64,000 nt of DNA, taken from contig NZ_JABFCZ010000023.1 in the NCBI RefSeq assembly GCF_014692675.1, positions 1 through 64,000 of the forward strand, in the 5' to 3' direction. Below, one piece after another: positions 1-64,000 of this stretch. The DNA comes from Roseibium aggregatum. Lineage in GTDB: Bacteria; Pseudomonadota; Alphaproteobacteria; Rhizobiales; Stappiaceae. The notes beneath the pieces were generated by a model. The model was not told the origin of the DNA and did not search any database. It saw nothing but the letters and a program-made list of their open reading frames with translations. The position numbers were made by a program, and so were the translations under genes. Within the stretch, counting starts at the first letter, position 1. Each line of letters begins with the position of its first letter.

Positions 1-57
1 ACCGAAACGATGCAAACTGAAACATGATCGCAGGCAGATGGTCAGCCGTGCCCGAAC

Positions 58-125
58 TGTCCGGGAATTACTGAAACGGTTGTCCGGGATTTAGCGTAAT
101 CGCTGTCCGGTATTTCTGAAATCCG
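58..125. repeat. three tandem TGTCCGG repeats, possible IS21-type terminus
   Basis: Three units begin with TGTCCGG at 58, 81 and 104 (spacing 23 bp), each followed by an AT-richer tail ending in TGAAA or GTAAT. Repeated TGTCCG units are typical of the multi-repeat termini of IS21-family elements. No istA/istB gene lies to the right, so this would be one end of an element located left of the window or a solo end. The family assignment is by resemblance only. Confidence 0.4.
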
Positions 126-237
126 CAGGTACCTTGAGAAAATGGCGGAAAATCACCACATTATTGGGGTGGCAATATAGAGTTAGGCTTTCATTTCCAG
201 GGAAGAATCTCTGCGAACAGTAACGAATGTTGCCAGA

Positions 238-1500
238 CTAAAGTTCTTCTGCGCCTTCGAAAATGAAGGGATTGAGGAAAATCCGGTTCCAAAACTGATT
301 GCGGTCAACTTGGCTCAATGCCGCTTCGTCGCAGGTGGGCTCCCAATGGAGGCGCAGCGTTTCCAATTGGTGTTTGATGATGCCCGCCGCGTCTTTCTCG
401 TTCAGTAGAAATTGCGGTGCGGCTTCCAGGCAAGTCGCCAGGGTACTCCGGCGGTTGTCCTGCGTTATCAACATCGCCTGGCTGGCTTCATTGCCCGCGC
501 GGTTTTGCGGGCATATGTCGTAAGCCGGGGTGAGCGTCAGGTTATTGCCGTCCCAGAACGCCGCGTGGTTTCGAGCGTGGTCATCCGTATTGCCGCAAAG
601 GATATTGAATACCAAGCGACTGAACAGTTCCCGCAGGGTATCCTTTGGCGACGTGAAGCGGTGCCGGATGATTTCGGCCAGATCCCAATAGCTCGCATAG
701 CGAGCCATCATTTCATCGAGGCCGAATAGCGTGAGCGCAGACACCATCGCTTTGCGTTCCCAGCCCGATGCGGATTTTTTGCGGTCAAAACGCTCGACCA
801 AGAGCACGTCTTTTCCCGCAACCCTTTCCAAACGCACGGGAGCCACGTTAAGGCCAGCGGTCGCAGCGAGGCGCATGGCGATATATTCCGCCTTCACGAC
901 GTTGTAGGTGTCGGTAGAGGACGAAAACTTGGCAATGAGCTTGCGGTCGCCGTCTTCAATCATTGCCTTGGGGCGGGCGCCCCCGAGGGAGCTACCGTGG
1001 AAGAGGGCTTGATCAAGATCCGGCGTGAGTGGAACACCGGCTTCGACTTTCTCGGCGGCTGTGAGCAATTCCGTTAGAGTTGCTGTCTCTTTCGCGCGCG
1101 GAACGTACTCGGTCGGCGATGCTTGAAAGTCCAGCGCGCCAATTCGGTCTGACCCAGACTCTAAAAGGTAAGTCAGCTCATCGAGCGCCCCAATATCGAC
1201 ATCCTTACCCTTGAGCCCGAATTTGCGGTTGAGAATAACGCGCCGTCCCCAGGCATCAGGCGCACCATCGCGCAGGCAACTGGCCATATTCAGGCCGTTC
1301 AGAGGAAGAATGGCGCCCTGTTTTAATGGGAGTTCGGGTTCGTAGATCGGGATAGCGCCCTTCCGATCGAGATAGCTGCGGCCATAGTTGAAGATAAGAC
1401 GGTCGCCGTCGCGAGACAGCAAACCGGCCACTACAGGTTCTGTAGCGCCGGGCAGCCAAATCCACACATAGGCTTCATCGTAGCGGGCTTTAGAATTCAT
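238..1500 (-). CDS. hipA: HipA-family serine/threonine kinase toxin
   Basis: A 420-residue HipA-type toxin kinase, about the usual length (E. coli HipA is 440). HipA kinases phosphorylate a cytoplasmic target (glutamyl-tRNA synthetase in E. coli) and cause dormancy. Visible parts: N-terminal HipA couple region (about 10-100), ATP-binding loop SSLGGARPK (about 170-178), catalytic loop NTDDHARNH (about 304-312) and the Mg-binding Asp of PAYDICP (about 327). The start overlaps the upstream HipB-like gene by 11 bases, indicating translational coupling. Catalytic residues look intact, so the kinase is probably functional. The physiological target in this host is unknown. Confidence 0.9.
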   Translation of the reverse strand: MNSKARYDEAYVWIWLPGATEPVVAGLLSRDGDRLIFNYGRSYLDRKGAIPIYEPELPLKQGAILPLNGLNMASCLRDGAPDAWGRRVILNRKFGLKGKDVDIGALDELTYLLESGSDRIGALDFQASPTEYVPRAKETATLTELLTAAEKVEAGVPLTPDLDQALFHGSSLGGARPKAMIEDGDRKLIAKFSSSTDTYNVVKAEYIAMRLAATAGLNVAPVRLERVAGKDVLLVERFDRKKSASGWERKAMVSALTLFGLDEMMARYASYWDLAEIIRHRFTSPKDTLRELFSRLVFNILCGNTDDHARNHAAFWDGNNLTLTPAYDICPQNRAGNEASQAMLITQDNRRSTLATCLEAAPQFLLNEKDAAGIIKHQLETLRLHWEPTCDEAALSQVDRNQFWNRIFLNPFIFEGAEEL

Positions 1501-1828
1501 CTTTTACAGCCTTTGTGCTTGTACGAACGGCTTTAGGGAGCAGGGTGAGCTTATCGCGCGCCGTTGCCAGATGCCGAGTGAGCGTTGTCGGGTCGGCGTC
1601 GAACAGCCGAACGCCGAGGATCGCCGCGACTTCAAAGACGGCGCCAATGGAGCAGCCCATGTCGCCGTTTTCAATCCGGTGTGCGAGGCCGCGCGAAATG
1701 CCCGCGCGTTCCGCTAGTTCAGCAATGGTCAATCCGCGCTCAATACGGGCGTTGTGAATCGTAAGCCCGAGCAGTTCGGCGGCTTCCTGGCCATAACGTG
1801 AGTATGTGCGGGTCATAGGCTTTGCCAT
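1490..1828 (-). CDS. hipB: HipB-like XRE antitoxin/autorepressor
   Basis: A small helix-turn-helix protein (112 residues from the chosen start) with an XRE-type domain around 25-80 (motifs LTIAELAERAGISRGLAHRI). It should bind and neutralise the HipA kinase encoded immediately downstream and repress the operon. An ATG at 1840 is possible, but the ATG at 1828 (MAKPMTR) has GGAAG 6-10 bases upstream, whereas 1840 sits directly against an operator-like palindrome, so 1828 is preferred. The gene overlaps hipA by 11 bases. Confidence 0.85.
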   Translation of the reverse strand: MAKPMTRTYSRYGQEAAELLGLTIHNARIERGLTIAELAERAGISRGLAHRIENGDMGCSIGAVFEVAAILGVRLFDADPTTLTRHLATARDKLTLLPKAVRTSTKAVKDEF

Positions 1829-1840
1829 CTGAACTTCCAT

Positions 1841-1970
1841 GTTCCATTAATAGGGCGTATTGCTCTCTTATGCTCTATTTGTGGAACATCATAGCACAAT
1901 TCAAGTGGGGGTGGCTAATAATTGTTCTATAAATGGATCGTAAGGAAGCTTCGCGCTCTGTTTATGGAGC
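1841..1970. promoter_or_regulatory. hipBA promoter with four operator-like palindromes
   Basis: Four 16-bp imperfect palindromes share the form GYTCYRTNNNTRGRNC at 1841-1856, 1872-1887, 1924-1939 and 1955-1970. Start-to-start spacings are 31, 52 and 31 bp, close to 3, 5 and 3 helical turns, so all four would lie on roughly one face of the helix. They sit directly upstream of the antitoxin start, as expected for HipB operators, which occur as four sites in E. coli. The -10/-35 elements were not identified with certainty. Confidence 0.65.
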
Positions 1971-2186
1971 ATTATAGGGCGTTGTGAAAAGGGTTGGATG
2001 CTCTCAGAATGCCAGACTTTGATGAGCGTTCGGTTGGCAGTGTCCCATTGGGACCAAAATATTCTCAGTGTCCCAAATTTGTCCCATGGAAAGTATATAA
2101 ATCACTAGGGTCGAAACCCAATCAGCCTATTGATCTGTTGCCGCAAATCAGATTCACAGCGTCCAATCATGAGATTGGAGGCGTGG
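1971..2186. other. intergenic stretch, no gene seen
   Basis: The stretch lies between the hipBA operators and the IS5-type fragment. A 93-residue plus-strand frame here shows no recognisable domain and overlaps the transposase start. It presumably contains the left end of the IS5-type element, but I could not define the inverted repeat because the right end is missing. Confidence 0.4.
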
Positions 2187-2474
2187 ATGGCCCGTCTGTT
2201 TTGGCTTTCGGACACCCAATGGGCGACGATAGAGCCCTACCTGCCCAAGAACCAACCGGGTGCTCGCCGTGTTGATGATCGCCGGGTGATCTCCGGCATC
2301 ATCCACGTGCTGAAGACGGGATGCCGTTGGTGCGATTGCCCGCAGGACTATGGCCCTTCGACGACAATCTACAACCGCTTCAATCGCTGGTCACGTAGGC
2401 GCTTCTGGGTGGACCTGCTGGAAGCCCTGGCGACATCGGGTGCGGTGAGCAGGAGCACTGCGATCGACCGGAGC
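2187..2474 (+). pseudogene. IS5-family (IS427-type) transposase, N-terminal fragment
   Basis: From MARLFWLSDTQW the frame reads as the N-terminal DUF4096 domain of an IS427-group IS5 transposase (motifs RRVISGIIHVL, CRWCDCP, TTIYNRFNRW) and stops resembling it after about 95 residues at TAID near 2474. The catalytic DDE part is absent. The same frame stays open beyond this point only because it runs antisense through the integrase remnant. Loss of the 3' end together with the integrase C-terminus indicates a deletion with its junction near 2475. Confidence 0.8.
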
Positions 2475-3164
2475 ACGCCGTGCCTCCAGGTAGGCGTTGA
2501 CATCCTGCTGGAAAGACGCCGGAAAAGCCTCAAGCGGCAGGTGCTCACGCGGTGGCCTGAACGAGATCGGCGAAAGGTCGATCCGAGGCCAGTCATCGAC
2601 CTGATCTCTTGCCGCGTTCCAGCAGTTTGGAATCCACCTTGCCAGGTCCCTGGGCTTGCCCTTCAAGGTTCGTGTCGTCATCCAAATATAAAAGCGTTGG
2701 ACCGTGTCATCGCAAACATCGGCAGGTGCAATGCCGTTTGCGGCGCACCAGTTGGAAAAGCTTGCAAGGCCTTCTGCCAGTCGCCTGTCGTCCGAAATCT
2801 GGTGGAAGAGGCGGCCCCAGTCCGGAGTGCCTCGGGCGAGCCCCCGATGTTCCGGATCGAGGACGCCCGCTTCTTCAAGGGCTGCGCGAAACAGGCTACG
2901 CAGATTGGAAAGCGTTTTGGGTGTCATCCCGTTTGCCCGCGGGCGGATCGCCCGGAAGGCGGCTCTCAGGTCTTCCAAACCAGCAATGGGTTTGTGAAGC
3001 GGGAAGTCGGCGAGTTCTGAAATCCGCTTCACGGCCGAGTGCAAATCCCGCATAACCGTCGCGCTGACAGTCTCTTTGCCGGCCTTTTCTGCGAGGATCT
3101 CCAACACCTTGGCCAGGTTGATCTCCTGCCCCGTATTGAGTTTTTGTTTGTCGATATTTTCCAT
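2475..3164 (-). pseudogene. site-specific integrase-like protein, C-terminally truncated
   Basis: About 230 residues starting at MENIDKQ (GAGG lies 9 bases upstream; longer starts at TTG 3194 and ATG 3179 have weaker sites). The segment has the helical SAM-like look of tyrosine-recombinase DNA-binding regions (for example KTLSNLRSLFRAALEEAG, SDDRRLAEGLASFSNWCAANG), with no catalytic R-H-R-Y part. Reading is cut at about 2475 by the IS5-type fragment. Neighbouring excisionase-like and small genes support an integrative element. The assignment is moderate because the catalytic domain is missing. Confidence 0.6.
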
Positions 3165-3280
3165 GTTGGCCTCGTTCATGAAGATTGATGACAAGGAGTG
3201 ACATTCGGGAAGACTATACCAGAGAAGATGGAACGATTACTTGGATGACTGGTTCCCGAATTCTCTCTAAAGCTCTGGTG

Positions 3281-3502
3281 TCACTCGCGTTTTTGAATTT
3301 GACGGCACCTCTGTTCTTCATCGGAAAGTGTCCAGTCTTCGATCCCCAGGAGCCTGTTGAGTTCGGCGGCCGGAACCAGCCGCGAGCCGCCAATCTTCAC
3401 CGAGGGAAGGGAGCCGTCAGAAATCCAGCGGCGCACCGTGCGCTCGTTCTTGCCGGTTGCCGCTGCTATCTCGCTCGCGCTGCAATGGGTTCGAACAGGC
3501 AT
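3281..3502 (-). CDS. excisionase-like helix-turn-helix DNA-binding protein
   Basis: A 73-residue protein with a MerR/excisionase-type HTH_17 domain: CSASEIAAATGKNERTVRRWISDG followed by the wing SLPSVKIGGSRLVPAAELNRLL. Such proteins act as recombination directionality factors or small transcriptional regulators. Its ATG shares one base with the stop of the upstream 55-residue ORF (TAATG), so the two are translationally coupled. It lies upstream of the integrase fragment on the same strand, which fits an element-borne xis-like role. Confidence 0.7.
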   Translation of the reverse strand: MPVRTHCSASEIAAATGKNERTVRRWISDGSLPSVKIGGSRLVPAAELNRLLGIEDWTLSDEEQRCRQIQKRE

Positions 3503-3669
3503 TACTTGCCGTCCCCTGGCCGGCTGGGCGGACGGACGGTTTTGTCGAGGGGGTCGTCTGACAGTGAAGACCTAAATTGTAGGCGTGCTTCGGCAACAGC
3601 CAACAAGCGGGCGAACGCCATAAGGGCCGCCTTTTTCTCCTGAAACTTGTCTGGTTCCTGCCTCGCCAT
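3502..3669 (-). CDS. small hypothetical protein coupled to the excisionase-like gene
   Basis: A 55-codon frame starts with ATG at 3669 (MARQEPDKFQEKKAALMA), has an alanine-rich amphipathic first half and ends with TAA sharing a base with the next ATG (TAATG). The coupling and position in the element operon argue that it is translated. There is no strong Shine-Dalgarno sequence. I do not recognise a family. Confidence 0.5.
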   Translation of the reverse strand: MARQEPDKFQEKKAALMAFARLLAVAEARLQFRSSLSDDPLDKTVRPPSRPGDGK

Positions 3670-3720
3670 CCACGAAAGCTAGAGGGGCATGGGAGCGGAC
3701 GCTAAATGGCCAAATCAACT

Positions 3721-4530
3721 TTATTTTTGTTTGGCGCATTCCCGGGCCGTTCGTACCCGGCTGCGCCAGGCCTCCGGCGAATAGCAGAGGCCGACCGGCT
3801 TGCCGGCAACCTTCAGGAAATCGATGAGCCGACCAGAGACTTCACCGGCATGGTCGCTGCCTGGTGCTGCCACCGACATGCCGACCGGCTTGCCGATGAT
3901 CTCTTCGTACAGGCAAAGCATGTTGTCCAGCCAGTTGTTGACCTGTTCATTGCCGTGGTGGCCGGGCTTCACCGTGACGCCGCGAATTTGGGTCAGGTCG
4001 TCAATTGACTGAGTACAGCGCCGGCGCAGGTCCCGGGCGGCGTGGATTGCCCCGGATCTGTCCCGGTCAAACCCGGCCAGGGAAACGACAAGGGCAGTCA
4101 GGTTCTGTTCGTCCCTGTCGGACACCTCAGACAGGGCGTTGGCCAGAGCCCGGTCTTCAATGCCATCGATCGCATCAATCGGATCAACGCCAAGACACTG
4201 GAAGACTGAACCGGCACCGGCGCGATAGCGGGCTGGAGACGGTGCGGGGAGTTTGATGCGTTGAAAGTCTTCGGGAAGGTCTTCGCCGTCTCGATGGGCA
4301 AGCGAATGGGCATGGCGCAGAAAGCGCTCAAGGGTGCTCTTGAGCTTCTTCAACCGCTTGATCGTGTCCTCGTCCGGAACGAGTTGGGACCGGGTACGTC
4401 CCAGACCGCTCCAGAAAAGGGCAGCATCAAACCGCTGCTTGCGCGAAAAGACCTTGGACGGCTCCACACGAAGAGCCCGCGCGAGCGCTCCAAGATCCTC
4501 GTCAGAATAACAGATGTCGACTGAATCCAT
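3721..4530 (-). CDS. hypothetical protein of the integrative element
   Basis: The frame is open for 329 codons, but the plausible start is the ATG at 4530 (MDSVDICYSDEDLGALARALRV), giving 269 residues; the 60-residue extension upstream has a composition unlike protein. The N-terminus could fold as a helix-turn-helix (DEDLGALARALRVEPSKVF), followed by a charged helical stretch (DTIKRLKKLKSTLERFLRHAHSL as separate short motifs) and a mixed C-terminal region. I do not recognise the family. It is collinear with the two small element genes downstream. Confidence 0.5.
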   Translation of the reverse strand: MDSVDICYSDEDLGALARALRVEPSKVFSRKQRFDAALFWSGLGRTRSQLVPDEDTIKRLKKLKSTLERFLRHAHSLAHRDGEDLPEDFQRIKLPAPSPARYRAGAGSVFQCLGVDPIDAIDGIEDRALANALSEVSDRDEQNLTALVVSLAGFDRDRSGAIHAARDLRRRCTQSIDDLTQIRGVTVKPGHHGNEQVNNWLDNMLCLYEEIIGKPVGMSVAAPGSDHAGEVSGRLIDFLKVAGKPVGLCYSPEAWRSRVRTARECAKQK

Positions 4531-4740
4531 CAGTGCTGCTCGCAGTCCCCACGATACGCATGATATTGGGCCGTCTCTCCTCAAGGATGCAACGGTGGAC
4601 CATCCTGCCTCCACCAATGCTCCACACGATGTGGGGTCATTAACATCCGCCCGGACATGGCGACACATGCTAGCCGGACGCAAGCACACCTGGGTCAGTT
4701 GTTCAATCAACCGCAGCTTTGGGACGAGGCGGGCGCAAAA

Positions 4741-4815
4741 TGGAGCAGTTCAGCGCTTCGTGAGCAGCAGAATCATAATCCGCGTGTCAGGGGTTCGGGT
4801 CCCACCTATGGTGAG
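4741..4815 (+). other. degenerate tRNA-Met(CAU) 3'-half, possible att site
   Basis: The stretch 4761-4803 matches an elongator tRNA-Met core: anticodon arm around GAATCATAATCCGCG (anticodon CAT at 4774-4776), variable region, and a T-arm like GGTTCGGGTCCC. The anticodon stem has one mismatch and the T stem at least two, and no paired acceptor stem is evident, so this is not a functional tRNA. tRNA 3' halves are common attachment sites of integrative elements, and integrase/excisionase-like genes lie next to it. Confidence 0.5.
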
Positions 4816-4850
4816 CTACTCCGGATTCATTGGACAAGTTTCGGCGTAAA

Positions 4851-5730
4851 TTAAGCTACTCTGTGCACCTGCTGATCGGGTTGGTGTTGTTCAATGCGCT
4901 GCCAATAGACCACGGCAGGAGGTTTGCCGCCAAGGGCTGAGTGGGGGCGTTTCCGGTTATAAAAGTCCATCCATTTCCGGACACCGGCCCTGGCTTGCGA
5001 GCCGGTTTCCCAGGCGTGCAGGTAGACGCACTCGTATTTGAGCGTGCGCCACAGCCACTCGACGAAGATATTGTCGAGGAAACGCCCCTTGCCGTCCATC
5101 GGGATGCGCACGCCCATCCGCCGCAACCGGTCCGTCCATGCAAACGAGGTGAACTGCGATCCCTGGTCTGTATTCATGATTTCCGGCGCACCGAATTTGT
5201 GGATCGCTTCATTCAACGCCTCGACGCAGAAATCGGCTTCCAAGGTATTGGAGATGCGCCAGGCCAGCACCTTGCGGGTGAACCAGTCCATAATCGCGAC
5301 AAGGTAGAGGAACCCACGGCGCATCGGCAAATACGTGATGTCAGTCAGACGCCCAGACCTGGTTTGGCCGTTCCACCCGCAATCCCTTCAACAGATATGG
5401 CCAGATCTTGTGTCCCTTGGCCGGCCTGCTTGTATTGGGCTTCTGGTAGACCGGCATCAGGCCCATGAGCCGCATCAGTCGCCGGATCCGCTTCTCGTTC
5501 ACCGGATGACCTTCGTTTTTCAAGTGCCAGGTCATCTGTCGGACACCGAAGAACGGCGTCTCCAGGAACTGTTCATCGATCTGGCGCATCAGGGTGAGGT
5601 TCATCTCGCTCTCACCCTTCGGCGTGTAATAGAAAGACGAGCGCGAGATCGACAGCACAGAACACTGCTTGCCGATCGACAATTCAGGATGACCCGGCTC
5701 GATCATGCCGCGCCTCACTTCACGCCCCAA
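4851..5730 (-). pseudogene. IS3 OrfB transposase (rve domain), frameshifted
   Basis: The N-terminal part (5341-5730: HTH_21 region, MRQIDEQFLETPFFGVRQM, ending NQVWASD) and the C-terminal part (4851-5330: rve integrase core with MDWFTRKVLAWR, NTDQGSQFTS, DNIFVEWLWRTLK, RPHSALGGKPP) belong to one protein. They are separated by a 4-bp tandem duplication (GTCAGTCA at 5340-5347) which places TGA right after WASD. Removing four bases restores the expected WASDITYLPMRRG reading. The DDE residues themselves are present but split. Confidence 0.9.
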
Positions 5731-6011
5731 GGCTTGAGCTTTCTGGACAAAAAATCGTTGGCGACCGCCAGCTCCCCGATCTTGGCGTGGAGCTCTTTCA
5801 CCTGGTCCTCGTTAGCCTCCGGCTTTCGGTTGCCGCCACGTGCGAACACGTCCGAAGCGCCTTCCAGAAGAGCTCGCTTCCATTGATGGATCATGGTCGG
5901 ATGAACACCGAAGCGGCTCGCCAGTTCAGATACTGTCTCCTCGCCCTTCAAGGCTTCAAGGGCGACTTTCGCCTTGAATTCCGGCGAGTGCTGCTTGCGT
6001 TTCGACATCAC
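5715..6011 (-). CDS. IS3 OrfA transposase subunit
   Basis: A 98-residue OrfA with the HTH_Tnp_1 pattern (QHSPEFKAKVALEALKGE, SELASRFGVHPTMIHQWK) and a C-terminal leucine-zipper-like helix (VKELHAKIGELAVANDFLSRKL). It overlaps orfB by 16 bases, the normal arrangement for programmed -1 frameshifting to OrfAB in IS3 elements. This subunit appears intact, but its fusion product would be broken by the orfB frameshift. Confidence 0.88.
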   Translation of the reverse strand: MMSKRKQHSPEFKAKVALEALKGEETVSELASRFGVHPTMIHQWKRALLEGASDVFARGGNRKPEANEDQVKELHAKIGELAVANDFLSRKLKPWGVK

Positions 6012-6068
6012 TGATCTCCTTTTCTCGAAGACCAGCAGACAACAATTCGTAGCTTACGTCAGTGTCCG

Positions 6069-6515
6069 AATTTCGGGAGGTAGCTCAGTAGGCATGATGA
6101 AGACCTCTCCCTTCCGATACTTCAAAACCAGCTCCGAAATCATCCGCCTGACCGTGAGGATGTTCGTCCGATTTCCTCTTTCACTGCGCAATGTCGAGGT
6201 TCTTCCGTAGTGCGCGGGATCGACACAAGCTATGAACGATACTGTTCTGCCAGAACCTTTGAACAAGCCAAGCCCCGGACGGTGCTGGGGGCTTGGGCGG
6301 GGGTATAGACGAGCATTGCCTTAACCCTAGTTCGTAAGGGACGCGGTTGAGGACGTGAACTAGTCGTTCTCTACCAAAACGGAGCAACTCCAAAGGTGAC
6401 CTATGCAGTCTCGGCATAGTAGGGTCCCATCACGAGCAGTTGTTGCTGCAGTGCAGCGAGGGCATAAAGAAAGCAGGTGAAATGCCGATTGCGGTGCATT
6501 GCGGGAAGTATAGAG
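6069..6515. other. intergenic, no convincing gene
   Basis: Short open frames on both strands (70-80 codons) between the IS3 right end and 6515 overlap one another and show no recognisable domain or ribosome-binding site. A G-rich run lies at about 6280-6305. I see nothing else that I can support. Confidence 0.4.
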
Positions 6516-6749
6516 ATGAACAAGGCTTATGAAGCAATGAACGTCCAGTCCTTTGGCGGCCTGTTCATGTCCTGCACGCAGTCGATCGTTTCGGCGGTCG
6601 CTCGCGGTTTCGACGAATTCGCGGCGGCCCGGGCGTTCAGCCTCGAAATCGAGCATCTGAACGCGAAGTCCGATGCCCAATTGGGCGCACTTGGACTGCA
6701 GCGCGAGGACATTCCGCGCTATGTGTCGGAAAGGCTGATCACCCTTTAG
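6516..6749 (+). CDS. DUF1127-like small protein
   Basis: A 77-residue protein from ATG 6516 (MNKAYEAMNVQ), preceded by GGGAAG; an upstream in-frame ATG at 6477 is less likely. The C-terminal part (LNAKSDAQLGALGLQREDIPRYV) has the pattern of the DUF1127 tail common in alphaproteobacteria, where some members (CcaF/YjiS type) bind RNA and affect sRNA maturation. The N-terminal half is unrelated to standard YjiS, so the role here is open. Confidence 0.6.
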   Translation: MNKAYEAMNVQSFGGLFMSCTQSIVSAVARGFDEFAAARAFSLEIEHLNAKSDAQLGALGLQREDIPRYVSERLITL

Positions 6750-6830
6750 GAGCCGATTTACGCGCGCCGCATGTGCTAGGATCGGCGGTAGCCACTTTGT
6801 CATTGGCTGCCGGCGGCGAGATCGTAGGGA

Positions 6831-7283
6831 TTAGTCGAGCGGCTCTGCATCCCAGAAGTCCATTAGAAGCGGCAGAACGGTGTTCGCCTCGGGGCCGCAG
6901 GCGACTTTGTCCATGAATTCCTTGTTCGCGAGATTAGCCAGGATCGGATGATCGGCGATCTCTTCCGGCGCGGCGGTCTTCAGCGCCATCGACCAGTCGG
7001 GAAAACAGCGCCTTTCCCGCTGGCCCTGCGTCAACACAACCTTGGTGTGGTGCCTCGGGTCGGCGAGGATCATTTCGGTCAGGCTTTTGACCTCACCCGA
7101 CTCGCCCTCGAGCAACTGCATGAAGCTGCCGACGTGCCCGTCGCGCCCCGGCACGAAAAGCAGGACCCCGGTGATTCCATGCGCCGCGTTATAGGCGCGG
7201 CTAGCTTCCACGATCTCGGCGATGGTTGCGTCTGACATGCCCGGCGCGGCCTGACTTACATAGACGAGGTGATGGACGGTCAT
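6831..7283 (-). CDS. BLUF-domain blue-light sensor
   Basis: A 150-residue single-domain BLUF protein. BLUF domains bind FAD and sense blue light by hydrogen-bond rearrangement. Visible hallmarks: Tyr8 (LVYVS), Asn32 (YNAAHGITGVLLF), Gln56 in MQLLEG, the DPRHH segment and Trp97/Met99 (PDWSM). The Tyr-Asn spacing of 24 equals that of AppA; six extra residues lie between Asn and Gln. There is no output domain, so it is a short BLUF protein that signals by protein contact or by its C-terminal tail. It is divergent from iclR with a 161-bp shared promoter region. Confidence 0.9.
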   Translation of the reverse strand: MTVHHLVYVSQAAPGMSDATIAEIVEASRAYNAAHGITGVLLFVPGRDGHVGSFMQLLEGESGEVKSLTEMILADPRHHTKVVLTQGQRERRCFPDWSMALKTAAPEEIADHPILANLANKEFMDKVACGPEANTVLPLLMDFWDAEPLD

Positions 7284-7351
7284 ACAGGCGTTCTCCCATT
7301 GGCTTCATATTCCATCTAACTTTCGAAAAATCGCACCGTCAACGCCCATAA

Positions 7352-7383
7352 TTTCACCATATGAAAATCCATACAATATTGGA
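7352..7383. promoter_or_regulatory. candidate IclR operator palindromes
   Basis: Two inverted repeats lie next to each other in the BLUF-iclR intergenic region: TTTCA-N5-TGAAA at 7352-7366 and TCCATACAATATTGGA at 7368-7383. The position upstream of the IclR gene suggests autoregulation. No direct binding evidence is available and the repeats are short, so this is a candidate only. Confidence 0.4.
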
Positions 7384-7444
7384 AAAATAAATTGACGGTA
7401 ATCGCTAGTCGCCACATCATGGCCGCCAATCGGGAGGACATGAC

Positions 7445-8296
7445 GTGACGGATCAAGGGGCCATCGGTGGCACGGCCAGTCTCTCCGCCAAAGTGGCGGA
7501 GGGGGCGCGCTTCGCGACCGGCGGGCCGCGGACCGGCAAGTCGATCCAAGCGGTCGACCGGGCGCTCACGATGCTCGAGATCCTCGCTGGCTCGAAGGAG
7601 GCGCTCGGCCTCAACGAACTGGCGGCGCGGGCCGGGCTTAACGCCTCGACCTGCCACCATCTCGTACAGACACTGGTGGGCAGGGGCTACGTCCTCCAGG
7701 TCGGGCGCAACCGCGGCTACATGCTGTCTTCGCGTCTCAATGAGCTGGTCGAGCTGCAGGCGGGTGAGGCCGACCTTGCTGACATCGTCAAGCCTGAGAT
7801 CGAGGCGCTCGCCGAGCAGCTAGGTGAGGCGGTGCAACTGGCCACCCTGCACGGCACCAAGCTAGTCACCCAGCTTCGCGTCGGCCGGTCGAGCGCGGTG
7901 GTCGAAGTCGACGAGATCCGCAAGATGACCGCGCTGCACGCCACCGCGACCGGCAAGGCGATTCTCGCCTGGCTGCCGGACGCCGAGATCATGCGGGTGA
8001 TTTCCGAGAATGGGCTGGATCGCTACACGTCCAAGACAATCACCATGCTGCACGGGCTTATCGAGGAGCTGCGCCATGTCCGTCGCCACGGCTTCGCGAT
8101 CGACGACGAGGAACTGCGCGACGGCGTGGTCTGCGTCGGCGCTGCGATCCGCGACGAGAAAGGGGCGGTGATCGCCTCAATTTCGGCCACCTACGCAGCT
8201 CACAAGAATTCCGATGCCTATCGGACCCACGTCATCACCGGCGTGACCGAAACGGCCCGGCGGCTTTCGGATCAACTGAAGGCCAACCGCTATTGA
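7445..8296 (+). CDS. IclR-family transcriptional regulator of the catabolic locus
   Basis: A 283-residue IclR-type regulator: winged HTH at about 38-100 (SIQAVDRALTMLEIL, LGLNELAARAGLNASTCHHLVQTL) and C-terminal IclR effector-binding domain (about 115-280, motifs LHATATGKAILAWLP and GVVCVGAAIRDEKGAVIASIS). The start is GTG at 7445: GGGAGG lies 8-15 bases upstream and the ATG just before it runs into TGA after two codons. It is followed after 38 bp by the dehydrogenase gene on the same strand, so it probably controls the 8.3-24.6 kb locus. The effector is unknown. Confidence 0.9.
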   Translation: MTDQGAIGGTASLSAKVAEGARFATGGPRTGKSIQAVDRALTMLEILAGSKEALGLNELAARAGLNASTCHHLVQTLVGRGYVLQVGRNRGYMLSSRLNELVELQAGEADLADIVKPEIEALAEQLGEAVQLATLHGTKLVTQLRVGRSSAVVEVDEIRKMTALHATATGKAILAWLPDAEIMRVISENGLDRYTSKTITMLHGLIEELRHVRRHGFAIDDEELRDGVVCVGAAIRDEKGAVIASISATYAAHKNSDAYRTHVITGVTETARRLSDQLKANRY

Positions 8297-8334
8297 ACAC
8301 CCCGGGGGAGGCCGGGACAAACGAGGAGGCAAAC

Positions 8335-9492
8335 ATGACTGCTGGCGTGAAGACGCATCCGGACTTTCCTGTTCCGGAAACGATGAAGGCGTGGGTTCTG
8401 GGCGATCCCGGCGAGCTGACCCTTGTCGACAAGCCGGTGCCGCAGCCCAAGAAGGCCGAGGTGCTGGTGCGCATCGACGCGGTGGCGATCTGCGCGACTG
8501 ATCTGGAGATCATCAACCACGGTCTGCCGGCGATCATCCAAGGCGGCACGCCGTTCAACAAGAACTTCACGCCGGGCCATGAATACATGGGCACCGTCGT
8601 GGCACTCGGGCCCGGGGTCGATGAATATGAGATCGGCGACCGCGTGACCGTCGAGATCCACGCTGGCTGCGGCCAGTGCAAGCGTTGCCGCGAGGGCATG
8701 TATACGGCCTGCCACAATTACGGAAAAAACTACGGCGATGTCGACAAGGGCCACCGCGCCAACGGCTTCACCACCGACGGCGGCTTCTGCGAATACCAGG
8801 TTAACAACATCAACACGCTGGTCCATGTCGCGGACACGATGTCCGACGAGGAGGCAACGCTGGTCGTCACCGCCGGGACCGCGATGTACGGGCTGACCGA
8901 GCTGGGTGGCCTCGTCGCGGGCGAAAGCGTGGTGGTAACCGGCCCGGGCCCGATCGGCCTGCTCGGCGCGGCGGTGGCCAAGGCGCTGGGCGCGCAGCCC
9001 GTCATCCTGACCGGCACCCGCGACAACCGGCTGGAGATCGGCAAGCAGCTTGGCGCCGACCACGTTATCAACGTCCGCAACGAGGATGTGTTGGAAAAGG
9101 TCCGCGAATACACCGGTGGCAAGGGCGCGGATTACGTCGTCGAATGCTCGGGCGCACCGAACGCGCTGAACGAGGCCGCGCTGATGGTGAACCGCGGTGG
9201 CAAGATCTGCCTTGCCGCTTTCCCCTCCAGCTCGCCCGAGGTCGACGTGGCCTATCTGGTACGCAACAATATCTACCTCTACGGCATCCGCGGCGAGGGC
9301 AAGACTGCCACCCACCGGGCCGAGGCCTTCATGCGCCAGAAGCGGTTTGACGCTTCCCTAATCCACACCCATACCTTCGACATGGAGGACCTGCCCGAGG
9401 CGCTACGCTACGCCCGCGACCGGGTCGAGGACGCGATCAAAGTCGTGGTGCGCAACAAGCATGCCCAGCAACAGCGCGCGGCGGCCGAATAG
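8335..9492 (+). CDS. zinc-binding medium-chain alcohol/polyol dehydrogenase
   Basis: A 385-residue MDR-superfamily dehydrogenase starting at ATG 8335 behind GAGGAGG. Visible: catalytic zinc region (CATDLEIINHG and GHEYMGTVVALG), structural zinc cysteines in CGQCKRCREGMYTAC, and the Rossmann NAD(P) loop GPGPIGLLGAAVAKALG around 200. It oxidises an alcohol or cyclic/linear polyol to the carbonyl. As first enzyme of the operon it may start the pathway or act after the molybdenum enzyme. The sorbitol/threonine dehydrogenase branch is likely; the substrate is not readable from sequence. Confidence 0.85.
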   Translation: MTAGVKTHPDFPVPETMKAWVLGDPGELTLVDKPVPQPKKAEVLVRIDAVAICATDLEIINHGLPAIIQGGTPFNKNFTPGHEYMGTVVALGPGVDEYEIGDRVTVEIHAGCGQCKRCREGMYTACHNYGKNYGDVDKGHRANGFTTDGGFCEYQVNNINTLVHVADTMSDEEATLVVTAGTAMYGLTELGGLVAGESVVVTGPGPIGLLGAAVAKALGAQPVILTGTRDNRLEIGKQLGADHVINVRNEDVLEKVREYTGGKGADYVVECSGAPNALNEAALMVNRGGKICLAAFPSSSPEVDVAYLVRNNIYLYGIRGEGKTATHRAEAFMRQKRFDASLIHTHTFDMEDLPEALRYARDRVEDAIKVVVRNKHAQQQRAAAE

Positions 9493-9505
9493 GCCATCGC
9501 GAATG

Positions 9506-9532
9506 CGCGGCGCCGAGGCTTTCGGCGCCGCG
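9506..9532 (+). promoter_or_regulatory. intercistronic 11-bp stem-loop
   Basis: A perfect inverted repeat CGCGGCGCCGA (9506-9516) / TCGGCGCCGCG (9522-9532) with a 5-base loop lies between the dehydrogenase stop and the ribosome-binding site of the FAD subunit. There is no T-run, so it more likely stabilises the upstream mRNA segment or attenuates than terminates. Confidence 0.55.
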
Positions 9533-9552
9533 AGACCAGGAGATGCGCAATC

Positions 9553-10470
9553 ATGCTCTACTGCGATACCTACCTGCAGCCTGCGACCCTGCGTGAGGCA
9601 CTGGAGCTTCTTCGCGTAGCGCCCGAGGGTAGCCGGGTCGTCGCCGGCGCGACCGACTTGCTGCCTTGGGCGCGCGATGGCCGCGGCGGCGACGTCCAGG
9701 TTCCGCACCTGATCGACATCACCCGGGTCGATGGATTCTCGGGTTGGCGGCTAGAGGGCGAGCGGGTCCGGCTGAACGCGGGCACCGTCTATCAGGAGTT
9801 CCTGGAAGACCCCGACCTCGTGCGCCTTCTGCCCAACATGCCCCAATGCGCGGCATGGTTCGCCGACGATCAGATCCGGCGTCAGGCCACGCTGATCGGC
9901 AACATCGTCAACGCCTCGCCCGCGGGCGATGGCCTTCCGCCGATGCTGACGCTGAACGCCACGATCGAGGTCGCACGGCTTGACGGCGACCGGGTGCAGA
10001 CCCGTTCCGTCCCGGTAGAGGCTTTCGTGACCGGCCCAGGACGGACCCTGCTGCAGCCCGGCGAGATCGCGACCGCGGTGACCTGCGATGCGGTGGAAGG
10101 CTATGGCGGCTCGTTCCAGAAGGTGGGGCTGCGCCGCTCGCTCGTCATCTCGGCGGTCTGCTGCGCCGCGCTCGTCAAGACTGATGCCAAGGGCCGGTTG
10201 GTCGAGGACGCGCGCCTCGCACTCGGAGGCGTCGGCCCCCGTCCGATCCGGCTGCGCGACATAGAGGAGATGCTGCGCGGAAAGGAGTTGACCCGCGACC
10301 TGATCGCTAAGGTGAGCCTGCTTCCGGCCCGGCACGTCGCCTCGCGCAGCCGCGTAGAATACCGCCGCGCCGTCGTGCAGGGCTTCGTGGGCTCCGCGAT
10401 TGAGGATGCACTCGCCGCCCTGTGTGTGTGCGGAACCCATTCGACCGCAAAGGAGGCCGTCGATGCCTGA
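9553..10470 (+). CDS. FAD-binding subunit of XdhD/CO-dehydrogenase-type molybdenum hydroxylase
   Basis: A 305-residue CoxM/YgfM-type flavoprotein subunit. Visible: pyrophosphate-contacting segment VVAGATDLLPWAR near 33-45, the second FAD motif TLIGNIVNASPAGDGLPPML (about 115-134), and the C-terminal CO_deh_flav_C domain (SLVISAVCCAALV, ALGGVGPRPIRLRDIE). It passes electrons from the Fe-S clusters to NAD or another acceptor. It overlaps the next gene by 8 bases. Confidence 0.88.
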   Translation: MLYCDTYLQPATLREALELLRVAPEGSRVVAGATDLLPWARDGRGGDVQVPHLIDITRVDGFSGWRLEGERVRLNAGTVYQEFLEDPDLVRLLPNMPQCAAWFADDQIRRQATLIGNIVNASPAGDGLPPMLTLNATIEVARLDGDRVQTRSVPVEAFVTGPGRTLLQPGEIATAVTCDAVEGYGGSFQKVGLRRSLVISAVCCAALVKTDAKGRLVEDARLALGGVGPRPIRLRDIEEMLRGKELTRDLIAKVSLLPARHVASRSRVEYRRAVVQGFVGSAIEDALAALCVCGTHSTAKEAVDA

Positions 10471-12364
10471 CACCCTGACACACCCGACCGTCACAGCGGT
10501 CACGCTCGATCTCACCATCAACGGTCGGCGCCAGCGCGTTCAGGCAGACCCGGGGGCACGCCTTCTCGACGTGCTGCGCGACGGGCTGATGCTGACCGGC
10601 GCGAAGGAAGGCTGCGGCGCGGGCGAATGCGGCACCTGTTCCGTTTTCGTCGATGGCAAGCTCATCAAGTCCTGCCTGATGCCCGCCGCCAAGGCGCAGG
10701 GCGCCGAGGTCGAGACTGTTGAGGGGTTGGCCAGAACGGGCGACCTCACCGCGGTACAGAAGGCGTTCCACAAGACCGGGGCCAGCCAGTGCGGCTATTG
10801 CATCCCTGGCATGGTGATGGCCGCGACCGCCACGCTGCGCGACAACCCCGATGCGGATATCGAGGAGATCAAGGAGCGGATGGGGGGCAACATCTGCCGC
10901 TGCACCGGCTATTCGAAGATATTTGAGGCGGTCGAGATCGCCCGCGACGTGATCGCCGGGCGCCTGCCGCATACGGCGCTCGACCCCGAGGCGGTGGGCA
11001 ACAGCTTCATCGGCCACAACACGCGCCGTCTCGACGCGCCATCGAAGGTAACGGGGCGGCTGCGGTATGCGGGCGACATGGTGATGCCGGGGATGCTGCA
11101 CATGCAGGTGCTGCGCTCGCCCCATGCCCACGCGAAGATCGTCTCGATCGACACCACCGAGGCCGAAGCCTACCCCGGCGTCCATTGCGTGCTCACCTGC
11201 GACGACGTTCCGGGCGAGGACGGTTTCGGTGTCTTCGTCGAGGATCAGCCGGTCATGGCGCGCGACAAGGTGCGCCACGTCGGCGAGGCGGTCGCTGCGG
11301 TCGCCGCCGACAGCGTGCGGACCGCGCGCGAGGCGATGGCGCTGATCCGAGTAGAATACGACGAACTTCCGGGCCTCTTCGACCCCGAGGACGCCTTGAA
11401 GTCCGGCGCGCCCGTGATCCACGACTATGCAGCCGACAATGTAGTCAAACACATCCCCGTTCGCAAAGGCGACATCGCTGCAGGCTTTTCCGCAGCGGAT
11501 GTCATCCTTGAGGAGAGCTTCTCCACCCAGCAGGTGGAGCACGCCTACCTGGAGCCGGAGGCGGGCCTCGCCTATGTCGACCACGATGGCGTGGTCACAG
11601 TGGTCTCGCCCAGCCAGAACATCACCCACCACCGCCACATGCTGTCGCACATCATCGCCAAGCCCATCAACAAGGTGCGGTTCATCATGTCACCGGTGGG
11701 TGGCGGCTTCGGCGGCAAGGAGGACATGATATACCAGGGCATGCTGGCACTGGCCGCGATGAAGACGCGTCGCCCGGTGAAGCTGGTCTTCACGCGCGAG
11801 GAAAGCTTCGTGGCCTCGGCCAAGCGGCACCCGTCGCGCACCAGGTGCCGAATGGGGCTGACCAAGGCGGGACGCATCACAGCGGTTGAGTTCGAGATGC
11901 TCTCGGATGGAGGCGCCTACGGTATGTCCTCGGAAGGGGTGATGCGCAAGGCGGCAATCCTGTCGTGCGGACCCTACGAGATCGAGAACCTCAAGGTCGA
12001 CACCAAGGTGGTCTATACCAACAATACCCCTTCAGGCGCCTTCCGGACCTTCGGGGGAATGCAAGCCCAGTTCGCGACTGAAAGCATGATGGACATGGCG
12101 GCGGAGCGGCTGGGGATGGACCCGTTCGAGATCCGCCGCGTGAACATGATGCGAGCGGGGTCGCTTACCCACACCCAGCAGAAGCTGGCCTCGGCCGCGA
12201 TCGACCGGGTGCTTGACGCTGCCGAGGGCGCGAGCGGCTGGGAGAAGGGCGCGCCGAGCGTGCGCGGCGAAAGCCGCGGCGACCTTGACGGCCCCGGCAC
12301 GCGCAGGCCCTGTACGTTGGGCGCCCGGGTCCGCGAGACTGCAACAGACAGGTTCCGACCGTGA
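10463..12364 (+). CDS. fused 2Fe-2S / molybdopterin-binding protein, N-terminal part of an XdhD-like hydroxylase
   Basis: A 633-residue protein starting at ATG 10463 behind AAGGAGG. Residues about 10-170 are the two 2Fe-2S domains (CGAGECGTCSVF...C and CGYCIPG...CRCTG); from about 180 onward is the first half of the molybdopterin subunit (Ald_Xan_dh_C then C2, GGGFGGKEDMIYQ, GAFRTFGGMQAQFATE). This fusion order matches E. coli XdhD (about 956 residues). The reading frame degenerates after GWEK and stops at 12364; the rest of the subunit is the next gene. See finding on the split. Confidence 0.85.
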   Translation: MPDTLTHPTVTAVTLDLTINGRRQRVQADPGARLLDVLRDGLMLTGAKEGCGAGECGTCSVFVDGKLIKSCLMPAAKAQGAEVETVEGLARTGDLTAVQKAFHKTGASQCGYCIPGMVMAATATLRDNPDADIEEIKERMGGNICRCTGYSKIFEAVEIARDVIAGRLPHTALDPEAVGNSFIGHNTRRLDAPSKVTGRLRYAGDMVMPGMLHMQVLRSPHAHAKIVSIDTTEAEAYPGVHCVLTCDDVPGEDGFGVFVEDQPVMARDKVRHVGEAVAAVAADSVRTAREAMALIRVEYDELPGLFDPEDALKSGAPVIHDYAADNVVKHIPVRKGDIAAGFSAADVILEESFSTQQVEHAYLEPEAGLAYVDHDGVVTVVSPSQNITHHRHMLSHIIAKPINKVRFIMSPVGGGFGGKEDMIYQGMLALAAMKTRRPVKLVFTREESFVASAKRHPSRTRCRMGLTKAGRITAVEFEMLSDGGAYGMSSEGVMRKAAILSCGPYEIENLKVDTKVVYTNNTPSGAFRTFGGMQAQFATESMMDMAAERLGMDPFEIRRVNMMRAGSLTHTQQKLASAAIDRVLDAAEGASGWEKGAPSVRGESRGDLDGPGTRRPCTLGARVRETATDRFRP

Positions 12365-12374
12365 AGGAGGCATC

Positions 12375-13373
12375 ATGAAACGCAAGCTGAGAGGACGTGG
12401 TGTCGCTGCTTCGTGGTACGGCATCGCGCGGACGGCGACGATCGACCGCGCCGGGGCCTGGGCCGAACTTGACGACGGCGGCACGGCCAAGATCGTGACC
12501 GGCGTGACCGAGATCGGCGAGGGTATCCTGACCGTACTCGCACAGGTCGCGGCCGAGGAGCTGGGCATTCGCCCCGAGGACGTGACGATTGGCGACAACG
12601 ACACTGCCCGTTCGCCCGAGGCGGCCCATGCTGGGGCGACGCGCCAGACTTACATGATAGGCAACTCGGTGGCGCTGGCCGCGCGCGAGGCACGGGGGAA
12701 GCTCTTCGCCGAGATCGCCGACCATTGGGAGGTGTCGGCCGAGCAGCTCCGGGCCTTCAACGGAGAGATCTGGGTTGAGGACACCAACAAGCGGATGACG
12801 ATGGGAGAGGCCGTTGCGCGCTGCAAGGCGCGCGGCGTCGTGCCTGTGGGGGCCGCCAGCTTTACTGCCCATGGTACCGGGCTCGATCCGGTCGACGGCT
12901 CGGGCAGCCCGTGGCAGGCTTATGTTTTCGGCACCCAGGTGGCCGAGGTCGAGGTCGATACCGTGACTGGCGAGGTGCAGGTGCTCGGCATCTGGGCCGC
13001 CCACGACGTTGGCCGCGTCATCAACCCGCGTGGGGTCGAGGGCCAGATCGAAGGCGGCGTGGCGCAGGGCCTCGGCCAGGCGCTGATGGAGGAATGGCAG
13101 ACCGACAAAGGTCACCCAGTGACCCACGGCTTCGCCAAGTACATCCTGCCCACCTCGCTCGACATTCCCGAGATAACCTCGATACTGGTCGAGGACCGCG
13201 ATCCCAAGAGCCCGCTCGGCGCCAAGGGGATCGGAGAACCCGCGCTGGTGCCGACAGCCCCGGCGATCATGAACGCGATCTACGACGCGATCGGGGTGAG
13301 GATGAAAAGCCTTCCGGCGACGCCCGAGAAGGTACTGGCCGCGCTTGCCGCGAAGGAGGGCGCAGCCGCTTGA
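12375..13373 (+). CDS. molybdopterin-binding C-terminal part of the XdhD-like hydroxylase
   Basis: A 332-residue protein carrying the second half of a molybdenum hydroxylase large subunit: ASWYGIART, GTGL, AAHDVGRVINPRGVEGQIEGG and the catalytic Glu in GAKGIGEPALVPTAPAIMNAI near the C-terminus. Added to the preceding 633 residues it completes the length of an XdhD-type enzyme. It has its own strong AAGGAGG 4-10 bases before ATG 12375, overlapping the upstream stop. It may be a true split subunit or the distal part of a frameshifted gene. Confidence 0.8.
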   Translation: MKRKLRGRGVAASWYGIARTATIDRAGAWAELDDGGTAKIVTGVTEIGEGILTVLAQVAAEELGIRPEDVTIGDNDTARSPEAAHAGATRQTYMIGNSVALAAREARGKLFAEIADHWEVSAEQLRAFNGEIWVEDTNKRMTMGEAVARCKARGVVPVGAASFTAHGTGLDPVDGSGSPWQAYVFGTQVAEVEVDTVTGEVQVLGIWAAHDVGRVINPRGVEGQIEGGVAQGLGQALMEEWQTDKGHPVTHGFAKYILPTSLDIPEITSILVEDRDPKSPLGAKGIGEPALVPTAPAIMNAIYDAIGVRMKSLPATPEKVLAALAAKEGAAA

Positions 13374-13383
13374 CGAGAGGGCC

Positions 13384-13409
13384 CGGCCGGGATGGAGGAA
13401 CCCCGGCCG
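13384..13409 (+). promoter_or_regulatory. stem-loop upstream of tctC
   Basis: Inverted repeat CGGCCGGG (13384-13391) / CCCGGCCG (13402-13409) with a 10-base loop lies between the hydroxylase and tctC. Together with the hairpin after tctC it brackets the binding-protein gene, as expected for mRNA segment stabilisation. Confidence 0.5.
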
Positions 13410-13464
13410 ACGCCAGACATGACCAGACCCCGGGTAAGCGGGGCAAGCATACAGGGAGGATATA

Positions 13465-14433
13465 ATGACACCGAAAACGATGATCCGAGCCATTGTCGCC
13501 GCGGGTGGGCTGCTACTGGCACCCGCTCTCGCGACGCCCGCGCTGGCGCAGTTTCCCGACAAGCCGGTCGAAATGACCGTACTGTTCGGGGGCACCGCCA
13601 ATTCTATCGCGCAGGTTCTGGCGACCGAGTTGGGCAACGCCCTGGGCAAACCGGTTGTGCCGGTCAGCCGCCCAGGCGGTGGCGGGGCTGTTGGCTATTC
13701 CTACGTCGCCGATACCCGGCCAGACGGCTACAATATCGTCTGGAACTCGAACTCGATCAACACCGCCTACCACACGGGGAAGATCCCCTTCGACTACCAG
13801 AAGTTCACCCCGATCGCTATGGTATCGACAGAGGTGCCTGCGCTGGCCGTCAAGTCCGGGCGGGGCTGGAAGTCGCTCGACGAACTCAAGGCCGCCGCCA
13901 TGAAGATGGACGGCAAGCTGAAGGTGGGGATCTCGGGCAAGGGGTCGTTCACCCAGCTCGTGTCCGCCGCGCTCTTCGATGCGATGGGGATCGGCGACAA
14001 GATCTCGTACATCTCCTACGGCAACGGCAAGGCACCGGTGGAACTGATGGCGGGGCGCATCGACGCCGCCGTGCAATGGCCGGGCCAATACAAGTCCTAC
14101 GTCGATTCAGGTCAGCTCGACGTGCTGGCGGTGACCGGTAAGAAGCGGGTCGCGCTGCTGCCGGACGCGAAGACCGCCACCGAGCAGGGCTATGATGTCG
14201 ACATCACCATGTGGCGTGGGCTGGCGGCGCCGAAGGGTACGCCTCCCGAGGTGGTCAAGGCGTTGCAGGACGCCGCGAAGACCGCGGTCGAATCTCCGGC
14301 GTTCCTTAAAGCTGCGAAGAACCTCGGCTTCGACATCACCTACGAGGACAGCGCGGCCTTCGGACAGGACATCGCCAAGGACGACGCGTTCTACGCCAAG
14401 CTTCTGGGCCAGCTGGAACTGAAGAAGCAATAA
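13465..14433 (+). CDS. tctC: TctC/Bug-family periplasmic solute-binding protein
   Basis: A 322-residue tripartite tricarboxylate transporter receptor. Sec signal peptide 1-29 ends in ATPALA before QFPDKPVEM, the usual mature start of Bug proteins. The family folds as two lobes and binds carboxylates in the periplasm; typical motifs include GGGGAVGYSYVADTRPDGY and PLMA-like ELMAGRIDAAVQWPG. It starts at ATG 13465 with GGGAGG upstream. It should deliver substrate to TctBA encoded next. Confidence 0.92.
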   Translation: MTPKTMIRAIVAAGGLLLAPALATPALAQFPDKPVEMTVLFGGTANSIAQVLATELGNALGKPVVPVSRPGGGGAVGYSYVADTRPDGYNIVWNSNSINTAYHTGKIPFDYQKFTPIAMVSTEVPALAVKSGRGWKSLDELKAAAMKMDGKLKVGISGKGSFTQLVSAALFDAMGIGDKISYISYGNGKAPVELMAGRIDAAVQWPGQYKSYVDSGQLDVLAVTGKKRVALLPDAKTATEQGYDVDITMWRGLAAPKGTPPEVVKALQDAAKTAVESPAFLKAAKNLGFDITYEDSAAFGQDIAKDDAFYAKLLGQLELKKQ

Positions 14434-14448
14434 CCTCATCTACCCGAC

Positions 14449-14471
14449 GGCCGGCCCCCGTAGGGCCGGCC
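14449..14471 (+). promoter_or_regulatory. stem-loop after tctC
   Basis: Perfect 9-bp inverted repeat GGCCGGCCC (14449-14457) / GGGCCGGCC (14463-14471) with a 5-base loop and no T-run. Its place directly after the binding-protein gene fits 3'-end protection that raises TctC over the membrane subunits. Confidence 0.55.
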
Positions 14472-14490
14472 CATCCCGACGGAGTTCAAG

Positions 14491-15012
14491 ATGACAGGAC
14501 ATTCGCGCAAGGCAGACATGGCGGTGAGCAGCGTATTGACGTTGATCGGCATCGCCTGGACCGTCGAAGTCTTCCGCTCCATCCCAGCCGGCGCCGGCGG
14601 TGGCGACGTTGGGCCGCGGGCTTTCCCCCTGCTCTACGGCGTGTTGCTAATCATGCTCTCGGCGGGCTGGGGTCTGTCGCGGTTAATGGCCTCGGAAGAG
14701 CCGCCCCGGTCGGCGCCACCCTCTGATGTCGAGGCTGAGGAAGGCACCGCAACCGACACGCCCAAGGCGCGGATCGTCGCGCTGGCCCTGACACTGTTCA
14801 TCGTCCTGCTCTACGGCTGGATGATGACTCGGGTGGGTTTCCTGCTGGCGACCTTCGCGGTCGTCCTGTTTTCCACGCTGGTGATCCTGCGCGAACGGCG
14901 CTTTCTGGTGATCGGCGGCATGGCCTTCGGCATAACCTTCGCGACTTGGCTGGTCTTCGAGGTGCTTCTCGGTATCCCGCTGGCCGTCGGAAGTTGGATC
15001 AATTTGGGCTGA
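14491..15012 (+). CDS. tctB: TctB small membrane subunit of TTT transporter
   Basis: A 173-residue protein with four predicted hydrophobic segments (about 12-32, 46-66, 90-112 and 130-165), the size and layout of TctB. It is the poorly conserved small integral subunit that works with TctA. A charged loop rich in Glu/Pro/Thr (about 70-92) separates the segment pairs. GGAG lies before ATG 14491, and tctA begins three bases after its stop. Confidence 0.88.
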   Translation: MTGHSRKADMAVSSVLTLIGIAWTVEVFRSIPAGAGGGDVGPRAFPLLYGVLLIMLSAGWGLSRLMASEEPPRSAPPSDVEAEEGTATDTPKARIVALALTLFIVLLYGWMMTRVGFLLATFAVVLFSTLVILRERRFLVIGGMAFGITFATWLVFEVLLGIPLAVGSWINLG

Positions 15013-15015
15013 ACA

Positions 15016-16524
15016 ATGGACCATTTCCTCACAGCCTTGCAGATGGCGCTGACGCCCTACGCAATCGGCGCGGTGGGTCTAGGCACGATAATCGGCTTGA
15101 TCTTCGGCTCGATCCCAGGGCTCACCTTCACCGTGGCGCTGGCGCTGGCGTTGCCCGTCACCTTCGGGATGGACGCCGTCCCGGCAATCGCCCTGCTTCT
15201 GGGCACCTATATAGGCGGCATGACCGGCGGCTCGGTCTCGGCGATCCTGTTGGGCATTCCCGGCACGCCCTCGGCCGCAGCCACCGTGCTTGACGGCTAT
15301 CCAATGACCAAGCAGGGGCGCGCGTCGATCGCCCTCGGCACAGCGGTGATCGTGTCGACGGTCGGCGGCCTGTTCTCGCTGGTGGTGATGATCGTCTCGG
15401 TCAATCTCGTCAGCAAGATCGCGATCGACTTCGGCCCGGCCGAGATCTTCGCCCTCGTCCTCTTCGGCATGTCTACGATCTGCGGCCTGTCGTCTGGATC
15501 GCTGATGAAGGGGCTGATCGCGGGCGTGCTGGGCCTGCTGATCATGACGGTCGGCATTGACAAGATCGACGGCGACAACCGCATGACATTTGGCTCGGTG
15601 AACCTGCTTCAAGGCGTGAACCTCTTGGTCGCGATGATCGGGCTGTTCGCGGTTCCGTTCATCATCGACACCTTCGTGCAGCACCGCCACGGCGGTCTCG
15701 AGGCCCCCGCGACCGGCAGCCTCAAGGCCAATCTACCGTCGTTTGGCCTGATGTGGCGCAATTCCTGGCTGATGGCGCGTTGCGCGGCGATCGGCACCGG
15801 TATCGGGGCGATCCCCGGCACCGGCGGCGCGATCGCTGCCTTCCTTGCCTATTCACACGCGCGCCGCTTCTCGAAAACGCCCGAGCGCTTCGGCCGCGGC
15901 GCGATCGAGGGCGTGATCGCGCCGGAGACCGCGAACAACGCGGTGACTGGGGGCACGCTGATCCCGCTCCTGTCGCTGGGGGTGCCGGGCGATCCGGCTA
16001 CCGCGATCGTGCTGGCGGGGCTGATGATACATGGCATCACCCCGGGCCCCGCCCTGTTTATGACCTCGGAGACGACGGTCTACGCGATCTACATCGCGGT
16101 GGTCGTCGCCTACATCTTCATTCTGGTCTTCCAGCTGCTCGGCATCCGGCTCTTCGTCTACGTGCTAAGGATTCCGCAGCAGCTCCTGGCGGTGATCATC
16201 CTCGTGCTCTGCGTGATCGGCGCCTACACGGTGCGCAACTCGGCCTTCGACGTCTACTCGATGGGCGTCATCGGTGTGCTCGCCTGGGGTCTCATCCGCG
16301 CCGGCATCCCGATCACGCCGGTGATCCTGGGGATGGTGCTGGGGCCGACGCTGGAAGGCGAATACCGGACCGCGATGCAATTGTCCGGCGGCCATCTCGA
16401 CATTTTCTACAAATCGCCCGTCGCGCTGCTCTTCCTGGGGCTCTCGGCGCTTGTCGTGCTGATGCAGGCGACCACCGCGCTGCGCGAGCGGGCATCAAAA
16501 CGACTGGAGAGCAAGAATGCTTGA
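15016..16524 (+). CDS. tctA: TctA large membrane subunit of TTT transporter
   Basis: A 502-residue protein with about 12 transmembrane segments and the two inverted-repeat TctA signatures (GLIFGSIPGLTFTVALALALP near 35 and GTGIGAIPGTGGAIAAF near 255), plus PETANNAVTGG and LGVPGDPATAIVLAG. It forms the cation-coupled translocation path of the tripartite tricarboxylate transporter. It overlaps the next gene by 8 bases. Confidence 0.95.
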   Translation: MDHFLTALQMALTPYAIGAVGLGTIIGLIFGSIPGLTFTVALALALPVTFGMDAVPAIALLLGTYIGGMTGGSVSAILLGIPGTPSAAATVLDGYPMTKQGRASIALGTAVIVSTVGGLFSLVVMIVSVNLVSKIAIDFGPAEIFALVLFGMSTICGLSSGSLMKGLIAGVLGLLIMTVGIDKIDGDNRMTFGSVNLLQGVNLLVAMIGLFAVPFIIDTFVQHRHGGLEAPATGSLKANLPSFGLMWRNSWLMARCAAIGTGIGAIPGTGGAIAAFLAYSHARRFSKTPERFGRGAIEGVIAPETANNAVTGGTLIPLLSLGVPGDPATAIVLAGLMIHGITPGPALFMTSETTVYAIYIAVVVAYIFILVFQLLGIRLFVYVLRIPQQLLAVIILVLCVIGAYTVRNSAFDVYSMGVIGVLAWGLIRAGIPITPVILGMVLGPTLEGEYRTAMQLSGGHLDIFYKSPVALLFLGLSALVVLMQATTALRERASKRLESKNA

Positions 16525-18391
16525 ACGCTCCACCGCCGGGACAGGCAGCGAAGACACAGATAAGGAAATCGAGGCCCGCGCGGCACTGGTCGCCCGCGGC
16601 GGTGTCGCGGAACTTGGCGGCGGCGCGCTGTCGGTTACGCTGAGCGAAGGGCTGGTCCTCGGCCTTCTGGCGCAGGGGGTGCGGACCTGGTTCGCGATCT
16701 TCGGCCACGGCTCGACCGATCTTGGCGAGGCGCTTCGGATCTACGACGCGGCGGGTGCCCTGAAAGTCGTCAACTGCCGCAACGAGGTCGAGATGGCCCA
16801 TGCAGCGACCGCGCACGCCTGGGTCTACGGCGAGACGCCTGCCGTCATCACCTCGATCGGGCCTGGCGCGCTTCAGGCCATGGCAGGATCGCTGGCTGCG
16901 GCGTCGAACGGGGTCGGCGTCTACCACATCTACGGTGACGAGACGACGCGCGGCGAGGGCTACAATATGCAGCAGATCCCGAAACCCCAGCAGGGGCTCT
17001 TCGGGCAGATCACCGCGCTGATGGGGCAGAGCTACGTCTTGCACACGCCCGAGGCGCTGCGCGAATGCCTGCGCCGGGGGACGAGCTGCGTCCACCATCC
17101 CTACAAGGCGGGGCCGTTTTACATCCTTGCCCCGATCAACACCCAGCCGCAGCGCATGCGGCTTGCGCTCGGCACCTTGCCGGGGCGGCTGGCGATACCC
17201 GCGCTCGCCCCTGCGGATAGCACGGTCTTCACCGAGGCAGCGCAGCATGTCGCCGAGGCGGGGCGTATCGCGATCAAGGCGGGCGGTGGTACCCGCGCCC
17301 ATGCAGATGCCGTGCGGCGGTTAGCCGAACACCTTCAGGCGCCGGTGGTTCTGTCGCCGGGCTCGACCGGCGTGTTGCCCGACGACCATCCGTTCAACAT
17401 GCATGTCGGTGGCTCTAAAGGGTCGATCAGTGGCAATTACGCGATGGAGCACGCAGATCTCGCGATCTTCATCGGCAGCCGCGCTGTCTGCCAGGCGGAT
17501 TGCTCTGGCACCGGCTGGCCCGCGGCGCGTGCGGTGATCAACATCAACGGCGACATCGACGACGTCAGCCATTATGCTCGCACCGCCGCGCTCGCCGGCG
17601 ACATCGGTGCGGTGATCGACCGGCTGATAGCCGTGACCCCACGGCGCCGGGCGGGCGACTGGCAGCGCGACTGCGCCGCAGCCAAGAGCCGCTGGCAGGA
17701 CCACTGGCGCGCCCGCGTCGGCCACCCGCCAGTCGAGGACGCGGTCTGGGGCCGTCCGGTGCTGACCCAGCCCGCCGCGATTCACCGGGTCGCGGAGTTC
17801 GCCAAGCGTGTCGGCGCGGTGAAATTCTTCGACGCGGGCGACGTGCAGGCGAACGGCTTTCAGGTTGTACGCGACGACGCCCCGAACGAGAGCGTGACCG
17901 AAACCGGCGCCTCCTACATGGGTTTCGCGACCTCGGCGCTGCTCGGGGCGGCGGGCGTCGCGAGACCGCGCTACGGCATCGCATTCACTGGCGACGGCTC
18001 CTTCATGATGAATCCGCAGGTCCTTATCGACGCGGTCGAGCATGGCGTGAAGGGTATGATCGCGCTTTTCGACAACCGTCGGATGGCTGCGATCACCGGG
18101 CTGCAGCTTGCGCAATACGGGCGCGAGTTCCGTACCAACGACCACGTCGCGGTGGATTATGCTCAGCTTGCCGATGCGGTCACCGGGGTGAAGGCAGTGT
18201 TCGGCGGCACCGACGCCGAGACGCTCGACGCGGCGCTGGAAGCCGCGCACGCCCATGACGGGCTTAGCCTCGTGCATATCCCCGTCTACGGCAGTCACGA
18301 CGATTTCGCCGGGATGGGCGCCTACGGAAGCTGGAACGTCGGCAACTGGGTCGAGGCCGTCCAGGCGAACTACGTGCGCCAGAAAATCTGA
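16517..18391 (+). CDS. IolD-like ThDP-dependent hydrolase
   Basis: A 624-residue thiamine-diphosphate enzyme close in length and domain order to IolD, which hydrolyses the C-C bond of a trihydroxycyclohexane-1,2-dione in inositol catabolism. The ThDP-activating Glu is in CRNEVEMAHAA (about 92), and the ThDP/Mg motif GDGSFMMNP...N starts near residue 492. Central TPP_enzyme_M domain about 235-365. It could also be an acetolactate-synthase-like lyase. Placement with a dehydrogenase and dehydratase favours ring opening or keto-acid cleavage. It starts inside the tctA end (ATGCTTGA). Confidence 0.8.
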   Translation: MLERSTAGTGSEDTDKEIEARAALVARGGVAELGGGALSVTLSEGLVLGLLAQGVRTWFAIFGHGSTDLGEALRIYDAAGALKVVNCRNEVEMAHAATAHAWVYGETPAVITSIGPGALQAMAGSLAAASNGVGVYHIYGDETTRGEGYNMQQIPKPQQGLFGQITALMGQSYVLHTPEALRECLRRGTSCVHHPYKAGPFYILAPINTQPQRMRLALGTLPGRLAIPALAPADSTVFTEAAQHVAEAGRIAIKAGGGTRAHADAVRRLAEHLQAPVVLSPGSTGVLPDDHPFNMHVGGSKGSISGNYAMEHADLAIFIGSRAVCQADCSGTGWPAARAVININGDIDDVSHYARTAALAGDIGAVIDRLIAVTPRRRAGDWQRDCAAAKSRWQDHWRARVGHPPVEDAVWGRPVLTQPAAIHRVAEFAKRVGAVKFFDAGDVQANGFQVVRDDAPNESVTETGASYMGFATSALLGAAGVARPRYGIAFTGDGSFMMNPQVLIDAVEHGVKGMIALFDNRRMAAITGLQLAQYGREFRTNDHVAVDYAQLADAVTGVKAVFGGTDAETLDAALEAAHAHDGLSLVHIPVYGSHDDFAGMGAYGSWNVGNWVEAVQANYVRQKI

Positions 18392-18402
18392 GGAAACGCG
18401 AG

Positions 18403-19851
18403 ATGTATCGGGACATTAATCTTTTCATCGCCAACGAATGGCGCGGCGCCTCGGATGGAGCGACGCGGCAGGTGACGGACCCCGCAACCGAGGCTGCGCT
18501 GGGCACGATCCCGGTCGCGACGGTCGAGGACCTTGACGCGGCGCTGGCGGCGGCCGAGCGCGGTTTCGCGGTCTGGCGCCGCACCAATCCGTGGGAGCGC
18601 GGCGCCAAGCTGCGTCGCGTGGCCGAGATCATCCGCGAGGGCGCGGACAACATCGCGCGGCTGATGACGCTTGAGACCGGCAAGCCGTTGGCGGAATCGC
18701 GCGGCGAGGTCGGCGCCGCGGCGGATCAGTTCGAATGGTATGCCGAAGAAACCAAGCGTATCTACGGCCAGACCATCGAATCTCGCGCCACCGACAGCCG
18801 CATGCAGGTGATACTGCAGCCGGTCGGCGTGGTTGCCGCCTTCTCGGCCTGGAACTTCCCGGCGCTGCTGCCGGCCCGCAAAATTGCGGCGGCGCTTGGT
18901 GCGGGCTGCGCGGTGATCGTCAAGCCCGCGGGCGAGACGCCTGCTTCCTGCGCGGCGCTGGTCGCGGCCTGCGAGGCCGCTGGCCTGCCCGAGGGCGCGG
19001 TGAATATGGTGACGGGCAACTCGTCGCTGATAGCGCGCCACTTGATCGGCTCTCCGATCGTGCGCAAGGTCTCTCTCACCGGATCGGTTCCAGTCGGTAA
19101 GGAGATCCTGCACCTCGCCGCCGACGGCGTGAAGAAAGTGTCGATGGAGCTTGGCGGCCACGGCCCGGTCATCGTCTTCGACGACGTGGACCCGGTGCAG
19201 GCGGCTGAAACCTGCGCCACCACCAAGTTCCGCAACTGCGGGCAAGTCTGCATATCGCCCACCCGGTTCTACGTCCACGAAAGTCGCTACGATGCCTTTG
19301 CGGTCCGCTTCGCCGAGGTCGCGAAGGGGCTGAAGCTGGGCAACGGCCTGGAAGAGGGCGTGCAGGTGGGTCCGATGGCCAACCGCCGCGGCATCGATGT
19401 GATCGAGCGTATGGTCGCCGACGCGGTCGAAAAAGGGGCCGAGGTGCTGGCCGGCGGCGCCCGCCCGCGCGACTTGAACGCGGGCTACTTCTTCGAGCCG
19501 ACGGTGCTGGGCCACGTTCCCGACGAGGCGCTGGTAATGACCGAAGAACCCTTCGGCCCGATCGCGCCAATCACCACTTTTCGCGATTACGACGAGGTCA
19601 TCGCCCGCGCTAACGCGCTGCCCTTCGGCCTTGCGGGCTATGTCTTCTCGAACGACCTTGGCCGCGCGACGCGGGCGTGGGAGGACCTCGAGGTCGGCAT
19701 GGTCGGTGTGAATGAGATGCTCCTCGCCACCGCCGAGGCGCCTTTCGGCGGCATCAAGGAAAGCGGCATGGGGCGCGAGGGCGGTTCTTTCGGAATCGGA
19801 GATTACCTCGAGCCAAAATACGTCAAGATGAAACTTGCCCCCACCGTGTAG
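18403..19851 (+). CDS. NAD(P)-dependent aldehyde dehydrogenase
   Basis: A 482-residue ALDH-superfamily enzyme. Catalytic Glu in MELGGHGP (about 249) and Cys in NCGQVCISPTRF (about 283) are present, as are the Rossmann motif LTGSVPVGKEI and C-terminal EEPFGPIAPI. Sequence resembles succinate/alpha-ketoglutarate-semialdehyde dehydrogenases. In this operon it probably converts an aldehyde from the hydrolase/dehydratase steps to the acid. GAGG lies upstream of ATG 18403, 11 bp after the previous stop. Confidence 0.88.
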   Translation: MYRDINLFIANEWRGASDGATRQVTDPATEAALGTIPVATVEDLDAALAAAERGFAVWRRTNPWERGAKLRRVAEIIREGADNIARLMTLETGKPLAESRGEVGAAADQFEWYAEETKRIYGQTIESRATDSRMQVILQPVGVVAAFSAWNFPALLPARKIAAALGAGCAVIVKPAGETPASCAALVAACEAAGLPEGAVNMVTGNSSLIARHLIGSPIVRKVSLTGSVPVGKEILHLAADGVKKVSMELGGHGPVIVFDDVDPVQAAETCATTKFRNCGQVCISPTRFYVHESRYDAFAVRFAEVAKGLKLGNGLEEGVQVGPMANRRGIDVIERMVADAVEKGAEVLAGGARPRDLNAGYFFEPTVLGHVPDEALVMTEEPFGPIAPITTFRDYDEVIARANALPFGLAGYVFSNDLGRATRAWEDLEVGMVGVNEMLLATAEAPFGGIKESGMGREGGSFGIGDYLEPKYVKMKLAPTV

Positions 19852-19863
19852 GACAGGCGCCCG

Positions 19864-21591
19864 ATGAATGATGATGAAACGCGCGGACTTTCCCGCGGCC
19901 TGACCAATTACGGCGATCACGACTTCTCGGTCTACCTGCGGCGCTCCTTCGCATCGTCGATGGGCTATTCGCAGGAAATGCTTAAGAAGCCGATCGTCGG
20001 CATTGCCAATACCTATTCGGGGTTCAACAACTGCCATCGGCACTTCCCCGAGATGGTCGAACACGTGAAGCGCGGCATCCTCCTTGGTGGCGGCCTGCCG
20101 ATCGAGTTTCCAACGATCTCGCTCGGCGAGGTGTTCCTGTCGCCCACGTCGCTGAAGTTCCGCAACCTGATGGCAATGGACACCGAAGAGATGATCCGCG
20201 CACAGCCGATGGACGCGGTGGTGCTGATGGGCGGCTGCGACAAGACGGTGCCTGCTCAACTGATGGGCGCGGCCTCGGCCGACTTGCCGACGGTGCAACT
20301 GATCGGCGGCCCGATGATGACTTCGCGCCATGGCGAGGAACGGCTCGGCGCCTGCACTGATTGCCGCCGTTTCTGGGGCAAGTACCGCGCGACCGAGATC
20401 GACAAGGCCGAGATCGACATGGTCGAAGGACGCCTTGCAACGACCACGGGCACCTGCGCGGTGATGGGCACGGCCTCGACCATGGCCTGCATCAGCGAGA
20501 CGCTGGGCATGGCGCTGCCGGGAACGGCGGCGATCCCCGCAGTCCATGCCGACCGGCTGCGCGCGGCTGAGGCCACGGGGCTGGCCGCTGCGCGGATGAT
20601 CCTGAACCCGATCAGGCCGAGCCAAGTGATCACCGAGAAGTCGGTCGAGAATGCGCTCCGGGTGCTCCTGGCGATCGGCGGATCGACCAACGCGATCATC
20701 CACCTCACCGCGGTGGCGGGGCGGCTGGGCATTCGTATCTCGCTCGACCGGCTGAATGCGCTATCCGATACCACGCCGGTTCTGGTGAACCTGAAACCCG
20801 TGGGCCAAAACTACATGGAGGATTTCTTCTTCGGCGGAGGTGTGGGCGCCGTCATGCGCGAGTTGAAACCGCTTCTGCATCTCGACACGCTCTCGGTGAC
20901 TGGAGAACGGCTGGGCGACCGGCTGGAGCAGGACCCTGGCTATGTCGACCGCCGGGTGATCGCCAGCGCCGAGGCGCCGCTGGAACTTGAGGGGGGGTTG
21001 GTCGCGCTCTTCGGCAACCTCGCACCGCGCGGCGCGATTCTTAAGCGCTCGGCCGCCGATAAGATCCTGTTCGAGAAGGAAGGCCGCGCGGTGGTCTTTA
21101 CGTCGCTGGAAGATCTTGCTGCCCGGGTCGACGATCCCGAACTCAACATCGCGGCCGACGACATCATGGTCCTGCAGAACGCGGGCCCCCGATCGGCCTC
21201 GGGCATGCCGGAGGCAGGCTACCTGCCGATCCCGAAGAAACTGTCGTCGCAGGGGGTGAAGGACATGATTCGCATCTCCGACGCCCGCATGTCGGGCACG
21301 GCCTTTGGTACTATCATTCTGCACGTGGCGCCCGAGGCCTCGATCGGCGGACTGCTGGGTCTCGTGCGCACCGGCGATCGCATCCGCCTGTCCGTCGCAA
21401 AGAAGCGGATCGAGCTCCTGGTTGATGAGGCCGAACTCGACCGGCGCCGGGCGGAATGGACTTCGGACATCGTCCCGCCCGAGCAGCGCCGAGGCTACGA
21501 CCGACTTTACGCGGCGGAGGTGCTTCAGGCCGACGAGGGCTGCGACTTCGCCTTCCTGAAACCGGTAGGGACCGTGGGAGACAATTCGTGA
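19864..21591 (+). CDS. IlvD/Edd-family sugar-acid dehydratase
   Basis: A 575-residue Fe-S dehydratase. Cluster cysteines are visible in FNNCHRHF (about 58), GGCDKTVP (about 125) and [11 protein letters not shown] (about 198); the C-terminal domain carries [22 protein letters not shown]. The arabinonate/xylonate-dehydratase branch of the family fits better than amino-acid IlvD because no branched-chain amino-acid genes are nearby. It removes water from a dihydroxy acid (or similar polyol) to give a 2-keto-3-deoxy product. Its stop overlaps the next start (GTGA). Confidence 0.85.
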
Positions 21592-23162
21592 AAATCGGGG
21601 CACCCAAGGAGATCGTTGCCGGCGAGGCCCGGGTGGCGATGACGCCCGACTCGGCGCTGCAATTGCAGAAGCTGGGCTACGACTGCCTGATCGAGGCGGG
21701 CGCGGGCGCGGCAGCCGGGTTCGACGACGCGGCTTATGAGGCGGCGGGGGTGGGGGTCGTAAAGACCGCCGCCGCGCTGTGGCAAGACGCAGACATCGTG
21801 GTCAAGGTCCGCGGGCCCGAACCGGTCGAGGTCAAGCAGCTGAAGAAGGGCCAGACCCTGATTTCTTTCTTCTGGCCGGCCCAGAACGAGGCGCTTCTGG
21901 AAGAGTGCAAGGCCAAGGGTGCCAACGTCATTGCGATGGACATGGTGCCTCGCATCAGCCGCGCCCAGAAGATGGACGCGCTCAGCTCGATGGCGAACAT
22001 AGCCGGATACCGTGCCGTGGTCGAGGCCGCTAGCAACTTCGGCCGCTTCTTCACCGGCCAGGTGACGGCGGCGGGCAAGGTGCCGCCGGCGAAGGTGCTG
22101 ATCGTCGGCGCCGGCGTCGCGGGGCTTGCCGCTATCGGCACCTCGACCAGCCTCGGCGCGATCACCTACGCCTTCGACGTTCGCCCCGAAGTGGCCGAGC
22201 AGATCGAATCGATGGGCGCCGGGTTTGTCTTCCTGGATTTCGAGGAGCAAGCCCAGGACGGCGCCGCGACCGGCGGCTACGCCGCGCCTTCGAGCCCTGA
22301 GTTCCGCGAGAAGCAGCTCGAGAAGTTCCGCGAGCTGGCGCCCCAGATGGACATCGTCATCACCACCGCCCTGATCCCGGGCCGGGACGCGCCCAAGCTG
22401 TGGCTCAGGGACATGGTTGAGATGATGAAGCCTGGTTCGGTCGTGGTCGACCTTGCCGCCGAGAAGAGCGGCAACTGCGACCTGACCGTGATGGATGAGC
22501 GTGTGGTCAGCGACAATGGTGTGATCGTCATCGGCTACACCGACTTCCCGAGCCGCATGGCAACTCAGGCCTCGACGCTTTATGCCAACAATATCCGTCA
22601 CATGATGACCGACCTGACGCCCGAGAAAGACGGCACGGTCGACCATAACATGGAAGACGACGTGATCCGCGGCGCGACCGTGACCTATGAGGGCGAGATT
22701 ACCTTCCCGCCGCCGCCGCCAAAGGTGAAGGCGATCGCGGCGCAGAAGCCGAAGCCCAAGGAAAAGGAGCTGACGCCGGAAGAGCGCAAGGCGCAGGAGT
22801 TCGCCGCCTTCAAGCAGCAGACCAAGAACCAGGTCACGCTGCTGACCATCGGTGCGGTGGCGCTGCTTCTTGTCGGCCTCGTCGCGCCCGCCAGCTTCAT
22901 GCAGCACTTCATCGTCTTCGTGCTGAGCTGCTTCATCGGCTTCCAGGTGATCTGGAGCGTCAGTCACAGCCTGCACACTCCGCTGATGGCCGTCACCAAT
23001 GCCATTTCGTCGATCATCATCCTCGGCGCGCTTCTGCAGATTGGGTCCCTTAGCTGGCTGGTGATCCTACTTGGGGGCCTGTCGGTCTTCATGGCCGGGA
23101 TCAATATTTTCGGCGGCTTCCTCGTCACCCGGCGCATGCTCGCCATGTTCCAGAAATCGTAA
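21588..23162 (+). CDS. pntA: NAD(P) transhydrogenase subunit alpha
   Basis: A 524-residue full-length alpha subunit starting at GTG 21588 (MKIGAPKEI), which overlaps the previous TGA. Residues 1-375 form the NAD-binding domain I ([37 protein letters not shown]); after a Pro/Lys-rich linker come about four transmembrane helices (about 425-520). With PntB it couples proton entry to hydride transfer from NADH to NADP. Its presence inside a catabolic operon is unusual; it may recycle NADH from the dehydrogenases. Confidence 0.93.
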
Positions 23163-23174
23163 CGGAGAGAGGGC

Positions 23175-24608
23175 ATGGATTACGGATTCTCCACTGCCGC
23201 ATATGTCGTTGCGGCCGTCCTCTTCATCCTGTCGCTGGGCGGGTTGTCGGGCCAGGAAAGCGCCAAGCGCGCGGTCTGGTACGGCATGTCAGGCATGGCG
23301 CTGGCAGTCATCGCCACGCTGATCGGGCCGGGCTCGGGGCTTTGGTTCCTGTCGCTCGTGCTGATCGCGGGCGGCGGCGCCATCGGCGCCTATGTCGCGG
23401 GCAAGGTTCAGATGACAGAGATGCCGCAGCTCGTCGCCGCGATGCACTCGCTGGTCGGCCTTGCCGCCGTCTTCGTCGGCTACAACGCCTACATCGAGGC
23501 CGCCAACGTCGTCGCGATGAGCCCGGACGAGCTTCACTCGCTGACCGGCTTCGCCGCGATTGTCGCGCACAAGACCCCGGTCGAGCTGTCGATCCTGCGG
23601 GTCGAGCTGTTCCTCGGCGTGTTCATCGGCGCGGTGACCTTCACCGGCTCGATCATCGCCTTCGGCAAGCTGGCGGGCAAGGTGACCTCGAAGGCCACGA
23701 AACTGCCGGGCGGCCACATGCTGAACGCCGCCGCGGCGGGGCTGTCGATCCTGCTGCTGCTGGCCTTCGTGAACGGCGCCGGCTCCTGGGCGCTGATCCT
23801 GATGACGCTGGCCGCCTTCTTCATCGGCTGTCACCTGATCATGGGGATCGGCGGCGCCGATATGCCGGTCGTGGTGTCGATGCTGAACAGCTACTCGGGC
23901 TGGGCCGCGGCCGCGATCGGCTTCTCGCTCGGCAATGACCTCTTGATCGTCACCGGCGCGCTGGTGGGTTCGTCGGGTGCGATCCTGAGCTACATCATGT
24001 GCCAGGCGATGAACCGCTCGTTCATCAGCGTGATCCTCGGTGGCTTCGGCAACACCTCCGGCCCGGCGCAGGAGATAGAGGGCGAGCAGATCGCGATCGA
24101 AGCCGACGGCGTCGCCCAGGCGCTGAAGGTCGCCGACAGCGTGATTATCGTGCCGGGTTACGGCATGGCGGTGGCGCAGGCCCAGCAGGCGGTGTCGGAA
24201 CTGACCCGTAAGCTACGCGCGCAGGGCAAGGAAGTGCGTTTCGCGATCCACCCGGTCGCGGGCCGTCTCCCCGGCCATATGAACGTGCTTCTGGCCGAGG
24301 CCAAGGTACCCTACGACATCGTGCTGGAGATGGACGAGATCAATGAAGACTTCCCGGAAACCGACGTGGTCATCGTCATCGGCTCGAACGACATCGTGAA
24401 CCCGGCGGCGCAGGAGGATCCGAATTCTCCGATCGCCGGTATGCCGGTTTTGGAAGTGTGGAAGGCGAAGCAGGTCTTCGTCTCGAAGCGCGGCCAGGGC
24501 ACCGGCTATTCGGGCATTGAGAACCCGCTATTCTACAAAGAGAACACACGTATGTTCTACGGCGATGCCAAGGCTTCGGTCGACAAGCTTCTGGGGTTGA
24601 TCAACTGA
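23175..24608 (+). CDS. pntB: NAD(P) transhydrogenase subunit beta
   Basis: A 477-residue beta subunit: about eight or nine transmembrane helices (1-260) followed by the NADP-binding domain III with [40 protein letters not shown] and [22 protein letters not shown] lies upstream of ATG 23175 and only 12 bp separate it from pntA. It is the last gene of the plus-strand locus; no clear terminator was found before the IS3 remnants. Confidence 0.95.
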
Positions 24609-24686
24609 ACCGTAACGACGCTCAACGTGCGCCCATTTTACCTGTGAAAAGGCTGGGTGGACTTGCCCGGGTTTGGTGGAGAGCTG

Positions 24687-24874
24687 TTAGCTCACTTCTT
24701 GGTCATTTCGCTCGAAGGCGATGGGACTTTTGAAGCCGAGCCATGAATGTCTCCTGACAGAATTATAAACCCGTCGATGAATGTGGCGATGGCATTTTCT
24801 GCTTGTTGCTGGGTCTGCTATCCGATCGACCAAATCAGTTCTGACTTGATGGTCTTGAGGAAGACCTTGACCTG
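24687..24874 (-). pseudogene. IS3-family OrfB C-terminal remnant (degenerate)
   Basis: On the minus strand, KVFLKTIKSELIW and, after a frameshift and an internal stop, RVYNSVRRHSWLGFKSPIAFER match the end of an IS3 OrfB (the usual FYN-RRRHS-LG-KSP-AFE ending). The two pieces lie in different frames, and everything upstream of KVFLKTIK is missing. It is a dead fragment. Confidence 0.75.
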
Positions 24875-25129
24875 TGGGCCTATCAGCGTGGCGTTGAGCT
24901 GGACTTTTCCTGCCCTGGAAAGCCAACGGACAATGCCTTCATCGAGTCGTTCAACGGCAAGTTCAGAACAGAGTGTCTCAACGCTCACTGGTTTCTGACA
25001 CTTGACGACGCCCGTTCGAAAATGGAGGAATGGCGTAAGGACTACAACACCGTCCGTCCCCATAGCGCCATCGGCAACAAACCGCCGATATCGCTCATGA
25101 AAGGCTCATCGGCGGCTTCCGCCCTCTGA
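24875..25129 (+). pseudogene. second IS3-family OrfB C-terminal remnant
   Basis: From WAYQRGVELDF to the TGA at 25127 this plus-strand frame matches the end of a different IS3 OrfB: KPTDNAFIESFNGKFR, ECLNAHWF, DARSKMEEWRKDYN, RPHSAIGNKPP. The N-terminal two thirds are absent. It abuts the opposite-strand remnant at about 24875, so the two truncated copies meet head to head. Confidence 0.85.
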
Positions 25130-25263
25130 GCCGACACCCTCCGAATTTCCGGCCCGGGGCGATCCAAAGACGGGGAGCACGTTACTGGCTCTTATCGATC
25201 CCCAGTCCCTCAAGACGGTTTTAACTGACGAAGCCCTACCAATTGTAGTGAGCAATCGAGTAT

Positions 25264-26427
25264 TTATGCTTCGCCCGGGTCCAAGGTCATTTCCGAGAAG
25301 GCGAACCATTCAAGGCCGGCTGCTTCGGCAGCGCCAAGGTCGCTGAGCGTTGAGCGCATGACCGCAGTTTTATTGCTCTCACCCGTCGGGATATGCTGAA
25401 GGCTGGCGCGAAAACCCTCCAGGAAAGGTGTGGCGGATGCAAGTGGTCCTGCCAGGATTACCTGGGCTGGAATGAGGATTGAGACCAAGGCTGCAATAGC
25501 GACGCCTACTGCTTCGCCAGCTTCGCGAAACGCAGTGGTCGCACGCCGGTCGCCGGAGTTCGCTTGACGGATGGCATGTGGAACGCCAAGGCGCAAGCCG
25601 GTTTGCCCCGAGGCTTCTGCCTGACCCGTGTGGCCGAGCCGGTGCAAAATCGCTTCGGCCGATGCGATGTCGTTGAGAGTTGCCCAAGTGTTTGTATCTG
25701 AATTGAAGTTTCTCGGAACGTTGTTGAGATTGCCTTCGAGCAACGTCGTCGCTGTGGTGTCACTGGATACGATCATGCTGGCATCCAAAGCGAAGCCAGC
25801 GTGAATCATGACACTTGGGAGGGTTGGGCTCTCAAGTGTCTGACGTGTTTCCGCAATATGAAGGGCCTCTGCGATGCTCGAACGGGCAACGGGCGCATCG
25901 AATGCCGCATGAAGGTCGTTTTCCAGGATGTCGAGCCAGGATTCTTGATCTTGCCTCTCACTCGACACGATATCGGGAGAAACGATCATGCTAATTCCTG
26001 CCAAGTGCCCGAAGTGCGTTTCAGGACGCGCTGAAACCCGCGTTATCAACTGATTCGCGTAATCGAGTATTGAGGCACTGGATCTCTTGTCGCCCTGTTC
26101 GATGTCGCCTTCTGCGACCCTTTGGCCGGTAAGATCAACAATCGAAATCTTTTGCTCGTAACGGGATAGGACGATGCAAAGCACGTGCAGTCCGGCGGGA
26201 TTGAGGTAAAGACCGACATTCGGGCGTCCGCGCATTGCAGACCGAGCTGTTGCCTGCTCTACGAGGAATCCTTCGGCGATCAAGTCGCGTGTGATCCGAG
26301 ACAGTTTTGAATCCGTGCTGTTCAACAGGCGGGATAACTCGCGTCTGGAAATGCCTGGAGAGCGACGGACCTCCGATAGCACGCGAGACTTGTTGAAAAT
26401 TTTTAGACGCGAAGAAGTGACAAACAT
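25264..26427 (-). CDS. ROK-family transcriptional regulator
   Basis: A 387-residue NagC/XylR-type repressor: N-terminal winged HTH (about 8-65, RVLSEVRRSPGISRRELSRLLNST) and a ROK domain. The sugar-kinase signatures are degraded (no DxGxT phosphate loop and no CxCGxxGC zinc motif), which points to a pure regulator or altered ligand. ATG 26427 is chosen over the TTG two codons earlier. It diverges from the binding-protein gene at 26742 and probably controls it. Base composition is lower in GC than the preceding operon. Confidence 0.82.
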   Translation of the reverse strand: MFVTSSRLKIFNKSRVLSEVRRSPGISRRELSRLLNSTDSKLSRITRDLIAEGFLVEQATARSAMRGRPNVGLYLNPAGLHVLCIVLSRYEQKISIVDLTGQRVAEGDIEQGDKRSSASILDYANQLITRVSARPETHFGHLAGISMIVSPDIVSSERQDQESWLDILENDLHAAFDAPVARSSIAEALHIAETRQTLESPTLPSVMIHAGFALDASMIVSSDTTATTLLEGNLNNVPRNFNSDTNTWATLNDIASAEAILHRLGHTGQAEASGQTGLRLGVPHAIRQANSGDRRATTAFREAGEAVGVAIAALVSILIPAQVILAGPLASATPFLEGFRASLQHIPTGESNKTAVMRSTLSDLGAAEAAGLEWFAFSEMTLDPGEA

Positions 26428-26673
26428 TATCAAGCTGTCTTGTACAAAAGCGTGTGGGACCTTGTGCGGTATGGCGACGAGAAGATCAATACGCAGTGCA
26501 CGGCATGCCTCGATATGAGAATGAGATGGGCGGGTTCAGAATTTCATCAATTGCTGCACTTTTATTGAGCAAGCTTAATTTGCGGACAAGTGGCCATTTG
26601 ACGCTGAAACATGACAATGGAAAATATATAAATAAAAACAGTAATTTATATTTATTTGCAAAATGAAAATAAA

Positions 26674-26690
26674 TTGGCACAACGCTTGCT
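26674..26690 (+). promoter_or_regulatory. sigma-54-type (-24/-12) promoter
   Basis: TTGGCACAACGCTTGCT matches the sigma-54 consensus YTGGCAC-N5-TTGCW with GG and GC exactly 10 bases apart. It lies 52 bases before the start of the UrtA-like gene in an AT-rich region. Sigma-54/NtrC control is common for urea/amide transporters. A matching activator site was not identified with confidence. Confidence 0.75.
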
Positions 26691-26741
26691 CTCCATAGAT
26701 TGCGTCACGCGGCAATGCCGCCTCAGCATTGGAGCACATTC

Positions 26742-27974
26742 ATGGATCGTCGAAGTTTCCTCAAGAATTCCGCAGCCGCAGGTGTGGCGCTTGCGGCCCC
26801 GTCCTTCATTTCCAGTCGTACCCGTGCGGCAGACACCCTCAAGCTGGGTTGCCTGTTTTCGTCGTCCGGAACGATGGCCAACATCGAAGGGCGGTTGAAT
26901 TCGGTCGTGAAGATGGCTGCGGCTGAACTGAATGCGAAGGGCGGTGTCCTTGGTAAGCAAGTTGAAGTGGAAGTCACTGATCCTGCTTCCGACTGGCCGC
27001 TTTACGCCCAGCTGGGTCGCCAGCTTCTGCTGCAGGACCAATGTTCGGCACTGTTCGGCTGCTGGACCTCGGTTTCGCGCAAGTCAGTGCTGCCGGTTGT
27101 CGAGCAGAACAACGGCCTGCTTTATTATCCGCTTCACTTCGAGGGTGAAGAAAACTCGAAAAACGTCGTCTATCTGAACTCTCCTCCGGCAAGTTCTGTG
27201 CTGCCCGCTTTGGAGTACCTGATGAGCCCGGATGGCGGCGAGGCTAAGCGTTTCTTCATGCTTGGTTCTGACTATGTCTGGCCGCGTACCATTAACAAGA
27301 TCTGTAAGGGCTACTGGAAATCGAAGGGTTTCGACAAGAGCGCCTGGCGCGAACATTACGTGCCTTTCGGCTTCTCGAACTTCCAGACTCTGGTCAACGA
27401 AATCCGCCAATTCGCAAGCGAGCCGGGCGGCCAGCCGATTGTCGTTCTGACCGTCGTCGGCTCCTCGATTCCTGATTTCTTCAAGGAAATCATCAACCAA
27501 GGCATCACCGCCACCGATATTCCGGTGTTGGGTCTCGACGTGCTGGAAGCGGATCTGGAAGGCCTCGACACCGCCCCCATGGTGGGTCACTTGAACTGCT
27601 GGGCCTATCTGCAGAACGTCGAATCGAAGGCGAACACCGCATTCAAGGCGGATTGGAAGAGCTTTGTCGAAAAGGGGAACTTGCCCTATTCGCCGAACAC
27701 CGTCATCGATCCCATGGTTTCCACCTATGACGGGGTACACCTTTGGGCGAAGGCTGTCGAAAAGGCGGGTATGGCTGATCCTGACGCTGTGCGTGCAGCC
27801 TTTGACGGACTCACTTTTGACTGTCCTTCGGGTTATTCAATCAAGATGTCGGGCGAAAACAACTATGTCTCGCGTGGCGTCTTCATTGGCTCCGTCAATG
27901 ATCAACAGGCGTTCGACATCCTCTGGCAATCCGAGGACACACCCAAACCGGTGCCGTTCAGCCCCTATGCTTGA
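26742..27974 (+). CDS. UrtA/FmdD-like urea or short-chain amide binding protein
   Basis: A 410-residue Tat-exported (MDRRSFLKNSAAAG) periplasmic binding protein of the Peripla_BP_5/UrtA type, with KLGCLFSSSGTMANIE at the mature start, CWTSVSRKSVLPVVE, and NVVYLNSPP. It resembles UrtA and FmdD/AmiC, which bind urea and short-chain amides for an ABC importer. GGAGCAC precedes ATG 26742. The gene overlaps the next by 8 bases (ATGCTTGA). The urtCDE genes that should follow are absent. Confidence 0.88.
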   Translation: MDRRSFLKNSAAAGVALAAPSFISSRTRAADTLKLGCLFSSSGTMANIEGRLNSVVKMAAAELNAKGGVLGKQVEVEVTDPASDWPLYAQLGRQLLLQDQCSALFGCWTSVSRKSVLPVVEQNNGLLYYPLHFEGEENSKNVVYLNSPPASSVLPALEYLMSPDGGEAKRFFMLGSDYVWPRTINKICKGYWKSKGFDKSAWREHYVPFGFSNFQTLVNEIRQFASEPGGQPIVVLTVVGSSIPDFFKEIINQGITATDIPVLGLDVLEADLEGLDTAPMVGHLNCWAYLQNVESKANTAFKADWKSFVEKGNLPYSPNTVIDPMVSTYDGVHLWAKAVEKAGMADPDAVRAAFDGLTFDCPSGYSIKMSGENNYVSRGVFIGSVNDQQAFDILWQSEDTPKPVPFSPYA

Positions 27975-29994
27975 TCGACTTTCAACAGCCCTGCGGTCGC
28001 TTGTGCGACCGATTGGTCCCGCCATGGTTTGGCGGGGCCTTGGGGCGCTGCTCGTATTGGTGTTGTTGACCAATGTTCCTCTCCGAGCTCAACCTGCTGG
28101 CTCGAAGGAGGTACTTGCAGAACTTTGCGGGAAGGGCGCAAGTAAACAAATCCATGGTGTGTCAGACCTTCTTGCTGGTGTAGAAGCCGACAAAATCGAT
28201 CCCTCCTGGGGGATAAAAATCCTTCAGGCTGTAGGTGACCGCGCTCTGATATGCGGTGGTGAAGCGGCCTTGATCAGGGATGGAGACACGGTCCGTCTCG
28301 CAGAGACGCTGGAACCTACTACTGTAAAGCCCGCCAAGAAAAAAGGTGCCTTCGTCAACCTTCGCTTGCGGGCGCAGCTGGACATGGGTGTGGCGGTCTT
28401 GCGGTTATTGACCGCGCCGGGTGGGCCGAACTCTGCGGATGACCTTGAAGAGTTGCGCAAGCGGGCGAAAATCGCGCCAACGGGGCTAATTGAGCGTGCG
28501 GCTGCGATGGCAGGCAATGCGTCCGTTGCGGACGGCCTCAAAGACATCCTTGCCATCGCCGGGCTGCAGGATCCCGATCCGGCGCGTCAGGTCTCCGCTA
28601 TCAAGCGTCTCGCCGAGGCCCCATCCGCTCGAAATCTGACCTTGCTGCTCAATATGAGCACCAGCTTGGGGGGCAAAGGCGACGCGGCTGTCCAGAAGGC
28701 TCTCGCTTCGGGGAACGATGAAATAAAGTTTTGGCTGAACGTCGGTCGGGTTTCAGCCACGGTCTATAGCGGTCTCAGTTATGCCAGCATTCTCTTTATG
28801 GCGGCGTTGGGCCTTGCAGTGATCTTCGGTCTGATGGGGGTGATCAACCTGGCGCAGGGTGAACTCATCATGATCGGCGCATATGTGACGTTCCTCGTCC
28901 AGGAAGCGCTTAAGATCGTGGCTCCAGGACTGCTTGCCGGGTTCTTCGGGGCCCTGATCGCTTTTGCCATCGCGCTGGTCGGGGTTGCAGGGCTTGTCGA
29001 CACGACCCTTTCCGTCGACGCCATACTGACCCGGCTGCAACTCCAGTCGCCCTGGTTTGCGGCCTGGATCTTCATCGGCGTCATCGCCGGCGTGCAACTG
29101 CTGGCAGGGCTTGCGCTGTTTGCCGCCGCCGAAGGGATCGTGCGGCATGTCTACCGGCCCTATTTCAACTCGCGCCTGTCCAAGAAAGACGCCGTGACGC
29201 TGACCCGGGTCGCAGTTGCCATTCTGGCGGTCGTCGTGATGATCATGCAGAATCTTACCCCGGTTACGCTTTCCGCCCTTGCTGCGGTCACGCTGCCGAT
29301 GGCCTTTCAGTTGTGGACCCCTTTGCTAGGTGTCACCTGGATCGGCTGGATCACACGTCCGGCGGCGGTCACCGGTGTCGGCTTCGGCCTTGCAGGGGTC
29401 ATCCTGACCGAGCCGCTCGGGTACGAGATCCTGTCCTTCTTCGGCCTCGAACTGCCCTGGGGGCGGTGGCCCTGGACCATTCATTCCGCCGCCTGGGGAA
29501 TGGCGGCGAACCTTGCGGCCGTTCTTATCATTTCCGCCATCACCAACCGCAAGGCGCTGGGGGTCGAGGCAAGCGAGATCCGCAAGCTCTTTACAGGGGC
29601 ACTCGCGCCCGGTCCGAAGGCCCGGTCCCTGCGGGCCACGGCCTGGTCGGTGGTGCTTGCCTGGTTTTTCCTGGCGACCGGACCCGGGCTGATCTTCGGG
29701 AATTCCGCCTTCGTGAGCGTGGACGGGGAGACCACGACCTGGCTCCTGGGCATGCCTTCGATCTGGGCCTGGTCATTGGCCGGTTGGATGAGCGGAGTCG
29801 GGCTGGTGTGGTTTCTTGCCTACAAGATGGAAATGGCAAGCCCGGTTCATGTTGCCATTCCGGCCTATGTGCCGCCGCGCCGGTTGCCGGTGGACACGTC
29901 GCAAATCGAAAGGGAACGCTTGCGGACCCTTATTATCATCGGCGCTGTCGGCTTCGTGCTCGCGGTGCTTGTCGCATTCAGTTTCGGCGGCTGA
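27967..29994 (+). CDS. chimera: UrtB-like permease N-terminus fused to sodium:solute symporter C-terminus
   Basis: A 675-residue open frame. Residues 1 to about 342 are the N-terminal half of a UrtB-type permease: signal/TM, the extracytoplasmic repeat domain, then LAVIFGLMGVINLAQGELIMIGAYVTFLVQ. From about nucleotide 28995 the protein instead matches the late part of an SSS-family symporter: IVRHVYRPYF, TPVTLSALAAVTLPMAFQLW, GVTWIGWITRPAAVTG, LPWGRWPWTIHSAAWG, and final TM near 650. Neither half is complete, so transport function is doubtful. It probably arose by a deletion that removed urtB-3', urtCDE and the symporter 5' part. Confidence 0.75.
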   Translation: MLDRLSTALRSLVRPIGPAMVWRGLGALLVLVLLTNVPLRAQPAGSKEVLAELCGKGASKQIHGVSDLLAGVEADKIDPSWGIKILQAVGDRALICGGEAALIRDGDTVRLAETLEPTTVKPAKKKGAFVNLRLRAQLDMGVAVLRLLTAPGGPNSADDLEELRKRAKIAPTGLIERAAAMAGNASVADGLKDILAIAGLQDPDPARQVSAIKRLAEAPSARNLTLLLNMSTSLGGKGDAAVQKALASGNDEIKFWLNVGRVSATVYSGLSYASILFMAALGLAVIFGLMGVINLAQGELIMIGAYVTFLVQEALKIVAPGLLAGFFGALIAFAIALVGVAGLVDTTLSVDAILTRLQLQSPWFAAWIFIGVIAGVQLLAGLALFAAAEGIVRHVYRPYFNSRLSKKDAVTLTRVAVAILAVVVMIMQNLTPVTLSALAAVTLPMAFQLWTPLLGVTWIGWITRPAAVTGVGFGLAGVILTEPLGYEILSFFGLELPWGRWPWTIHSAAWGMAANLAAVLIISAITNRKALGVEASEIRKLFTGALAPGPKARSLRATAWSVVLAWFFLATGPGLIFGNSAFVSVDGETTTWLLGMPSIWAWSLAGWMSGVGLVWFLAYKMEMASPVHVAIPAYVPPRRLPVDTSQIERERLRTLIIIGAVGFVLAVLVAFSFGG

Positions 29995-30017
29995 TCCGAT
30001 CGCCAATTGTGGAGAAG

Positions 30018-31178
30018 ATGATGAATCCATTCACGTTCAACACCTCGAAGTCGATTCAGTTCGGTGTCGGCGCACTGGGCCGCATCGGCGAGTTGGTCAA
30101 GGATCAGATCGGCAGCAAGGTGATGCTGGTTACGGATCCCGGCATGATGACGACGGGTATCGTCGACCAGGCGCTCGATACCTTGAAAGCTTCGGGTGTC
30201 TCGGTCGAGCTGTTCAATTATGTCGCGGCCGATCCACCTGAGGAGATCGTCCTGCAGGCGACCGCCCAGGCCCGGGATGCCGGCGTGGAGGGCGTGATCG
30301 GTCTTGGCGGAGGCTCCGCGCTCGATGTCGCCAAGCTTGTGGCTCTTCTGGCGCCTGGCCAGGAAGCCCTCAAGGACGTCTATGGCGTAGGCAACGCCAA
30401 GGGACCGCGCCTGCCTCTGATCCTCGTGCCGACGACCGCCGGCACGGGCTCCGAGGTGACGCCGATTTCGATCGTAACCACCGGTGCCAACGAGAAGATG
30501 GGCGTGGTCTCTCCGGTCATCCTGCCGGATATCGCCTTGCTCGACCCGCAGCTCACCTACGGTCTGCCGCCAAATATCACCGCTGCGACCGGGATCGATG
30601 CCATGGTCCACGCGATCGAGGCCTATGCGTCTGCGAGCCCGAACAACAACCCGGTTTCGCGCATGCTGGCCACCCAGGCGCTCACGCTCATGGGCCGCTC
30701 GATCCTGAAGGCGGTTCATGAGGGCACCGACACCGAGGCGCGATCGGACATGCTGCTCGGCTCAATGCTGGCCGGACAGGCCTTCGCCAATTCGCCGGTC
30801 GCCGCAGTGCATGCCCTGGCCTATCCGCTCGGTGGACATTTCCACATCCCGCACGGCCTGTCGAACGCGCTGGTGCTGCCGCATGTGCTGCGCTTCAATG
30901 TGGTGACCTCTCCGCAACCATATGCGGAGCTGGCGCCTTACGTGTTTCCTGATCTTGCGAGGTTCGAGGGACAGGAGCGGGCGGCTGCCTTTTGTGACAG
31001 CCTCGCGGAACTCTCCGGGGCGTGCGGTCTTCAGCCCAACCTGAAGGCCATGGACATTCCTGAGGACATACTACCGAAGCTCGCCTCCGACGCGATGAAC
31101 CAGACCCGTCTCCTGGTCAACAACCCCCGCCCGGTCACGGAAGCCGATGCTCTGACGATCTATCGCGCCGCTTACTGA
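30018..31178 (+). CDS. iron-containing (type III) alcohol dehydrogenase
   Basis: A 386-residue Fe-ADH-family enzyme. NAD-binding GLGGGSALDVAK (about 97), PTTAGTGSEVT (about 140), and the metal-binding Asp/His set around TGIDAMVHAIEAY and HALAYPLGGHFHIPHG are present. GGAGAAG precedes ATG 30018. The following succinate-semialdehyde dehydrogenase suggests oxidation of 4-hydroxybutyrate to succinate semialdehyde, but other hydroxy acids or alcohols are possible. Confidence 0.85.
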   Translation: MMNPFTFNTSKSIQFGVGALGRIGELVKDQIGSKVMLVTDPGMMTTGIVDQALDTLKASGVSVELFNYVAADPPEEIVLQATAQARDAGVEGVIGLGGGSALDVAKLVALLAPGQEALKDVYGVGNAKGPRLPLILVPTTAGTGSEVTPISIVTTGANEKMGVVSPVILPDIALLDPQLTYGLPPNITAATGIDAMVHAIEAYASASPNNNPVSRMLATQALTLMGRSILKAVHEGTDTEARSDMLLGSMLAGQAFANSPVAAVHALAYPLGGHFHIPHGLSNALVLPHVLRFNVVTSPQPYAELAPYVFPDLARFEGQERAAAFCDSLAELSGACGLQPNLKAMDIPEDILPKLASDAMNQTRLLVNNPRPVTEADALTIYRAAY

Positions 31179-31202
31179 CAGGCTCAAACGAAAGGACATA
31201 CT

Positions 31203-32654
31203 ATGGCACTCGCTCTCAAAGATCCGAGCCTGCTGGAAACCCGTGCGTTCCTGGGCGGCGAATGGGTGACGACCGGAAAAACCTTCCCGGTAACCAATCC
31301 GGCGACCGGCGAGACCATCGCCGAGGTCACGGACCTGACGCCGGAGGATACGAGGAAAGCCATCGAGATTGCCTCTCAGGCGCAAAAGGAATGGCGGGCG
31401 AAGACGGCAAAGGAACGTTGCCTCATCCTCCTGAAATGGAACGACCTGATGCTGGAGAACCAGGAGGATCTGGCGAAGATCCTGACCGCCGAGATGGGCA
31501 AACCGCTCGCAGAGGCGCGCGGGGAGATCGCCTACGGCGCCTCCTTTATCCAGTGGTTCGCGGAAGAAGCGCGACGGGTCTACGGCGACGTCATTCCCGG
31601 GCACCAGCCCGACAAGCGCATCGTGGTCATCAAGCAGCCGATCGGCGTCGTCGGCTCCATCACACCCTGGAACTTCCCGAATGCGATGATCGCGCGCAAG
31701 GTCGGACCGGCGCTGGCGTCGGGTTGCAGCTTTGTCGGCCGGCCTGCGGAAAAGACGCCACTTTCGGCACTCGCCATGGCCGTTCTCGGGGAACGCGCAG
31801 GGATCCCGAAGGGCGTCCTGTCGATCATCACCAGTTCGGATTCCCGCGGCGTCGGGCTCGAACTGTGCACCAATGCGAAGGTACGCAAGCTCACCTTCAC
31901 CGGCTCGACCGAGGTCGGCCGGATTCTCATGAAGCAGTGCGCCCACGACATCAAGAAACTGTCGCTGGAACTGGGCGGCAACGCGCCTTTCCTTGTTTTC
32001 GACGACGCCGATCTCGATGCGGCCGTCGATGGGGCGATGATCGCCAAATACCGGAACTCCGGCCAGACCTGTGTCTGCGCGAACCGCATCTATGCTCAAA
32101 GCGGTGTTGCGGAAGAGTTTGCAGGAAAACTTGCAGAAGCGACGCGCAATCTGCGGGTCGGCAACGGCATGGAGGAGGGGACTGCGATCGGTCCGCTGAT
32201 CGACGAAGCGGCGCTTAAAAAGGTCGAGGATCACGTGTCCGACGCCGTCGGCAAGGGGGCCAAAGTGATCACCGGCGGAAAACGTTCCGATCTCGGAGGG
32301 ACCTTCTACCAGCCCACGGTTCTGATGGGCGTGGGCAAGGGCATGAAAGTGCTGAGCGAGGAAACCTTCGGACCGGTTGCCCCGATCATCAGCTTCGACA
32401 CCATCGACGAAGGCATCGCGCTTGCCAACGATACCGAATTCGGTCTGGCCGCCTATTTCTACGCGCGTGATCTCTCGACCGTCTGGAAGGTCGCCGAGGA
32501 GATCGAGAGCGGCATGGTGGGGATCAATACGGGGCTCATATCGACGGCCGAAGCGCCCTTCGGCGGCATCAAATCGTCCGGTCTGGGACGGGAAGGCTCC
32601 AAGTACGGGATGGATGAATTTCTGGAGATCAAATACCTCTGCATGAGCGTGTGA
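31203..32654 (+). CDS. gabD: succinate-semialdehyde dehydrogenase
   Basis: A 483-residue ALDH close to GabD in length and motifs: PWNFPNAMIARKVGPALA, FTGSTEVGR, catalytic Glu in LELGGNAPF (about 256) and Cys in GQTCVCANR (about 290), ending GREGSKYGMDEFLEIKYLC. It oxidises succinate semialdehyde to succinate with NAD(P). The preceding Fe-ADH (24 bp upstream) and symporter remnant suggest a former 4-hydroxybutyrate utilisation operon. Confidence 0.85.
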   Translation: MALALKDPSLLETRAFLGGEWVTTGKTFPVTNPATGETIAEVTDLTPEDTRKAIEIASQAQKEWRAKTAKERCLILLKWNDLMLENQEDLAKILTAEMGKPLAEARGEIAYGASFIQWFAEEARRVYGDVIPGHQPDKRIVVIKQPIGVVGSITPWNFPNAMIARKVGPALASGCSFVGRPAEKTPLSALAMAVLGERAGIPKGVLSIITSSDSRGVGLELCTNAKVRKLTFTGSTEVGRILMKQCAHDIKKLSLELGGNAPFLVFDDADLDAAVDGAMIAKYRNSGQTCVCANRIYAQSGVAEEFAGKLAEATRNLRVGNGMEEGTAIGPLIDEAALKKVEDHVSDAVGKGAKVITGGKRSDLGGTFYQPTVLMGVGKGMKVLSEETFGPVAPIISFDTIDEGIALANDTEFGLAAYFYARDLSTVWKVAEEIESGMVGINTGLISTAEAPFGGIKSSGLGREGSKYGMDEFLEIKYLCMSV

Positions 32655-33073
32655 CGTTCAAACCGTTCAGATTTCGCGAGTGAAGCGGTCTGACTGGAGA
32701 AGCGCGGAAGAGGCAGTGAGTGCCGTGGCTAAGGACGTCTTCGACGGGACTGCCCGGGGCGGCGGCTGCTGATTTCCCGGGAGGGGCTGCGCGATTTTTA
32801 GGTTACCTGGATTGAACAGCGGATACGTGATCCGATGGGTTGAGCATCGCAGTCGCGTATCGACCCATACTGGGTTATTCGAACAACGAGCCTGTTCATT
32901 GGCAAACTCCCTTCGTTCGAGATCCAAAGTTTGCGCTTGGATTAGCTGCAAGTCTCTGTGTGATCAGGCCCCCGCAACCAAAACACAAACAACCAGGCTC
33001 AAAGCCGGGCTTTTTGCGTTTTAAACGACAGAAGTGAGGACCCGAAACGGAAAGGCGGCGGCCACAGACAGTT
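32655..33073. other. intergenic stretch with a candidate terminator
   Basis: About 420 bases between gabD and the displaced 3' end of the amidohydrolase gene. Small open frames show no recognisable domain. AAAGC-CGG-GCTTT followed by a T-rich tail at 33001-33015 is a weak candidate terminator between the convergent transcription units. The phrase CCCCGCAACCA near 32975 hints at a tRNA 3' end, but no cloverleaf could be drawn. Confidence 0.4.
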
Positions 33074-33111
33074 TTACGAAAGTGGTTCGGCAGAACTAGA
33101 ACTGTTTCGGG
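33074..33111 (-). pseudogene. displaced 3' end of the M20 amidohydrolase gene
   Basis: Read on the minus strand, this segment continues the amidohydrolase frame from the duplicated target site (codons ACC CGA AAC) as SSSSAEPLS and a TAA at 33074-33076. It is cut from the body of the gene by the IS66 element at 33112-35587. This reconstructs the native C-terminus TRNSSSSAEPLS. Confidence 0.85.
33104..33111. repeat. IS66 target-site duplication, left copy
   Basis: GTTTCGGG immediately left of the IS66 end, identical to 35588-35595. Eight-base duplications are standard for IS66. Confidence 0.9.
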
Positions 33112-33184
33112 GTAAGCGGCGGCTGGACCCCACCTATTCGCTTCCGTCTTGATGCTGGCATCCATACCCATTGTCGATTTGGGA

Positions 33185-33604
33185 ATGGAGGAAGTGTTGG
33201 GAGTCCATAGAGCGCTCCATATGGAGTCCATATGCGGATATGAGATTTTGGTCGGGCCCGCGGGAAAGCGGCGCTGGCCGGATGAAGTGAAGGGCTAACT
33301 TGTTGCGGAGACCTATGTGCCCGGAGTGACTGTGAACGAGGTCGCCCGGCGTGTCGGCCTGAAGCCCAACCATCTTTCGTCGTGGCGACGTTTGGCACGG
33401 GAGGGCAAACTTGTGGTGCCGGATCTTCCGGGAGCCGAGTTTGCACTGGCCGTTCTGGAACCGGCCCCGGCGTCCGTTGAAGAGGATGCGAAGCCGCTGG
33501 CCGCTGTGGAGATCATTCACGGCGGAACCACAATCCGGCTGGAAGCTTCTGCAAGCCCGGACAGGATTGCCGGGATCGTGCGCGCCCTTGGGCGTGGATC
33601 ATGA
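33185..33604 (+). pseudogene. tnpA: IS66 TnpA with an in-frame stop
   Basis: From ATG 33185 the frame reads as IS66 TnpA (RRWPDEVKG), meets TAA at 33296-33298 where homologues carry Gln (CAA to TAA is a single change), and resumes as LVAETYVPGVTVNEVARRVGLKPNHLSSWRR to 33604. A GTG at 33317 could restart translation and yield a 95-residue C-terminal piece that keeps most of the HTH. It overlaps tnpB by four bases. Confidence 0.75.
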
Positions 33605-33954
33605 TTTTCCCCTCGAACCGGGTGCGGATCCTGGTGGCGACGAAGCCAGTCGACTTCAGAAAAGGACATGATGGGCTGAGCGCCCTGGTCCAGTCTGTTT
33701 TGCGCAAGGACCCGTTCACCGGCACGGTTTTTGTGTTCCGGTCCCGGCGAGCCGACCGTTTGAAACTCCTGTATTTTGACGGCACCGGCCTGGTCATGGC
33801 TTACAAGCGCCTGGAAGATACGAGCTTCACCTGGCCCGCCATCCGGGATGGCGCGATGTCGCTGAATCATGCCCAGTTCGAGGCGCTGTTCTCGGGGCTG
33901 GACTGGCGCAAGGTGAAGGCATTGGAGGCTCGTTCTCCGGCTGCGGCAGAATGA
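33601..33954 (+). CDS. tnpB: IS66 accessory protein TnpB
   Basis: A 117-residue protein of the IS66 Orf2 family: VRILVATKPVDFRKGHDGLSALVQ, GTVFVFRSRRADRLKLLYFDGTGLVMAYKRLE and F-W-P. It is required for IS66 transposition with TnpA and TnpC. Length is normal and there is no disruption. Confidence 0.93.
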   Translation: MIFPSNRVRILVATKPVDFRKGHDGLSALVQSVLRKDPFTGTVFVFRSRRADRLKLLYFDGTGLVMAYKRLEDTSFTWPAIRDGAMSLNHAQFEALFSGLDWRKVKALEARSPAAAE

Positions 33955-34008
33955 ATCAGGTGCCGGAAATGGCGGGCATCCAGAGCGGTCCCGGGCTATT
34001 CTCGGCTC

Positions 34009-35559
34009 ATGCCTTCCACTGTCGCCATCGACCTTTCTGCGATCCCCGCCGACCAGCGTGATGCTGTCGCCGCGCTCCTGCGCGAAAGGGATGCGCTCAA
34101 GGAGATCAACAAGCGCCTGGAGCACCTGGTCGCGGAGTTGAACCACGCGGTTCACGGTAAAAGGTCGGAGAAGCTTAGCGAAGACGAACGGCAACTGGCC
34201 TTCGAAGACCTCGAGACCGTCATCGCCGAAGTCGAGGAAGGCCAGGATACGCTGATCCCTTCCGAGGGGAAAACTCGCCGTCCGGCCCGTCGCAATCGGG
34301 GCAACCTGCCAAAGGACCTTCCGCGCATCGAGCGTGTGATCGAACCCGACAACCTGCAATGTCCCTGCGGCTGTGGTGAGATGCACAAAATCGGCGAGGA
34401 TCGCACGGAGCGGCTCGACATCGTGCCCGCGCAGCTGCGCGTGATCGTTACCGTTCGCCCCAAATACGCCTGCCGCGCCTGTACCGACGGCGTCACCCAG
34501 ATGCCGGCACCGGCTCACCTCATCGAGGGTGGTCTGCCGACTGAAGGTGCCATTGCGCATGTTCTGGTCAGCAAGTACGCGGACCATTTGCCCCTGCACC
34601 GGCAGAGCCAGATCCTTGCCCGGTCGGGCATCGGTATCCATCGGAGCACGCTGGCGGATTGGGTCGGCACTGCCGCGTTCCACCTCGCTCCGGTGGTCGA
34701 CCGACTGGCCGAACATCTGAAGGCGTCGACCAAACTGTTCATGGACGAGACCACGGTGCCGGTGCTGGATCCGGGTCGGGGCAAGACGAAGACCGGATAT
34801 CTCTGGGCATTGGCCCGTGACGACCGGGCCTGGGGCGGGGACGATCCACCCGGCGTGGTCTTCTTCTATGCACCCGACCGCCGCGGCGAGAACGCGGAGA
34901 AAATCCTGCGTGGCTTCGACGGGGTTCTGCAACTCGACGGCTACCAAGGCTACAACTGCCTGACGCGCCCGTCCCGCAAGGGCGGCGAGCCTATCCGCGT
35001 GGCCCATTGCTGGGCGCACGCACGGCGGAAACTGAAGGAAGTGTTCGACCGCGATGGCTCCGAGATCGCCGCCGAAGGCTTGCGCCGGATCGCTGAGTTC
35101 TACCGGGTCGAGGCTGATATCCGAGGCACGGCGCCCGGGCAGCGGCTCTCGGCCAGGCAGGCCCGCACCGCGCCTCTCGTCACCGCGTTCGGACAATGGC
35201 TGCAAGACCAACGCCTCCGGGTCTCCGCCAAGTCCCGTCTCGGCGAGAAGCTCGCCTATATCCATCGTCACTGGGACGGCTTGCAGACCTTCCTTCACGA
35301 CGGCCGTGTCGAGATCGATAGCAACAGTGTCGAGAATTTGATCCGGCCAATTGCCCTGAACAGGAAGAACGCCTTGTTTGCCGGGCATGACGAGGGCGGC
35401 CGCACCTGGGGCCGCATCGCGTCCCTCATCGAGACCGCGAAAATCAACAACGTCGAGCCCTTCGCCTATCTCAAAGCCACACTCGAAGCCATCGCCGCCG
35501 GCCACCCGAATAGCCGGATCGACGAACTCCTGCCGTGGAACTTTACGCCGTCAAGCTGA
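34009..35559 (+). CDS. tnpC: IS66 transposase TnpC
   Basis: A 516-residue IS66 transposase: N-terminal leucine-zipper region (LRERDALKEINKRLEHLVAELNH), zinc-finger-like CPCGCGEMHKIGED, TnpC HTH, and the DDE catalytic core with MDETTVPVLDPG, QLDGYQGYN and the NSVENLIRPIALNRKNALFAGHDEG ending. The C-terminal IS66_C domain ends LLPWNFTPSS. It appears intact. Confidence 0.95.
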   Translation: MPSTVAIDLSAIPADQRDAVAALLRERDALKEINKRLEHLVAELNHAVHGKRSEKLSEDERQLAFEDLETVIAEVEEGQDTLIPSEGKTRRPARRNRGNLPKDLPRIERVIEPDNLQCPCGCGEMHKIGEDRTERLDIVPAQLRVIVTVRPKYACRACTDGVTQMPAPAHLIEGGLPTEGAIAHVLVSKYADHLPLHRQSQILARSGIGIHRSTLADWVGTAAFHLAPVVDRLAEHLKASTKLFMDETTVPVLDPGRGKTKTGYLWALARDDRAWGGDDPPGVVFFYAPDRRGENAEKILRGFDGVLQLDGYQGYNCLTRPSRKGGEPIRVAHCWAHARRKLKEVFDRDGSEIAAEGLRRIAEFYRVEADIRGTAPGQRLSARQARTAPLVTAFGQWLQDQRLRVSAKSRLGEKLAYIHRHWDGLQTFLHDGRVEIDSNSVENLIRPIALNRKNALFAGHDEGGRTWGRIASLIETAKINNVEPFAYLKATLEAIAAGHPNSRIDELLPWNFTPSS

Positions 35560-36748
35560 AAACCGGTGGGCAGCAGACGCCGCTTACGTTTCGGGTAAGA
35601 GCCCGGTTGGCGACCTCGACCCAGTACTGGACGCCGAGGGTGAGCGCATCGTCGTTGAAGTCGTAGTTGGGACTGTGCAGGTTTTTCCCGCCTTCGACGC
35701 TGCCGTTGCCGATCCAGATATAGGCGCCGGGCCTTTTCTCCAGCATGAAGGCAAAATCCTCCGCTCCCATGCTTGCCGTCATGTCCTGGCGAACGGTGTT
35801 TTCGCTGGCGATTGTTTCGGCTGCGGCGCGGGCGATGTCGGTCTCCTGGGATGTATTGATCGTCGCCGGATAACGACGCTGATAGTCAAGCTCCGCCCGG
35901 GCGCCGAAGGTTTGGGCGACGAGGTCCGCCCGGTGGGTCATTTCGCGTTCCAGCAGGTCCCGCACATCGGGCGTAAGCGAACGGGCGGTACCCCTGATCA
36001 GCACCGTGTCCGGGATGATGTTCCAGGTGTCGCCCGCCTTGATTTGGGTAATGCTGATGACGGCGGCATCATTGGGATTGACGGTCCGGCTGACGATGGC
36101 CTGCCAGGCGGTTTGTATCTGGCCGGCGACCAGGATCGGATCGACCCCCTGATGGGGCATCGCGGCGTGGGCGCCCTTGCCGGTGATCTTGAGTTCGAAC
36201 GTGTCGAAAGCGGCCATCATCGGACCGCTGTGGATGGCGAATTCGCCGACCGGCACGCCCGGCCAGTTGTGCATGCCGAAAACCGTATCGACGGGGAACC
36301 GCTCGAACAGTCCGTCCTCGAGCATGACGCGGGCTCCGCCCTCGTTTTCCTCGGCCGGCTGAAAGATGAAGACGACGGTTCCGCGCGGCGGATTGGCCGC
36401 CATGTGAAGGGCTGCGCCCAGGAGCATGGTGGTATGGCCGTCGTGGCCGCAGGCGTGCATTTTGCCGGTGGTTCCCGAGGCGTAGGGCAGCCCGGTCGCT
36501 TCCGTGATATCGAGCGCATCGATGTCGGCGCGCAGGCCGACGGACGGTCCGTCGCCGTTGCGGAGGACCGCGACGACGCCGGTCCGGCCGATGCCTTCAT
36601 GGACCTCCAGTCCGGCCGCCCGCAGTTCCCGGGCCAGAAACGCTGCCGTGCGATGTTCCTCGAACGCCGTTTCCGGATGGGCGTGAAGGTCATGCCGCCA
36701 TTCGACAAGGCGGGGTTTCATTGCTTCGATTTCGGCGGCAATCTTCAT
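35543..36748 (-). CDS. M20-family amidohydrolase, C-terminus altered by IS66
   Basis: A 401-residue HipO/AbgA-type metallo-amidohydrolase that cleaves N-acyl or amide bonds. Metal site: HACGHDGHTTMLLGAA (about 100), QPAEENEGGA (about 137), HNWPG (about 163) and the late ASMGAEDFAFMLEKRPGAY; dimerisation lid at about 185-300. ATG 36748 overlaps the CoxG stop (TGATG). The last nine native codons are replaced by VSGVCCPPVFSLTA read from the IS66 end. All metal ligands lie upstream of the junction, so activity may persist. It is the last gene of the minus-strand operon. Confidence 0.88.
   Translation of the reverse strand: MKIAAEIEAMKPRLVEWRHDLHAHPETAFEEHRTAAFLARELRAAGLEVHEGIGRTGVVAVLRNGDGPSVGLRADIDALDITEATGLPYASGTTGKMHACGHDGHTTMLLGAALHMAANPPRGTVVFIFQPAEENEGGARVMLEDGLFERFPVDTVFGMHNWPGVPVGEFAIHSGPMMAAFDTFELKITGKGAHAAMPHQGVDPILVAGQIQTAWQAIVSRTVNPNDAAVISITQIKAGDTWNIIPDTVLIRGTARSLTPDVRDLLEREMTHRADLVAQTFGARAELDYQRRYPATINTSQETDIARAAAETIASENTVRQDMTASMGAEDFAFMLEKRPGAYIWIGNGSVEGGKNLHSPNYDFNDDALTLGVQYWVEVANRALTRNVSGVCCPPVFSLTA
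35588..35595. repeat. IS66 target-site duplication, right copy
   Basis: GTTTCGGG immediately right of the IS66 end, identical to 33104-33111. Confidence 0.9.
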
Positions 36749-37356
36749 CACAGAGCTCCAAACAACAACGTTCCGGCGACGCCGGCGGCGACGCCCACAA
36801 GCAGCCACGCGACCCGGTCGATCAAGGGTATATGACCGGAAGGGCCGGGGACAATGCCCATGGCGGCGTCGGAAGGTGCGGTTGCACCCGACCTGCCTGC
36901 GGCGGCTTCTTCCGGTTCACCGGTGACAACGCGCGAAAAGGCAGAAAAGAAATCGTCGGCGTTCTTGCGGGCAACCCCCTGGATCAGCCGTCCGCCGACG
37001 CTGGCGAGCTTGCCGCCGATGTCGACATCGGCAACGTAGGAGAGCCGGGTGCCCTCACCTTCAGGAGCCAGACGGATTTTCGCAGACCCCTTGGCAAAAC
37101 CGGCAGGACCACCCTGGCCGCGTCCCGACAGCGTGTAGCCATGCGGAGGATCGAGATCGCCGAGCTCCACCTTGCCCTTGAAGGTGGCCGATACGGGGCC
37201 TACGCGCGCCACGACCGAGGCAGTAAATTCATTGTCTCCGGTCCTGAGCATTTCCGTGCATCCGGGGATGCTCCGGCGCAGGGTTTCCGGATCGTTCAGG
37301 CCGGACCACACCACGTCGATCGGCGCGGGGATCACGTGTTCGCCAACAAATTCCAT
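36748..37356 (-). CDS. coxG: CoxG-like SRPBCC protein
   Basis: A 202-residue CoxG-type protein: SRPBCC fold at about 1-145 (MEFVGEHVIPAPIDVVW, GCTEMLRTGDNEF, GGRLIQGVARKNADDFF) and a C-terminal membrane anchor (about 178-200, VAWLLVGVAAGVAGTLLFG). CoxG recruits CO dehydrogenase-type enzymes to the membrane for electron transfer, which fits the CoxMSL-type genes upstream. An SRPBCC role in hydrophobic ligand binding is also possible. Confidence 0.85.
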   Translation of the reverse strand: MEFVGEHVIPAPIDVVWSGLNDPETLRRSIPGCTEMLRTGDNEFTASVVARVGPVSATFKGKVELGDLDPPHGYTLSGRGQGGPAGFAKGSAKIRLAPEGEGTRLSYVADVDIGGKLASVGGRLIQGVARKNADDFFSAFSRVVTGEPEEAAAGRSGATAPSDAAMGIVPGPSGHIPLIDRVAWLLVGVAAGVAGTLLFGAL

Positions 37357-37379
37357 CGCCGTCTTCCCTGTTCAGCCGC

Positions 37380-38261
37380 TCAGTTGTCGTAGGCCCTGAA
37401 GATCGCCTGGGTGCCCTCTTCGCCATAACCGTCGGCGGCGACCTTGTCGTAAAGCTTCTTGGCAAGGGCCAGCGCCGGCAGGTCGAGCTTCATGCGTTCG
37501 GCCTCCGCGATCGCGATCGACATGTCCTTGATGAAGTGGTGGATGTAGAACCCCGGCGCGTAGTCGCCGTCGAGGATCCTGGGACCGAGAACATTGAGGA
37601 GGAAGCTCGATGCCGCACCGGTGCCGATGGAGGACAGGACACGCCTGGTGTCGAGACCGGAAGCCTTTGCATAGGCAAGGCTTTCGCTCATCGCCAGCAT
37701 GGTGGCGGCGATGGCGATCTGGTTGCACATCTTGGTGTGCTGTCCGGCGCCGGCGCCGCCGTGATAGACGATATTCTCGCCCATCAGTTCCAGCAGCGGC
37801 CGGACGGCCTTGAAGGCGTCCTCGCTGCCGCCGACCATGATCGAAAGCTTGCCGGCCTTTGCGCCGACATCTCCGCCCGAGACGGGAGCATCCAGCGAAG
37901 CAATGCCTTTCCGAGCGGCCTTTTCCGCGATCTCTGCCGCCAGTGTCGGGCTGGACGTGGTCATGTCGATGAAGACCGATCCGGACTTCGCCCGATCCAG
38001 GATCCCGCCGGCGGCAAGATAGGTATCCTCGACGTCTTTCGGATAACCGACAATGGTGATGATCACGTCCGAAGCCGCGGCGACATCGCCCGCCGTGTCG
38101 TGCCAGATCGCGCCACCGTCGATCAGGTCCTGGGCCTTGGATCTGGTCCGGTTGTAAACATGCAGCTCGTAGCCGGCATCCAGAATGTGGCCGGCCATGG
38201 CCTGGCCCATGATCCCCAGACCGATAAATCCAACTTTTGTGTTTCCACTCGCAACGTTCAT
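37380..38261 (-). CDS. beta-hydroxyacid dehydrogenase family reductase
   Basis: A 293-residue NAD(P)-dependent enzyme of the 3-hydroxyisobutyrate / tartronate-semialdehyde reductase family. Rossmann GFIGLGIMGQAMA at the N-terminus, substrate signature DAPVSGGDVGAKAGKLSIMVGG (about 120) and the catalytic Lys in GQHTKMCNQ (about 171). It starts at ATG 38261, two bases after the large-subunit stop. It probably reduces or oxidises a hydroxy-acid intermediate; GarR/GlxR activity is one option. Confidence 0.85.
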   Translation of the reverse strand: MNVASGNTKVGFIGLGIMGQAMAGHILDAGYELHVYNRTRSKAQDLIDGGAIWHDTAGDVAAASDVIITIVGYPKDVEDTYLAAGGILDRAKSGSVFIDMTTSSPTLAAEIAEKAARKGIASLDAPVSGGDVGAKAGKLSIMVGGSEDAFKAVRPLLELMGENIVYHGGAGAGQHTKMCNQIAIAATMLAMSESLAYAKASGLDTRRVLSSIGTGAASSFLLNVLGPRILDGDYAPGFYIHHFIKDMSIAIAEAERMKLDLPALALAKKLYDKVAADGYGEEGTQAIFRAYDN

Positions 38262-38262
38262 T

Positions 38263-40647
38263 TCATTCCTGCTCGTTCTGTCGTGCCGCCGCGCCACGAT
38301 CCCGCAGCAGCGACCTGAGATATTGGGGGGACAATGGCTGGCGATCGGCCACCGTGCCGAAGGGTGCAAGAGCGTCGTTGACCGCGTTGGTCACGGCTCC
38401 GATCGCGCCCATGACGCCGCCCTCGGCCATTCCCTTGATGCCGGCCGGGGTGCGGCTGTTGGGCGTATGGTGGTGGAGGATCTCGAAATTCGGCAATTCG
38501 CAGGCCGTCGCGACCATGTAGTCGGCGAAGGTCGCGGTAAGGTTCTGGCCGGTTTCGTCGTAAATCACCTCTTCCAGCAGGGCTCCGCTCAGGCCCATGG
38601 CGATGGCGCCCTGCTGCTGGCCGCGGACGACGACCGGATTGATCACGGTGCCGCAGTCCTCCGAGACGAGGTAACGCAGGATCGTGAGGGCGCCGGTGCG
38701 CACGTCCACTTCCACTTCACAGGCATGGGTGGAATTGGAGTAGGTCATCGGCGGCGGATCGTAGGTCAGCGAGAAGTCGAGACCCGGGGTTATGCCCTCC
38801 GGCAGGCTGGTCGGATCGAGATAGGCGTTTCTGGCGACATCCGCGAGGGTGAGCCCGGTCGCAGTCCATTCGCCGTTAATCAGCCGTTCCACCTGGCCGT
38901 CGAGCAGTCGCATGTCGTCTGAGGTGTTCAGTCCGAGCTTGTTGGCAGCAATCTGTAGCACCTGGCCGCGCGCCTTGCGGGCGCAAAGAAAGAGCGCTCC
39001 GCCGCCCGCCGTGCCGCCGCGCGCGCCCCGGCTGCCCATGCCATAGGGTGCTACATCGGTGTTGCCGGTAAGGATTTTCACCTCGGACGGATCGACCCCG
39101 AGCCCTTCGGCAACTGTCTGGGACAAAGCGGTCTCATAGCCCTGACCGGTTCCGCCTAGGCCCACCGAGGCGTTGACCGTGCCGCTCGGTTCGATCCTGA
39201 CCCATGCGGCCTCGTGCCCCGAACCGGGGATGCCTGCGGATTTGTAGAAAGCAGAGCCGTAGGTCGTGGATTCGACCACGGTGCAGAGCCCCAGGCCGAC
39301 ATACCGGCCCTGGTCCCGAAGGGCGCGTTGGCGCTTCCGGAACGCCTCATAGTCGATCGCGTTGACGGCGCTCTCAAGCGTTTCCGACGGGGTGATGTCT
39401 TCGAGAACTTCGCCCGTTGCCATGCGATAGGGCAGATCGGCCGGGCGCAGCATGTTGATGCGCCGAACCTCCAGGGGATCGAGATCCAGTTGGCGGGCGA
39501 TGGCATCGATGGTTCCGTCCATCACCCAGCTCGTGATGGCCATTGGCGCGCGCATCGGGCCGTTGCCGCACTTGTTGGTCAGGGCGACCTTCATCTCGAA
39601 GGCATAGTCCTGGATCCGGTAGGGACCGGTGACAATCATCGCCACCACGCGCGACATGTAATTTGCCGGATAGAAGCAATAGGCGCCGAAATCCTCCGCC
39701 AGCTCCAGCTCGAGCCCGAGAATGCGTCCGTTTTCCGTGACCGAGGCGCGCGTACGGCACAGGTTTTCGCGCGCGTGGCTCGCCGACATCAGGTTTTCCG
39801 CACGGTCTTCGCGCCAGCGCACCGGCCGCTTTAAATGACGGGCGAGGGCTGCGATGGCGAGTTCCTCGCGGTAGAGGGCGATCTTCTGGCCGAAACCGCC
39901 ACCCACATCCGGAGACATCACCGTCACCTGGCTTTCGCTGAGGTTCAGCCGTCCGGCGAGCTGGCTGCGCAGCGGGTGCGGGACCTGATTGCCGATATGG
40001 ATCGTCAGGTGTTCGCGGCCCGGATCCCAGAGGACCGCGCATCCGCGGGTTTCCATCGGAACATGGGTCTGGCGGTGCTGGTAGAAAGAGGCCTCCACAA
40101 CGGCGTGGGCCTCTTTCCGCCGCGCATCGACATCGCCGGCCGAAAACGTCTGGTGGGAGACGAGATTGGAGGGCAGGCTGTCATCGACCAGTGCGGCGTC
40201 CGGCGCGAACGCGGTGTCGATCGACGTGACCGGGGGCAGCACGTCATAGTCGACCGCCACGCATTCGGCCGCGTCCTCGGCGATATAGCGGTCGCGTGCG
40301 ACAACAATGGCGACGGGGTCGCCGTGAAAGCGCACCTTGTCCGTCGGCATGGTCTCGATTTCGGTCGGATGCAGGCCCTCGATCGGCGGCGCCAGCCGCA
40401 GCTTGTTCGTCCACCGGGCCAGGTCCGTGCCGGTAAAGACACCGACGACACCGGTCATTTCCCGCGCGACCTCGGCGGAAATTCCGAGAATGCGCGCATG
40501 GGCATGCGGCGAGCGCACGAAACACGCGTGCAGGGCGCCCGGCACGATGATGTCATCGAGATAGCGGCCGTGTCCGGTCACGAGACGCCGGTCTTCCTTC
40601 CGCGGAAGCGGCTTGCCGATGTAGTGGAATTTGGAGGTCTCAGTCAC
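38263..40647 (-). CDS. coxL: molybdopterin-binding large subunit of CO-dehydrogenase-like hydroxylase
   Basis: A 794-residue CoxL-type large subunit: FVRSPHAHARI, VGGGFGQKIALYREE, AMGLSGALLEEVIYD and the active-site Glu in GMAEGGVMGAIGAVTNAV near the C-terminus. The segment PYGMGSRGARGGTAGG occupies the active-site loop but lacks the VAYRCSFR motif with the Cu-ligand Cys of true CO dehydrogenase, so this is a form II enzyme hydroxylating an organic substrate (aldehyde or N-heterocycle). It overlaps the 2Fe-2S subunit by 8 bases. Confidence 0.88.
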   Translation of the reverse strand: MTETSKFHYIGKPLPRKEDRRLVTGHGRYLDDIIVPGALHACFVRSPHAHARILGISAEVAREMTGVVGVFTGTDLARWTNKLRLAPPIEGLHPTEIETMPTDKVRFHGDPVAIVVARDRYIAEDAAECVAVDYDVLPPVTSIDTAFAPDAALVDDSLPSNLVSHQTFSAGDVDARRKEAHAVVEASFYQHRQTHVPMETRGCAVLWDPGREHLTIHIGNQVPHPLRSQLAGRLNLSESQVTVMSPDVGGGFGQKIALYREELAIAALARHLKRPVRWREDRAENLMSASHARENLCRTRASVTENGRILGLELELAEDFGAYCFYPANYMSRVVAMIVTGPYRIQDYAFEMKVALTNKCGNGPMRAPMAITSWVMDGTIDAIARQLDLDPLEVRRINMLRPADLPYRMATGEVLEDITPSETLESAVNAIDYEAFRKRQRALRDQGRYVGLGLCTVVESTTYGSAFYKSAGIPGSGHEAAWVRIEPSGTVNASVGLGGTGQGYETALSQTVAEGLGVDPSEVKILTGNTDVAPYGMGSRGARGGTAGGGALFLCARKARGQVLQIAANKLGLNTSDDMRLLDGQVERLINGEWTATGLTLADVARNAYLDPTSLPEGITPGLDFSLTYDPPPMTYSNSTHACEVEVDVRTGALTILRYLVSEDCGTVINPVVVRGQQQGAIAMGLSGALLEEVIYDETGQNLTATFADYMVATACELPNFEILHHHTPNSRTPAGIKGMAEGGVMGAIGAVTNAVNDALAPFGTVADRQPLSPQYLRSLLRDRGAAARQNEQE

Positions 40648-41125
40648 CTGCGGCCTCCCGCATTTCTGCCGCGGCCTTCATCACCGCGGAGACGATATTC
40701 TGGTAACCCGTACAACGGCACAGGTTTCCCGAAAGCACATCGCGGACCTCCTCCTCGCCCGGGTCGGGCGTGTCGCGCAGGAAGGCCTCAAAAGTCATGA
40801 CGATGCCGGGCGTGCAGAAACCGCATTGCAATCCGTGTTCTTCGTGAAGCGCCCGTTGCAGCGGACTGAGTCCGGCGTCGCTGACGGCTTCGATGGTCGT
40901 GATCTCATGCCCTTCCATCTGGATGGCATAGGTAAGGCAGGCGCGCGCCGGCTTCTCGTCGATCAGCACAGTGCAGGCGCCACAAACGCCGTGTTCGCAG
41001 CCGACATGGGTGCCGGTCAGGGCGAAGTCTTCGCGAAGGACATCGGACAGGAGTCGGCGCGGTTCCACCAGGGTTTCCCGGGTTTCGCCGTTCACCGTCA
41101 GCGATATAAGCCGTGCTTCGCTCAT
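40640..41125 (-). CDS. coxS: 2Fe-2S subunit of the molybdenum hydroxylase
   Basis: A 161-residue small subunit with both clusters: [12 protein letters not shown]...C (plant-ferredoxin type, about 43-64) and CGFCTPG...CRCTGY (about 101-140). It passes electrons from the Mo site to FAD. It is overlapped at both ends by neighbouring subunit genes (4 and 8 bases), the normal M-S-L gene order. Confidence 0.93.
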
Positions 41126-42000
41126 GGTGTTTCCCCTCGTGCCCGCGCGATTGCGGCGGTCAGGACGTTTTCGCAGAGCATGTCCGCGATTTCCCGCCGG
41201 AAGTCTGCCGGAACCATCTTGTTGTCTTCAGGTGAAATGGTCGCTGCGACATGGGCCGCAGCCTCACGGGTCCAACCGGCCGCCGTGATGTCGCGGTTTT
41301 CGAACCAGTCGCCGAGGTCGAGACGCAGCGGCACGGCGTCGACACCGCCGAGCGCCATCTCGATGACTGGCTGGTGGCCTTCATCGCCGAGGCGGAGCGT
41401 TGCCGCGACCGCAACAATGGCGAAGTCGCCGCGTCTGCGGCTGAACATGTCAAAGGCCCAGCCGGTGCCGGGGAGAAGTTTCGGGAACCGGACGGCAATG
41501 ACCATTTCGCCGTAGCGCAGGTCGACCGTCATCACGGACTTGAAGAAATCACCGGCTTCGATTTCGCGCGTGCCGGATTGTCCGCGAACGATAATCTTCG
41601 CGTTCCCCAGCACGGCGATCAGCGGCAATTGCGCGGCAGGATCCGCGTGCACCAGGCTGCCGCCAAGCGTGCCCCGCTGGCGGATGGGGTAATGCCCGAT
41701 CGTTGAAGCGGCGGAAGCGAGCAGGGGGTGGGACCTGCCGACTTCCACCGCATTGGCGACCCGGTGATGGCGGGTCAACGCGCCAATTTCCAGTTCCGTG
41801 TCCGTTTCCCGGACGTAGTCGAGTTCCACAAGGTCGTTGAGATCGACCAGGTGTTCGGGACGGGCCAGCCGCATGTTCAGCATGGGCCCGAGGCTCTGGC
41901 CGCCGGCAATCGGTTTGGCCGCCTCGCCGTACCGGGCCAGCAGGTCGAGCGCCGCCTCGATCGTTTGCGGTCTGTGATAGTCGAATGAGGCCGGTTTCAT
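41122..42000 (-). CDS. coxM: FAD-binding subunit of the molybdenum hydroxylase
   Basis: A 292-residue CoxM-type subunit: AKPIAGGQSLGPMLNMRLARP (about 28-48) and TLGGSLVHADPAAQLPL (about 110) contact FAD; CO_deh_flav_C domain at about 175-285. It is first of the M-S-L trio and starts 4 bases after the upstream transporter ATPase gene, so transport and oxidation genes are co-transcribed. Confidence 0.92.
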   Translation of the reverse strand: MKPASFDYHRPQTIEAALDLLARYGEAAKPIAGGQSLGPMLNMRLARPEHLVDLNDLVELDYVRETDTELEIGALTRHHRVANAVEVGRSHPLLASAASTIGHYPIRQRGTLGGSLVHADPAAQLPLIAVLGNAKIIVRGQSGTREIEAGDFFKSVMTVDLRYGEMVIAVRFPKLLPGTGWAFDMFSRRRGDFAIVAVAATLRLGDEGHQPVIEMALGGVDAVPLRLDLGDWFENRDITAAGWTREAAAHVAATISPEDNKMVPADFRREIADMLCENVLTAAIARARGETP

Positions 42001-42004
42001 TCCG

Positions 42005-43102
42005 CTATCCGATCAGGCTCGCTTCGGTTTCCGCGTCGAAGACATGCAGCCGCGCCGTATTGGCCGACAGCCTGATCCGATCGCCGTAGTCGTGGCGCAG
42101 GTCCTTGTTGACGCGGAAAAAGAGCTCTTCGCCTTCGACCTTCAGGCCGAGGAACTGATCGGACCCGACCGGCATGACGGAGGTGACGGTTCCGGCGACG
42201 ACTTCGCCGTCTGCGGCTTCCGCCCGCTCGTCCACGTCTTCTGCGCGGATACCGAGTTTTACCTTTCGGCCGTTCATGTCCAGGAGCGCCTTTGCGCGGT
42301 CGGCCGGAAACGCAAGCCGCGTGTCGCCGCGCAGGAATTCCACCTTGTCGCCTTCGACCTGCAGGACGCCTTCGAGATAGTTGATTGGCGGATTGCCGAG
42401 GAACGAAGCGACGAACATGTTGGCCGGGTGCTCGTAGATTTCGTCCGGCGTGCCGATCTGCTGGACCACGCCGTCCTTCATGACCACGATCCGGTCGGCG
42501 AGGGTCAGCGCCTCGGCCTGGTCGTGGGTCACGTAGACGAAGGTGGTCTGCATCGAGCGGTGCAGTTCCTTGATTTCGGCGCGCATGGAAATGCGCAGGG
42601 CCGCATCCAGATTCGACAGCGGTTCGTCCATCAGGAAGACCGCCGGCTGGCGGACCATGGCGCGGCCGAGCGCGACGCGCTGCCGCTGGCCGCCGGAAAG
42701 CTGGCTCGGACGTCTTTCCAGCAGATGGGTGATTTCGAGCCGCTCGGCGGCGTCGCGCACACGCCGGTCGATATCGTCCTTGGGGTGTTTGCGCATCATC
42801 AGCCCGAAGGCGATGTTTTCGTAGACCGTCTTGTGCGGATAGAGCGCGTAGCTCTGGAACACCATGGCCACGTCGCGATGGTGCGGGGGCGTGAAATTCA
42901 CGTTTTCGTCGTCGAAGAACAGGTTGCCGTCGGAGATCTCTTCCAGGCCGGCGATCATGTTCAGGGTCGTCGACTTGCCACAGCCGGACGGACCGAGCAG
43001 CACGACGAATTCCTTGTCCTTGATCTCCAGGTTGAGGTTTTCGAGTGCGACGAACCCGTTCGGATAGCGCTTTGTCGCGTTTTCAAAAAGGATGCGGGCC
43101 AC
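42005..43102 (-). CDS. MalK/UgpC-type ABC transporter ATPase
   Basis: A 365-residue importer ATPase. Walker A GPSGCGKST (about 36), Q-loop MVFQSYALYPHKTV, signature LSGGQRQR, Walker B VFLMDEPLSNLD and H-loop VTHDQAEAL are all canonical, followed by the C-terminal OB-type TOBE domain (about 240-365). It energises the CUT1-type permeases encoded upstream. Confidence 0.95.
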   Translation of the reverse strand: MARILFENATKRYPNGFVALENLNLEIKDKEFVVLLGPSGCGKSTTLNMIAGLEEISDGNLFFDDENVNFTPPHHRDVAMVFQSYALYPHKTVYENIAFGLMMRKHPKDDIDRRVRDAAERLEITHLLERRPSQLSGGQRQRVALGRAMVRQPAVFLMDEPLSNLDAALRISMRAEIKELHRSMQTTFVYVTHDQAEALTLADRIVVMKDGVVQQIGTPDEIYEHPANMFVASFLGNPPINYLEGVLQVEGDKVEFLRGDTRLAFPADRAKALLDMNGRKVKLGIRAEDVDERAEAADGEVVAGTVTSVMPVGSDQFLGLKVEGEELFFRVNKDLRHDYGDRIRLSANTARLHVFDAETEASLIG

Positions 43103-43117
43103 GCCGGAAACTCCCTG

Positions 43118-44098
43118 TTAGCCTTTGACCGCACCGGCCGTGAGACCGGAAACGATATAGCGTTCAAAAACGATAGCGACGATCACCGGGGGCACGATGG
43201 CGAGAAGGCCGGCCGCGTTGATGAACGAGAAGCTGATGGTGAAGTCGGATGTGAAGGAGGCGAGCACGATCGGCAGAGTCTGGGATGCCGCCGTCTGCGT
43301 GAACATCAGTGCCAGGAGGAACTCGTTCCAGCTCGTCAGGAAGGCGAACAGGATCACCGCCACCAGAGACGGCATCGCGAGCGGCAGGAAGACCCGGGTC
43401 AGCGACTGGAACCGCGAACATCCGTCGACCCGTGCGGCCTTGTCCAGTTCGTCGGGGAGCCCTTCGAAATACTGGATCAGGATAAACACCGTGAACGGCA
43501 CCGTGATCGCCAGATAGGTGATGACGAGCGAGAGGATGTGGTCGAGCAGTCCCAGGTTCTTGATGACCAGGAAGAACGGCACGACGAGGGCGATGTCTGG
43601 AATGACACGGGTCGTGAGAATGAAATAGATGGAGCCGTTGCGCCCGTAGAACCGGATCTTGGCCATGGCATAGGCCGCCGGTATTCCGACCAGCAGGTTC
43701 AGGATGACCACCAGGGTTGCCACGATGAAGCTGTTGGCCATGGCCGGCAGCAGGTTTCCGGCGGTCGACGGGATGTAATCGCCGGAGGCCGGGTCCTGCT
43801 TGTTGCGGGTCTCGTAGGTGACGGTTTCGTCGCCGGTCGCCGCGAAGATCGCCTTGAAGTTCTTCAGCGTCGGCTGGTCGGGGATCCAGTGCGGCGGCAC
43901 GGAAACGATTTCCGCTTCGTTCTGGAACGAGGACGATACCAGCCAGGCCACGGGCGACAGGACGACCAGCATGACGGCCAGGGATCCCGCCAGGATAACG
44001 GCGCGATGCAGCCAGCGGAAAATCTCGGCCCGGCGCCTGTAATTGATGCTGCGGCCCGGCGCCCGGCCGGCGGATTGGAGATGACGATCGGTCTGCAT
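43118..44098 (-). CDS. MalG/UgpE-type ABC permease
   Basis: A 326-residue permease with six transmembrane segments and the ATPase-coupling EAA loop at ELDKAARVDGCSRFQSLTRVFLPLAMP (given here as a motif region near 210-236). An unusually long periplasmic loop lies at about 60-110. It ends 15 bp before the ATPase gene and overlaps nothing; the partner permease is directly upstream. Confidence 0.93.
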   Translation of the reverse strand: MQTDRHLQSAGRAPGRSINYRRRAEIFRWLHRAVILAGSLAVMLVVLSPVAWLVSSSFQNEAEIVSVPPHWIPDQPTLKNFKAIFAATGDETVTYETRNKQDPASGDYIPSTAGNLLPAMANSFIVATLVVILNLLVGIPAAYAMAKIRFYGRNGSIYFILTTRVIPDIALVVPFFLVIKNLGLLDHILSLVITYLAITVPFTVFILIQYFEGLPDELDKAARVDGCSRFQSLTRVFLPLAMPSLVAVILFAFLTSWNEFLLALMFTQTAASQTLPIVLASFTSDFTISFSFINAAGLLAIVPPVIVAIVFERYIVSGLTAGAVKG

Positions 44099-44099
44099 C

Positions 44100-45029
44100 T
44101 CAGACGCTCCTCCCCAGGGTTCGGATGATGAAATAGGCCAGGGCGAACGTGATCAGCGCGAGCAGATAGGACATCGCAGCACCCGAACCGAAGGAAAGGT
44201 TCCGGAAGGTCTCGACGTAGATTTCCCAGGAGAGAACGTGCGAGGCCGTTCCCGGGCCGCCTTCCGTCAGAATGAAGAACAGGTCGAAGTGCCGGATTGC
44301 GATCATGGTCTCGTAGATGATCACGAGCATGAAACCGGTCCGCATGGACGGCAGCGTGACATGGAAGAAGCGCTGCAGGAGCGGTGCGCCATCGACGCGC
44401 GCGGCCTGGTAGAGATCGCTCGGGATGGACTTCAGCGACACCAGCAAAAGGATCGTTGCCAGCGGCACTTCCTTCCAGACGAAGGCGTTGGCGATCAGGG
44501 CGAGGGTCTTGTCCTGGTCCCCGAGCCAGATCATGTATTTGTCGATGAAGTCCAACTGGTACAAAAGGCCGTTCAGGGCGCCGTAGCCGGAATCGTAGAT
44601 CCATTTCCACATCAGTGCATCGGCCACGTAAGGAATGGCCCACGGGATCAGAAGAACGGTGCTGACCAGCCGGCGTCCGCGGAAGTCCTGGTTCAGAAGC
44701 AGCGCCACGAACAGGGCGAGCAGCGTGATCGCGGCAACCGATATCACCGTGAAGGTCGTGGTGCGCAGCACCGCTGTCCAGAACATCTCGTCCTTGAACA
44801 GGTGGAGATAGTTGTCGAACCAGACGAACGGCGTCCGGTTGGGCCGGGTGAGCTTGATGCGGAAGAAGCTCAGGTAAAACGAGTAGGCGATCGGGAAAAC
44901 GGCAACGACACCAAGCACGGTCATGACCGGGGCAATGAACAGCAACGCGGTGCGTTCTTCGTAGTTGAAATGCCGCCGGAGTCTCAATGCCAAACCGCCT
45001 GCTGTTTTCCCCGCCTGTTTCGATGTCAT
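44100..45029 (-). CDS. MalF/UgpA-type ABC permease
   Basis: A 309-residue permease with six transmembrane helices (first at about 28-50) and the EAA loop LYQAARVDGAPLLQRFFHV near 200. Paired with the MalG-type permease as the channel of a CUT1-family importer. Its stop and the partner start are one base apart. Confidence 0.93.
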   Translation of the reverse strand: MTSKQAGKTAGGLALRLRRHFNYEERTALLFIAPVMTVLGVVAVFPIAYSFYLSFFRIKLTRPNRTPFVWFDNYLHLFKDEMFWTAVLRTTTFTVISVAAITLLALFVALLLNQDFRGRRLVSTVLLIPWAIPYVADALMWKWIYDSGYGALNGLLYQLDFIDKYMIWLGDQDKTLALIANAFVWKEVPLATILLLVSLKSIPSDLYQAARVDGAPLLQRFFHVTLPSMRTGFMLVIIYETMIAIRHFDLFFILTEGGPGTASHVLSWEIYVETFRNLSFGSGAAMSYLLALITFALAYFIIRTLGRSV

Positions 45030-45140
45030 AACGTCCGGCCCCTCATTGGCTTCATCCGGGAATGCGCTGTTCTGTTGCCGTCCGGCGAGCGGATTGCGTT
45101 CGCGATGAAGCTGTGTCGATGGCGTTTATTTGAAAAGGAA

Positions 45141-45190
45141 GGAGCGCGATCCGGGCTCAAAACCGGCTGCAGTTTTGCGGATCGCGCTCC
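45141..45190 (-). promoter_or_regulatory. large intercistronic stem-loop after the binding-protein gene
   Basis: A perfect 13-bp outer stem GGAGCGCGATCCG (45141-45153) / CGGATCGCGCTCC (45178-45190), an asymmetric GGCT bulge, and a 6-bp inner stem CAAAAC/GTTTTG around an 8-base loop. It lies between the binding-protein stop and the first permease, with no T-run downstream on the minus strand. It is best explained as an mRNA-stabilising or partial-termination element that keeps binding-protein levels above the permeases. Confidence 0.75.
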
Positions 45191-45237
45191 AGGGGAAGTC
45201 GGGACATGCACAGTTCTGCCCCGACACCTTTTTATTT

Positions 45238-46566
45238 TTAGGCCTGGGACTTGAGGTCGTCCCACTCTTCGCCGGACTTCTTGAGAGCGTCCGCAGGCGA
45301 GACATTGCCGAGGATTGCGGATTGCCACGAAGCGCCATTGACTTCGTTCCAGTCCCCGAACCACGGCGTCACGACATCCTTCTTCCGGGCGAGAGCCTGC
45401 TGTTCCTGGATGATCGCCACGTCGGCGTATGTGTTGTATTTGGCCCGGATGTCCGCGTCTTCGAACAGGGGCTTCACGCCGAAGCCGGCGCCGATGTCGA
45501 GGAAGAGCAGCTTCTGGAAGGTATAGGCGCCGTCGGACTTGCCGCCGAACCATTCGATGAGCTTTGCGGCGTTGTCCGCCCGTGCCTTGTCGGCCGCGGC
45601 CTGGGTCGCCATGCCGTGGAAGCGCATCCAGCCGACCGTCGCATGCGATCCGTTTGCGCCCATGGGCATCAGGGCCTGTTTCGCGCGGCCGGCGATCTGG
45701 GACTGGGCAGGATCGTTGAGCATGGCCAGGCGGTACTTGGGCAGAAGCGCGAAGGCATGGTTGCCGGAGGCAAACGCCTTCAGACCGGACAGTTCACCGG
45801 TTTCGACGCAGCCCGGCGAGACGACCTTGTGCTTGTTGACCGCATCGACCACCCATTGCAGAGCCGACAGGGCGCCGTTCTTTTCGTCCTGCATGATCGA
45901 ACCGCCTTCATCGTTGGTGAAGCGACCGCCGTGGGAGAAGACCATCGCGGACATGAACTCGATCAGCCAGCTTTCCTTGGCCATCGCCAGCATCATCGGG
46001 AAGTCGGAAATACCCTTTTCCTTCATGACGAGGGATTGCTCGACGACTTCGTCCCAGCTCTTCGGAGGAGCGGAGAAGCCGGCAGCGGCGACCTTGTCGG
46101 CGTCATAGATGAAACCCATGAAGTCGGTGTAGTAGGTCAGGCCATACTGCCGGCCCTTGTAGGTCATGGAGTCGGTGCAGAAGGTTTCCGCATCGGCGTT
46201 ATAGGCCATCAGGCTGTCGAATTCGTCGACCGGCGAGATCCAGCCGGCTTCGGCCCATTCCGGCAGCCAGGCATCGGACACCCACATGACGTCCATCGGT
46301 GCGGTGCCGACGAATTTGGTCACCATGGCGTCCCGGTACTGCGCCCAGGGCGAGTTGGCATATTCGACGGAAAGACCGGAGGTCTTTTCGAACGCGGCCA
46401 CATGGCTTTTCACCAGGTCGACCGCTGCCGACCAGGTCTGGAAATTGATGGCGTTGCCGGCGGCAAACGCCTTCATGCCCGGCATCGTCAAGGCTGCTGC
46501 CCCGGCCATGGCCGTGGTCTTCAAGAAGTCGCGTCTTCCGATGACGCCTTCGAAACGGTTCTTCAT
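45238..46566 (-). CDS. family 1 extracellular solute-binding protein
   Basis: A 442-residue binding protein with a Tat-type signal (GRRDFLKTTAMAGAAALTM, 9-27) and SBP_bac_1 features (FQTWSAAVDLVKSHVAAFE, GLTYYTDFMGFIYDADKVAAAG). These proteins deliver sugars, polyols or related compounds to CUT1 permeases. AGGGGAA precedes ATG 46566. It is the first gene of the minus-strand operon and has a palindromic operator about 100 bp upstream. Confidence 0.92.
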   Translation of the reverse strand: MKNRFEGVIGRRDFLKTTAMAGAAALTMPGMKAFAAGNAINFQTWSAAVDLVKSHVAAFEKTSGLSVEYANSPWAQYRDAMVTKFVGTAPMDVMWVSDAWLPEWAEAGWISPVDEFDSLMAYNADAETFCTDSMTYKGRQYGLTYYTDFMGFIYDADKVAAAGFSAPPKSWDEVVEQSLVMKEKGISDFPMMLAMAKESWLIEFMSAMVFSHGGRFTNDEGGSIMQDEKNGALSALQWVVDAVNKHKVVSPGCVETGELSGLKAFASGNHAFALLPKYRLAMLNDPAQSQIAGRAKQALMPMGANGSHATVGWMRFHGMATQAAADKARADNAAKLIEWFGGKSDGAYTFQKLLFLDIGAGFGVKPLFEDADIRAKYNTYADVAIIQEQQALARKKDVVTPWFGDWNEVNGASWQSAILGNVSPADALKKSGEEWDDLKSQA

Positions 46567-46664
46567 TTCATGTTCCCCTTTGCATGGCCGTCGCGGCGCG
46601 TTTTCGGCTCACGAGCAAGAGAGACCTTTCCGGTCTCATTCTGAAACGCTAGCAGCGAATTCAT

Positions 46665-46684
46665 AAGTCGTCAATTGACGACTT
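46665..46684. promoter_or_regulatory. perfect 20-bp palindrome, TetR operator O1
   Basis: AAGTCGTCAATTGACGACTT is a perfect palindrome about 100 bp before the binding-protein gene and 45 bp after the tetR stop. The same core recurs at 47503-47522 upstream of tetR. Both positions fit sites for the TetR-family protein encoded between them. Confidence 0.8.
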
Positions 46685-46728
46685 TGCGCATGGCGGTCGC
46701 CATCGGCGGGGAGTGCCGTCGGGGAGGC

Positions 46729-47415
46729 TCAGCTGTCGAGTTGTGAAACCATTGCGTCGAAGCCGTTAAGGAAGACGCTGACATGGGTAGCCACGACCAT
46801 GTCCTGCGAAACGACCTGGCTTGCGTGATAAATGTGCCGGCGGATGGCGTAGTGGGAAATGGACCCATGAATGGTCCAGCCGATTTCGTGGATCGCCTCG
46901 GGGTCCATATTCAGCGCAATCCCCTTCTCATGCGCTGTTTCCTGGACGATGGTCTCGGTCAGCTTGGTAATGATCGAGGAGATGTAATTCGGCGCCATGT
47001 CGGCTTCGGCGAGCGACGAATAGAGAAACAGCCGAAGCCAGCGTCGGCCAAGAACCGTGTCCAGATAGTCCTTGTAAAACTTGTTCAGCCGCTCACTCAT
47101 CGGCCGGCTGCGGTCGCTGAGTTCAGCGAACCAGACGGCTTGGAACGGGCCGATGATCCGGGTGTCGTAGACTTCCTTGAGCAGGTCTTCCTTAGTGGGG
47201 AAAAACCTGTAGAGCAGGCGTTGCGAAATCCCGCATTCCGCGGCCAGCGCACGCGTTTGAGCGGTCAGTCCGTACTCGGCGAAGAGTTCCGTTGCCTTTT
47301 CCAGGATCTGGGCCCGGCGTTCGGCGTAAGGCAGGCGCTTGGATTTCTTCTTGGCCGTGCCCGCCTGTTCGTTTCCGCGCTGGCTTCCCCGCAGGCTGGT
47401 GGATTTTGCCTTCAC
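46729..47415 (-). CDS. TetR-family transcriptional regulator
   Basis: A 228-residue regulator starting at GTG 47415 (GAGGAT just upstream; a longer frame to 47490 has no good start). A basic N-terminal tail (about 1-30) precedes the TetR HTH (YAERRAQILEKATELFAEYG, ALAAECGISQRLLYRFFPTKEDLL), followed by an all-helical ligand domain. It lies upstream of the transporter/hydroxylase operon on the same strand. Identical palindromes on both sides indicate autoregulation and control of that operon. The ligand is unknown. Confidence 0.88.
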   Translation of the reverse strand: MKAKSTSLRGSQRGNEQAGTAKKKSKRLPYAERRAQILEKATELFAEYGLTAQTRALAAECGISQRLLYRFFPTKEDLLKEVYDTRIIGPFQAVWFAELSDRSRPMSERLNKFYKDYLDTVLGRRWLRLFLYSSLAEADMAPNYISSIITKLTETIVQETAHEKGIALNMDPEAIHEIGWTIHGSISHYAIRRHIYHASQVVSQDMVVATHVSVFLNGFDAMVSQLDS

Positions 47416-47502
47416 ACTATCCTCTTTCCCGGACGTCTTTTCGTTCCGATTCCTTGTGCCTGAATACCATGAAACCGGCGAAGCGCACAAAAATAGTGCA
47501 AT

Positions 47503-47522
47503 AAGTCGTCAATTGACGAATT
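47503..47522. promoter_or_regulatory. palindrome, TetR operator O2
   Basis: AAGTCGTCAATTGACGAATT differs from O1 at one base of the right arm; the inner 14 bp TCGTCAATTGACGA are perfect. It lies between tetR and the divergent NIPSNAP gene, so it may control both. Confidence 0.8.
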
Positions 47523-47600
47523 TATGAACACGAGTCATTGTCGCAAATGGGATACGGACTCTCCCCAACACATAACCACGAGAGACTGGCAGGTTTCGAC

Positions 47601-47912
47601 ATGATCTATGAGCAGCGCGTGTATCAGATCACCGCAGGACGCGCCGGCGAGTTCCTGAAAATCTATGAGGCCGAAGGGCTCGGCATCATCACCCGGTATG
47701 CGAAGCTGATCGGCTGCTGGACAACGGAGTCCGGCACGTTGAATTCGGTTGTCTTCATCTGGGCCTATGAGGATTTCGGTCACCGCACTGCACAGCGCGT
47801 AAAGCTTGGCGCCGATCCGGGTTGGCAGGCTTTCGTGCCGAAAATCCTTCCGTTCCTGGTCCACCAGGAGAGCCGCTTCCTGCTTCCAACTGCGTTTTCG
47901 CCTGCGAATTAG
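47601..47912 (+). CDS. NIPSNAP-family protein
   Basis: A 103-residue NIPSNAP/dimeric alpha-beta-barrel protein: MIYEQRVYQITAGRAGEFLKIY at the N-terminus, then GCWTTESGTLNSVVFIWAYEDF and a C-terminal P-x-LP pattern. ATG 47601 is preferred because the domain starts there; an in-frame ATG at 47538 is possible. Such proteins often sit in catabolic clusters, but their biochemical role is not settled. Divergent from tetR with operator O2 between them. Confidence 0.8.
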   Translation: MIYEQRVYQITAGRAGEFLKIYEAEGLGIITRYAKLIGCWTTESGTLNSVVFIWAYEDFGHRTAQRVKLGADPGWQAFVPKILPFLVHQESRFLLPTAFSPAN

Positions 47913-48125
47913 GCAAGGATCGTTCAACGGTCGGATTGTTTGACTTCCCGGGTGCCTGCGTCTCTCGGGGAGGCTGCTGTCGATTTCGCAGGATGTCGCT
48001 CGGATGAGGGGCATTCGGGCGGGGCAGGTCGGTCGCGTAAGTGTGCGTGACCGCACCGTCCTAAAAAAGAAGAGTTAGGTCCAACAAAGTGCGCCCCCAA
48101 GGTGAAGACTGCTGCAGGTGTACCG

Positions 48126-49043
48126 TCAGGCGACACGGTGGCTGGTTGTCTGCGATATTCGGACCTGCGTGCGGAAATAATCCCGGAAAGCGGCCATTGC
48201 CGGCGTGAACTCGACATCCTTCCGCCAGACGAGTCCGACCTCCATCGGCGGAATTCGCACGTCCAGATCGACGGTTTCCAACCGTCTGCCTTCCAGGGAC
48301 CATGGTCGGTACACCATATCCGAAAGAATGGTGATGCCGTGGCCGTTGGCCACCAGGCTGCGCACGGCTTCGATCGAAGATGTCCTCAGCCTGACCCGTG
48401 GCTGGAAAGGCGTCTTGGACCAGTAACGCATGGTGGTATGGGCCGCTTCGTCAACCGTCAACATGACGTAAGGCTCGTTGGCGACGTCGTCGAAAGTGAC
48501 CTTTTCCCGCTCGGTGAGCTTGTGGTGGGAAGGGGTCCATAGGCGCCTTGTGGAGCTGATGAGCGTTTCCGATGCGATTTCCGGATTTGTGATGTTGGAG
48601 GTCAGAGCGACCCCAATATCGAACCGGCCGGCGATCAATCCCTCCTCGATCGTTTCACGGGTCATTTCATGGATGCGAAGCTCTAGGCCGGGTAAGGTGC
48701 GGGACAGCCTCTCCATATGGGCGGGCAGGAAGTAGCCGATCACGGTATAGGATGCGGCGACTGAAAGCGCTCCGGCAATCCTCGGTGAAGCCGGTATGAG
48801 GAGCGCTTCTTCGACTTTTGACAGGATTTCATAGCTGGAACTCAGGAATCGGCGACCGATATCGGTCAGTTCGACACCGCTGGTGGAGCGTACGAACAGG
48901 TCTGCACCCAGCGTCTTTTCCAGTTCCTTGATCGCTGTGGTAACCGCCGATTGTGAGATCGACAACTCGATCGCAGCGCGGCTTACCTGCCCGAGCTCGG
49001 CCGTTGCAATGAAATATTTCAGATGGCGAAGATTGAAGGACAT
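48126..49043 (-). CDS. LysR-family transcriptional regulator
   Basis: A 305-residue LTTR: N-terminal winged HTH (FNLRHLKYFIATAELGQVSR, LSISQSAVTTAIKELEKTLG) and LysR substrate-binding domain (about 90-295). ATG 49043 (MSFNLRHLK) is the standard start; the 27-residue upstream extension is unlikely. It is divergent from the pxpA operon and probably controls it in response to a pathway ligand. Confidence 0.9.
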   Translation of the reverse strand: MSFNLRHLKYFIATAELGQVSRAAIELSISQSAVTTAIKELEKTLGADLFVRSTSGVELTDIGRRFLSSSYEILSKVEEALLIPASPRIAGALSVAASYTVIGYFLPAHMERLSRTLPGLELRIHEMTRETIEEGLIAGRFDIGVALTSNITNPEIASETLISSTRRLWTPSHHKLTEREKVTFDDVANEPYVMLTVDEAAHTTMRYWSKTPFQPRVRLRTSSIEAVRSLVANGHGITILSDMVYRPWSLEGRRLETVDLDVRIPPMEVGLVWRKDVEFTPAMAAFRDYFRTQVRISQTTSHRVA

Positions 49044-49367
49044 AACCACTCGATGTTTTTGAATTCTTGGTTCATTAATATCAGAAAAACAGATAATGCA
49101 AAAATATCGTACATGCATATTCAAGTGGCATAATTAGAAAAGGTAGAAAAACCAGTTAAATAGAATGAAATCGCACGAGCCAATATCGGAAAAATAGATT
49201 GTCGGCCTCCAAAAAAATGAACTTTTTAATCTCCAAAAAATATGCGGCAATTTCCCTGCCGGGCGTCTTGCGTGTGTCCATCTGACGGACCTGACGCCAC
49301 CCAGAAACGGAAGACACGGGGTTTTCCGATACCGGAGTGCCTTCGGGCCAGATGGAGATGCATCAGG
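49044..49367. promoter_or_regulatory. AT-rich divergent control region between lysR and pxpA
   Basis: About 320 bases, clearly richer in A+T than its flanks, with A-runs (CTCCAAAAAA twice within 49205-49240) and near-palindromic ATGCATAT at 49112-49119. LTTR T-N11-A sites are expected here but too loose to place. No gene is seen. Confidence 0.45.
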
Positions 49368-50135
49368 ATGCCGCTCAAATCGGTCGATCTAAACTGCGAT
49401 ATGGGCGAAGGCTTCGGCCACTGGTCCTATGGCGACGCGCCTGACGAAATGCTTATGCCAATCATCAGCTCGGCCAATGTGGCGACCGGGTTTCACGCAG
49501 GCGATCCGAATCTCATGGACTCCGTCGTGCGCATGGTCGGTGAATTCGGCGTCGGGCTGGGCGCGCATCCCGCATATAACGACCTTCAGGGGTTTGGCCG
49601 GCGGGCGATTGCGGCAAACCCGGATGAACTCGTCAACGATATCCTGTATCAGACCGGAGCTTTGCGCGAATTCGGACGGCGATACGGTATTCCGCTCCAG
49701 CATGTGAAACCTCATGGCGCGCTCTACATGACGGCTGCGGCGGATGCGGAGCTCTCCCGTATTCTTGTTGAGGCTCTCCAGCGTACGGGCCCGGAACTCT
49801 ACCTTTATTGCATGGACATTTCCGAAACCTACCGGATCGCCCGTGAGGCCGGGCAGCCGGTTGTGCGCGAGTTTTACGCGGACCGGGATTATGACCGGAG
49901 CGGCTCTATCGTCTTTGCGCGCAAGATGCGCCGGCTCGATCCGGAACAGGTTGCGGAAAAATGCGTTCGCGCCTGCCTGGAGGGCAAAGTGAAGACGGTT
50001 GACGGCGACGACATCGAGATCGAGTTCGAGTCGATCTGCTTCCATTCCGATACGCCGGGAGCTTTGGCAATCGGGACCGCCGTGCGCGAAGCGCTGATTT
50101 CAAACGGCGTGAAAATTGCGGCTCCAGGCCGCTGA
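49368..50135 (+). CDS. pxpA: PxpA/YcsF (LamB-YcsF family) 5-oxoprolinase subunit A
   Basis: A 255-residue LamB/YcsF protein: [14 protein letters not shown] at the N-terminus, [40 protein letters not shown] and CFHSDTPGA. Length matches PxpA, which with PxpB/PxpC hydrolyses 5-oxoproline using ATP. Here it heads an operon that also holds a biotin carrier and biotin carboxylase, so the substrate may be a different amide or lactam. ATG 49368 has AGG a few bases upstream. Confidence 0.9.
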
Positions 50136-50167
50136 CATTCAAAGACCGGACAGAGGTAATCCGAACT

Positions 50168-50404
50168 ATGGCAAAACAGATCCGCTCCCCCTTGCCTGGC
50201 ATTTTTTATCGCCGTCCGGCGCCGGACCAGCCGCCTTTCGTCGAGGACGGCGGGTCGGTCGAGGCCGGGACCGTTGTCGGGCTTGTCGAGGTGATGAAAT
50301 CGTTTCACGAAGTCGTGGCCGAAGAAGCCGGAACCAATGTGCGTTTCGTGGCGGAAAACGAACAGCCGATCACCGTAGGTGTCGTCCTGGCGGAAATGGA
50401 CTGA
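50168..50404 (+). CDS. biotin carboxyl carrier protein (short)
   Basis: A 78-residue biotinyl/lipoyl domain alone, without the N-terminal region of AccB. IRSPLPGIFYRRPAPDQPPFV is the family start and EVMKSFHEV holds the biotinyl-Lys at about 44 (AccB has EAMKM). It would carry carboxybiotin from the adjacent biotin carboxylase to PxpBC. Only 3 bp separate it from the next gene. Confidence 0.88.
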   Translation: MAKQIRSPLPGIFYRRPAPDQPPFVEDGGSVEAGTVVGLVEVMKSFHEVVAEEAGTNVRFVAENEQPITVGVVLAEMD

Positions 50405-50407
50405 TCG

Positions 50408-51772
50408 ATGGATCTCTCGGGTCGCAAGCTGTTCATTGCCAACCGGGGTGAAATCGCCGTGCGTATCAACCGCGCTGCGAAATCGCTCGGCATGACCGTT
50501 GCCCAGGGATATTCCGAAGCCGACGGCGACATGCTGGCCGTGCGCCTTGCCGACCAGGCAGTAGAGATCGGTCCGCCGCATGCAACCAAGTCCTACCTGG
50601 ATATCGTCCGTGTCGTCGAAGCCGCAAAATCCGCCGGGGCGGATGCGGTACATCCCGGCTACGGTTTTTTGAGCGAAAACGCCGAATTTGCGGCGGCGGT
50701 TGAAGCTGCCGGCATGATCTTCGTGGGGCCATCCGCCGAGACGATCGCCCGGATGGGGGACAAGGCCAAGGCGCGCGAGGCGGCAGAAGCCGCCGGCGTC
50801 CCGATAGCGCCCGGCAGCGACGGACGGGTCGAGACGGTAGAGGACGCAATCGAGGCTGCCAAGGGAATCGGTTATCCGTTGATGATCAAGGCGGCTGCAG
50901 GCGGTGGCGGGCGCGGCATCCGTGTTGCCGATAACGACGATGATCTCAAACGTCTCGTGCCCCAGGCGCGATCCGAAGCCGAGGCGGCCTTTGGGGATGG
51001 AGGCCTCTATCTGGAGCGCATGATTGCCCATGCCCGGCATGTAGAGGTCCAGATCCTCGGCGACGGACAGTCGGCGGTGCACCTTTTCGAGCGCGAGTGT
51101 TCGCTTCAACGGCGGCGTCAGAAGGTCTGGGAAGAAGCGCCCGCCGCTTGTCTGCCGCAGGCAACGCGGGAGAGGATCTGCGCCGTCTCGGTCAGGTTGG
51201 CGGAAGCCGTCGGGTACCGCGGCGCCGGGACCCTTGAATATCTTTACGACCCGGAACGGGACGCGTTCTACTTCATGGAAATGAACACCCGGATCCAGGT
51301 AGAGCATCCGGTGACGGAAATGGTGACCGGGGCCGATCTGGTTGCCGAAATGATCCGCATCGCCTTTGGCGAACCGCTGCGGTTCGAGCAATCCGGGATC
51401 GCACTGTCCGGTCATGCCATCGAGGTCCGGGTCAATGCGGAGGATCCGGCAAGCAATTTCATGCCCTTCCCCGGAGTGGCGCAGAAGATGCGGGTTCCGG
51501 AGAATGTTCGTTTCGACACGATGCTCTACGAGGGCTATGCGATACCGCCCTTCTACGATTCCCTGATCGGCAAGCTGATCGTTCACGGCTCCAGCCGCGA
51601 GGAGGCTCTGCAGAAATTGCGCGAGGCCCTGGCGGAAATGGAGATCGAGGGTCTGAAGACCACGCTGCCTCTTTACCGGGCGCTGGCCGACGACCCCGAT
51701 GTTCAGGCCGACAACACAACCACCAAGTTTCTCGAGGCATGGCTGGAAACGAATGCCATCAAGGCCGCCTGA
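50408..51772 (+). CDS. biotin carboxylase
   Basis: A 454-residue AccC-type ATP-grasp biotin carboxylase: FIANRGEIAVRI, HPGYGFLSENAEFA, glycine loop KAAAGGGGRGIRVA, EMNTRIQVEHPVTEMVTG and the catalytic HAIEVRVNAEDP. It carboxylates biotin with bicarbonate and ATP. Second-copy status relative to fatty-acid AccC is likely because it sits with pxp genes rather than accB/aroQ. Confidence 0.92.
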   Translation: MDLSGRKLFIANRGEIAVRINRAAKSLGMTVAQGYSEADGDMLAVRLADQAVEIGPPHATKSYLDIVRVVEAAKSAGADAVHPGYGFLSENAEFAAAVEAAGMIFVGPSAETIARMGDKAKAREAAEAAGVPIAPGSDGRVETVEDAIEAAKGIGYPLMIKAAAGGGGRGIRVADNDDDLKRLVPQARSEAEAAFGDGGLYLERMIAHARHVEVQILGDGQSAVHLFERECSLQRRRQKVWEEAPAACLPQATRERICAVSVRLAEAVGYRGAGTLEYLYDPERDAFYFMEMNTRIQVEHPVTEMVTGADLVAEMIRIAFGEPLRFEQSGIALSGHAIEVRVNAEDPASNFMPFPGVAQKMRVPENVRFDTMLYEGYAIPPFYDSLIGKLIVHGSSREEALQKLREALAEMEIEGLKTTLPLYRALADDPDVQADNTTTKFLEAWLETNAIKAA

Positions 51773-51818
51773 GCGCGGCGTGCCCAACCGCCGCCCCCGG
51801 GGCAAGGAGTGACACGCG

Positions 51819-52694
51819 ATGAAGACACGCTATTCATACGGCGGAGACGAACATATCTTCGTCGAAGTCGATGAGGAAATGTCCCTGGACGCCTTCTTCA
51901 AAAGCCTTTCGATTACCAACGCGGTGCGCGACAGCGCCATTGAAGGCGTCACCGAAATCTGTCCGGCGAACGCGTCGTTTCAGATCAAGTACGACCCGGA
52001 CGTGATTGCGCCGGAGGACCTGCTGGCCAGGCTGAAGTCGCTGGAAAGTGCCGCGGAGACCGCAGAGAAGCGGATCAGCACCCGGATTGTCGAAATCCCG
52101 GTCTATTACAACGATCCCTGGACCCATGAGACACTCATGCGCTTCCGCGACCGGCACCAGGATCCCTCCGGGACCGATCTGGACTATGCGGCGCGCGTCA
52201 ACGGATACGAGACGGCGGAAGACTTCATCGTCGCGCACCATTCGAGCCCCTGGTTCGTTTCGATGGTGGGGTTCGTGTCCGGCCTGCCGTTCCTCTATCA
52301 GCTGGTCGAGCGGGAGCGGCAATTGCAGGTGCCGAAATACCTGCGCCCAAGGACCGACACGCCGAAACTGACCGTCGGATACGGCGGATGCTTCTCCTGC
52401 ATCTATTCGGTGCGCGGCGCCGGCGGGTACCAGATGTTCGGCATCACGCCCATGCCGATCTACGACCCGACACAGGAAGTCAATTACCTCAAGGACTTCA
52501 TGGTGTTCTTCAAGCCCGGCGACATCGTCAAGTGGAACCCGATCGACAGGGACGAATATGACCGGATCTGTGCGGAGGTGGAGGCAGGAACCTTCACACC
52601 GCGCATGGCGGAGGTCGAATTCGACCTGGAAACCTTCAACGCGGACATCGATGGCACCAACCGCAAGCTGATGGAGGCTCTCTATGGCGCTTAA
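51819..52694 (+). CDS. pxpB: PxpB/KipI family subunit (AHS1 domain)
   Basis: A 291-residue AHS1/KipI-like protein; the N-terminal 80 residues are a longer lead-in than in PxpB, then VEIPVYYNDPWTHETLMRF, GFVSGLPFLYQL and RTDTPKLTVGYGG...GGYQMFGITPMPIYDP. The same fold forms half of the carboxyltransferase of urea carboxylase. Overlaps pxpC by 11 bases. Confidence 0.88.
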   Translation: MKTRYSYGGDEHIFVEVDEEMSLDAFFKSLSITNAVRDSAIEGVTEICPANASFQIKYDPDVIAPEDLLARLKSLESAAETAEKRISTRIVEIPVYYNDPWTHETLMRFRDRHQDPSGTDLDYAARVNGYETAEDFIVAHHSSPWFVSMVGFVSGLPFLYQLVERERQLQVPKYLRPRTDTPKLTVGYGGCFSCIYSVRGAGGYQMFGITPMPIYDPTQEVNYLKDFMVFFKPGDIVKWNPIDRDEYDRICAEVEAGTFTPRMAEVEFDLETFNADIDGTNRKLMEALYGA

Positions 52695-53664
52695 GGTTCT
52701 AAAGTCGGGGCTTTTGACCACCATTCAGGATCTGGGCCGGCCGGGCTACTTCCATCTCGGCATTCCGATGGGCGGTGCGATGGATCGCATGGCTTTGAGG
52801 TCGGCCAATCTTCTGGTCGGAAACGAAGAGGACGCCGCGGCGCTCGAAGCGGTGTTCGTCGGGCCGGAACTGGAGTTTACCGCCGACGCCACGATCGCCG
52901 TGACCGGCGGTGAAATTCCGGTCAGGATCGACGGCGAAGAAAAGCCCTGTTGGACGGCCCTTGCTGTCAAGGCCGGTCAGAAACTTTCCTTCGGCTTCCT
53001 GACTTCAGGGGCACGGATCTATATCGCAGTTTCCGGCGGCATCGTGACACAGCCTTATCTGGGCTCCCGGTCCACATATGCCATCGGCGCGCTCGGCGGT
53101 GTTGACGGTCGGGCAGTGGCTGCGGGTGATGAACTGCCGGTCGGAACGCCCAAGAACACGGTCCAGGCGGGCACATCGGTGCCCGAGTCCCTGCGCCGGA
53201 AGACCGGCACGCCGACGGAGTTGCGCGTGCTGCCGGGCCTGTACTGGCACCGCATTACGGAGGCCGCGCAGAAGGGGTTTTTCGAGGACGAATGGATGGT
53301 TGCGCCGGAAGCCGACCGGATGGGCTATCGTTTCAAGGGAGGGCGGCCGCTGGAATTCGTCGAACGCGAGCAGCCCTTTGGCGCCGGATCCGATCCGTCC
53401 AATATCGTGGACAGCTGTTATCCTTACGGGTCGATCCAGGTTCCGGGAGGGACCGAGCCGATCGTTCTGCACAGGGATGCCGTTTCCGGTGGCGGTTACT
53501 TCATGATCGGCACCGTCATTTCTGCCGATATGGACTTGATCGGGCAACTGCAACCTCATATGCCAGTCAAGTTTGTTCCTGTTGACATGGAGGCCGCACT
53601 TGCGGCCCGCGCCGACCGCAAAGCTGCAATGGGCAGAATACGTACGGAGCTTGCCGGTGGATGA
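52684..53664 (+). CDS. pxpC: PxpC/KipA biotin-dependent carboxyltransferase-like subunit (AHS2 domain)
   Basis: A 326-residue AHS2/KipA protein: LLTTIQDLGRPGYFHLGIPMGGAMD, ALEAVFVGPELEF, YLGSRSTYAIGALGG, and QPFGAGSDPSNIVDSC...IQVPGG. With PxpB it forms the catalytic pair that, in urea carboxylase, transfers CO2 from biotin to the amide nitrogen. Its stop overlaps the next start (ATGA). Confidence 0.9.
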   Translation: MALKVLKSGLLTTIQDLGRPGYFHLGIPMGGAMDRMALRSANLLVGNEEDAAALEAVFVGPELEFTADATIAVTGGEIPVRIDGEEKPCWTALAVKAGQKLSFGFLTSGARIYIAVSGGIVTQPYLGSRSTYAIGALGGVDGRAVAAGDELPVGTPKNTVQAGTSVPESLRRKTGTPTELRVLPGLYWHRITEAAQKGFFEDEWMVAPEADRMGYRFKGGRPLEFVEREQPFGAGSDPSNIVDSCYPYGSIQVPGGTEPIVLHRDAVSGGGYFMIGTVISADMDLIGQLQPHMPVKFVPVDMEAALAARADRKAAMGRIRTELAGG

Positions 53665-54881
53665 ATGAATTGGGTCCAGCCCTGAGCGACAAGCCGGTTT
53701 CGGCGCCGGCGGTGAAGCGCCGCCGTCCGGCGCTCCGGGTGCTCGGTACGTCCGTCACGCAGCTTCCTGCGATCAAGGCGGCGGCCGAGGAAGATCTCGG
53801 GCTGGAACTCGAACTCATCACCTTGGACGGCACGGAAGCGCAGCGTCGCGGCGCCCTCCATCCCGAAAGTTTCGATGTCTACGACCAGTGGTTCCACGAC
53901 ATCGACCTGATCTGGCCGACCGGGTCGATCCAGTATATCGACATCAACCGCATTCACAGGTGGGACGAGATCAACGCCCTTCCAAAGACGGGTAGACTGA
54001 AACCGGAGTTCAGCCGCGCGCGCGGCGGCGATCCGGCCAAACGTCTGTTCGTTCAGTTGGACGGATCGCTGGGAGACATGGCGTCCGAGCGTATCTCGAT
54101 GGTTCCGACGGTGCATAATGCGGACAGTTTCGCGGTAATCGGTGCGGAGGCGGAATCCGTGACGAGCTGGGCTGCGCTACTGGATCCCGCCTGGTCGGGC
54201 CGGGTTGTCCTGCAAGCAGACGCGGCGATCGGCAGTCTCGATATGCTTCTCGCCCTGGAAGCGCGGGGAGAACTGCAGACACGGGACCTCGGCGATCTGA
54301 CCCTTGAGGAGATCGATTCCCTGATCGCAAAACTCAGGGCCTACCGCGAGAAGGGACATTTCAAGCGGTTCTGGAGCGATGAGGACGAAGCCATCGAAGC
54401 AATGATGGAAGAGGGACCTATCATCGGGTCACTATGGTGGTCGGGTGTCACGAGGTTGCGGTCCATGGGCAAGGAAGTCTCCATGGTCACGCCCCAGGAA
54501 GGGTATCGCGGCTGGTTCGGCGGTCTTGCCCTGTCGGTCCATGTCGACAAGTGGCTCAAGGACGCGGCCTACGACTATCTGAACTGGTGGCTTGAGGGGC
54601 GCCCCGGCGCAATCATGGCAAGGTGCGGAGCCTACATGGCAAATCCGGATGCGGTTCGCCCCTATCTCGACGACGCGGAATGGGATTTCTGGTACGAGGG
54701 AAAACCTGCGGCCGAGGACATCCGCGGTCAGGACGGGTCCGTGATCTTCAGCCGCGGCTCGAGACGCGAGGGCGGATCCTACCAGCAGAGAATGTCACGT
54801 GTGGCGGTCTGGGATGCCGTTATGAACGAGCACAATTATCTCGTTCGCCGCTGGGACCATTCTCTGGATGGACAAGGCTGA
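53661..54881 (+). CDS. PotD-like solute-binding-protein homologue without signal peptide
   Basis: A 406-residue protein related to spermidine/putrescine binding proteins and to the Tat-exported one at 60617 (shared EGYRGW, FWYEGKPA/W and a C-terminal RWD ending). The N-terminus (MNELGPALSDKPVSAPAVK) has no hydrophobic core and no twin-arginine motif followed by one, so it is predicted to stay in the cytoplasm. It starts inside the pxpC stop. It may act as a cytosolic sensor or substrate-binding partner of the carboxylase; a misassigned start is excluded only in part, since no upstream frame is available within pxpC. Confidence 0.75.
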   Translation: MNELGPALSDKPVSAPAVKRRRPALRVLGTSVTQLPAIKAAAEEDLGLELELITLDGTEAQRRGALHPESFDVYDQWFHDIDLIWPTGSIQYIDINRIHRWDEINALPKTGRLKPEFSRARGGDPAKRLFVQLDGSLGDMASERISMVPTVHNADSFAVIGAEAESVTSWAALLDPAWSGRVVLQADAAIGSLDMLLALEARGELQTRDLGDLTLEEIDSLIAKLRAYREKGHFKRFWSDEDEAIEAMMEEGPIIGSLWWSGVTRLRSMGKEVSMVTPQEGYRGWFGGLALSVHVDKWLKDAAYDYLNWWLEGRPGAIMARCGAYMANPDAVRPYLDDAEWDFWYEGKPAAEDIRGQDGSVIFSRGSRREGGSYQQRMSRVAVWDAVMNEHNYLVRRWDHSLDGQG

Positions 54882-54917
54882 ATTTTCCGACCCGGTTGCG
54901 GGAGGTTTTCCCTTATT

Positions 54918-55940
54918 TCAGTGTTTCAGCGGCTTCAGATAGGCAGGCAAGTCCGGTTCCGGAAACACCGACATGGCCATGAGGCGCTGGCGGGTGCGTT
55001 CCGCAGAAAGCCTCAGATGCTGCTCCAGAGCATCGGCCGCGGCCGCATAGGAGCCGCGCTTGATGAATTCCAGAACAATTGCATGCTCCTGGAGCCCGAC
55101 GACGAAAGGCCGGGAACCGATCACATGCGCGAACACGCTGTTGACTACCAGCGCGATCTGGCTTTGCCGGATCATGCGGAGCAGATGTGTGTTCGGTGAT
55201 TTCTCAAGGAGACGAATATGGATGTCGGTTTCCAGTTCCTCGATCGTCGCGCTGTTCAGACGCTGCCCGGACTTGAGGGCTTCGCTGGTTCGTGTCCACA
55301 TCGCCTCGATAATGCGCGGCTTCGTCACCGGTGCGCTGTCAAGCAACGCCAGTGGTTCGAGCTTGCTGCGCACGGCGAAGTAGTTTGCGATGTCCCGTGC
55401 TGTGAGCGGACCGACGATCCAGTGTGACCTCAAATCCTTGCGGACAAGGCCCCGGTCCTGAAACCGGGATAGCAACTCGCGAACGACCGTACGGCTGACG
55501 TCGTAGTGGTCGGCGACCGCCTGTTCGTTGATGAGGAACAGGCCGAACGGGAGAGCAAGGGAAATGTTGCTCTCGAAATCCTTCGCGATCCGTTCCGCCG
55601 TGCCGGGGCGGGGTTTGATCGGCTGATCCGCCGAAAGACCGAGCGTTTCATGTGTCAGGGCGATTCGTTGCGGCTCGGCGGCAGAGTCCGGCCCCACGAG
55701 AAAGCCGCGCCCCTCGAAGCGCGACAGGAGGCCTTGCTGCTGTAGTTCGTTCAAGGCCGTTCGGACAGGCGTGCGGCTGGTGCCGAACAGGCGCGCGACC
55801 GGATCTTCGGTCAGCACGGTTCCGTCGGTGAGGAGGCCCTGTTCAATGGCGTTCTGAAGAGCATTCTTGATTTTCAGATAGCGCGGCTCAGGGCGGCCGT
55901 TATCGTAGACGACAGCGTTTTCATTCTCGGTCTTGTCCAT
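54918..55940 (-). CDS. GntR/FadR-family regulator with two winged HTH domains
   Basis: A 340-residue regulator from ATG 55940 (AAGG upstream; a GTG at 55958 is also possible). Two separate GntR-type winged helices are visible: YLKIKNALQNAIEQGLL...SRTPVRTALNELQQQGLL (about 20-80) and, about 90 residues on, LINEQAVADHYDVSRTVVRELLSRFQDRGLV; then the FCD ligand domain (about 180-335) with its Asp/His metal residues (ELETDIHIRLLE). Tandem GntR wings are unusual. It is divergent from the transporter operon and convergent with the upstream one. Confidence 0.85.
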   Translation of the reverse strand: MDKTENENAVVYDNGRPEPRYLKIKNALQNAIEQGLLTDGTVLTEDPVARLFGTSRTPVRTALNELQQQGLLSRFEGRGFLVGPDSAAEPQRIALTHETLGLSADQPIKPRPGTAERIAKDFESNISLALPFGLFLINEQAVADHYDVSRTVVRELLSRFQDRGLVRKDLRSHWIVGPLTARDIANYFAVRSKLEPLALLDSAPVTKPRIIEAMWTRTSEALKSGQRLNSATIEELETDIHIRLLEKSPNTHLLRMIRQSQIALVVNSVFAHVIGSRPFVVGLQEHAIVLEFIKRGSYAAAADALEQHLRLSAERTRQRLMAMSVFPEPDLPAYLKPLKH

Positions 55941-55982
55941 TCGCTTGCCTTGTGTCACCGCGCTTTGTCCCTTTAAGAATAA

Positions 55983-56110
55983 ATGTATTTTGTAATCAGA
56001 AGTGCAAAAAATTGCTGCAAAATAAGGCTTTTGTGCTCAAATATGCAGCTTAATTGGCTTTTTTTCCGATTGATACGGTTTTCACTTTGACTTTTGGGTA
56101 CAAAGTACAT
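55983..56110. promoter_or_regulatory. divergent promoter with two inverted TACAAARTACAT-like sites
   Basis: The 12-mer TACAAAGTACAT at 56099-56110 recurs on the opposite strand as TACAAAATACAT (plus strand ATGTATTTTGTA) at 55983-55994, the two differing at one base. Each contains a TAC-AAA-GTA-like dyad as in GntR/FCD operators. One lies beside the gntR start, the other 50 bp before the ATPase gene, so the regulator probably controls both directions. Confidence 0.65.
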
Positions 56111-56160
56111 TTCATAGTTACGTTCCTTCGTATGAACAAGACATCGAGACCCGCACTTCC

Positions 56161-57270
56161 ATGATGGAACTAATCCGCCTCACCAAAGCGTATAAGGGCG
56201 TTCCCGCAGTCCGGGACGTTTTCCTGATCGTCCGGGAAGACGAGTACCTAACGCTCCTGGGCCCCTCCGGCTCAGGAAAGACAACTTTGCTTCGCCTTCT
56301 CAGTGGACTGGAGAAGCCGGATGCCGGGCAGATACATCTGAACGGTGAAGATGTCACCTATCGGCCTCCCCATTTGCGCGGGCTTGGAATTGTTCAGCAG
56401 AACTATGCCCTGTTCCCGCACATGAGTGTCGAGGACAACGTTGCCTTCGGGTTGCGGTACCGGCTGATCGATCCTGTCACAGATGAGGGGGAAGTAAAAC
56501 GACGGGTCGCGGAAACCCTGGAACTGGTCGGTTTGACCGGATTCGAAGCGCGCATGGTCGGCCAGATATCCGGTGGGCAGAAGCAGCGCGTGTCGCTTGC
56601 GCGAACCCTCGTGACCCGCCCAAAGATCTGTCTTCTCGACGAACCGCTCGGCGCGCTGGATGCAAACCTGCGCGAACGGATGACCGTGGAGCTGCGCAAG
56701 ATCCGCGAAACGCTCGGCGTGACATTCCTCCACGTGACCGGAAACGAAACGGAAGCCCTGGCGATGGGCGACCGGATGGTTGTTCTGGACAAGGGAAGCA
56801 TCGTTCAGGCCGACCGGCCGGACGTCATCTTCTCGATGCCTTCGGACGTCCGGGTTGCGCGGTTCGTCAACACCTATAACGTTCTGGAAGGAGCGGTCCG
56901 GGACGGCGAATTCCAGTCGGCCGGTCAGGCCATGACCCTGCCGGAATATGCCCGCGGCAGCGAAGCGGGCTTCTACGCAATCCGCCAGGATGCCGTCGAG
57001 ATCAATGCCGCAGGCACGGTTCCGGGGCCCGGACGCACGGGTCTTCAGGCGACCTATATTGCGAGCGAATTCCTGGGCAGCCGCTTTGCTTACATCTTCC
57101 GGATGCCGAATGGCGGCGTCTTCGAGGTGGAACGGCATCTGAGCCACTCCGATCCGGTCACCTACAAGGGGGGCGAGGCCTGCTCGCTTTCCTGGAACCT
57201 TTCCGATGCGCTGGTCTTCGACCCGTCCGGCGCCGCTCTTGAAACCACTGTCTTCAAAGGAGCCGCATAA
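56161..57270 (+). CDS. PotA-like ABC ATPase with altered H-loop
   Basis: A 369-residue importer ATPase with TOBE domain (about 285-360). Walker A GPSGSGKT (34-41), Q-loop VQQNYALFPHMS, signature ISGGQKQR (136-143; Ile for Leu) and Walker B CLLDE (157-161) are present. The H-loop reads HVTGNETEAL where VTHDQ is expected, so the conserved His is Gly at about 194. There is no clear Shine-Dalgarno sequence before ATG 56161. It shares a TAATG overlap with the next permease gene. See the finding on paired ATPases. Confidence 0.88.
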   Translation: MMELIRLTKAYKGVPAVRDVFLIVREDEYLTLLGPSGSGKTTLLRLLSGLEKPDAGQIHLNGEDVTYRPPHLRGLGIVQQNYALFPHMSVEDNVAFGLRYRLIDPVTDEGEVKRRVAETLELVGLTGFEARMVGQISGGQKQRVSLARTLVTRPKICLLDEPLGALDANLRERMTVELRKIRETLGVTFLHVTGNETEALAMGDRMVVLDKGSIVQADRPDVIFSMPSDVRVARFVNTYNVLEGAVRDGEFQSAGQAMTLPEYARGSEAGFYAIRQDAVEINAAGTVPGPGRTGLQATYIASEFLGSRFAYIFRMPNGGVFEVERHLSHSDPVTYKGGEACSLSWNLSDALVFDPSGAALETTVFKGAA

Positions 57271-58181
57271 TGGACGGGGCTGCCGTCGATACGCGTCTTG
57301 CTTCCGCTGCCCCGTCCAGGGACGGGTCCGGCTTTTTCCGGCGCCACGGACATCTGCTGCTGCTGGCGCCGGGGGTGATCTGGATGGTTCTGTTCCTGAT
57401 CGTTCCGCTGGCCATGATGGTCTATGTCAGCTTCTGGACGCAGACGACCTTCGCGATCAAGCCGGATCTGACGCTCAAGTCCTGGGCGACATTCTTCGCA
57501 TCCGAAACCTATTTCGGGGCTCTGCTCAGAACCTTGCGGATCTGGTTGACCGTTCTCCTGCTGACCTTTCTTTTCGGCTACCCGACCGCGCTCTATATCG
57601 GCCAGTTCGTGAGGAACAAGACCGTCCAGACGATCCTGCTGGTTGCGTGTGTCATTCCGTTCTGGACGTCGTTCCTGATCCGCGTCCTGGCCTGGCGGCC
57701 GATGCTCGGCAAGGAAGGGGCGATCAACATCGTCCTGCAGGGCCTGGGCATTATCGATCACCCGATCGAGGTTCTTCTGTTCACCGAGCTGTCGGTGATC
57801 ATCGGCATGGTCCAGATCTATGTCGTGTTCATGGTCGGCCCGGTCGCTTTCATGCTCGCGCGGATCGATGACAGCCTGTTCGAGGCCGCGCGCGACCTCG
57901 GGGCCTCTCCGATGACGATCTTCCGCAAGATTACCTTTCCCCTGAGCCTGCCGGGGGTCGTCGTTGGAGCCATTTTCGTTTCGGTCATGGTGCTCGGCGA
58001 GTTCGCCACCGCTTCGGCTCTGTCGGGCCGGAAGGTCAACCTGCTCGGCAATATCATCGTCACTCAGGTCGGTTCACTCAAATGGGCGTTCGCCGCCGTG
58101 ATCGGCGTTGTCCTGACGGTTGTCATGGCGACCGTGATCACCGCGCTGCTGCGGGTTGTGAACCTGCGCCGCGAGCTGTGA
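57270..58181 (+). CDS. PotB-type ABC permease
   Basis: A 303-residue permease with six transmembrane segments (first at about 28-50) and an EAA loop at FEAARDLGASPMTIFRKITFPLS (about 205-227). It belongs to the spermidine/putrescine-type permeases. It begins in the TAATG overlap with the ATPase gene and is followed 16 bp later by the PotC-type partner. Confidence 0.93.
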   Translation: MDGAAVDTRLASAAPSRDGSGFFRRHGHLLLLAPGVIWMVLFLIVPLAMMVYVSFWTQTTFAIKPDLTLKSWATFFASETYFGALLRTLRIWLTVLLLTFLFGYPTALYIGQFVRNKTVQTILLVACVIPFWTSFLIRVLAWRPMLGKEGAINIVLQGLGIIDHPIEVLLFTELSVIIGMVQIYVVFMVGPVAFMLARIDDSLFEAARDLGASPMTIFRKITFPLSLPGVVVGAIFVSVMVLGEFATASALSGRKVNLLGNIIVTQVGSLKWAFAAVIGVVLTVVMATVITALLRVVNLRREL

Positions 58182-58197
58182 GGGAGATCCTGGAACC

Positions 58198-59055
58198 ATG
58201 AATCAGAATGCTGCCATCCGGACTTTGCTCGCACTCTACACGGCCCTGTTCCTCGCCTTTCTCTACGGTCCCTTCGTCGTCATGGCGATCATCAGCTTCC
58301 AGCAGGGACCGGAAGGCGGCCCGCAGTTCCCGATCATCGAGTGGTCGACCTTCTGGTACAAGCACGTGCTTGGTTTCGCGCCGCCGTCCCGCGTGGCGCC
58401 CCTGCCGATCGGCGAGGCGCTGACCCGTTCGCTGACGCTGGCCTTTGCGACCATGGTCGTCTCCACGGTGCTCGGCACTCTGACGGCGCAGGCGTTCCGC
58501 AGCCAGTTCAAGGGCTCCGGCTTCGTCTTTTACCTGGTGGTCCTCGGCATGATGGTACCAGGGGTTCTGCTGGGGCTCGGCATGGCCCTGGTGGCCGACC
58601 AGTTCGGTATCGACCGCAACTGGTGGAGCACCGCCTTCGTCCTGCACGTGGTCTACACCTATCCCTTCGCCTTCCTCGTCATGCTCGCGATCTTCAACCG
58701 CTTCGACAAGTCGATCGAGGAGGCCGCCTGGACGCTTGGCGTGCCTCCGGGAAGAACCTTCCGGAAAGTGACGTTCCCGATGATTTTCCCGGGTGTTCTC
58801 TCCGCCATGCTGTTCGCGTTCACGCTCAGCTATGACGAGTTTCCCAGGACCCTCTTCACGGGTGGCCGGGAGGTGACCATGCCGATTGCGATCTACGGCA
58901 CCTTCGCGGTCGAAATCCACCCGAACCTCTTTGCCTTCGGGGTGCTGACGACGCTGTTCTCCTTCGCGCTTCTCACGATCTACGGCGTGCTGATGAGCAT
59001 GTCCGTGCGTCGGGCCCGTCTGCGGGCGACCGGCCTGCAGGAGGATGTGGCATGA
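58198..59055 (+). CDS. PotC-type ABC permease
   Basis: A 285-residue permease with six transmembrane segments and the EAA loop IEEAAWTLGVPPGRTFRKVTF (motif start near 180). It pairs with the PotB-type subunit. Its stop overlaps the following SDR start (ATGA), linking transport to metabolism. Confidence 0.93.
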   Translation: MNQNAAIRTLLALYTALFLAFLYGPFVVMAIISFQQGPEGGPQFPIIEWSTFWYKHVLGFAPPSRVAPLPIGEALTRSLTLAFATMVVSTVLGTLTAQAFRSQFKGSGFVFYLVVLGMMVPGVLLGLGMALVADQFGIDRNWWSTAFVLHVVYTYPFAFLVMLAIFNRFDKSIEEAAWTLGVPPGRTFRKVTFPMIFPGVLSAMLFAFTLSYDEFPRTLFTGGREVTMPIAIYGTFAVEIHPNLFAFGVLTTLFSFALLTIYGVLMSMSVRRARLRATGLQEDVA

Positions 59056-59798
59056 GCCGGCTCAAGCATCATCGGGCAGTCGTCACGGGTGCCGGGGCCG
59101 GTATCGGACGGGCAATTGCCCAGAGGCTGGCCGAAGAGGGCGCGAAAGTTGTCGTCAATGATCTCCTGGCCGAAAGCGCCGAGGCAACGGTTGCCCTGAT
59201 TTCAAAGGCAGGCGGTACAGCCATCGCTTCTCCCGGAGACGTCAGCAACCCGCAGGACGTGGATCAGGCCTATCGGCTCTGCGAGGACACCTGGGGCCAC
59301 TGCACGCTCGCGGTGAACAACGCCGGTATCGTGCACCAGGCCCGACTGGCGGAACTGGACCTCGCCGACTGGGACCGCATGATCGCCGTCCACCTGCGCG
59401 GGTGTTTCATCGGCTGCCGGCGGGCCATCGGTCCGATGCTGGAGGCCGGTGACGGCGTGATCGTCAATATCGCGTCCCAGCTCGGCCAGATCGGCGGCAT
59501 CGAACTCACCCATTACAGCGCGGCGAAGGCCGGGATCATCGGTCTGACCAAGTCGCTCGCGCGCGAAGTCAGCGCGCAGGGTGTGCGCGTTAACGCCGTC
59601 GCTCCTGGTCCGATCAATACCGAACTGGTGCGCGCCCTTTCGAAAGACTGGCAGGCCGCGAAGGCGGCGGAGCTGCCACTCGGACGTTTTGGAGAACCTG
59701 AGGATGTCGCCGCCACGGTCGCGTTCCTCGCCTCCGATGACGCGAAAATCTACGTCGGCCAGACGCTTGGGCCGAATTCCGGCGACGTGATGCTTTGA
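59052..59798 (+). CDS. short-chain dehydrogenase/reductase 1
   Basis: A 248-residue classical SDR: cofactor loop TGAGAGIGRAIA (12-23), NNAGIVH (about 90), catalytic Ser in NIASQLGQ (about 140), and YSAAK (Tyr about 157, Lys about 161). An Asp-like residue after beta-2 (VVNDLL) favours NAD. It oxidises or reduces a hydroxyl/carbonyl of the imported compound. It is followed after 14 bp by a second SDR gene. Confidence 0.9.
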   Translation: MSRLKHHRAVVTGAGAGIGRAIAQRLAEEGAKVVVNDLLAESAEATVALISKAGGTAIASPGDVSNPQDVDQAYRLCEDTWGHCTLAVNNAGIVHQARLAELDLADWDRMIAVHLRGCFIGCRRAIGPMLEAGDGVIVNIASQLGQIGGIELTHYSAAKAGIIGLTKSLAREVSAQGVRVNAVAPGPINTELVRALSKDWQAAKAAELPLGRFGEPEDVAATVAFLASDDAKIYVGQTLGPNSGDVML

Positions 59799-59812
59799 AG
59801 GAGAAGAACGGC

Positions 59813-60565
59813 ATGAAGACGGTTTTGATCACGGGAGCCGGTATCGGGATCGGTCGGGCGACGGCAAAGGCCTTTGGTGCGGCGGGTTATCGCGTGATCG
59901 TGACGGACGTCCTGCCGGACGAAGGCGCGTCGGTCGTCGAAGAAATCTCCGCGGCCGGCGGGACGGCCGAGTTCCATCCGCTCGATGTGACGTCGACGGA
60001 GGCCGCCAATGCGGTCGTTGCCATGGTGGAAGCCAATTACGGCGCGATCGATACGGTGGTCTGTAATGCCGGCATCGCTCACAAGGTGCCGCTCGATGAA
60101 CTGAGCGACGAAAAATGGGACCATACGTTCGACGTCGATCTCAAGGGAATGTTCCGGGTCATTCGCGCGGCCGCGCCCAAGATGCGCGCAGCGGGAACCG
60201 GTTCCGTCGTCTGTCTGTCGTCGATCATGGGCGTTGCCTACGGCTGGGACGAGCATGTTCAGTACTCGTCCGCGAAATCCGGCGTTGTAGGTATGGTTCG
60301 GGGTCTTGCGGTCGAACTGGCGCCGTCCGGCCTCAGGGTCAACGGTGTCGCGCCCGGCTATATCCGCACCGCTCAAGCTCTTTCCGAAAAACATTCTCTC
60401 GGCCCGGAAGGTCTGGCGCAGGCCGCCGACTTCATTCCGATGGGCCGTGTCGGTGAAGCCGAAGACATCGCCGACGTCATCCTTTTCCTCGCTTCGGACG
60501 CAGCCCGGTACCTGACCGGTCAGGTTGTGACCGTTGATGGAGGATTGCTGGTCGGACGCTACTGA
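59813..60565 (+). CDS. short-chain dehydrogenase/reductase 2
   Basis: A 250-residue classical SDR starting at ATG 59813 (AAGGAG at 59799-59804; the in-frame TTG at 59795 is not needed). TGAGIGIGRATAKAF cofactor loop, CNAGIAH, CLSSIMG with the catalytic Ser, and YSSAKSG with Tyr/Lys are intact, as is the C-terminal QVVTVDGG. VTDVL after beta-2 favours NAD. It differs enough from SDR 1 to act on another step. Confidence 0.9.
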   Translation: MKTVLITGAGIGIGRATAKAFGAAGYRVIVTDVLPDEGASVVEEISAAGGTAEFHPLDVTSTEAANAVVAMVEANYGAIDTVVCNAGIAHKVPLDELSDEKWDHTFDVDLKGMFRVIRAAAPKMRAAGTGSVVCLSSIMGVAYGWDEHVQYSSAKSGVVGMVRGLAVELAPSGLRVNGVAPGYIRTAQALSEKHSLGPEGLAQAADFIPMGRVGEAEDIADVILFLASDAARYLTGQVVTVDGGLLVGRY

Positions 60566-60616
60566 AGGCGCCGGCCTGGAGGTGGTCTCGAAAATACCAA
60601 ACAGAGGGTAACAGAC

Positions 60617-61828
60617 ATGGGACAACTTAGCATAAACCGCCGCCGTTTCCTTGCATCGGCCGGCGCTCTCGCCGGAACCGCGACCTTCATGCGTCCGGGC
60701 ATGCTGCGGGCACAGGAACTGGCCAGCCAGGAACTGCGCACGGTCGGCCTGTCCGTGACGGTGCAGGAACGCATTCTGAACGACTTCAAGGCAAAATCCG
60801 GCGTAGGCGCCGTCTCCGGCAAGGCGGATATTTTCCCGAACACGCAGACGGAACTTCTGTCCGGATCCGACGCCTACGACTGCTGGGAAACCATCGGCGA
60901 GCGTCTGCCGGCGATGACCGTCACGAAGACGATCAAACCGATCGATACGGCCGACCTGAAGAACTGGGACAGCATCCGTCCGATCTTTACCGAGACGGAT
61001 CCCAAGCTGCCGGCATCTGCCCAGATATCCGGACAGATCTGGGCGGACGAAGCCAAGACGAAACTCTGGATGGTTCCGACCGTCTTCAACTTCGACTCCA
61101 TCGGCTATCGTCCGGACCTGGTCAGCGCCGAGGAAGCCAACACCTGGACGTCTCTCTTCGACGAGAAATTCAAGGGCAAGACCGGCCTCAACGTCGATCC
61201 CCTGATTGCCTTTGGTCAGGCGATCCTGGCGATGAATTCGCTGGGTCTGCTTGACGTCAAGAACCCGGGCAATCCGAATGCCGAGGAAATCGATGAAGCG
61301 GCCAAGTTCCTTGTGTCCAAGAAGAAGGATGGTCAGTTCCGCGCCCTTTGGGGTGACTTTGGTGAACTCGTCAACCTGCTGGCTTCCGGCGAAATGATCC
61401 TTGCCGACGCCTGGCAGCCGGCCGTGATGGCGGTGAAGGCGCAGGGCATCCAGTGTTCCTATGCCGTTCCGAAGGAAGGCTACCGGGGCTGGGCCATCGG
61501 TATTTCCGAGATCGCGAACACGCCGAACGAGGAAGCGGTCAAGGCCTATGCCGACTACTGGCTCTCCGGTCCCCCGGCCATCACCGTGTCCGAGCAGGGC
61601 TACTACTCGCCGACCACCAAGATCAAGGACGTCATGGATCCCGACAAATATGCCTTCTGGTACGAGGGCAAGCCGTGGGTCGGTCCGGAAGAACGCGGCA
61701 TCAAGGAAGGCGACCTGCGCGACGGCGGGTCTCTCGAAGAGCGTGCGTCTCACGTGGCGTACTGGCACCAGTGGCCGGACGAATACGATCACCTGATCGC
61801 GCGTTGGGACGAGTTCCTGAGCGCCTGA
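60617..61828 (+). CDS. PotD-like Tat-exported solute-binding protein
   Basis: A 403-residue binding protein with a Tat signal (NRRRFLASAGALAGTATFM, 8-26). Motifs WMVPTVFNFDSIGYRPD and GEMILADAWQPAVMAV are typical of PotD/SBP_bac_8 proteins. It supplies the PotBC-type permeases upstream. It resembles the signal-less homologue at 53661, which lies in the neighbouring operon. Confidence 0.92.
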   Translation: MGQLSINRRRFLASAGALAGTATFMRPGMLRAQELASQELRTVGLSVTVQERILNDFKAKSGVGAVSGKADIFPNTQTELLSGSDAYDCWETIGERLPAMTVTKTIKPIDTADLKNWDSIRPIFTETDPKLPASAQISGQIWADEAKTKLWMVPTVFNFDSIGYRPDLVSAEEANTWTSLFDEKFKGKTGLNVDPLIAFGQAILAMNSLGLLDVKNPGNPNAEEIDEAAKFLVSKKKDGQFRALWGDFGELVNLLASGEMILADAWQPAVMAVKAQGIQCSYAVPKEGYRGWAIGISEIANTPNEEAVKAYADYWLSGPPAITVSEQGYYSPTTKIKDVMDPDKYAFWYEGKPWVGPEERGIKEGDLRDGGSLEERASHVAYWHQWPDEYDHLIARWDEFLSA

Positions 61829-61845
61829 CCTGAAACGACCCCTGT

Positions 61846-61871
61846 CCCGGGAGGAAAGTCTTCCTCCCGGG
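61846..61871 (+). promoter_or_regulatory. intercistronic stem-loop after the binding-protein gene
   Basis: Perfect 11-bp inverted repeat CCCGGGAGGAA (61846-61856) / TTCCTCCCGGG (61861-61871) with a 4-base loop, placed right after the binding-protein stop. A T-stretch (TAATTTTTGTTTT) begins about 11 bases later, so it could be a leaky terminator as well as an mRNA stabiliser. Confidence 0.7.
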
Positions 61872-61912
61872 CTCCTTCCGGTAATTTTTGTTTTCTCGAG
61901 GATTGGTTCGTC

Positions 61913-63022
61913 ATGGCCGATTACGACCTGGAGCTTGTCAAGCTTCGCAAGGTTTATCCCGGCGGTACTGTTGCCGTCGAAGGCTTCGATCTGAGGGTCG
62001 AGCGGGGAGAGTTCATCTCCTTCGTCGGGCCGTCGGGTTGCGGCAAGACGACGACCCTGCGGATGATTGCCGGGCTCGAAAGCATCAGTGGCGGCGATCT
62101 CCTGATCCGCGGCCAGAACTTCACCCAGGTACCGACGGAACGGCGTCCGACCTCAACGATTTTCCAGAATTACGCGATCTTTCCGCATATGACCGTGCGC
62201 CAGAACATCGAGTTCGGGCTGCACGTCCGCAAGGTCGCTTCAGCCGACGTGAAGAAGCGTGTGGATTCCATCATCGACAAGCTGCAGCTCGGCGATATCG
62301 CCAACGCCAAGGAAGGCTCCCTGTCCGGCGGCCAGAAACAGCGCCTGGCTCTTGCGCGTGGCCTGGTTACGGAACCGGAGATCCTCCTGCTCGACGAACC
62401 GCTGGGCGCCCTGGACGCGAACCTGCGCAAATCGATCCAGGAAGAACTCAAGATTCTCCAGCGCGAGCTGAACATCACCTTCGTTTTCGTCACCCATGCC
62501 CAGTCGGAGGCCTTGAGCATGGGCGACCGGGTCGTCGTCATGAATTCCGGCAAGGTGGAGCAGATATCAGCACCGTTCGATCTCTACACCCGGCCGAAAT
62601 CGCCCTTCGTCGCCCGTTTCATCGGACGCAACAAGATCATCGAAGGCCAGCTCTCGGAGGCGGCAAACGGCCGGGCGGTGGTCAGGACCCGCTTCGGAAC
62701 GCTTTCCGGCGTGCCGTCCTTCGATACGTCGACGGCCTCGACCGATGCGAGGGTTCTGCTTGTGGCTCCTTCCGAATATGTCGATATCCTGCCGGCCGGA
62801 GCGCCGCAGGACGGTGGGCAGACCGACACCGTGTCCGGCCAGGTGAGCGCGATCGATGCTGTCGGCCAGTTCGTCTATGTCACGGTCCGCCTCGATGAAG
62901 ATCTGAGCATCCGCATAGAGACCCACCGGGAAAAGATCGGCCAACGCGGTATCGAAATTGGCGGTCAGGTCGACCTGCGCTGGCAGTCCGAGCGGGCGAC
63001 TGTCGTCCTGGAAGCTGCGTGA
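61913..63022 (+). CDS. PotA-like ABC ATPase, canonical
   Basis: A 369-residue importer ATPase with all motifs intact: Walker A GPSGCGKT (39-46), Q-loop IFQNYAIFPHMT, LSGGQKQR (137-144), Walker B LLLDEPLGALD and H-loop VTHAQSEAL (His about 195), followed by a TOBE domain. It is the second ATPase of an operon with only one permease pair, and may pair with the H-loop-deficient ATPase at 56161. Confidence 0.92.
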   Translation: MADYDLELVKLRKVYPGGTVAVEGFDLRVERGEFISFVGPSGCGKTTTLRMIAGLESISGGDLLIRGQNFTQVPTERRPTSTIFQNYAIFPHMTVRQNIEFGLHVRKVASADVKKRVDSIIDKLQLGDIANAKEGSLSGGQKQRLALARGLVTEPEILLLDEPLGALDANLRKSIQEELKILQRELNITFVFVTHAQSEALSMGDRVVVMNSGKVEQISAPFDLYTRPKSPFVARFIGRNKIIEGQLSEAANGRAVVRTRFGTLSGVPSFDTSTASTDARVLLVAPSEYVDILPAGAPQDGGQTDTVSGQVSAIDAVGQFVYVTVRLDEDLSIRIETHREKIGQRGIEIGGQVDLRWQSERATVVLEAA

Positions 63023-63028
63023 TTTGAG

Positions 63029-64000
63029 ATGCAGGACGTTGACCACCTGGCGCGCCAATCAGCGGCTTCGATTGCCCGGGCGCTGGCGGCCGGACAAGCC
63101 GACCCGGTCCGATTGACCGAGCACTGCCTGGAGAAGATCGGGCAGCAGACATCTCCCGTATTCCTGAATGTGACGGCGGACCGGGCACTTCGGGAGGCGG
63201 AGGCCGCTTTCAAGCGGCTGAAAGCCGGCAATCCGGCATCGCCGCTCGACGGTGTCCCCATGGCGTGGAAGGACCTTGTCGACTTCAAGGGTGAAACCAC
63301 GACGGCAGCCTCCGATATCTATCGCAACGCGGCGCCTGCCAGCGACGATGCCCCGGTCCTGGCCAATGCGACAAATGCGGGCATGATTGCCCTCGGCAAG
63401 GTCAATCTTTCGGAGTTCGCTTATTCGGGCCTCGGACTGAATCCGCATTTCGGCACGCCGTTGAACCCGCACGATCCGGTCACACCACGAGCGCCGGGCG
63501 GGTCTTCGTCGGCGTCAGCTGTTGCGGTCGCCTCCGGGCTCGCGCCCTGCGCAATCGGAACGGATACCGGCGGATCGATCCGTATTCCGGCCGCATTCAA
63601 CGGAGTGGTCGGCTGCAAGTCCTCCGAAGGCCGGATTCCCACGAAAGGCGTTTTCGCACTGTCGAAGACACTCGACACGGTCGGGCCGCTGGCCCGTTCC
63701 GTTGAGGATTGCGTCCTGCTCGACATGGTTCTTCGCGGTGCGGTGACGACGCCGGTAAGGCGGATTCCGGCGGAGACTCTCAGGATCTTCGTTCCGGAGA
63801 CCGTTGTCCTCGACGATCTCGAGCCTGCCGTTGCCGAAAATTTCGAAAACAGTCTGTCGCGTCTGGAGCGCGCGGGAGCGCGCCTCACCAGAGGCCCCTT
63901 GCCGGAATTCACAGAAGCGGCGCGCCTTGCCGAAGAAGCCGGATCGATCACCGCTGCGGAAGCCTATGTGGAACACCGCGACCTGGTCGACGGGCCGCAG
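63029..64000 (+). CDS. amidase-signature-family hydrolase (5' part, runs off window)
   Basis: 324 codons are visible from ATG 63029; the gene continues past 64000. Catalytic triad of the amidase signature family is present: Lys81 (MAWKDLVD), cis-Ser in APGGSSSASAVAVASG (about 159-161) and nucleophilic Ser183 in GTDTGGSIRIPAAF. These enzymes hydrolyse carboxamides (compare allophanate hydrolase, AtzF, GatA). It is co-directional with the ATPase gene 6 bp upstream, so the operon ends in amide hydrolysis. Confidence 0.92.
   Translation, partial: MQDVDHLARQSAASIARALAAGQADPVRLTEHCLEKIGQQTSPVFLNVTADRALREAEAAFKRLKAGNPASPLDGVPMAWKDLVDFKGETTTAASDIYRNAAPASDDAPVLANATNAGMIALGKVNLSEFAYSGLGLNPHFGTPLNPHDPVTPRAPGGSSSASAVAVASGLAPCAIGTDTGGSIRIPAAFNGVVGCKSSEGRIPTKGVFALSKTLDTVGPLARSVEDCVLLDMVLRGAVTTPVRRIPAETLRIFVPETVVLDDLEPAVAENFENSLSRLERAGARLTRGPLPEFTEAARLAEEAGSITAAEAYVEHRDLVDGPQ

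Follow-up and report, generated by a model that had tools for sequence, protein, structure and literature searches.

The locus described here raises the question why genes for a biotin carrier and a biotin carboxylase are situated among homologues of the 5-oxoprolinase PxpABC, and what enzyme such a gene set may form. In the 64,000 nt of Roseibium aggregatum DNA analysed as a whole (the window; contig NZ_JABFCZ010000023.1), genes for PxpA, a biotin carboxyl carrier protein (BCCP), a biotin carboxylase (BC), PxpB and PxpC are located on the same strand (+) and tightly packed between 49368 and 53664, according to the list of open reading frames and their translations (Table 1). An earlier note, made from the letters alone, had described five separate genes in one operon, all of which were found in place. 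Its span of 49368-54881 includes more than these genes, which end at 53664; the remainder (53661-54881) is a solute-binding-protein-like gene for which no obvious signal peptide was seen by eye. From the evidence given below, we consider that the operon probably encodes an ATP-, bicarbonate- and biotin-dependent enzyme that opens the ring of a cyclic amide.

Table 1. Features of the operon and its surroundings (positions in nt; those past 64,000 lie beyond the window on the same contig).
Feature	Position	Strand	Basis and remarks
LysR-type regulator	48126..49124	-	divergent from operon; ORF; identity from homologues annotated LysR
PxpA-like (LamB/YcsF) ring-opening hydrolase	49368..50135	+	Pfam LamB_YcsF, NCBIfam NF003814
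BCCP, 78 aa	50168..50404	+	Pfam Biotin_lipoyl, NCBIfam NF005457
Codon of predicted biotinylated Lys44 (EVMKSF)	50297..50299	+	sequence
BC	50408..51772	+	Pfam domains, NCBIfam NF009471
PxpB-like carboxyltransferase half (CT_C_D)	51819..52694	+	Pfam, urea_carbox score, best PDB match
Codon of PxpB Lys173	52335..52337	+	aligned with Lys1605 of K. lactis urea amidolyase
PxpC-like carboxyltransferase half (CT_A_B)	52684..53664	+	Pfam; overlaps PxpB
Solute-binding-protein-like gene	53661..54881	+	Pfam SBP_bac_8; overlaps PxpC
GntR-family regulator, between two operons	54918..55958	-	Pfam GntR + FCD
Polyamine-type ABC importer	56161..59055	+	ATPase 56161-57270, permeases 57270-58181 and 58198-59055
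Two short-chain dehydrogenases	59052-59798, 59795-60565	+	NCBIfam
Second solute-binding protein	60617-61828	+	ORF, Pfam; Tat-like leader (by eye)
Second ABC-type ATPase	61913-63022	+	ORF; identity by place and homologues annotated so
Amidase	63029..64000, continuing to contig position 64399	+	ORF and profile matches
HyuA, HyuB	64439-66529, 66548-68320	+	downstream of amidase, beyond window

All five products exceed the curated Pfam cut-offs (LamB_YcsF 287.2 bits, Biotin_lipoyl 46.5, CT_C_D 138.8, CT_A_B 298.1, and the three biotin-carboxylase domains), and the only CT_A_B gene and the only LamB_YcsF gene of the whole genome are those of this operon. LysR genes are annotated at the equivalent place in relatives, and a minus-strand homologue occurs somewhere in the locus in 62 out of 80 related loci. 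For the importer genes (ATPase assigned by Pfam), the best NCBIfam models are PhnT2/PotA, PotB and PotC, all three under cut-off.

The gene arrangement is not due to chance, since in 76 of the 80 related loci PxpA, BCCP, BC and PxpC all share the strand of PxpB and lie no more than 4 kb from it, and the remaining four (L021, L028, L049, and L050) lie at contig edges, with PxpB less than 1.5 kb from the contig end and BC and PxpC still present. The genome survey of such clusters that the earlier note had proposed also covered a sample of 289 alphaproteobacterial genomes, of which 16 carry the gene set, one of these without BC. The five-gene set is thus widespread in the Alphaproteobacteria and not peculiar to the window. 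In L179, no BC was found between PxpB and the carrier, and L116 was scored as lacking BC, which there lies approximately 4.5 kb away together with carrier and PxpA on the other strand. Plasmid loci were represented by 15 chosen by hand among 60 listed of 742 records. A broken remnant, L059, was counted apart; this remnant and L117 are without a PxpC partner. In NCBI records, PxpC of such loci is already labelled "biotin-dependent carboxyltransferase family protein".

Which chemistry PxpB and PxpC might perform was approached by profile models, trees and single residues. PxpB scores 124.2 bits with the urea_carbox model and 72.7 bits with the PxpB equivalog TIGR00370 (cut-off 145.55), and PxpC 236.6 bits with urea_carbox and 224 bits with NF045499 (PxpC_5OPro; cut-off 500); the E. 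coli proteins pass the same TIGR00370 and NF045499 models with 355.6 and 591.8 bits. Urea carboxylase of K. lactis is the best PDB match of PxpB as well as its best fold match, the latter being supporting only because the structure is poorly predicted at the core (mean pLDDT 67.9; below 50 for residues 171-229). In a careful tree of 58 out of 77 rows, from which seven long rows were left out and 12 more thinned, window-type PxpB/PxpC and the carboxyltransferase of urea carboxylase occupy one branch (100/99), and a quick tree of all 77 rows joins them with a support of 99. Since both clades are long-stemmed in the quick tree (1.65 and 1.48 changes per column), attraction is possible; the shared residues speak against it.

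Foremost among these residues is a lysine at position 173 of PxpB. Counted by the way each locus was picked, it occurs in 80/80 loci chosen through similarity of their PxpB, in 9/9 plasmid loci chosen through PxpC and in 14/14 loci chosen through the carrier, and all 19 single-chain urea carboxylases have it too. Arginine takes this position in 39/39 others (E. coli and 38 further places in the phylum sample), and also in six solved PxpB/KipI-type sequences (five proteins; printed alignments). PxpB Y174, C194, and Y204 as well as PxpC D243 and S268 are further residues common to urea carboxylase and rare in the arginine types; in these residue comparisons the "window type" label was set by the lysine itself, so that its 93/93 holds partly by definition. 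PMC5770610 gives a role in carboxyl transfer to Lys1605 of the K. lactis urea amidolyase, and by alignment with it Lys173 is likely the general base of the carboxyltransferase. The core of the earlier proposal, a biotin carboxyltransferase feeding PxpA, thus receives strong support on the sequence level from the tree branch, the lysine and the 5-oxoprolinase subunit models that PxpB and PxpC do not reach.

The same data bear on the reading that the operon encodes an ordinary ATP-dependent 5-oxoprolinase (PxpABC), with biotin genes that ride along or serve another carboxylase. PxpA of the window passes the subfamily model NF003814 (285.6 bits, cut-off 226), and NCBI records call PxpA of such loci 5-oxoprolinase subunit PxpA; it stays under the cut-off of the three equivalog models and of a further subfamily model in NCBIfam. 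N9, D11, E14, H43, H67, K114, H116, H226, and D228 are kept. A marker set defined in this analysis, N121, R184, and G227, is invariant in 23/23 ordinary PxpA, whereas N121 and G227 are changed in 89/89 relatives and R184 in 83 of them (kept in 6); the window carries M, A, and S at positions 121, 184, and 227, respectively. Together with the curated PxpB and PxpC cut-offs that E. coli passes, lysine for arginine throughout the 80 relatives, and BC and carrier within the operon in 76 of them, these changes make an ordinary 5-oxoprolinase quite unlikely, and a plain 5-oxoprolinase identity was disfavoured. E. coli pxpBCA shares with the window the PxpA family and the split CT_A_B and CT_C_D genes, but has no adjoining BC or carrier gene and an arginine at position 173.

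BC linkage and Lys173 do not always go together, since a second PxpBC set with BC next door, seen in eight loci, keeps arginine at this position. These loci (L105, L109, L115, L120, L121, and L124, and, apart in the tree, L098 and L125) likewise combine PxpA, PxpBC, BC and a carrier domain, but fall off the branch shared by urea carboxylase and the window type, and PxpBC is fused in five of the eight. By its entry title, PDB 9YX5 contains a long-chain acyl-CoA carboxylase complex with a bound PxpBC-type pair, M. smegmatis MSMEG_0435-0436, but this pair is of the arginine type.

The carrier exceeds the cut-off of NF005457 (110.8 against 87 bits), and its Lys44, as the earlier note had it, is the K of EVMKSF and is predicted to be biotinylated. 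A motif E[VA]MK[ST][FY] is present in 89/89 window-type loci whose carrier lies in reach; in urea carboxylase the motif reads E[SA]MKME. That it has MKS or MKT and not MKM is a point against the proposed enzyme. BC reaches 721.1 bits with NF009471 (cut-off 686). Of 17 AccC positions examined, which we take to be those of the active site, all are kept except 203 (variable) and 236 (Arg), and this conservation extends across 91 distinct rows. In a quick BC tree, the deep forks of which are weak (67), window-type BC groups with AccC (92) and urea-carboxylase BC with those chains of the genome that have MCC/PCC size (95). Because BC falls with AccC, the operon is, on sequence grounds, a mosaic and not a urea carboxylase cut into genes, and fission of the latter was disfavoured. 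The earlier description as a discrete-subunit relative of urea carboxylase therefore holds for the carboxyltransferase branch and its general-base lysine, and fails for BC. Homology to urea carboxylase (TIGR02712; K. lactis 3VA7/5I8I) extends through most of each carboxyltransferase half; unlike there, where one chain runs BC-CT-BCCP, the parts are separate genes in the window, and PxpA takes the place of allophanate hydrolase.

Elsewhere in the same genome, an AccC-like BC with an adjoining carrier gene occurs, as well as further frames that contain BC, three with 672-691 aa and one with 1154 aa, by size of the acyl-CoA-carboxylase and pyruvate-carboxylase types, so that BC and carrier of the operon are extra copies. 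Among the Pfam and NCBIfam matches of the window genes scanned, neither AccA nor AccD was found, the carboxyltransferase genes being CT_A_B and CT_C_D. The completeness of BC, carrier and carboxyltransferase would also suit a biosynthetic carboxylase whose product is a stable carboxylated metabolite, PxpA then serving some other function. We regard this as very unlikely, considering that the locus context consists mostly of importers, regulators and catabolic enzymes, and that none of the 76 loci with sequence extending as far as PxpA lacks this gene, nor does any of the 14 in the second sample.

With respect to the substrate of the proposed ring-opening enzyme, gabT was found near the operon in 9/80 loci and HyuA plus HyuB in 19/80, versus 0/57 each in controls (38 arginine-type and 19 urea-carboxylase loci), which are taxonomically broader and have loci of less length (approximately 16 kb against 18.5 kb), so that p-values are guides only. 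At the thresholds applied (gabT 500 bits, gabD 600 bits), neither gabT nor HyuAB occurred in any of the three window-type loci of the phylum sample; weaker gabT and gabD matches below them are present in, respectively, 7 and 2 of the 80 loci, 2 and 1 of the 38 arginine-type and 0 and 1 of the 19 urea-carboxylase loci. Depending on the locus, gabTD is situated upstream or downstream, and it accompanies both PxpA subtypes; Ruegeria sp. TM1040 is one strain in which gabTD adjoins the operon. Just beyond the window, two caprolactamase-like HyuAB pairs are located. This gene context suggests lactams or cyclic amides as substrates; for members located next to gabT/gabD, the best guess is that 2-pyrrolidinone is converted to GABA. 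This guess cannot be extended to the window, because a search of this genome revealed no close GabT (best match 39% identity) and no gabTD is in reach in any of the loci that share the importer type of the window (23 of 80); GABA as product in this genome is unsupported. The window member probably takes another lactam, an imide or a hydantoin-like ring.

Alternatively, an open-chain urea, guanidine or amide could be carboxylated as by urea carboxylase and the product cleaved by PxpA, as the shared carboxyltransferase branch and the amidase in the downstream gene run might indicate. However, this amidase scores 183.6 bits with the allophanate hydrolase model (cut-off 511.05), the PxpA family is known for lactam opening, and the neighbours include caprolactamase-like HyuAB and, elsewhere, GABA-catabolic genes; we consider the open-chain reading unlikely. 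For the cyclic-amide reading, too, a nearby amidase is unspecific (10/80 window-type versus 13/19 urea-carboxylase loci).

Gene content, conservation, residues, tree branch and context were seen directly, and they are consistent with a ring-opening mechanism in which complex formation, biotinylation, carboxylation chemistry and substrate are to be taken as predicted. With ATP and bicarbonate, BC would carboxylate the biotin attached to the carrier at Lys44, and the PxpB-PxpC pair, with Lys173 as general base, would pass the carboxyl group on to a lactam-like substrate, at the N or O of its amide. PxpA, as the counterpart of allophanate hydrolase after urea carboxylase, would then hydrolyse the activated ring, the carboxyl group departing as CO2 to leave an amino acid, likely GABA from 2-pyrrolidinone in the gabT/gabD-adjacent members. 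HyuAB-type caprolactamase (CapAB) also drives lactam opening by ATP, but its proteins are unrelated and do without biotin, and CapAB-like genes are here neighbours of the operon. The LamA/LamB system of Aspergillus nidulans serves 2-pyrrolidinone utilisation; the PxpA family is named after its LamB, and LamA is a urea-carboxylase-like, single-chain fungal protein. Among the literature matches listed, this system did not turn up. For caprolactamase, one mechanism option given in PMC8453981 is activation of the lactim as a carboxy-ester.

It is tempting to speculate, at slightly less than even confidence, that these loci represent a widespread second ATP-driven chemistry of lactam opening, in which biotin carboxylation by a urea-carboxylase-type carboxyltransferase and an acetyl-CoA-carboxylase-type BC and carrier replaces phosphorylation of the ring amide, a PxpA variant opens the ring (2-pyrrolidinone to GABA in gabT/gabD-adjacent members), and arginine to lysine at PxpB 173 marks the switch from phosphate to carboxylate. 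Among titles and abstracts of the literature matches listed, PxpBC with BC/BCCP is undescribed; the 2017 PxpABC discovery paper may mention it. If true, many clusters labelled 5-oxoprolinase or acetyl-CoA carboxylase, as in the 16 alphaproteobacterial genomes above, would represent a separate lactam-degrading enzyme, one residue would help to separate phosphate-using from biotin-using members, and the biotin genes adjoining PxpABC homologues would be accounted for. The operon would then provide a mechanistic link between urea carboxylase and 5-oxoprolinase, an enzyme for degrading 2-pyrrolidinone-type compounds, and a carboxylation-based alternative to phosphate-based ring-opening enzymes.

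Each part of the putative enzyme is encoded by its own gene, as the earlier note had claimed: five ORFs, all with Pfam matches, are tightly packed on the plus strand, with spacers of 32, 3 and 46 bases followed by an overlap of PxpB and PxpC. Lys44 of the carrier lies in the context EVMKSF. Among the matches listed, the nearest named relative of PxpB (96% identity) belongs to Roseibium aggregatum. For the solute-binding-like product a signal peptide is not obvious, several relatives appear alike by eye, and a cytosolic role is suggested.

Genes of the cluster and its surroundings (window coordinates unless marked as contig)
Feature	Position	Strand	Remark
PxpA	49368-50135	+	Pfam over curated cut-off
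Biotin carrier, 78 residues	50168-50404	+	Pfam over curated cut-off
Biotin carboxylase (BC)	50408-51772	+	Pfam over curated cut-off
PxpB	51819-52694	+	Pfam over curated cut-off
PxpC	52684-53664	+	Pfam over curated cut-off
Solute-binding-like gene	53661-54881		start overlaps PxpC 3' end
LysR-type gene	upstream of PxpA		divergent
GntR gene	downstream of five-gene set
Polyamine-type ABC importer, two dehydrogenases, second binding protein and ATPase, amidase	after GntR gene		amidase past window end
Caprolactamase-like HyuA/HyuB pair	contig 64439-68320	+	just outside window, beside amidase
Second caprolactamase-like HyuA/HyuB pair	contig 68417-72409	-	opposite strand; both pairs L167:4439-12409

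In 76 of 80 related loci, kept from a scan with at least 552 relatives, the genes for PxpA, carrier, BC and PxpC share a strand with PxpB and lie no farther than 4 kb from it; the remaining four loci lie at contig ends. The arrangement is not due to chance. The genome survey of such clusters proposed in the earlier note used the carrier family NF005457 as probe on 289 evenly drawn alphaproteobacterial genomes, of which 19 contain it above cut-off, in 20 places. Two of these are the window and locus L140; of the other 18, all fetched, 14 contain PxpA, carrier, PxpC and PxpB with a PKY motif; BC is present as well in 13. Thus, the set occurs in 16 of the 289 genomes, once (L179) without BC. L179 is a 4.7-kb contig with PxpA-carrier-PxpB-PxpC and no BC in between, and at locus L177 PxpA is situated 5.7 kb upstream, with transporter genes in between. 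The four weakest places are without PxpA, PxpB and PxpC, and the carrier adjoins BC in three. Since the genome of the window also encodes a distinct AccB-AccC-like pair, plus four further chains containing BC, the BC and carrier of the cluster represent extra copies. Of 150 genomes drawn evenly from the phylum, a CT_C_D gene is present in 45, at 61 places: 30 with Arg at PxpB position 173 (Arg-type) and no BC within 4 kb, eight likewise Arg-type and accompanied by BC, 19 single-chain urea carboxylases and four of the window type.

The earlier note's designation as a relative of urea carboxylase holds for the carboxyltransferase, which shares a branch and Lys173 with urea carboxylase, and does not extend to BC, which stands beside AccC. 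PxpB scores 72.7 bits on the PxpB model (below the cut-off of 145.55) and 124.2 on urea carboxylase, PxpC 224 on the 5-oxoprolinase PxpC model (below the cut-off of 500) and 236.6 on urea carboxylase; the E. coli proteins reach 355.6 and 591.8 bits, respectively, on their own models. Both the urea-carboxylase and PxpB models match all 24 window-type PxpB of one alignment. With PxpB and PxpC joined, a maximum-likelihood tree (58 rows) unites single-chain urea carboxylases (16 rows, 100/100) and window types (13 rows, 100/100) at 100/99, and a quick tree of 77 rows groups them likewise (support 99), both trees being unrooted and both stems long. The PxpB fold, predicted with modest confidence, best matches urea amidolyase and urea carboxylase (TM 0.67-0.68; E. 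coli YbgJ 0.46).

Lys173 aligns to Lys1605 of the K. lactis urea amidolyase, the likely general base according to an excerpt of PMC5770610, where K1605A severely inhibits the enzyme. Lysine occupies this position in all 80 loci chosen by PxpB similarity (from at least 552 relatives), 9 of 9 plasmid loci chosen by PxpC, the window itself, three phylum-sample loci whose match to the window PxpB reaches at least 452 bits, each of the 14 core loci retrieved via the carrier, and 19 of 19 urea carboxylases. Arginine was found in E. coli and the other 38 phylum-sample places (window PxpB match 0-69 bits or none), as well as, in printed alignments, in six PxpB/KipI-type sequences of solved structure, one M. 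smegmatis protein accounting for two. Further residues that urea carboxylase also has and that are seldom seen in Arg types are Y174, C194 and Y204 of PxpB (204 is Trp in 39/39) and D243 and S268 of PxpC (243 is Ser in 37/38). Upstream of an intact window-type cluster, L059:3869-6467 is a second, broken pxpABC-like remnant whose PxpB keeps the lysine.

In BC, 15 of 17 examined AccC positions are kept; position 203 is variable, and 236, His in AccC, is Arg in 92/92 rows (91 distinct). In a quick BC tree of 37 rows, with support of 67 at deep forks, the window type forms one clade (100) beside AccC (92), and urea-carboxylase BC groups with the MCC/PCC-sized chains of the window's genome (95). 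With BC from the AccC side and the carboxyltransferase from the urea-carboxylase side, the enzyme looks like a mosaic, judged by sequence.

Window-type PxpA keeps N9, D11, E14, H43, H67, K114, H116, H226 and D228. All 89 relatives have altered N121 and G227, and 83 have altered R184 (six keep it); ordinary PxpA shows no variation at the three residues (23 of 23), and the eight Arg-type loci with BC keep them too, barring one G227. These changes, together with the occurrence of PxpA in two subtypes, of 69 and 20 loci, on the same BC-carboxyltransferase core, may argue for a substrate other than 5-oxoproline.

Biotin would be charged by BC, PxpBC would pass the carboxyl to a ring amide, and PxpA would hydrolyse the activated ring, with CO2 leaving; biotinylation, complex formation and carboxylation chemistry are what we infer. 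The window-type carrier motif, MKS/MKT, was counted against this reading. BC also adjoins PxpBC in eight Arg-type loci, so that BC association exists without the lysine as well. This second BC-linked set (L105, L109, L115, L120, L121 and L124, also L098 and L125) has PxpBC fused in five of eight loci. Fungal LamA/LamB may be a functional precedent. By its entry title, PDB 9YX5 shows a biotin carboxylase complex with a bound PxpBC-type pair; unlike the PxpBC of the window, this pair is of the Arg type. Excerpts of two papers give lactam activation as carboxy-ester as one of three options proposed for caprolactamase (PMC8453981) and phosphorylation of 5-oxoproline as the assumed role of PxpB/PxpC in ordinary 5-oxoprolinase (PMC13274462). 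The NCBI annotation of such loci already names PxpC a 'biotin-dependent carboxyltransferase family protein'. A bacterial five-gene enzyme is not described among the matches listed in a targeted literature search, the 2017 PxpABC paper being outside its scope.

GABA transaminase and succinate-semialdehyde dehydrogenase genes adjoin the cluster in Ruegeria TM1040, Agrobacterium T29 and Aestuarium. Strong gabT (>500 bits) and gabD (>600 bits) occur in nine and eight, respectively, of the 80 loci (of at least 552 relatives) and together in 4 of 15 plasmid loci, and are absent from the three window-type phylum-sample loci, 38 Arg-type and 19 urea-carboxylase loci. Their placement differs from locus to locus, and both PxpA subtypes are represented. 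HyuA with HyuB occurs in 19/80 loci versus 0/57 controls (HyuA alone 20/80), and in none of the 15 plasmid or three window-type phylum-sample loci; the p-values of 0.01 for gabT (Fisher, 80 versus 57 loci) and 9e-6 for HyuA serve as guides, since the samples are related and unequal in breadth and length. Among the 14 core loci, HyuAB occurs in two and gabD in one. A TorT-type transporter accompanies all nine gabT loci, and the window's importer type 13 of the 20 HyuA loci. For the HyuA/HyuB pairs beyond the window, caprolactamase CapA/CapB are the best models, with scores below cut-off. Amidase genes by themselves are non-specific (10/80 relatives, 2/38 Arg-type, 13/19 urea-carboxylase loci).

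Several other genes recur near the clusters: xanthine-dehydrogenase-type genes (L159:16773-20402, L168:24121-27777, L053, L081, L085, L093), in L168 together with a second PxpA, and a polysaccharide-deacetylase gene that is accompanied by a CobW-like GTPase and whose best model, allantoinase PuuE, stays below cut-off (L160:21569-23828, L032). On an Acidiphilium plasmid, bioB (biotin synthase) follows the cluster (L163:13294-14274).

A close GabT was not found in the window's genome. From the neighbouring gabTD and HyuAB genes we conclude that the substrate chemistry is probably that of a lactam or cyclic amide, with 2-pyrrolidinone proposed for the gabTD group and probably another ring for the member in the window.
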